A stretch of 22,604 nt of DNA, taken from positions 1 through 22,604 of the forward strand of contig CADBTX010000139.1 in NCBI GenBank assembly GCA_902797705.1, given 5' to 3'. The notes beneath the pieces are model-generated. The model was not told where the DNA came from, made no database searches, and was given only the letters and a program-made list of their open reading frames with translations. Source of the stretch: an uncultured Lachnospiraceae bacterium. Its GTDB lineage: Bacteria > Bacillota > Clostridia > Lachnospirales > Lachnospiraceae. Shown piece by piece: positions 1 to 22,604 of this stretch. Position 1 is the first letter of the stretch. Every line of letters begins with the position of its first letter. A program made the translations under genes and the position numbers.

Positions 1-827
1 ACAATACCTGAGGGAGAAGGCCTGGTCTTTGATTCGTCCTTATTAAGCTCCCTTATTTCCGCCGAATCTATATCGGTGCTTCCTATCCCCAGTTCCTCCG
101 CCAGGGCGATATATCCGATCTCCGATGGATCATAGCCCATGAGATAGGCTATATATGAGTCGGTAAGTACGGGATCGGTACAGCAGAATATCCGATTCAT
201 CCTTACGGGATTGCCGCCCTCTTCAAAGTCCAGATCTCCGCATATACCGTCAACTATGGAAAAATCCGCATGGATGATCTTATTCAGGTAAGCGATGGGT
301 TTATGGAGACCCATGGCATGGAATCTCCGCTTTTCTCCATCGGAGATTATCCCCTTCAGGTTTTTTAGAGCCCCGGTGACCAGGGTCTGGCAATGGCCCT
401 TCAGCACGGGAACGTCAATAAGATAATCGCATTGAAGTGCAGTGCGGCTTATCTCCATCTCTATGCCTCCAAAGGCCCTTTTTTCGAAGCTGTCGGTCTT
501 TGTGTCCACCAGCTTCACCCCGTAGTTTCCGGCCATTTCCTCATATCCAAGCTTACGGAAGGCTTCCTTTGTGGAGGCTCCGGTCCAGGAGCCCTCCAAC
601 AGAGTTAAGTCATTGAAACCGTTTCCCTGCAGATATTCTATTATTCCCTCCACCAGCTCCGGATGGGTGGTGGCACCATGTTCTGCCGGGGTTACATTTA
701 CAAGATTGGGTTTTATTCCGATAGAGGCCCCTGAAGGGATCATATCCTTTAGACCTGCGCTGTTCAGAAGGGACAGGGCCATCTCCTTCGGCCGATCCCC
801 ATAGATCACTGTAATAGTATTCTGCAT
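1..827 (-). CDS. DUF362 family protein, 3' end beyond the left edge
   Basis: 275 codons are open from an ATG at 827 to the window edge, so the C-terminus is missing. GAAAGG lies about 8 nt before the ATG. The translation has features of the DUF362 family (often found with iron-sulfur proteins): an early GIKPNLVN segment, ATTHPELVEGIIEYL, a central DYLIDVPVLKGH, then LVTGALKNLKG, and later DGICGDLDFEEGG followed by CTDPVLTDSYIAYLMGYDP. Members are cytoplasmic proteins of uncertain biochemical role, some fused to ferredoxin domains; any such domain here would lie outside the window. It is separated from the gene at 942 by about 110 bp that include an inverted repeat. Family assignment is from the motif pattern and is fairly secure; the function is not known. 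Confidence 0.75.
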   Translation of the reverse strand, partial: MQNTITVIYGDRPKEMALSLLNSAGLKDMIPSGASIGIKPNLVNVTPAEHGATTHPELVEGIIEYLQGNGFNDLTLLEGSWTGASTKEAFRKLGYEEMAGNYGVKLVDTKTDSFEKRAFGGIEMEISRTALQCDYLIDVPVLKGHCQTLVTGALKNLKGIISDGEKRRFHAMGLHKPIAYLNKIIHADFSIVDGICGDLDFEEGGNPVRMNRIFCCTDPVLTDSYIAYLMGYDPSEIGYIALAEELGIGSTDIDSAEIRELNKDESKTRPSPSGI

Positions 828-847
828 TCGATAACCTTTCCGCCCCT

Positions 848-864
848 CATTTTCAGTATAACAT
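848..864 (-). promoter_or_regulatory. possible -10 region for the DUF362 gene
   Basis: The minus strand reads TTATACT about 35 nt before the ATG at 827, a 5/6 match to TATAAT. I see no clear -35 hexamer at the expected distance, so this is a weak call. Confidence 0.25.
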
Positions 865-877
865 GAAAACCGCCGGT

Positions 878-902
878 TGATTCAGAATAATAAACTGAAT
901 CA
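878..902. repeat. 8-bp perfect inverted repeat with 9-nt loop
   Basis: TGATTCAG (878-885) and CTGAATCA (895-902) are exact inverted copies around an AT-only loop. The repeat lies between the small gene ending at 942 and the DUF362 gene. There is no T-tract on either side, so it does not look like an intrinsic terminator. It could be an operator overlapping the DUF362 promoter region. Confidence 0.4.
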
Positions 903-941
903 TAACCCAACTCTAACACCTCCTCCATCATTTCCACCAGC

Positions 942-1085
942 TCAACTCGTTATTTTAAGCTTTTTCCCGTCCCGGATCCTCTTGCGCATCTTATGCCGGA
1001 TGACATCCGCAAAAGCATCAATAGCCTCGGTCTCCCCATCATAAAAGGTCAGGACCTTGATCTCCGTGTTGCTTTTATTTCCCAT
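942..1085 (-). CDS. small protein of unknown function (47 aa)
   Basis: A 47-residue reading frame begins MGNKSNTEIKVLTFYDGETE and ends in a basic tail (RHKMRKRIRDGKKLKITS). I do not recognise it with certainty. I chose the ATG at 1085 because AGGA at 1095-1098 is 9 nt upstream; the ATG at 1091 is only 3 nt from it. The frame stays open upstream to 1196, but that extension crosses a putative terminator hairpin and overlaps the 3' end of the Rpn gene, so it is unlikely to be translated. The acidic centre followed by a very basic C-terminus suggests a soluble, possibly nucleic-acid-binding peptide; that is only inference. It sits directly downstream of the Rpn nuclease gene and may be co-transcribed with it. 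Confidence 0.5.
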   Translation of the reverse strand: MGNKSNTEIKVLTFYDGETEAIDAFADVIRHKMRKRIRDGKKLKITS

Positions 1086-1110
1086 ATGCATCGTTCCTTT
1101 CTTTGCAAAT

Positions 1111-1142
1111 GAAAAAGCAGCAAACCGCTTGGATTCACTGCT
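1111..1142 (-). terminator. weak candidate terminator after the Rpn gene
   Basis: On the minus strand, AGCAG and CTGCT can pair around an imperfect inner stem and are followed at once by TTTTTC. It lies about 40 nt after the Rpn stop codon. The inner stem has mismatches, so efficiency is doubtful. Confidence 0.3.
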
Positions 1143-1179
1143 TTCATCGTTAAAACAAATATGAATTTGTAAAATGAAT

Positions 1180-2046
1180 TTAAGCTGATTTCTCACCTGC
1201 CAGTTTTCTTACCTCTTCTACAGGCAATTCGGTATATTGGGCTATCATCTCTATCGACAGCTTTCCATCAGCTATCATTCTTAATGCTATTTTCTTTGAA
1301 TTTCTTATAGCTTCTTCATTTCTCATATCTTCGAGCATTTTACACATTTTCTTTACACCTCCTTCGTCTTTCTTAAAATATCTCGCCCTGTCTGCCAACT
1401 CTTTGAAAAACATATCGTCCGGCTCCGAACACAGGAAATCATGCATTAGTTTTCCAATATCGTTTTTCCCTTTATATGCCCCATTGACATATACGATATG
1501 AAGCCCATCATTTAAGAGAATAAGCTTATTACGCTTTCCTCTGTAATACCTGTCTGCTTCGTATATCGGTTTTCCCTGCTCAAAATAATCCTTCTCAGTA
1601 ATAAAAATTACATATGTCTCATTGATATTCTCAAATTGCTCCCCTGGCTCAACGACATTTGCGTCGAGAAGGCTGCCATGATATCGGGCTCTTTTAGGAT
1701 CAGCTCCAGAATTATCACGCTGGACTTCCACATTATACACCTTTTTCAATCGGTCAATCGCTTTTATATCCAGCCTTAAAGACCTTCCAAACAGGTTTTT
1801 GAGAGTTTTCTGCGTTTCCACAGAGTTTACGAGTAGATCAGCCTTTCCAAGGATAATGCGAAGCATCAGTTCCGTTGCCGGGATATTGTCCGCAAAGCAG
1901 GCATTCATGAAATCATCATCCATCAGCCTGAAATCTTTAATTCGTTGTAAATCCTGCTCATGAAGCTGTTCCTCTGTCAATATCTCCACAGCTTCATTCT
2001 TTTCTTCAGCCAACTTCATTTCTTCTTTCGTTTTGATCACCCCCAT
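1180..2046 (-). CDS. Rpn family PD-(D/E)XK nuclease / putative transposase
   Basis: This is an Rpn/PF12784-type protein, the group often annotated 'PD-(D/E)XK nuclease family transposase'. The N-terminal third contains RIKDFRLMDDDFMNACFADN, the usual opening of the clostridial members. The nuclease core follows: SLRLDIKAID gives the catalytic Asp (about residue 93 from this start) and VYNVEVQRD gives the E-x-Q pair (about 107 and 109). Then come RARYHGSLLDANVVEPGE and ETYVIFITEKD, both typical of the family. The C-terminus (MIADGKLSIEMIAQYTELPVEEV) is the common helical tail. E. coli Rpn proteins promote RecA-independent recombination; in Clostridia they exist in many copies, and their mobility as elements is unproven. 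The start is uncertain: ATG 2046 is used, GTG 2082 and ATG 2019 are alternatives, and none has a strong ribosome binding site. No inverted repeats suggesting an insertion sequence flank it. Confidence 0.8.
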   Translation of the reverse strand: MGVIKTKEEMKLAEEKNEAVEILTEEQLHEQDLQRIKDFRLMDDDFMNACFADNIPATELMLRIILGKADLLVNSVETQKTLKNLFGRSLRLDIKAIDRLKKVYNVEVQRDNSGADPKRARYHGSLLDANVVEPGEQFENINETYVIFITEKDYFEQGKPIYEADRYYRGKRNKLILLNDGLHIVYVNGAYKGKNDIGKLMHDFLCSEPDDMFFKELADRARYFKKDEGGVKKMCKMLEDMRNEEAIRNSKKIALRMIADGKLSIEMIAQYTELPVEEVRKLAGEKSA

Positions 2047-2174
2047 TCTAAACCATGCATATCTGATTATCAATAAACCCACGATTAAATTACGGGAAAT
2101 GTCATGACCTTTTTGGGGAGCACCTGCAATTAAAACTATTTCCTAAATAACTGAGGGAGAAAAAATCAGCAGAA

Positions 2175-4376
2175 TTACTGTAACAGAGAAAGAATACCCT
2201 GATTGGATTGATTAGCCTGTGACAGCATTGCCTGTCCTGCCTGTTCTAGAATGCTTTCTTTTGAAAACCTCACCATCTCCTCCGCTATGTCGGTATCCCT
2301 GATAACAGATTCTGCATGCTGGGTATTTTCAATAGTATTATTCTGATGTTTTATTGTATGCTCTAAACGATTCTGCTGAGCACCTATCCTGCTGCGGATA
2401 TCGTTCAGTTTAAGAAGTGCCGGTTCCATCCTGCCTATTGCATCCCGAGCTCCGTCGATAGATGAAACATCCAGATCATAAATCCCTAATATTTTTGTAT
2501 TCATTTGTCCAATTTCAAGATAGATTCCATTATCGTCTGAATTATCACACCCCGTCTGGATCCACCATTTTTTATATTCGTTCGTATTTGTAGAAGAATT
2601 CCCTGGCCCATTCTCAGGTGTTGAGCCATAGCCATTATAAATCGTATAGCCATTTTCTTCTCTCACTGTTCCTCCAGATATATGTACTTCATCTCTGCTA
2701 CTTTTAAATTTTGAACTAAACTCCGCATGTGCCCCATGACCTGACCCGATATTTTCTGCTAAAAGACCGCCGCCTTTTGCCATTACCTCATCCCCGCCAG
2801 TTATATTTATATCGTAAGCGAGTCCTCCTGTTCCTCCTCCGATACCAGAGGCCAAATACCCCCCATTCGCAATCACCTTTTGTCCACCGGATATCGTGAT
2901 ATGGGAAGCACCTCCACCCGATCCACCACCAATCCCGGCGCCATAATCACCGCCTGTCGCAGTAACGTTGCCTCCGGATATTGTGATATTAGATGCCCCT
3001 CTACCATACCCACCTCCTATTCCAGCAGCTTTATACCCGCCTTGTGCTATAATTGTTCCTCCGGATATCATAATATCGCTCACAGATGTTTCTTCACAAC
3101 CTCCAATTCCGGCAGAATAATAACCACCTTGCGCCTCAACTGTTCCTCCGGATATCGTGATATTCGATACTGCCGTGCCTTGTCCGCCTCCTATCCCGGG
3201 GCCTACTGTACCGATTGCCTTTACAGATCCTCCGGATATCGTGATATGAGATGCATCGCCAAAACCTCCACCTCCGATTCCAACAAATCCTGACGCAATA
3301 ATACTTCCTCCGGATATCGTGATATGAGATGCGTCACCATTATCTCCGCTTCCAATCCCAGCGGTTTGCCCTAACACCGTATGTCCATTAACTCGTCCAC
3401 TGCCGCCTCCTACAGCACTTATGATACCGCCATCAATGACGATATTAGAAGTTGAAAAATTGTACCCACTCCCAATCCCGGCAGCACCATATCCTCCCTG
3501 TACAGTCAAATTACCTGTTCCATTAATAGTAAGAGACCCTGTTACGCCGTTTTTCTGAATTCCGGCAAATTCTCCTCCACTGTGCAGCATGTTATCGCCA
3601 TCCAGTGTAATAGTTACATTTCCCGTTGAGTTATCAGCAATCTTCAGCGCCGCTGTCGATGCATTAGAGATATCTACATTACTGAGGATAATGCGTGCAT
3701 TTACTCCATCGGCAATTTCTATACAATCAGTTGTCCACCCATCCAAGACATTAGAGATTTTCAGTGCGGCATCCGTTTTTATGGTAAGCAACCTATTCAC
3801 CGAATCAAAGTCATAATCCCTGCCCTGAGTTCCACCCGTCACCTTAAAATCTCCCACTATGACAGGCGTCCCCGAGGGTTCCGTGACCACCCGGGTCTTT
3901 CCCGCTCCCGACGCACCTCCTGATCCATCCATCCCAGATGAAGACAGCCCTCTCGCAAATAATAACTCTTCATTAAATTTTGTAGTTGTTGATACTCTGT
4001 CGATCTCTTTAAGTATCTCATTTATCTCCGATTGAATATCCTGTCTGTCGGAGGGACTGTTTGTTCCGTTTGCAGCCTTCACCGAAAGCTCTGTGATTCG
4101 ATGAAGCATATCCTGAACTTCTGCCAAAGCACCATCCGCAGTCTGACACATAGAAACGCCGTCCTGCGCATTGTCTGTTCCCTGCGTAAGACCGCGTATC
4201 TGTTTCCTCATCTTTTCAGAAATAGAAAGACCTGCCGCATCATCTGCAGCACGGTTTATCTTATATCCTGATGAAAGCTTTTCTGTACTTTTTCCTTTTC
4301 TTTTACTCACTATACCGAGCTGACGATTCGAACTCATTCCCGGCAAATTGTGAGCAACTATGCTCATCCCCGACAT
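2175..4376 (-). CDS. flagellin with large glycine-rich beta-helix-type repeat domain
   Basis: 733 residues, against roughly 270-500 for ordinary flagellins. Residues 1-143 are a flagellin D0/D1 N-terminus (KSTEKLSSGYKINRAADDAA, DRQDIQSEINEILKEIDRVS). Residues from about 602 are the C-terminus (RIGAQQNRLEHTIKHQNN, ending NQSNQGILSLLQ). Between them a Gly/Ser linker (145-160) leads to a segment (KVTGGTQG, YDFDSVNRLLTIKT, STGNVTITLDGDN, 175-295) resembling modules of PF14262/Cthe_2159-type carbohydrate-binding beta-helix proteins. About eight repeats follow (295-550). The middle would be exposed on the filament surface. The ATG at 4376 has AGGG at 4384-4387, inside the stop codon region of the recombinase, giving translational coupling; ATG 4367 is the alternative matching the usual flagellin start. 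There are four cysteines (77, 218, 427, 610), uncommon for flagellin. No other flagellar gene is in the window. Confidence 0.9.
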   Translation of the reverse strand: MSGMSIVAHNLPGMSSNRQLGIVSKRKGKSTEKLSSGYKINRAADDAAGLSISEKMRKQIRGLTQGTDNAQDGVSMCQTADGALAEVQDMLHRITELSVKAANGTNSPSDRQDIQSEINEILKEIDRVSTTTKFNEELLFARGLSSSGMDGSGGASGAGKTRVVTEPSGTPVIVGDFKVTGGTQGRDYDFDSVNRLLTIKTDAALKISNVLDGWTTDCIEIADGVNARIILSNVDISNASTAALKIADNSTGNVTITLDGDNMLHSGGEFAGIQKNGVTGSLTINGTGNLTVQGGYGAAGIGSGYNFSTSNIVIDGGIISAVGGGSGRVNGHTVLGQTAGIGSGDNGDASHITISGGSIIASGFVGIGGGGFGDASHITISGGSVKAIGTVGPGIGGGQGTAVSNITISGGTVEAQGGYYSAGIGGCEETSVSDIMISGGTIIAQGGYKAAGIGGGYGRGASNITISGGNVTATGGDYGAGIGGGSGGGASHITISGGQKVIANGGYLASGIGGGTGGLAYDINITGGDEVMAKGGGLLAENIGSGHGAHAEFSSKFKSSRDEVHISGGTVREENGYTIYNGYGSTPENGPGNSSTNTNEYKKWWIQTGCDNSDDNGIYLEIGQMNTKILGIYDLDVSSIDGARDAIGRMEPALLKLNDIRSRIGAQQNRLEHTIKHQNNTIENTQHAESVIRDTDIAEEMVRFSKESILEQAGQAMLSQANQSNQGILSLLQ
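2729..3490 (-). repeat. tandem coding repeats, about eight units of 26-29 residues
   Basis: Each unit has the pattern GIGGG-x(5-6)-S-x-ITISGG-x-V-x-A-x-GG. The six central units share a near-identical DNA core. ATATCGTGATAT occurs exactly at 2891, 3152, 3236 and 3314, with one-base and two-base variants at 2978 and 3065. Start-to-start spacings are 87, 87, 87, 84 and 78 bp, always whole codons. The core is itself an inverted repeat, ATATC-GT-GATAT. The outermost units are more diverged, and one contains an extra insertion (residues 324-338). Confidence 0.85.
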
Positions 4377-4383
4377 TTATAAT

Positions 4384-4387
4384 CCCT
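4384..4387 (-). promoter_or_regulatory. flagellin ribosome binding site coupled to recombinase stop
   Basis: The minus strand reads TAGGG then ATTATAA then ATG. The AGGG overlaps the TAG stop codon of the recombinase (4386-4388), 7 nt before the flagellin ATG at 4376, so ribosomes ending on the recombinase can feed flagellin translation. Confidence 0.6.
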
Positions 4388-5036
4388 AACAATCCTGAAA
4401 AGTGTACTTTTTCGGATTTTTATCCAAATTCGGAAATGTGGCTTTTCCGAATTTTTCAGCTTTACTGAAGAAGGTTGATCTCGGCATCCCGCACTCTGAG
4501 GCGGCTTGGTTTATGGTGATCTTCTTCATTTTCCAACACTGGTAGACATCATAGAAATTATCAGGCAGCGGTTTTAGCGGTCTTCCGAACCGGACACCTT
4601 TCGCTTTTGCTGCCGCAATACCCTCTGCCTGTCTCTGACGGATGTTGATCCGTTCATTCTCCGCCACGAATGAGAGTAATGCCAGAACAATATCGCTGAT
4701 AAAGGTTCCCAGCAGATTCTTCTCTCTTCTAGTGTCCAGCAATGGCATGTCGACAACCACGATATCCGAACACTTATCCTTCGTAATGATCTTCCATTGT
4801 TCCTGAATATCCCGGTAATTTCTCCCCAATCGGTCTATGCTCTTGATATACAGGACATCACCGGCCTTTATTCTCCGCATCAGCTTTTTATACTGCGGCC
4901 GGTTGAAATCCTTACCTGACTGTCTGTCCACAAAAACATTTTTCTCCGGCACATTCATTTCCTTCATCGTGATCAGCTGCCTGTCCTCGTTTTGATCCCT
5001 GCTGCTGACACGGCAGTATCCCCAAATATTCCCCAT
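4386..5036 (-). CDS. serine recombinase, DNA invertase/resolvase family
   Basis: 216 residues, the usual size of small serine recombinases. The N-terminus WGYCRVSSRDQNEDRQ carries the catalytic serine (RVSS) and the conserved DQN. The core continues with VFVDRQSGKDFNRPQYKKLM and DVLYIKSIDRLGRNYRDI, matching the R-LGR catalytic arginines. The long E helix (LLSFVAENERINIRQRQAEG) leads to the linker KAKGVRFGRP and a C-terminal helix-turn-helix (ITINQAASECGMPRSTFFSKA). The start ATG 5036 is chosen because GGAAGGAG sits 4-5 nt upstream. An in-frame GTG/TTG-type extension to 5117 would translate through a strong hairpin and has no family counterpart. The gene is followed by the flagellin with a 9-bp gap, an arrangement reminiscent of Hin-controlled flagellar variation, although no invertible segment is evident here. 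It could equally be a domesticated resolvase from a mobile element. Confidence 0.9.
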   Translation of the reverse strand: MGNIWGYCRVSSRDQNEDRQLITMKEMNVPEKNVFVDRQSGKDFNRPQYKKLMRRIKAGDVLYIKSIDRLGRNYRDIQEQWKIITKDKCSDIVVVDMPLLDTRREKNLLGTFISDIVLALLSFVAENERINIRQRQAEGIAAAKAKGVRFGRPLKPLPDNFYDVYQCWKMKKITINQAASECGMPRSTFFSKAEKFGKATFPNLDKNPKKYTFQDC

Positions 5037-5040
5037 TGTT

Positions 5041-5048
5041 CTCCTTCC
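5041..5048 (-). promoter_or_regulatory. strong ribosome binding site of the recombinase
   Basis: The minus strand reads GGAAGGAG-AACA-ATG. This fixes the recombinase start at 5036 rather than at the upstream in-frame codons. Confidence 0.75.
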
Positions 5049-5050
5049 AT

Positions 5051-5080
5051 CAAAACAGGGACATTTCTGTCCCTGCTTTG
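5051..5080. promoter_or_regulatory. 13-bp imperfect inverted repeat upstream of the recombinase
   Basis: CAAAACAGGGACA (5051-5063) and TGTCCCTGCTTTG (5068-5080) are inverted copies with one mismatch around TTTC. On the minus-strand transcript this is a stable hairpin ending about 3 nt before the ribosome binding site. It could be a translation attenuator, an operator, a recombination site for the adjacent recombinase, or a small palindromic repeat. I found no second copy in the window. Confidence 0.7.
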
Positions 5081-5117
5081 CACTAAAATATCTTGTTTCC
5101 GGTTTCTGTTTTTTCAT

Positions 5118-5651
5118 TTTAATTCAGCACCCTCATTCTGAGTCTTGCCGCCTCCCTCTGCTTCTCCTACAACCTTCTCGGCTTACAATAACTAACGTCA
5201 GATTTCGGCATTTCATATGTCCTGTCGATATCTGTACAGATTACCTGCCAAAAGGTATCCGGATACCCGTTAACTAACGTTTCAGCTTTCTTCATAAACT
5301 GCAGGATCCCCGGTATGAGCAGGAAGGAAATCCCATCCCGCACGAATTGAATTCCTACAGAATAAGGACACCAACACCCTTGAAGAAGGGATCAATACCA
5401 ATAATCTCTGGATGAATACTGTGAGAAAAGAACACAAACGAAAAGAAGGATGTCTCAACATCTGACAGGCTCTTCATCGAGGAAAAACCCAGAAAAATCT
5501 GTCACTTACTGAAAAAACCATAACAGAACCCGCCTCTGAAAACGCTGCAGTACTAATTTGTCATTCCGACCTGATGGGATCGAATTCAAGGAAAAGTAAA
5601 TCGGCACTTTTTCATTAAAAAGCCCCTCATTTGTGATTGAATCAGGTTGAC
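5118..5651. other. 534-bp region without a confident gene; possible gene remnants
   Basis: Two consecutive short minus-strand frames are open here: 5355-5477 (40 codons, hydrophobic, contains IHPEIIGIDPFF) and 5167-5343 (58 codons). They could be pieces of one gene broken by a frameshift, reading towards the recombinase. On the plus strand a short hydrophilic frame follows ATG 5317, but it stops after 11 codons unless a frameshift is allowed. Just after the HD-GYP stop codon the minus strand carries a 10-base direct repeat (CCTGAGTCAA / CCTGATTCAA), then CTTTTT-AAT-GAAAAAG, which could fold but has no T-tail. I see no tRNA or other RNA gene. Confidence 0.5.
5167..5343 (-). CDS. possible small ORF or gene remnant (58 aa)
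   Basis: The GTG at 5343 is preceded by AGGA with a 9-nt gap. The peptide starts VRDGISFLLIPGILQFMKKA and ends YEMPKSDVSYCKPRRL before TAG. A shorter version begins at ATG 5295 (42 aa). The composition looks protein-like (hydrophobic helix, then a polar tail), but I recognise no family. The frame is open a further 15 codons upstream of the GTG, so this may be the tail of a decayed gene rather than an intact one. It ends 131 bp before the recombinase start in the same direction and could be co-transcribed with it. Confidence 0.3.
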   Translation of the reverse strand: MRDGISFLLIPGILQFMKKAETLVNGYPDTFWQVICTDIDRTYEMPKSDVSYCKPRRL

Positions 5652-6548
5652 TCAGGTGGTAAATTCCACGTGCCGGGGGATGCATTGCTGCAGTTCCTCC
5701 TTCGGGATAGAGAGAAAGATCTCCATGAGTTCCTTATCCAGCTGTGTTCCCGCCACCTCTGTCATGATCCTGACGGCGTCCTCATGGGTCTTCGGCTCCT
5801 TATAGGACCTTCTCATAGTTATGGCGGAGTAGGTATCCGCTATGGCGATTATCCTTGCCGGAACCGGGATATCCTCAGCCTTTACACTGTAATACCCCTT
5901 ACCGTCTATACGCTCATGGTGATAGAGGATCCAGTCGGAAATGGATTCGAAGGTGGCGAGGGGTTTTAAGATCTTTACCCCCACCTCGGGATGTGAACGC
6001 ATGATCTTCCATTCATCCTCCGTAAGCTTAGCCGGCTTATTTAATATGGCTTCCGGAACACCCAGCTTTCCAACATCATGCATAAGCGCGGCGTATTCAA
6101 GGCTGACAGGATTGATATCCTTTTTTATATGGTTGGGAAGATGCCTGTAAAACAGCATGGTAAGGCTCTGCACATGAAGGCTGTGGCCGTTGAGATTCGG
6201 GTCTCTGGCGTCGATGACACCCACCAGCACTTCCGCTATATCAATACTTCTCTTCTTCACCGTATCCAGAAGCCCGAACATGACTGTCAGCACTATCATG
6301 ACAAAAACACTTCCCCAGAAGAGGATCATCGCCATCATCATGTCAGGCTTTGAAAAGATCGCAATAAATAGATACCCGATCAGGAAAAAAATGAGAAGCA
6401 CAAGAGCCAGGGTCTTTCCGAACCTGTCCCTGCGGCTGCCCTGAGACAATACATCCCGAGTGGTCAAAAGAAAGTAGATGTATCTCAATATGTTGGTTAT
6501 CATCAGCAAAGCGCCGAGTATTATCACTGTCGATATCAGAATCTTCAC
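5652..6548 (-). CDS. membrane HD-GYP domain protein, probable c-di-GMP phosphodiesterase
   Basis: 298 residues. Hydrophobic segments at about 3-28, 46-65 and 71-95 anchor it in the membrane; the cytosolic HD-GYP domain fills the rest. Visible motifs are HDVGKLGVPEAILNKP (H157, D158, K161), SHPEVGVKIL (H186), YHHERIDGKGY (H210, H211, E212, D215) and IAIADTYSAITM. The signature GYP tripeptide reads GYY (218-220), a departure from consensus, although the metal-ligand positions are kept. HD-GYP enzymes hydrolyse c-di-GMP, a regulator that often balances motility against exopolysaccharide. The GTG start overlaps the stop of the preceding gene (GTGA), with AGGGGG about 8 nt upstream. It is the last gene of the polysaccharide run, so the likely role is local feedback on surface-glycan production; that is inference. 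Confidence 0.85.
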   Translation of the reverse strand: MKILISTVIILGALLMITNILRYIYFLLTTRDVLSQGSRRDRFGKTLALVLLIFFLIGYLFIAIFSKPDMMMAMILFWGSVFVMIVLTVMFGLLDTVKKRSIDIAEVLVGVIDARDPNLNGHSLHVQSLTMLFYRHLPNHIKKDINPVSLEYAALMHDVGKLGVPEAILNKPAKLTEDEWKIMRSHPEVGVKILKPLATFESISDWILYHHERIDGKGYYSVKAEDIPVPARIIAIADTYSAITMRRSYKEPKTHEDAVRIMTEVAGTQLDKELMEIFLSIPKEELQQCIPRHVEFTT

Positions 6549-7231
6549 TCCGTCAACCCCCTAAATGTGTCCTCACTCATGAAATAGAGATCCTGTTCAT
6601 CATTCCAAACCGCCACAAATACCTCCGCGGAAGCAGCATCGTCCAGGTTTACATAAATATTAGGCTGCATGTCCTTATCCCTTTCCTTTTTCTGCTTCTC
6701 GGCAAAGGCGTTGTAATACCAGGAATACCAGAAGGCCGACGCCTGCTGGACCTTCTCGGTGTTAAGGGCAAAGGAATACCGGAGCATGTCATTTGCCTCC
6801 CCAATGTCACGGAAATCGTTTTTCTTATCCCCCAGCAGTTCTTCGGTCTCATCTCCTGCAGGCAGGCTCTCATCCACCAGCACCTGATCCGCATACAGAC
6901 CGAACCACCGGGTATAGTCATTATCTATGAGGTAGTGTTTGTCAAAGGGATTCCCCTCTTCCTCATCCCTGCCGTACGTGCCGTATTCGTCATAGGTCTT
7001 TATCTCCCTCGCCACCTTTACGGTCTTTCCCCTGACGATATTCCGTAAAAGAAGATCCGGATATTCCTTTGTTTCCGGGTAGGTATCGGCGTACATGGTC
7101 TGGGTGCTGCTTTTAGTCAGATCCACGTCCTTAGAAAGAGCATTGCCGAGAACGGCAAAATTTCCCAGGGAAAATACAAACGTCAGCAGCAGGATCACAT
7201 ATATTAATCTGGCATTTTTTTCAGGCTTCAC
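6545..7231 (-). CDS. membrane-anchored extracytoplasmic protein, unknown function
   Basis: 228 residues with no family I can name. A short basic N-terminus is followed by one hydrophobic segment (RLIYVILLLTFVFSLGNF), so the remainder should lie outside the membrane. That part is rich in acidic and aromatic residues (YTRWFGLYADQVLVDE, FWYSWYYNAFAEKQKKERD) and ends in a compact strand-like stretch (EVFVAVWNDEQDLYFMSEDTF). The start GTG 7231 is chosen because AGAGGA lies exactly 7 nt upstream. An in-frame TTG at 7264 would need a 44-bp overlap with the flippase and has no binding site. The gene overlaps the flippase stop by 11 bp and the HD-GYP start by 4 bp, so the three are probably translationally coupled. 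A role in export or modification of the glycan is plausible but unproven. Confidence 0.7.
   Translation of the reverse strand: MKPEKNARLIYVILLLTFVFSLGNFAVLGNALSKDVDLTKSSTQTMYADTYPETKEYPDLLLRNIVRGKTVKVAREIKTYDEYGTYGRDEEEGNPFDKHYLIDNDYTRWFGLYADQVLVDESLPAGDETEELLGDKKNDFRDIGEANDMLRYSFALNTEKVQQASAFWYSWYYNAFAEKQKKERDKDMQPNIYVNLDDAASAEVFVAVWNDEQDLYFMSEDTFRGLTE
6647..6656 (+). repeat. GTTTACATAA word, copy 1
   Basis: Exact copy, preceded by G. It lies in the unknown membrane protein gene, where the coding strand reads TAT GTA AAC (YVN). Confidence 0.7.
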
Positions 7232-8696
7232 TCTTATTTCCTCTGAAAAAACCTTTGATGTCAAAATCCCGTATCATTTCCAGGATCTTCTTAAGGCTGT
7301 CCCTCTCTATCAGCATGAATACCAGGATCAAAACAGCTCCAAGGATATAGCTTATGACATTCTTCCCGGAAAGGGAGGAAAAAGCCGCGTATCCGAAGAG
7401 CAGGACAGCATCTATGAAGGTACGTCCCCTGTCGTAACCCACAGGGTAGAATCTTTCCGAAAAGACGGAACCCACTAAAAAGTACATTATATACGATACT
7501 CCGGTGGTAAGGGCAGCCCCCGTTCCTCCCAGCACCGGCACCAGTAGGTAATTTCCGGCTATATTGACTATTATAGCCGCAAGGCTTGCAATATTGAGAT
7601 ATATATTCTTCTTTTTGAACCTGATGCCCTGCACCGTTATCTCAAACATCATGGCAAATATAGGCATAAGGGTCAGGAACGGGATTATCCTGTCGGCCCC
7701 TCTGTAATTCTTTCCGAGAAGAAGGACGATGACATTCCTGAATAATATCATCCCCGTTGCTCCAAGCATACAGAGAAAACGCACCATGTCAAATGCCTTT
7801 CTGAAAAAGGCCGGAGCCCCCTCATCCCCGCTCTCGTATTTTTCCATGGCCACCGGTGACCAGTAGGCCAGGAAGGTATTCTTGAAAGTAAGGAGCAGCA
7901 CGATTATCTTCATTGCCGCGCTGTATACTCCAAGCTCGTGGAAGTCCGCCAGAGTCTTAAGAGCGATCTTATCACAGGAGGACAGCAGCCACTCCATTAA
8001 GAGGATCAGTATAAATGGCAGCCCGTAGGTTATGAGATCCTTCTCCGGAATGCTCTTCTCCCTTGCCCCGGTCATATCCTCTCCTGAGGGTTCCTTCTTC
8101 CCTAAAACACTGTATCTCACAGCCAGGAAAAGTGTCGTGGAAAACCAGGACAGGGTCATGGCGTAGAGCACCACCCTGAAATCATTTCCGAAGAGTGCAA
8201 AGAAAACAAAGATCAGGACTATGTTTATCAGTTTCTGTGCAATATTAATATTGCTGTACAGCCGGCCATTCTGCTGCATCCTGACATCCAGAAAGAGGAA
8301 GCGTTCAAACACTGAAACAACGGTATAGGCCGCAACCATAATAGTTATGTCAACCGAGCTCCTGTCAAAGAGCCATCCGTTTATGGTGGTTGACATAAAA
8401 CAATAAAGGACTATAAGTCCGGTCACAAGGAAAAAAGGCGGGGTGAGACACTGACCCATGAGACGCCTTCTGTTCACTCCTGCCCTGTAATAATAGCGGA
8501 TATAGGACTGATCCAGCCCCAGCACCGCAAAGATGTATATGCAGGAAACAGCGGCTTCAAACATTCCGGTCCTTCCGTATTCTTCGGTTGACATAATTCT
8601 GGTGACCAGAGGAGTCTGAATAAAGCCCAGCAGAAGAACTATGAAATTTCCGTAAAAGTAGCTGAGGAAGCCTCCTTTTTTATGTAAACTGCTCAT
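7221..8696 (-). CDS. polysaccharide flippase, Wzx/MATE-like (second of two)
   Basis: 491 residues, mostly hydrophobic, with about 12-14 predicted membrane spans. The N-terminus GFLSYFYGNFIVLLLGFIQT followed by PLVTRIMSTEEYGRTGMFEA is the classic opening of the polysaccharide-transporter (Wzx/PST) family. Mid-sequence GLPFILILLMEWLLSSCDK and FHELGVYSAAMKI also match. The family moves undecaprenyl-linked repeat units from the cytoplasmic to the outer face. The ATG overlaps the upstream glycosyltransferase stop by 17 bp, with GGAG 4 nt before it. It is one of two flippases in the locus and pairs with the unknown membrane protein and HD-GYP genes downstream, suggesting it may serve a different substrate from the first. 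Substrate cannot be read from sequence. Confidence 0.9.
   Translation of the reverse strand: MSSLHKKGGFLSYFYGNFIVLLLGFIQTPLVTRIMSTEEYGRTGMFEAAVSCIYIFAVLGLDQSYIRYYYRAGVNRRRLMGQCLTPPFFLVTGLIVLYCFMSTTINGWLFDRSSVDITIMVAAYTVVSVFERFLFLDVRMQQNGRLYSNINIAQKLINIVLIFVFFALFGNDFRVVLYAMTLSWFSTTLFLAVRYSVLGKKEPSGEDMTGAREKSIPEKDLITYGLPFILILLMEWLLSSCDKIALKTLADFHELGVYSAAMKIIVLLLTFKNTFLAYWSPVAMEKYESGDEGAPAFFRKAFDMVRFLCMLGATGMILFRNVIVLLLGKNYRGADRIIPFLTLMPIFAMMFEITVQGIRFKKKNIYLNIASLAAIIVNIAGNYLLVPVLGGTGAALTTGVSYIMYFLVGSVFSERFYPVGYDRGRTFIDAVLLFGYAAFSSLSGKNVISYILGAVLILVFMLIERDSLKKILEMIRDFDIKGFFRGNKSEA
8680..8689 (-). repeat. GTTTACATAA word, copy 2
   Basis: Exact copy on the minus strand. It contains the TAA stop of the GT4 gene and codons 3-5 of the overlapping flippase. 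Confidence 0.7.
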
Positions 8697-9786
8697 ATAT
8701 CTCCAGATGTTTCCTCACATAGGAATCAGAAGTGTACAGATCATGGTATCTATTATAAAAATAATCCTGCTCCTCCTCCATGAATCTCTCGTCCTCTCTT
8801 AAACGCCGTGCATAAGAGCAGAGCACCCCGAGATCATCCATGGAATATAGATTTTCCTTTCTGCCCATAACCTCCGGAAGGCCCCCGGCGTCGGTTGACA
8901 TAACACAGCACCTTCTGGACATGGCTTCCACCGCCGCTTTTCCGAAGGATTCAAATACACTGGTCATGATGAAGAGATCTACTCCGTAGTAAAAGTCACT
9001 CATCTCTTCCTGACTCAGATCCTCTCTGTAGACCAGTCTTTCGGGACCAATTATATCCTCAATTTTCTTTTTTAGACTATCCGCGAATTCCCTGTCTCCT
9101 CTTTCGTACAAGGAAAGCACCAGACGGACTTCAAAATCCCCGATCTCATCATTAAGGGCTTTAACAATGACGGGAACCCGCTCCCAGGCCTTTTCCACAC
9201 AGACACGGCCCGCAAAGCCCACGGAAAGCCTTCCTCCCCTTTTTCTTTTCCCGGCATCATAATCTTCAAAGATACGGCTTATGGTGTTTGGTATGGTGAA
9301 TACCGGCCCAAAGGGAGTTTCATTACTCCACAGCGCCCGGTTCTTATCCGTGGTGGTTATTATACAGGAGGCGGTTTTCAGAACAGGATCCATAAAAAAA
9401 CGGGATCTCCTTCTGTAGCCGAAGAGCATCCCCCTGTCGGTATAGATATGCTTTATGTCCCTGAATCTCCCCTGAATAAAACCATAGGTGATGAGGGACT
9501 CCGACATCTCAATATGTATGAGCGCCGGTCTCTCCTCAGCGATAAATTTCCTGAAAGCCCCGATCCGCTTCAGAAGGTTTGGAAAACGTTTTTCGCCCAT
9601 GGGATAGGTAAGCACCCTGAAGGGATAATCCGAGGTCTTCCGGTTTAATAACTCCGGACAGATGACCAGGGGTTCAAAACCGTATTCAGTTTCTGCTTTA
9701 AGAGCCCCGGCTATCATCTCCGTGGAGAGCTGGGCCCCTCCCGGAAGATCCAGGGGATATTCCAGGAGATAAACGATCTTCTTCAT
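8680..9786 (-). CDS. glycosyltransferase family 4
   Basis: 368 residues in a GT-B layout. The N-terminal domain opens KIVYLLEYPLDLPGGAQLST, containing the glycine-rich acceptor-side loop. The C-terminal domain has SVGFAGRVCVEKAWERVP, then DFYYGVDLFIMTSVFESFGK and AAVEAMSRRCCVMSTDAGG, which form the E-x7-E-type nucleotide-sugar site of GT4 (retaining). It should act in the cytoplasm, extending the lipid-linked repeat unit. The start ATG 9786 overlaps the previous stop as ATGA; the in-frame TTG at 9795 is less likely. Its stop codon (TTT ACA TAA) lies inside one copy of the recurrent GTTTACATAA word. Donor sugar and linkage are not predictable. Confidence 0.88.
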   Translation of the reverse strand: MKKIVYLLEYPLDLPGGAQLSTEMIAGALKAETEYGFEPLVICPELLNRKTSDYPFRVLTYPMGEKRFPNLLKRIGAFRKFIAEERPALIHIEMSESLITYGFIQGRFRDIKHIYTDRGMLFGYRRRSRFFMDPVLKTASCIITTTDKNRALWSNETPFGPVFTIPNTISRIFEDYDAGKRKRGGRLSVGFAGRVCVEKAWERVPVIVKALNDEIGDFEVRLVLSLYERGDREFADSLKKKIEDIIGPERLVYREDLSQEEMSDFYYGVDLFIMTSVFESFGKAAVEAMSRRCCVMSTDAGGLPEVMGRKENLYSMDDLGVLCSYARRLREDERFMEEEQDYFYNRYHDLYTSDSYVRKHLEIYEQFT

Positions 9787-10943
9787 TTGAACCAATTCCC
9801 GTACAGGTACTCACACCTGGAAAGGGGGCCCCTTTCATACACCTTCATGTTCCCGGAAAGCATGCTGGCGGAAAGCTCTATCACCCTTTCTGCCGCAGTC
9901 TCCGGATTCCAGTATTTCTGCATATTGTCGAAGGCCGCCCGTCCGTATTCCCGGATAAGCTTCCTGTCCGTCAACAGCTTATTCATCTTTTCTTCCAGGC
10001 CGGCCAGGCTTCCGCTCTTAAACACAAAGCCGTTTACTCCGTCCTCTATGAGAAAGGGGGTGGCTCCGGCCGCATGGCTCGCTATGACGGCGCAGCCCGC
10101 GGAAAGGGCTTCATAGATCACAGAACCCCATCCCTCAAGGAAATTACTGGTCATAACGAATATGTCCGCCTTCTCCATTTCCCCCCTGGTCTCCTCGGGG
10201 GAGAGAAAGCCCGTATATTCCGTAATGTCGTCGAGCCCGAGGGAAGATGACAGCGATCTAAGGCGCTTCTCCTCTTCTCCACCTCCCACCATCACAAGGG
10301 AAAAGTCAAATCCTTCTTTTCTGCAACGGGCTGCGGCCTTAAGAAAAAGATCCGCCTTCTTCAGCTTCAGGAAACGTCCTGCCCAAAGTATCCTCACAGG
10401 ATGATTTCCGTCTTTAAGTTTACATAACTCATCCCATCCCTTCTTTTCTCTTTCCGGGAAATAGCCGAACTTATAGCATTTCCCTATGTAGGAGTGAAGG
10501 AACCTGTAGTCGGACGCACAATAGGCGCTGGCGGCCAGTATATGTATATTCTTATTTCTGTTCCTGAAATGATTGTGGTAGAACTTTTTTGCAAGTCTCG
10601 GGATAAGGACCTTTATCCTTCCTTCCTTCAGAGGCCGCTCGGAATACCTGAAGATAAGCCTGTTTTCATCAAGCCTTTTTTCAATATATCTTTCAGGTGC
10701 GGTGCCAAAGATCACGACATCGCTCTCCCCGGCGAGAGAAACCGCTTTCCTTTCGTTCTCCTCCGATACATAGGACTTTAGTACATAGGAAGGGGCAGGA
10801 CGTGACCAGCCCATCTTTGAACGGAATTCCTCCATGGGCTCGGTCTCCACAAAGGTAAAATCCTCCCCTATCCTCTCATAAAACGCATTGCAGAGTGCTT
10901 CCTGATGATGATTGAAATAATTAGAAAAAAAAGTGATCTTCAC
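9783..10943 (-). CDS. glycosyltransferase family 4
   Basis: 386 residues, GT-B type. The N-terminus KITFFSNYFNHHQEALCNAF is typical of one GT4 clade in capsule and exopolysaccharide loci. The nucleotide-sugar domain shows ILWAGRFLKLKKADLFLKAA, then FSLVMVGGGEEEKRL, YTGFLSPEETRGEMEKADIF and EGWGSVIYEALSAGCAVIAS, with the expected pair of acidic residues. The GTG start has AAGGA 8 nt upstream. It follows the GT2 gene with an 11-bp gap and overlaps the next GT4 by 4 bp, so the three transferases are probably one translational unit building successive linkages. Linkage and donor are unknown. Confidence 0.88.
   Translation of the reverse strand: MKITFFSNYFNHHQEALCNAFYERIGEDFTFVETEPMEEFRSKMGWSRPAPSYVLKSYVSEENERKAVSLAGESDVVIFGTAPERYIEKRLDENRLIFRYSERPLKEGRIKVLIPRLAKKFYHNHFRNRNKNIHILAASAYCASDYRFLHSYIGKCYKFGYFPEREKKGWDELCKLKDGNHPVRILWAGRFLKLKKADLFLKAAARCRKEGFDFSLVMVGGGEEEKRLRSLSSSLGLDDITEYTGFLSPEETRGEMEKADIFVMTSNFLEGWGSVIYEALSAGCAVIASHAAGATPFLIEDGVNGFVFKSGSLAGLEEKMNKLLTDRKLIREYGRAAFDNMQKYWNPETAAERVIELSASMLSGNMKVYERGPLSRCEYLYGNWFK
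10418..10427 (+). repeat. GTTTACATAA word, copy 3
   Basis: Exact copy, preceded by A, within the GT4 gene. The coding strand reads TTA TGT AAA (LCK), a different codon phase from copy 1. Confidence 0.7.
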
Positions 10944-10954
10944 CGGTTTTTTCC

Positions 10955-11689
10955 TTACGCTAAAACAAACTTGATGAGTTCAAAGGCCACGCACTCAAAG
11001 ATATAGAACCTGCTGAAGCCGTTTTCCCTGTAGATCCTGTACCTTCTCTTTATCCTGGGGATTATCTCCCGTGCAGGGATCCGGTTACTGACCCCTCCCA
11101 TGGTAAAATCCGCCAGAACTTTATCCACCACTGCGATCTTGTACCCGGCCTTCTTTACCCTGAAATAAAGGTCCATATCATCGCTGATATCCCTGCAGCG
11201 GAAGCGTATCTTCTCATACACTTTTGAAGATACAAACTGGGTGGGATGGTTCCAGTCCCGGCTGGTGGTGTATTTTCTGAGCCGTGCCTTTTTTACAAAG
11301 GATCTGCCGTTCGTCATATGCATGCGGATATTAGCAAAGGCCAGGTCGCAGCCGGTCTTTTCAAAGGTGTCCTGCATGACCTCCACGGCTTCACTCTCAT
11401 AATAGTCGTCGCTGTTTATAATCCCTATGATGTCACCCCGGGCCTTATCTATCCCCTTATTCATGGCATCATAGATCCCCTCATCCTTTTCGGAAAAGAT
11501 CCTAAGCTCTGTTCCCTTTTCATTGAAGCTCTTCTTAAAGGATTCCGCGATCTCCAGAGTCCTGTCCGTGCTGAGTCCGTCGATGATTATATATTCATAA
11601 GGCATAAGAGTCTGCCCTAAAACAGACTCCATGGTTCTTCTTATGGTCTTTTCGGAATTAAAGCATACGGTGATTATGGTAGTTAACAT
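10955..11689 (-). CDS. glycosyltransferase family 2
   Basis: 244 residues, GT-A fold. The opening TTIITVCFNSEKTIRRTMES and YIIIDGLSTDRTLEIAE form the nucleotide-binding half. IIGIINSDDYYESEAVEV carries the metal-binding DD motif, and the region around RDWNHPTQFVSSKVYEKI with DISDDMDLYFRVKKAGY is the usual acceptor-side and catalytic part. This pattern matches WcaA/WcaE-like inverting transferases in Gram-positive and Gram-negative polysaccharide loci. The ATG at 11689 lies 14 bp after the sugar-transferase stop; the ribosome binding site is poor (AGGA about 12 nt away). It likely adds one of the first sugars after the initiating phosphosugar, but the order of action is inferred only from position. 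Confidence 0.88.
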   Translation of the reverse strand: MLTTIITVCFNSEKTIRRTMESVLGQTLMPYEYIIIDGLSTDRTLEIAESFKKSFNEKGTELRIFSEKDEGIYDAMNKGIDKARGDIIGIINSDDYYESEAVEVMQDTFEKTGCDLAFANIRMHMTNGRSFVKKARLRKYTTSRDWNHPTQFVSSKVYEKIRFRCRDISDDMDLYFRVKKAGYKIAVVDKVLADFTMGGVSNRIPAREIIPRIKRRYRIYRENGFSRFYIFECVAFELIKFVLA

Positions 11690-11703
11690 AACTCTGCCGA
11701 TCC

Positions 11704-13062
11704 TCAGAACCCTTCCGTGGAATCATTTGCATTAAAGAGCACCAGGAAGGTCTGGAAAAGGAGCTTGATATCCAGCATTATACTGAATCTCTCAATGTAC
11801 AGTAAATCCAGTATCAGCTTGTCTCTGGATGAGGTATTATATTTCCCCATCACCTGGGCAAGGCCCGTAAGTCCAGCTTTCATTCTCAGGCGGTAACGAA
11901 ATTCGGGCATTTCATTCTCGTACTCGTTTACGTTTTCCAGCATTTCAGGCCTCGGCCCCACCAGAGACATCTCCCCCTTTATGATGTTAATTAGCTGGGG
12001 AAGCTCGTCTATCCTGTATTTCCGGAGTATCTTCCCGGCAGGGGTGATGCGGTCGTCCTCCTTGCTCACTGATACATTTCCTGAATCCACCTTCATGGTC
12101 CGGAATTTGATTATCTGAAAAACCCTGCCCCGTATGGTGGCTCTTTTCTGTCTGAAGAAGACCGGACCTCCGTCACCGGCCTTTATCATCACCGCCGCCA
12201 CTAAAAAGAGTGGTGAGGTAAGGATAAGGAGCAAAGCGGATATCCCTATATCCGAGAGCCGCTTTATGACCCTCTGCTCAAAGGTCATCTTTCCCGAATA
12301 GTGGAAAAGGAAGGGCATATCTCCCATCATCCTCTCTTCGGCGGTCATTTCAACGATATCCGAGATATCGGGGTTCAGGGACATGTGAACATTATGCTTA
12401 TAACAATAGTTAACAAGCTCTGCCCTGTCCCCCTGGGGTATATCATAAAAGAACACCATTCCGGCATCCCTTATCTTCTCCTTTACATGCTCATCATCGT
12501 ATTTCAGGGCTTCCGCAGAGGAAAAGCGGTGCCTGAAGCTCTCCACCATGCTCTTTACCCGCTCTCCGTCCTCCGTGGTGCCTGCGATGACCAGGGCCTT
12601 TACCGGAGGCTCCACCCAGTTATGGAAATGGGAGGCCGCCACAGTCATAAGCCACACAAACAGGGCATTTAGGAGCAGGGAAAGGATAAAATACCCGATG
12701 GATCGGAATCTGAACTTAAGGCCGTTGGCCTCATTCACGTTCATTATCAGAAAAACCGCATAGGTAAAAAAGGATGAAAAGAAAAGGGACAGCTCCATCC
12801 CCTGAAGTATAAGCCGTCTGTGTCTCCGTCCCGCATCAAGCCCCCCGTAGATACCGGTAAAAAACAGAAGAGACATGAAAAACATAAGGGTCATGATAAC
12901 AGACGTTCTCGAAAGAACCCTGACCTGACGGTTCTCTATCCCGAGAAGAGAAAACAATATAAAAAAGCATCCGAGATACAGAATGATCTTGATAAAAAAC
13001 TCTATGCTGTTGCTGAATTTCCTGCAAATACCCATCATGTCAAAAATATCCCGATCCCTCAC
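11704..13062 (-). CDS. polyprenyl-phosphate sugar transferase (initiating glycosylphosphotransferase)
   Basis: 452 residues. Four hydrophobic segments within the first 145 residues are followed by a nucleotide-binding-like region (about 150-245) and a C-terminal bacterial sugar transferase domain (from about 262). The diagnostic motifs are all present: VIKRLSDIGISALLLILTSP, FFRQKRATIRGRVFQIIKFR with TM following, KYRIDELPQLINIIKGEMSL, VGPRPEM, and MKAGLTGLAQVMGKYN. This family moves a sugar-1-phosphate onto undecaprenyl phosphate, starting the repeat unit at the inner membrane face. The size and topology resemble WbaP/WcaJ-type enzymes rather than the short catalytic-core type. The start GTG 13062 is used; ATG 13038 and 13035 are alternatives. 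It lies 6 bp after the preceding GT4. Confidence 0.92.
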   Translation of the reverse strand: MRDRDIFDMMGICRKFSNSIEFFIKIILYLGCFFILFSLLGIENRQVRVLSRTSVIMTLMFFMSLLFFTGIYGGLDAGRRHRRLILQGMELSLFFSSFFTYAVFLIMNVNEANGLKFRFRSIGYFILSLLLNALFVWLMTVAASHFHNWVEPPVKALVIAGTTEDGERVKSMVESFRHRFSSAEALKYDDEHVKEKIRDAGMVFFYDIPQGDRAELVNYCYKHNVHMSLNPDISDIVEMTAEERMMGDMPFLFHYSGKMTFEQRVIKRLSDIGISALLLILTSPLFLVAAVMIKAGDGGPVFFRQKRATIRGRVFQIIKFRTMKVDSGNVSVSKEDDRITPAGKILRKYRIDELPQLINIIKGEMSLVGPRPEMLENVNEYENEMPEFRYRLRMKAGLTGLAQVMGKYNTSSRDKLILDLLYIERFSIMLDIKLLFQTFLVLFNANDSTEGF

Positions 13063-13068
13063 CGGAGA

Positions 13069-14292
13069 TCATAAGCCGTAAACCTCTTCAATATACTGAC
13101 GGAATCTTTCCTCAGATCCGTAAAGCCCGGCTCTTTCGATACAGGCCTTTTCCAGCCTGTCTTTATCCCCGTTCAAAAGCTCCTTCACAGATTCGATAAC
13201 TCCCGTTACATCCCCTATTTCCCTAATCCTTCCCGTTTCCTCAGTGACAGATTCCGGGCTTCCTCCGGCCCTGTATGTAATAACAGGTGTTCCGCAAGCC
13301 ATGGCTTCCAGGTTTGTGGTAGGAAAGGTGTCCTCATAGGTTAGGTTTACATAAATATCCGAAGCAGAATACCACTCCGCCATTTCCTTCAGGGAATCCG
13401 TCTTTATCACAGGGATGATATTCGGATACTTTGAAACCCTGTCTGCCTGCTTTCTGCTGAGTCCGATCATGGCGATCCTGACTCCCTCTCCCAGCTCTTC
13501 CGACAGTTTCAGAAAGTCCTCCAAGCCCTTCCTCTCTCTCCAGGGATTTGCCACTCCGAGGAGCAGCGGCGCCTTTCCCACGCCGTATCTCTCCCTAATA
13601 TCCGAAGGCTGCTTCTTAAAACTCCCCGTATCTATTCCCGTCGGCACGCATTTCACGGGATACTCCTTCAAAAAGGACTCCCGGACCCTTGAACCCAGCC
13701 ACTCTGAAGGAGTCACAATGGTAAGATTCCTGACCCCGGTAAAATCCGACTTCTTTTCCCTGTAGTTCTCCCTTGAAGCGTCCATAAATAAGGACCTGGG
13801 ATACTGATCCTTTTCCGGGCAGTGGTGACATTCCTCTTTCCACCTCATGCATCCCCTGTATTCAAAGTGGACGCAGTGACCGGTGAAACTCCAGCAGTCG
13901 TGGAGAGTCCATATCACCCGGTGACTGTCAGCTTTTGAAAAATCATTTTTAAGAAAAGAAAAAAGCAGTTTGTAGTTTACATAATATCCATGGACATTAT
14001 GCATGTGTATGATATCCGGATCAAACTCCCTTATCTTATCTATGAGTCCCCTCGTGGCTACGGAAGAATAAAGGCCGTGCCTGTCGGTGATCCGGCTCAG
14101 AGCTCCGTGGAGATAGACCGACATATCACTTCCTATCCGGTATGAATCGTGTCCCTCCGGGGGATCCCATCTCCCGTAGGCGACAAGGGTTTCGGAGCCT
14201 TTGGCCTTTACGGCGGAGGAGAGACCCGTAACGATCCGTCCCACGCTGCCCTTACCCGCAACAGTATTGATAAAAAGTACCTTAGGGCTCAT
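13069..14292 (-). CDS. glycosyltransferase family 4, WcaC-like
   Basis: 407 residues, GT-B. The start KVLFINTVAGKGSVGRIVTG, the IIHMHNVHGYYVNYKLLF stretch and the cysteine-rich LHDCWSFTGHCVHFEYRGC with HHCPEKDQYP are the pattern of a well-known GT4 subgroup seen in colanic-acid-like and exopolysaccharide loci. The nucleotide-sugar half has LLGVANPWRERKGLEDFLKL, ADIYVNLTYEDTFPTTNLEA and MACGTPVITYRAGG, with the expected acidic residue pair. The ATG overlaps the upstream stop (ATGA) and has AAGGA 6 nt before it. The clustered cysteines may bind a metal or be structural. The gene carries two copies of the recurrent 10-base word (13345 and 13975). Donor and acceptor unknown. Confidence 0.88.
   Translation of the reverse strand: MSPKVLFINTVAGKGSVGRIVTGLSSAVKAKGSETLVAYGRWDPPEGHDSYRIGSDMSVYLHGALSRITDRHGLYSSVATRGLIDKIREFDPDIIHMHNVHGYYVNYKLLFSFLKNDFSKADSHRVIWTLHDCWSFTGHCVHFEYRGCMRWKEECHHCPEKDQYPRSLFMDASRENYREKKSDFTGVRNLTIVTPSEWLGSRVRESFLKEYPVKCVPTGIDTGSFKKQPSDIRERYGVGKAPLLLGVANPWRERKGLEDFLKLSEELGEGVRIAMIGLSRKQADRVSKYPNIIPVIKTDSLKEMAEWYSASDIYVNLTYEDTFPTTNLEAMACGTPVITYRAGGSPESVTEETGRIREIGDVTGVIESVKELLNGDKDRLEKACIERAGLYGSEERFRQYIEEVYGL
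13345..13354 (+). repeat. GTTTACATAA word, copy 4
   Basis: Exact copy, preceded by G, in the WcaC-like GT4 gene. Coding strand TAT GTA AAC (YVN). Confidence 0.7.
13975..13984 (+). repeat. GTTTACATAA word, copy 5
   Basis: Exact copy, preceded by A, 630 bp from copy 4 in the same gene. Coding strand TAT GTA AAC (YVN). Confidence 0.7.
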
Positions 14293-15929
14293 GAGCGTTC
14301 CTTTAATATGATGTCGATAACCCTCTTCTGACCCATCCGGAATTCATTGGTAAGCTCTATATTCCTCATTTCCTTCCGGACATTGGGAGTCTCGATGAGC
14401 CAGCGCATGGTCTGTATCACCGTTTCATCATCCGTGCGCTTTCCGATACCAAGATTGATAAAGCCATTCTGTATACCGGCAAAAACATGCTGGGCTTCTC
14501 TTTCATTCTGCGCCAGTACTATTGCGGGAACCCCCATGCTCGCAAGCTCATAGATGGTACGGCCCTGGCTGGTCACCGCCAGATCCGCCTTTTTCATATA
14601 AAGAGAAACACGCTTTACATCATTGTGTACAAAAATATTCTTCTCCGGGATATCCTCCATCAGGTCCTTTTTCTCATAGGCAAAGCCCGTGATAAAATGG
14701 AATTCCGTTTCCGGCGTGATCTCATGAAGCTTTTCACAGATACTGTAGAGCCTTCCCGTAAGGTCCGAAGGATCGGCGCCGCCGAACATTATCATCACAT
14801 TTCTGCATTCGGGAGAAAAATCCTTTGGATTCTCCTCCAGGAACTCATCCCTGATAAAGAAATAATCACTTCCCTCATAGACATTTCCCGGCTTGTCAGG
14901 ATGATTCTCGTAAAGCGCGTTGATCACTGCGTCCGCAAGATACGCTCCCGGTCCCACATCCTCAAAATTTACAATCCGCTTCGCGTATTTTCTCTCCAGT
15001 TTAATGGTATCCTCGTCTGTATCCAGTATATCGTTCACCACGATATCCGGCTTCCACCGGGCCAGGACCTTTTCATAACTATCGTTATCCTCTATCACCT
15101 CAAAGGGAAAGAAGGAACTTTTAAGCTTTTCTATTCCCATTTCGCTTTTGCTGTCTGTGACAAACAATACCTCGTGGCCGATAAGCTTATAAGCCAGGGA
15201 AAGACACCTGTAGATATGGCCCATGCCCAGTTTTCTCTGGCCCACGGCCCTAAATAACACACGTTTCCTTTTTAAGATGGCCTCTGCTTCTATCCAGTCA
15301 GAATAGGTATCTATGTCGATGGCTTCCTCCGGAGAGGTCTCATATACGGAAACATTTTCCCCTATGCGGCCTTTTTTTGTCACAAGCTCCCGCTTTGTTA
15401 TGAGAAAAGCCCCTGTTTCCAGGTAATTCGGCGGCAGGAACTGGGAATTAAGGCGCTCCTCATAGTTCTTTACAATCTTTCCGTCCCTCTTTGTCCAGGA
15501 GAGATGTGGTTTATTGACCACGCTGATAACGGTATCGTATCCCTCCTTCTCAAAATAGCCTATTGCCTTTTTTAAGGTATCAAGACAAAGGGTGGGAGAA
15601 GTGGCCTGCATGGTGATCACGGTGTCATAGCTTTTCCCGTGCCGCTCCTCCATTTGGATGAGAGCGTCATATATCACAGGATCCAGGGTGACGCTGTCTC
15701 CGGACAGAGCCTCTCCTCTCATGACGATCTCAGCGCCGTGATCCGCGGCTATGCCGGAAAGCTCTTCATCATCCGTGGAAACAGCCACATCCACGTCCAG
15801 ATCCTTTTTTAAGGAAAGGGCATTTGTGACCGAATACATGATAAGAGGCCGTCCGTTCATGAGACGCACGTTCTTCCTCGGTATCCTTTTGGAACCACCC
15901 CGGGCGGGGATTATTATCAGTATTTTCAT
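14289..15929 (-). CDS. CMP-nonulosonate cytidylyltransferase fused to PseG/SpsG-like domain
   Basis: 546 residues made of two proteins usually encoded separately. Residues 1 to about 222 are an acylneuraminate cytidylyltransferase (NeuA/PseF/SpsF type): IPARGGSKRIPRKNV binds CTP, MQATSP and AIDIDTYSDW follow, the latter with metal-binding aspartates. From 223 on is a PseG/SpsG-like GT-B domain: LFRAVGQRKLGMGHIYRCLS contains the GxGH motif (H238, the catalytic position in PseG), followed by VMIMFGGADPSDLTGR and SQGRTIYELASMGVPAIVLA. PseG removes UDP from a diacetamido sugar, the step before NeuB/PseI condensation; the cytidylyltransferase acts after it. B. subtilis spsF and spsG are adjacent separate genes. 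The exact sugar (pseudaminic, legionaminic or another) is not determined. Start ATG is 6 bp after the flippase gene. Confidence 0.88.
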   Translation of the reverse strand: MKILIIIPARGGSKRIPRKNVRLMNGRPLIMYSVTNALSLKKDLDVDVAVSTDDEELSGIAADHGAEIVMRGEALSGDSVTLDPVIYDALIQMEERHGKSYDTVITMQATSPTLCLDTLKKAIGYFEKEGYDTVISVVNKPHLSWTKRDGKIVKNYEERLNSQFLPPNYLETGAFLITKRELVTKKGRIGENVSVYETSPEEAIDIDTYSDWIEAEAILKRKRVLFRAVGQRKLGMGHIYRCLSLAYKLIGHEVLFVTDSKSEMGIEKLKSSFFPFEVIEDNDSYEKVLARWKPDIVVNDILDTDEDTIKLERKYAKRIVNFEDVGPGAYLADAVINALYENHPDKPGNVYEGSDYFFIRDEFLEENPKDFSPECRNVMIMFGGADPSDLTGRLYSICEKLHEITPETEFHFITGFAYEKKDLMEDIPEKNIFVHNDVKRVSLYMKKADLAVTSQGRTIYELASMGVPAIVLAQNEREAQHVFAGIQNGFINLGIGKRTDDETVIQTMRWLIETPNVRKEMRNIELTNEFRMGQKRVIDIILKERS

Positions 15930-15935
15930 TCGTTT

Positions 15936-17387
15936 CTACCCTTTCAGCTTTTTTCGGATAATACCCGTAAAGATGATTATATCATTCTTTCTTACTATTG
16001 CCAAAACCAGCATAACAACCGCTATCAGTAAATACCTGATCACCGGATGGGGATAGAGATATGCGGTGAGTATGCCTGTCAGGCAGGTAAGCGTCAGCAT
16101 AAGAAAATAGAGTCCGTCGTGATACAGCTTCAGCTTCAGGACATGCCTTGTGGCGATGTAGTGAAGTATCATCAGGAAAAAATATCCGGCAAGGGTGGTA
16201 TAGGCCGCCGCTATATACCCGAACCTGGGGATAAAATATGCGTTAAGACCGATGTTCACCGCCGCGGCGATACAGGAATTAAAGGCAATGAGGAAGGTCT
16301 TTTTGTGGAAGAGTTCCGCATTGACGTAGTTTGTATAAAAATACTGGCAGAGGGTTCCGAGGGCCACCGGGGGAACCACCCACATGCTGTCCCAGTAACT
16401 TTTCGCAAAGAGAAGCTTCACCGCCAGGGGCGCCGCTGCTATGAAGACAAGGGTAAGTACACAGCCGTAAAACATCATGATCCTGTTCTTTTCCCTTATG
16501 CCCTCCACATCCGAAGAATAGAGATGCTCATTGAAGTAGGGAAGCCAGGCCTGTCCCACCGCGTTTGTGACAAACATAAGGAGGGTACCTATGGTATAGC
16601 CTGAGGTATAGAGTCCCACCTCGGAAAAGCCGTAGTACTCCGATATCATGGAGACATCGATCCTGGAAAGGAGTATCAGCGCCAGCCCGTGGGGTATCAT
16701 GGGTATACCGATCTTAAGGGCATAAGACCAGTATTCCCTGTTAAACAAAACCTTTCCCTTTCCAACCAGGTTTACATAACACCAAACCGCTACGGCACCG
16801 CTGGGTATAACGGTTCCCAATATCTTTAAGAAGCCCTTTTCTCCGGGAGCAAAGAGCAGGAGCAGCACCGTTATAAGTACGGTAGCAACCGTTATTATCA
16901 CTGATATGGCGATGTTCTCCTTATATCTGTACTCAAAACGGTATTTGTACTGCATATAGTCAATAGATGGAAAGACCGTGAGATACGCGAATAATATGAA
17001 GATCACAAGTCTCGGGAACTTAAAGAGCAGTCCCCCGGAGGGAAAAAATATCATCACCAGTATCAGGATGATCATGGAAAAACCGCTGGATAAGCACTGT
17101 ATGGAGGACATATATGCGTCGAAGTCCTCCGTGAAATCCAGCTTCGCCCTTCCCACGCTGTAGATGAGGCAAAGACCGCAGACCACCGAAAATATACTGA
17201 CATAATTGTTGAAATTATTGGCGTAACCGGTTTCGGCGGTGGTGAGCAGCCTGGTGTAGATGGGGGCCGTGATTATCCCCACGGCACGAATAAGAACATT
17301 TGATATTATATACCAGAAACCGGAACGGAGCGCTATTTCTCCGTCCCCTTCCCTGGTCTGTTTATTATCGTCCTTTACCTTGTCCAT
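15936..17387 (-). CDS. polysaccharide flippase, Wzx/MATE-like (first of two)
   Basis: 483 residues with about 12-14 hydrophobic spans. After a polar 20-residue start it reads SGFWYIISNVLIRAVGIITA followed by PIYTRLLTTAETGYANNFNN, the Wzx/PST family opening. Later GIPMIPHGLALILLSRIDVS, FSEVGLYTSGYTIGTLL and AVGQAWLPYFNEHLY are the family's conserved middle. It should flip lipid-linked repeat units. GGAAGT precedes the ATG, which lies 8 bp after the neuB stop. Placed directly between the two nonulosonate genes, it is the better candidate for exporting the nonulosonate-containing unit. It shares the family pattern with the flippase at 7221 but is clearly a different sequence, so this is not a recent duplication. 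Confidence 0.9.
   Translation of the reverse strand: MDKVKDDNKQTREGDGEIALRSGFWYIISNVLIRAVGIITAPIYTRLLTTAETGYANNFNNYVSIFSVVCGLCLIYSVGRAKLDFTEDFDAYMSSIQCLSSGFSMIILILVMIFFPSGGLLFKFPRLVIFILFAYLTVFPSIDYMQYKYRFEYRYKENIAISVIITVATVLITVLLLLFAPGEKGFLKILGTVIPSGAVAVWCYVNLVGKGKVLFNREYWSYALKIGIPMIPHGLALILLSRIDVSMISEYYGFSEVGLYTSGYTIGTLLMFVTNAVGQAWLPYFNEHLYSSDVEGIREKNRIMMFYGCVLTLVFIAAAPLAVKLLFAKSYWDSMWVVPPVALGTLCQYFYTNYVNAELFHKKTFLIAFNSCIAAAVNIGLNAYFIPRFGYIAAAYTTLAGYFFLMILHYIATRHVLKLKLYHDGLYFLMLTLTCLTGILTAYLYPHPVIRYLLIAVVMLVLAIVRKNDIIIFTGIIRKKLKG
16770..16779 (+). repeat. GTTTACATAA word, copy 6
   Basis: Exact copy, preceded by G, in the first flippase gene. Coding strand TAT GTA AAC (YVN). Confidence 0.7.
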
Positions 17388-17395
17388 ACTTCCAT

Positions 17396-18469
17396 TCAGC
17401 AGAGCATATCTCTTTTAAGAACTGTATCCTGGGCGATCTGGGCTGCGGCCTTCTTTCCGATGACCGAATCGATCTCGGAGGGGGAGATCCCCAGTCCCGG
17501 TCTTTTCCAGGTAAGCATATCTTCTGTGATGACAGCTCCCTCATGTATATCAACGGCGGCCACCAGGGAACGTCTGGCGTTCTGCCTGGCCTGCCCCTCT
17601 GTTTCAAGACTTACAAGATCCCCCTTGCCCCTTATCTTCACAATATCATTAATGCCGGAAAGGATCTTCATGGAATCAAAGGGATCCATGGCATGATAGT
17701 GATCGTTCCCCTTTAACTTCTTGTCCAGGGTAAAATGCTTCTCCACAAGCACCGCTCCCAGATTGAAAGCCGTCTTTATTACGTCAAAATTCTCCGTGGG
17801 CTTGGTGTGGTCCGAATAACCGATATAGCACTCGGGAAATCTTTCCTTCAGGGAGGCTATCTTAAGGAGATTTGCGTGATCAAGGGGTGTGGGATATTCC
17901 AGCACGCAGTGAAGAAGGGTTATCTTTTCGCTGTTATGCTTCTGTATAGCGTCCACCGCCCGGCGGATCTCATCCTCATTGGAAGCCCCGACGGAAAGAA
18001 GTATGGGTTTCCCTTTCCTCGCCTGATATTCTATAAAAGGGATATTAGAAAGATCCGAGGAGGATATCTTATACACGTTCATCATATCCTCCAGATAATC
18101 CGCGGACTCAGTATCAAAGGCCGTGGACAGAAACTCTATGCCCCGTTCCTCAGCATGCTCATAGAGAGCGCGGTACTCCTTTTCCCCGAAGGCATCGAAT
18201 TTCCGGAAAAGCTCATACTGGCTTCCCGTAGGCTCCTCCGTCCTGTCCCAGTATGCAGGTGAATCCTTGCTGGCAAGGGTACCGGCCTTATAGCTCTGAA
18301 ACTTCACCGCGTGGATACCTGCCTGGGCCGCCTTGTCTATCATGAGACAGGCAGCTTCAAGAGGGGTGATATCCATCTTCTTTGCGATATCGTAATAATT
18401 CACCCCGATCTCAGCTATCAGCGTGAACCTGTTTTCCTTAAGCCTTTCCCTGATTACGCTCTTGCCCAT
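17396..18469 (-). CDS. neuB: NeuB-type nonulosonic (sialic-like) acid synthase
   Basis: 357 residues, usual for the family. The TIM-barrel runs to about 280 and is followed by a C-terminal SAF/antifreeze-like domain (ARRSLVAAVDIHEGAVITED through the end). Motifs include IAEIGVNYYDIAKKM, HAVKFQSYKAGTLASKD, FLSTAFDTESADYL, YKISSSDLSNIPFIE, ECYIGYSDHT, VEKHFTLDKKLKGNDHYHAM and KRPGLGISPSEID. The enzyme condenses phosphoenolpyruvate with a six-carbon amino sugar. The early motif is NYYD rather than the NHNG of classical NeuB, with about seven extra residues, which marks a subgroup whose sugar is not known to me. A perfect AGGAGG sits 5 nt before the ATG and a TATAAT box upstream. The enzyme feeds the cytidylyltransferase encoded two genes downstream. 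Confidence 0.92.
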   Translation of the reverse strand: MGKSVIRERLKENRFTLIAEIGVNYYDIAKKMDITPLEAACLMIDKAAQAGIHAVKFQSYKAGTLASKDSPAYWDRTEEPTGSQYELFRKFDAFGEKEYRALYEHAEERGIEFLSTAFDTESADYLEDMMNVYKISSSDLSNIPFIEYQARKGKPILLSVGASNEDEIRRAVDAIQKHNSEKITLLHCVLEYPTPLDHANLLKIASLKERFPECYIGYSDHTKPTENFDVIKTAFNLGAVLVEKHFTLDKKLKGNDHYHAMDPFDSMKILSGINDIVKIRGKGDLVSLETEGQARQNARRSLVAAVDIHEGAVITEDMLTWKRPGLGISPSEIDSVIGKKAAAQIAQDTVLKRDMLC

Positions 18470-18474
18470 TTAAG

Positions 18475-18480
18475 CCTCCT
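18475..18480 (-). promoter_or_regulatory. neuB ribosome binding site
   Basis: AGGAGG followed by CTTAA and ATG at 18469. It is the only perfect Shine-Dalgarno sequence in the polysaccharide run, which fits independent initiation after an internal promoter. Confidence 0.7.
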
Positions 18481-18491
18481 AACGTTCATTC

Positions 18492-18497
18492 ATTATA
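18492..18497 (-). promoter_or_regulatory. -10 box of an internal promoter before neuB
   Basis: The minus strand has an exact TATAAT (GG-TATAAT-GAATG) 22 nt before the neuB ATG. The -35 region 16-17 nt further up (CCTGAA/CTGAAG) is weak. This 51-bp gap is one of only two in the run from 20.9 kb to 5.6 kb that exceed 20 bp, the other being upstream of the wzy-like gene. Confidence 0.5.
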
Positions 18498-18520
18498 CCA
18501 TCTTTTCCTGTTCCTTCAGG

Positions 18521-19612
18521 TCATTCGCTGTTCTTCAGATCCTTCAGGACTGAAAGATAGGCAAAGCCCTTTTCCTCGGTGGGTTCTATCATGGCTCCCT
18601 CACCCCATTCATTCCAGGCATTCAGGAAAAGAAAAGAGTCCTTATCCAGCTTCCGATTTAGTTTACATAATGCATCCTTGAATTTATCCGGGGATGCTCC
18701 GGAATAGACCAGTCCTTTATAGGACCGTCTCGGTGTATTATCCCACTCCGTTATGATCCCGGGATACTCGTTTTTTCCGTAATCCCTTCCGGTGATGCCC
18801 TCATAGATCCAGTCGATGGGTATCCGCCTCTCCAGGATCTTATCCCCTTTTTCCGAATTCCACGGAAAGCGATTTCTTATGCTTCTGATAAGGGTCCCAA
18901 AATTGTATCTTAATTTCCTGGATCCCGTCAGGCCATGCTTAAGGGTGTAGCCCGGTTCGAAATAATACTGCCCGTCCAGTATACCTTTTCTTCCCTCTTC
19001 GGCTCCGGCGGTCTTTCCTCCTATCCAGAAAATGCCGTCAAAGCCCTCTTCTCTTGCCCAGGCGTCCCACTTTTCCCTCATTTCCGGAAGGCAGTCAATG
19101 TCAAAGGTCCTGTAGATAATAAAAACCGGCTTGTTATCGATCTTGATATATCTTTCATCCTTGAAGAACCTGAGCTCATAGAGGAAGTGATTCCTCCATT
19201 CCTTCTCTTCTCCGTACTCCTGAGGCATCAGTATCTCTTCCTTAAGGCCGTACCAGGCTCTGGTCCAGGTCTCGTTGGCCCAGGCAAGGCAGAATTTTAT
19301 GTTAACCTCAGGATGCTCCAGAAGAATATCCAGAGGCTTTTCCATAAGGGTCTTCCCGGTAAAGTAATACTGATAAAAGGCAAATCCCTCCACGCCGTAT
19401 TCTCCGGCGTATTCCGCCTGTCTCAAAAAGGTTTCCGGCTGGTCTGAAATAAGATCATAATAGCCGTCCAAAGGGTGCTTTGGCTGAATATGTCCCTTAT
19501 ATAATGGCTTTGCGGACTTCACCGCAGTCCACTCGGTATAACCCTTTCCCCACCAGCGGTCATTTTCCGGAAAAGCATGAAACTGAGGCAGATACAGGGC
19601 TATGATCTTCAT
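18521..19612 (-). CDS. WbsX-like glycan-processing protein (GH99-like)
   Basis: 363 residues. The opening KIIALYLPQFHAFPENDRWW then GKGYTEWTAVKSAKPLYKGH, the central FCLAWANETWTRAWYG and the closing LNAWNEWGEGAMIEPT are the diagnostic pattern of the WbsX family (PF14307), related in fold to GH99 and GH71-like enzymes. WbsX proteins are common in O-antigen and capsule loci and have been annotated as glycosyltransferases, but the fold suggests a glycoside hydrolase or transglycosylase type reaction; the true activity is unsettled. No signal peptide is seen, so it should be cytoplasmic. Its ATG overlaps the stop of the wzy-like gene (ATGA) with GGAGG 4-5 nt upstream. It carries one copy of the recurrent 10-base word at 18661. 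Confidence 0.88.
   Translation of the reverse strand: MKIIALYLPQFHAFPENDRWWGKGYTEWTAVKSAKPLYKGHIQPKHPLDGYYDLISDQPETFLRQAEYAGEYGVEGFAFYQYYFTGKTLMEKPLDILLEHPEVNIKFCLAWANETWTRAWYGLKEEILMPQEYGEEKEWRNHFLYELRFFKDERYIKIDNKPVFIIYRTFDIDCLPEMREKWDAWAREEGFDGIFWIGGKTAGAEEGRKGILDGQYYFEPGYTLKHGLTGSRKLRYNFGTLIRSIRNRFPWNSEKGDKILERRIPIDWIYEGITGRDYGKNEYPGIITEWDNTPRRSYKGLVYSGASPDKFKDALCKLNRKLDKDSFLFLNAWNEWGEGAMIEPTEEKGFAYLSVLKDLKNSE
18661..18670 (+). repeat. GTTTACATAA word, copy 7
   Basis: Exact copy, preceded by A, in the WbsX-like gene. Coding strand TTA TGT AAA (LCK), the same phase as copy 3. Confidence 0.7.
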
Positions 19613-20928
19613 GTTTCCTCCCTGTCCGAAAGACAGAGCTTCACTGAGCGGCCGGCGCAGTAATAGAATACCGGCACTGAAAGAGCAAAGCTCATCATAT
19701 TCGACCCTATGGACATGAGGAGAGTCACCATGACGACTCCGGCTTCGGGAGCCGTAAGTCCCGTTTTTTTCAGGCTCTTTTTCAGGATAAGCAGCATAAG
19801 GAATACAAAAAGGGAGGTTCCGAAAATGCCGCTCTCCACATAGAGCTTCGCTATACCGCCGTCTGCGATCACATGATCCGAAAAACCTATAGCCCTGTGA
19901 CCGTTGGCACCGAGGCCGTTACCGAACCATATGCTCCTCATGTTGTTCGCAGCCCCCACCCACTGGTCGGATCTCTGGGCAATGGAGCCGGGGAGCGAAA
20001 CAAGACGGTAATAGATCTTCATAAAAGCCCCCCTGAACAGGAGGAAGAGCGCTGCGGTAAAGGCAGCTATAAGACCGCACTCCCCGAAAAAGCACTTTTT
20101 CGGCAGCAGCTTATATTCAAAGAAAACAAGGAAATTCAGATAAATGATAATGATCATGGCCGCAGCCATGGCAGAACGCTGGTTACTCATAAAGGCTAAG
20201 AGTAGCATAAACAAAAAGGATACGACCGAGAGGATCTTTCCCACTTTTTTCCTGCATTCCATGAGGCGTCTTACGGACAGCAGCATTCCAACCGCCCCCA
20301 AAAAGCCCACAAGAGTGCTCCCTAGAACCGAATGCATCCTGACCCTCATGGTTGGGATATCTGCTTTGGAGATAAGCTCCAGCCGCATAAGATGATCGAT
20401 ATAGAACTGAGGGCCGCTAATAAACAGCACTATGCCAAGAAATCCCGTAAAAGCAACAGAGATAAGAAAATAAAGGGAAAAGCGCTCTCCCTTATCATCC
20501 ATTCTGCCGCAGTAATAAAAACACATGGGAAGAGCCGTTGTGAATACTTCTCCAAGAAAAACCCCTGCAGGGATACCGGAAGAAATGTATGATATCCCGG
20601 ACAGAAGATTAAATATGAGCCAAAGCGTCATGACTATATCTTCTGTGGGAAGGGAGACGATAAAGTTATGTAAACCATCCAGAGTTCGGGAGTGCTCCGA
20701 TTTATGTAAACCGCCCAGAGTTCGGGGGTGTTCTGAGTTATGTAAACCATCCCGCAGACAGCCCAAAAGAGACCACAGAAGCTGCATCACAACTGCCGTC
20801 ACCACAATGGCCGAGACCACTCCGGGCCTCACTATCTCAGGGAAAAACAATGCCAGTACATAGGAAAGGAGCACCAGCGGATAGAACCATTCATGTGCCT
20901 TTACCTTAGTTATAAGCGATTCCTTCAT
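19609..20928 (-). CDS. O-antigen ligase/polymerase family membrane protein (Wzy-like)
   Basis: 439 residues with about 10-12 hydrophobic spans. The pattern fits O-antigen ligase/Wzy-type proteins: several N-terminal spans, then VSFLFMLLLAFMSNQRSAMA (the conserved region with arginine after a membrane helix), a large external loop (LVSLPGSIAQRSDQWVGA with SIWFGNGLGANGHRAIG) and DGGIAKLYVESGIFGTSLFV, then the final spans. It is the only polymerase candidate in the locus, so it probably joins flipped repeat units outside the membrane. Residues 58-88 in the polar loop after the second span are a tandem repeat (GLHNSEHPRTLG, GLHKSEHSRTLD, GLHN) that looks like a later insertion. The ATG has AGGA 4 nt upstream. 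Confidence 0.82.
   Translation of the reverse strand: MKESLITKVKAHEWFYPLVLLSYVLALFFPEIVRPGVVSAIVVTAVVMQLLWSLLGCLRDGLHNSEHPRTLGGLHKSEHSRTLDGLHNFIVSLPTEDIVMTLWLIFNLLSGISYISSGIPAGVFLGEVFTTALPMCFYYCGRMDDKGERFSLYFLISVAFTGFLGIVLFISGPQFYIDHLMRLELISKADIPTMRVRMHSVLGSTLVGFLGAVGMLLSVRRLMECRKKVGKILSVVSFLFMLLLAFMSNQRSAMAAAMIIIIYLNFLVFFEYKLLPKKCFFGECGLIAAFTAALFLLFRGAFMKIYYRLVSLPGSIAQRSDQWVGAANNMRSIWFGNGLGANGHRAIGFSDHVIADGGIAKLYVESGIFGTSLFVFLMLLILKKSLKKTGLTAPEAGVVMVTLLMSIGSNMMSFALSVPVFYYCAGRSVKLCLSDREET
20666..20747 (-). repeat. 36-bp tandem repeat bounded by the GTTTACATAA word
   Basis: The 10-base word occurs at 20738, 20702 and 20666, exactly 36 bp apart, always GTTTACATAA on the coding strand. The two 26-bp intervals are themselves similar and both end in CCGAACTCTGG. 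Because 36 is a multiple of three, the wzy-like frame is kept and 12-residue repeats are added. Confidence 0.85.
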
Positions 20929-20936
20929 AATGTCCT

Positions 20937-20942
20937 ATTCTA
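20937..20942 (-). promoter_or_regulatory. possible -10 box before the wzy-like gene
   Basis: The minus strand reads TAGAAT (5/6 match to TATAAT) in the 52-bp gap, only about 9 nt from the ATG at 20928 and overlapping the ribosome binding region. The -35 is not clear; weak. Confidence 0.2.
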
Positions 20943-20980
20943 ACACAAGGCTGAAACCGGCGATACCTCATCTCTGCCGT

Positions 20981-22604
20981 TCAATAGTAGTCGTCATTAT
21001 CGTCAAACATCTCATAATACTGAAGACACGAGAGTTCATTAAGCTCACTTCTAAGTTCCTTAACATCCTTGATGCTGCCCTGTGCATCTCTTCCGCCTAT
21101 AGCGGAGATAACAGGATATCCGCTCCTCACGCCTTCCGTATAGGTTCTGTATCTGGTAAGGGGTATGCCCGCCTCTTCAAGGAGAAGATTTCCAAGATAA
21201 TTAAGGGACAGATCCACATCACTCTTTTCCTCTATATCGAAATTCGCCCATATAACAAAGGGAACCATGTGATTATTTATGGTATCCTCATCAGTGAGAT
21301 TTTCCACGTCCTTGCCATTCATGGTATATATGGGTTCCATCACGTCCAGATCCGGCTGATGATCGCCGAATAAGAGGATGATCGTATCCCTTCCGGCATT
21401 TTCGTAGTGCTTAACCAGCTTCTCAAAGGCCTTGTCGCTTTCATATACAAGAGACAGATAGTTGGTCAGGGATCTCTGATTTTCATCCTCCATATTGTCT
21501 GCACCTTCAACGGATATCTCAGGCGTAAAATTGTCGTACATCTTTGAATATGAGGAATGGTTCTGCATGGTCACAAGAAATGCGAACATGGGCTGATCCG
21601 GATCATCCCTGCTCTCCAGTTTCTCGATGGTAAGGTCGTTCAGGGCTTCGTCGGAAATATAATCCCTTATAAGCTTTGCATCAGGCATGACCTGATTAAA
21701 GTAGTCCAGATATCTGGTCTCCTGGAATCCGAGATAGGGCCAGGCTATGGTCCTGTCCCATCCGCTGGAATTATAGGGATGCATGGCGAGACTGAAATAT
21801 CCCATACTTGTGAGATACCAGGGCAGCGCATCCATCTTCCGCCTCACATACATCTGAAAGGGAATGCTGTTTTCCGGAAGAAAGGCCATGGAATTTCCCG
21901 TCAGGAATTCGAACTCGCTGTTGGGAGTCTGTCCTCCAAGGACCGACACATGGGCGAAACCCGTCACCGTATCCTCCTTGCCCCTAAGGGAATGGATAAA
22001 AGGCATATAGTCCTTATTCACGGTGAAATCCCCATCGGTCTTTAGATCTGCAAAGGATTCGTTCATGACCACTATGATATCCGGCAGCTCCTTTCCCGTT
22101 TTCCGGCTCTCTCCGGGATCCATGCCGTCAAGTATCTCTGAGGCCGAGGCCCTTGAATAACCCTCCGGCTTTTCCACAAAGACCCTCTGGAGCTTATAGA
22201 GAAAGCCAAGCATCATGCCGTTTCCGGTATAGGATTTTGTTACGGCAAACATGCTGTCATGGAGCTTTAATCTCCCCGCTATATCCTCTTTTGAAAGAAG
22301 GGTTCCGAGAAGGAGGATGAAAAGAGCCGAAAAGACCGACATCATACCTCTTCTAAGGGGAGAGAGTTCTCTTTTTTTATTGCTGACAAAGACGCATATG
22401 AGTATCCCAAGGATAATTAGGGCAATGGTGCCGTTCTTCGCATGGGGATCCATCTGATATGTGTAATTTCCAGCCACATTGGCTGCAGTCCTTATGGCGA
22501 CAAAATCCCAGGGCATTATATAACTTCCCCTGAACATCCGCACATAGGTATTTGCCAGAGCAAAGAACCATATGGGAACCATTTCCAGAAGAAGTGAGAT
22601 ACGC
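20981..22604 (-). CDS. LtaS-like sulfatase-fold phosphoglycerol transferase, 5' end outside window
   Basis: 541 codons are open from the right edge to the TAA at 20981. An internal ATG exists at 22582, but the frame continues beyond the window and the family normally has more N-terminal membrane spans, so the true start lies outside. What is visible is two or three hydrophobic spans and a large extracellular alkaline-phosphatase-fold domain. Motifs are DIIVVMNESFADL (metal-binding Glu), LGGQTPNSEFEFLTGNSM with the threonine nucleophile expected in this family, AMHPYNSSGWDR, MQNHSSY and LLFGDHQPDL (metal-binding Asp-His). LtaS enzymes move glycerol phosphate from phosphatidylglycerol onto lipoteichoic acid or other acceptors. 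Here, at the head of a glycan locus, it may decorate the polysaccharide with phosphoglycerol. It ends 52 bp before the wzy-like start. Confidence 0.88.
   Translation of the reverse strand, partial: RISLLLEMVPIWFFALANTYVRMFRGSYIMPWDFVAIRTAANVAGNYTYQMDPHAKNGTIALIILGILICVFVSNKKRELSPLRRGMMSVFSALFILLLGTLLSKEDIAGRLKLHDSMFAVTKSYTGNGMMLGFLYKLQRVFVEKPEGYSRASASEILDGMDPGESRKTGKELPDIIVVMNESFADLKTDGDFTVNKDYMPFIHSLRGKEDTVTGFAHVSVLGGQTPNSEFEFLTGNSMAFLPENSIPFQMYVRRKMDALPWYLTSMGYFSLAMHPYNSSGWDRTIAWPYLGFQETRYLDYFNQVMPDAKLIRDYISDEALNDLTIEKLESRDDPDQPMFAFLVTMQNHSSYSKMYDNFTPEISVEGADNMEDENQRSLTNYLSLVYESDKAFEKLVKHYENAGRDTIILLFGDHQPDLDVMEPIYTMNGKDVENLTDEDTINNHMVPFVIWANFDIEEKSDVDLSLNYLGNLLLEEAGIPLTRYRTYTEGVRSGYPVISAIGGRDAQGSIKDVKELRSELNELSCLQYYEMFDDNDDYY

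Follow-up and report, generated by a model that had tools for sequence, protein, structure and literature searches.

A Lachnospiraceae flagellin with a beta-helix outer domain related to Cthe_2159

The window (the whole stretch of 22,604 nucleotides that was analysed) encodes a flagellin with a repetitive middle part, which raises the question of what this part is, where it came from and what it may do on a filament. Flagellins with foreign domains are known, and 61 domain types were reported in 2017 (PMC5595980); the ten most frequent inserted domains, as given in the available text of that report, include neither a beta-helix nor Cthe_2159. No paper on beta-helix flagellins was found in the freely available literature searched. 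In flagellinolysins, too, the variable region holds a foreign functional domain, and there is evidence that the domain alone was transferred; their insert is a metallopeptidase (PMC5595980, available text).

Gene and domain organization of the flagellin

2175..4376, minus strand: flagellin gene, 733 aa (ATG at 4376, stop codon at 2175-2177)
3954..4376, minus strand: N-terminal D0/D1 part, residues 1-141 (PF00669; model helices)
2772..3881, minus strand: beta-helix outer domain, about residues 166-535 (PF18889; AlphaFold2; Cthe_2159 match)
2178..2585, minus strand: C-terminal D1/D0 part, residues 598-733 (PF00700)

The flagellin reading frame was open for all 733 codons, and the coordinates 2175..4376 given in the earlier note were exact, with the gene on the minus strand. 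The Pfam scan showed PF00669 at residues 8-141 (1.3e-37; 129.4 bits vs. a curated cut-off of 26.6) and PF00700 at residues 651-732 (1.3e-21; 77.1 bits vs. 23). Both exceeded their curated cut-offs, confirming the earlier reading of the termini as ordinary flagellin D0/D1. In the full-chain scan the middle matched PF18889 (Beta_helix_3) in seven stretches (7.4e-21; 74.2 bits vs. a cut-off of 27), rising to 5e-26 and eight stretches with residues 160-600 scanned alone. The flagellinolysin model NF033876 (NCBIfam) stayed below its cut-off (49.5 bits vs. 205), and its best stretch covered only residues 585-664. A Butyrivibrio flagellin (P0123; L004:4752-6668) with an HEMTH (HExxH) motif in its middle was noted by eye as flagellinolysin-like.

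The outer domain began with an N-terminal cap region (about residues 173-300), followed by repeat coils. The coil motif [G/N]IG[G/S/C] occurred nine times in residues 300-542, with spacings of 40, 26, 28, 29, 29, 29, 30, and 31, and the repeat unit was about 29 residues. A search for tandem repeats at the DNA level found none in the flagellin gene at the score applied, which lends no support to recent slippage.

Predicted structure and relation to Cthe_2159

The AlphaFold2 model had a pLDDT of 91-98 over most of residues 170-500; the high-confidence beta part covered about residues 166-535, and pLDDT was below 50 at residues 143-163 and 562-599. Modelled alone, the module had a pTM of 0.87. 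Helices of the N-terminal part were placed at residues 11-35, 45-102, and 108-131, and the D0/D1 ends were predicted to have a helical fold resembling solved filament subunits. Structure prediction, which had been proposed as a check, thus gave a beta-helix in the middle and helical D0/D1 ends.

In VIA-align, Cthe_2159 of Clostridium thermocellum (PF14262; PDB 4peu, 4phb) ranked first for two models, with a Z of 21.5 vs. 18.9, an rmsd of 2.4 vs. at least 3.5, and an identity of 26% vs. 16% or less for other beta-helices. The match spanned flagellin residues 166-445, with 220-223 residues aligned at an rmsd of 2.4 (identity 26-27%), and this alignment of models indicates that the module shares the beta-helix fold of Cthe_2159. 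However, Cthe_2159 is no flagellin, and the further repeat coils (445 to about 535 in the model) were present in the window protein only. Foldseek with the module returned no PDB match at E<=0.001, and 4phb ranked only 36th (E 0.66).

At the sequence level, PF14262 had no match reported at E<=10 in the full chain or in residues 160-600 alone, and it was rejected as the direct family of the window flagellin. A PDB sequence search with the middle alone or with profile A3, which includes flagellins and ubiquitin-bearing proteins that filled its PDB match list, returned no Cthe_2159 match at E<=10. The Pfam model of Cthe_2159 was matched by sister flagellins, though not by the window protein: PF14262 was found at E<=0.01 in 4 of 35 beta-helix flagellins and in 2 of 30 secreted relatives. 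Flagellin P0156 matched it at residues 188-456 (profile 5-262 of 262; 38.2 bits vs. a cut-off of 25.8; 1.3e-9), and flagellin P0137 at residues 185-400 (7.1e-5; 22.6 bits, under the cut-off of 25.8). The cap regions of P0137 and the window flagellin matched with 87.8 bits, and the secreted protein P0145 matched PF14262 (2.3e-10) at residues 102-210, close to where it matches the window's cap. On the strength of P0156, P0137, and P0145, the module was placed in the Cthe_2159 superfamily through intermediates; it was not filed as a PF14262 member, since the model fails on the protein itself. The earlier note had claimed a repeat array with PF14262-like modules. The array stood (PF18889, nine coil motifs), while PF14262 did not hold as the Pfam family of this protein and drew its support from the fold and the sister flagellins.

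By these computations, the flagellin frame is intact and its outer domain has a beta-helix fold related to Cthe_2159.

Origin of the module

Residues 160-610 were matched at E<=0.001 by 6359 of the 7994 candidates scored, well above what chance would give. Besides the flagellin itself, the best matches were PF18889 proteins that are not flagellins, with P0002 at the top (51% identity across 76% of the middle). These secreted surface proteins (P0002, P0029, P0145; Oscillospiraceae, Lachnospiraceae, and others) had the same cap and repeat module; unlike the window protein, they were without flagellin ends, and several had dockerin, SLH, ubiquitin-like, fn3, or other domains instead, with dockerin in 3 of the 30 secreted relatives scanned. 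The earlier view that the module resembles those of surface proteins rather than flagellins was upheld by these best matches, but the insert is not unique, as 34 other flagellins had related inserts.

The flagellin ends gave a different set of relatives. When ranked by residues 1-165, only P0148 among the 119 other proteins listed had a PF18889 label, and the closest among the matches listed (P0159, P0166, P0219, P0189, and P0168; 80-82%) were all without PF18889. P0159, P0166, P0189, and P0168 were the nearest relatives of the N part (80-82%) and likewise of the C part (67-75%). Since these four nearest flagellins are common to both parts, an assembly chimera is not favoured. The middles of the eight relatives compared had no significant similarity to that of the window flagellin, and in those of the nearest D0/D1 relatives no further Pfam domain scored meaningfully. 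Among the 120 matches listed, no same-strain allele with a different middle was found above 82% identity.

The wider flagellin tree took in 87 of 90 flagellins, both ends being required. It needed seven label changes, at least three of them forced by starred branches, with long branches unsure. From this tree, after its inspection, 36 rows were chosen for a second tree, in which the window flagellin grouped with four non-helix flagellins (98/97) and then with eight (99/98), and nine beta-helix flagellins formed a separate group (99/96). Grouping of all ten beta-helix flagellins, a group named after the first tree was seen, was rejected (p-AU 0.00018). In the cap tree (141 of 175 stretches), which was poorly resolved, the window's cap lay outside the starred set holding 12 flagellin caps, and its nearest neighbour was the secreted, dockerin-bearing P0029 (81). 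These results showed that both flanks of the window flagellin derive from one flagellin lineage and that its module has an origin separate from the main group of beta-helix flagellins. Because frame and module have separate histories, the gene offers a clean case for studying the exchange of flagellin outer domains.

Distribution of beta-helix flagellins

Two profile-type searches, the module search across flagellins being run with the HMMER composition correction off, gave 35 flagellins with beta-helix inserts including that of the window, and 34 of the 35 matched PF18889 at E<=0.01. The search for further flagellins with the same insertion that the earlier note proposed was thus rewarded with 34 others.

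PF18889 was present in at least 49 of 397 genomes drawn from the same family, and the 29 PF18889 loci that were read in other genomes, over 2-3 kb each, had no flagellin motifs. A row of at least four PF18889 frames (821, 662, 624, and 676 aa) lay at 71-78 kb of contig C56 in genome G385 (L016). The 397 family genomes were also searched with P0053, most of them with only two scored candidates; among the matches listed, no other extended from the N end beyond residue 319 of P0053.

In its own assembly (80% complete, 355 contigs), no PF18889 gene and no full flagellin were found besides the window gene; a partial PF00669 match fell in a 249-aa frame (L002:172-921; first residues MDSISTLG) that was not a full flagellin. 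The flagellar export protein FlhA (two contig pieces) and the sigma-28 factor FliA were encoded in the same assembly, which speaks for the explanation preferred below. All 48 genomes of the genus matched the flagellin ends, with 2 to 20 matches each and open frames of 136 to 1058 aa among the matches listed.

Upstream recombinase and promoter

4386..5117, minus strand: serine recombinase gene, 243 aa (PF00239, 1.4e-25), directly upstream of the flagellin
4377..5700, minus strand: stretch without a sigma-28-type promoter by consensus scoring (best 9 of 14)

The recombinase gene ended 9 nt before the flagellin ATG. Block 4388-5049 shared 82.5% identity with a recombinase copy in another genome of the genus (G440) and 74.0% with the G426 copy, both with the same left edge, and homology to these dispersed copies stopped at window positions 4388-4391; no flagellin was found in the 6-9 kb around the two copies. 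Downstream of the flagellin, frame 1180-2082 was a weak match to an Rpn-type PD-(D/E)XK nuclease/putative transposase (PF12784, 27.3 bits vs. a cut-off of 27.4; TIGR01784, 41.4 of 52.1), so that the flagellin lies between two possibly mobile genes.

The sigma-28-type site in flagellins of relatives consisted of CTAAA, 15-16 nt, and GCCGATATA. Within 300 nt, 20 of 46 other flagellins scored 12-14 of 14, vs. 2 of 235 shuffles. The flagellins of L003, L005, L079, and L080 scored 12-14 close to the start; L003, the closest relative with upstream DNA compared (77% over D0/D1), had a site scoring 12. Upstream of the window flagellin the best scores were 8 of 14 within 300 nt and 9 within 1324 nt. 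A consensus scan of the whole window was uninformative (29 matches vs. 21 expected). The flagellin thus appears to have had its usual promoter displaced, or to have lost it, which is suggestive only, because 26 of the 46 compared flagellins likewise scored below 12.

A role of the recombinase as a dedicated flagellin switch was not supported, as no switch repeats were found at the window; 4300-5720 held a single weak 15-nt inverted-repeat pair (87%), and the Mpi model gave 43.4 bits vs. a cut-off of 272. Two of the five recombinase neighbourhoods compared (L074-L078) adjoined a flagellin, and those two had been chosen for that. In one of them (genome G425, L074:6204-7559), a relative of the recombinase preceded another large flagellin by about 490 nt, with a 99-nt direct repeat (two copies, 96%) at 6489-6693 between them.

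Proposed function and alternative explanations

The explanation preferred here is that this is a genuine flagellin whose outer domain was replaced by a glycan-binding beta-helix of the Cthe_2159 superfamily; as a whole it is given a probability of about 0.5. The variable outer domain of a Lachnospiraceae flagellin would have been replaced by a beta-helix taken from among the secreted surface proteins with PF18889. The subunit would be incorporated into filaments, probably alongside other flagellins, and the beta-helix would project from the filament surface as a rod that may bind plant pectin, cellulose-like glycans, or mucin. The result would be a many-copy, low-affinity adhesive coat.

Polysaccharide binding appears the likeliest role of the module by analogy with Cthe_2159, the SRRP region, and an alginate-binding flagellin homologue, and from the dockerins of the secreted relatives. 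Cthe_2159 binds cellulose and polygalacturonic acid (PMC6712302, available text). For the related SRRP binding region of Lactobacillus reuteri (PDB 5ny0; 16% identity to the module), binding to epithelial cells and to pectic acids has been reported; like beta-solenoid fibrillar adhesins, it is stalk-borne, unlike a filament subunit (PMC9210967, available text). The Sphingomonas flagellin homologue P5 is likewise of the flagellin type, and it binds alginate, which is an acidic polysaccharide, as does E. coli FliC in vitro; however, a beta-helix insert is not described for P5 in the available text of that source (PMC8286568). The composition of the middle (24% glycine, net charge -17, aromatics 22 of 436 residues) speaks somewhat against such a role, since acidic, aromatic-poor domains are not typical of proteins that bind anionic pectin or cellulose. 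The missing PF14262 match and the low Foldseek rank of 4phb also weigh against the preferred explanation.

The outer domain could instead be an interchangeable, ligand-free coat serving antigenic or phage-receptor diversity or filament mechanics, and evasion is a putative alternative role. The genus is rich in flagellin genes, with flagellin ends matched in all 48 genomes; no listed match but the window's own entered residues 303-580; and in the nearest D0/D1 relatives the middle neither resembles this one detectably nor matches any Pfam family at a meaningful score. Yet the module sequence does not drift freely: a carbohydrate-binding family is among its relatives, and it is common to secreted surface proteins, some with dockerins. 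A coat that binds no glycan is on the unlikely side. Far less probable is an enzymatic flagellin with the beta-helix as a polysaccharide lyase. Its fold is common to the polysaccharide lyases, epimerases, and polygalacturonases in the lower rows of the structural list, but those matches had an rmsd near 4 and an identity of 8-17%, and the closer Cthe_2159 is titled only lyase-like.

A different objection concerns expression. Insertion of a recombinase-bearing element may have cut the flagellin from its promoter, leaving a silent or dying gene whose protein is no longer abundant. The recombinase stop 9 nt before the ATG, the end of the dispersed homology at 4388-4391, and the score of 8-9 vs. 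12-14 in L003, L005, L079, and L080 point this way, as does L074, the other flagellin with a close recombinase relative upstream, which also lacked a sigma-28-type site. However, the frame is intact for 733 codons, the low scores of the 26 flagellins noted above mean that absence of the motif is no proof of silence, and read-through or another promoter type is possible; a silent or dying gene is conceivable but doubtful. The adjoining recombinase and the failure to find a sigma-28-type promoter in 1.3 kb upstream nevertheless speak against display from the gene as it stands. Under the preferred explanation of a glycan-binding outer domain, the gene in this genome could be silent, transcribed by read-through from the recombinase gene, or under some other control, since its normal promoter would have been displaced by that gene.

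Should the module bind glycans, these gut and rumen bacteria would have in their flagellum an adhesin of very high copy number and long reach, directed at plant fibre or mucus and gained through the exchange of a single ready-made domain. The module itself is a ready-made candidate binding domain. A broader and unlikely proposal is that several Clostridia lineages separately made their flagella polysaccharide-gripping by docking Cthe_2159-superfamily modules, traded with secreted or dockerin-bearing plant-fibre proteins, and that the filament would be the motile counterpart of the cellulosome binding machinery.

Surface-glycan cluster and other window features

Positions 7221-22582 on the minus strand held a surface-glycan cluster, with the following members.

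14289-15929, minus strand: cytidylyltransferase fused to a glycosyltransferase-28-like part
17396-18469, minus strand: NeuB-family synthase
18521-19612, minus strand: WbsX-type transferase
20981-22582, minus strand: sulfatase-family protein

The cluster product is possibly a nonulosonic acid that could also decorate flagella. The Maf flagellin glycosylation family PF01973 was absent from the 80%-complete assembly, a weak negative, as the control was also silent in flagellated bacteria. Flippase- and glycosyltransferase-like frames were also seen by eye in the cluster, and a 36-bp tandem repeat of 2.5 copies (20664-20752) lay inside a 439-aa membrane-protein-like frame (19609-20928).
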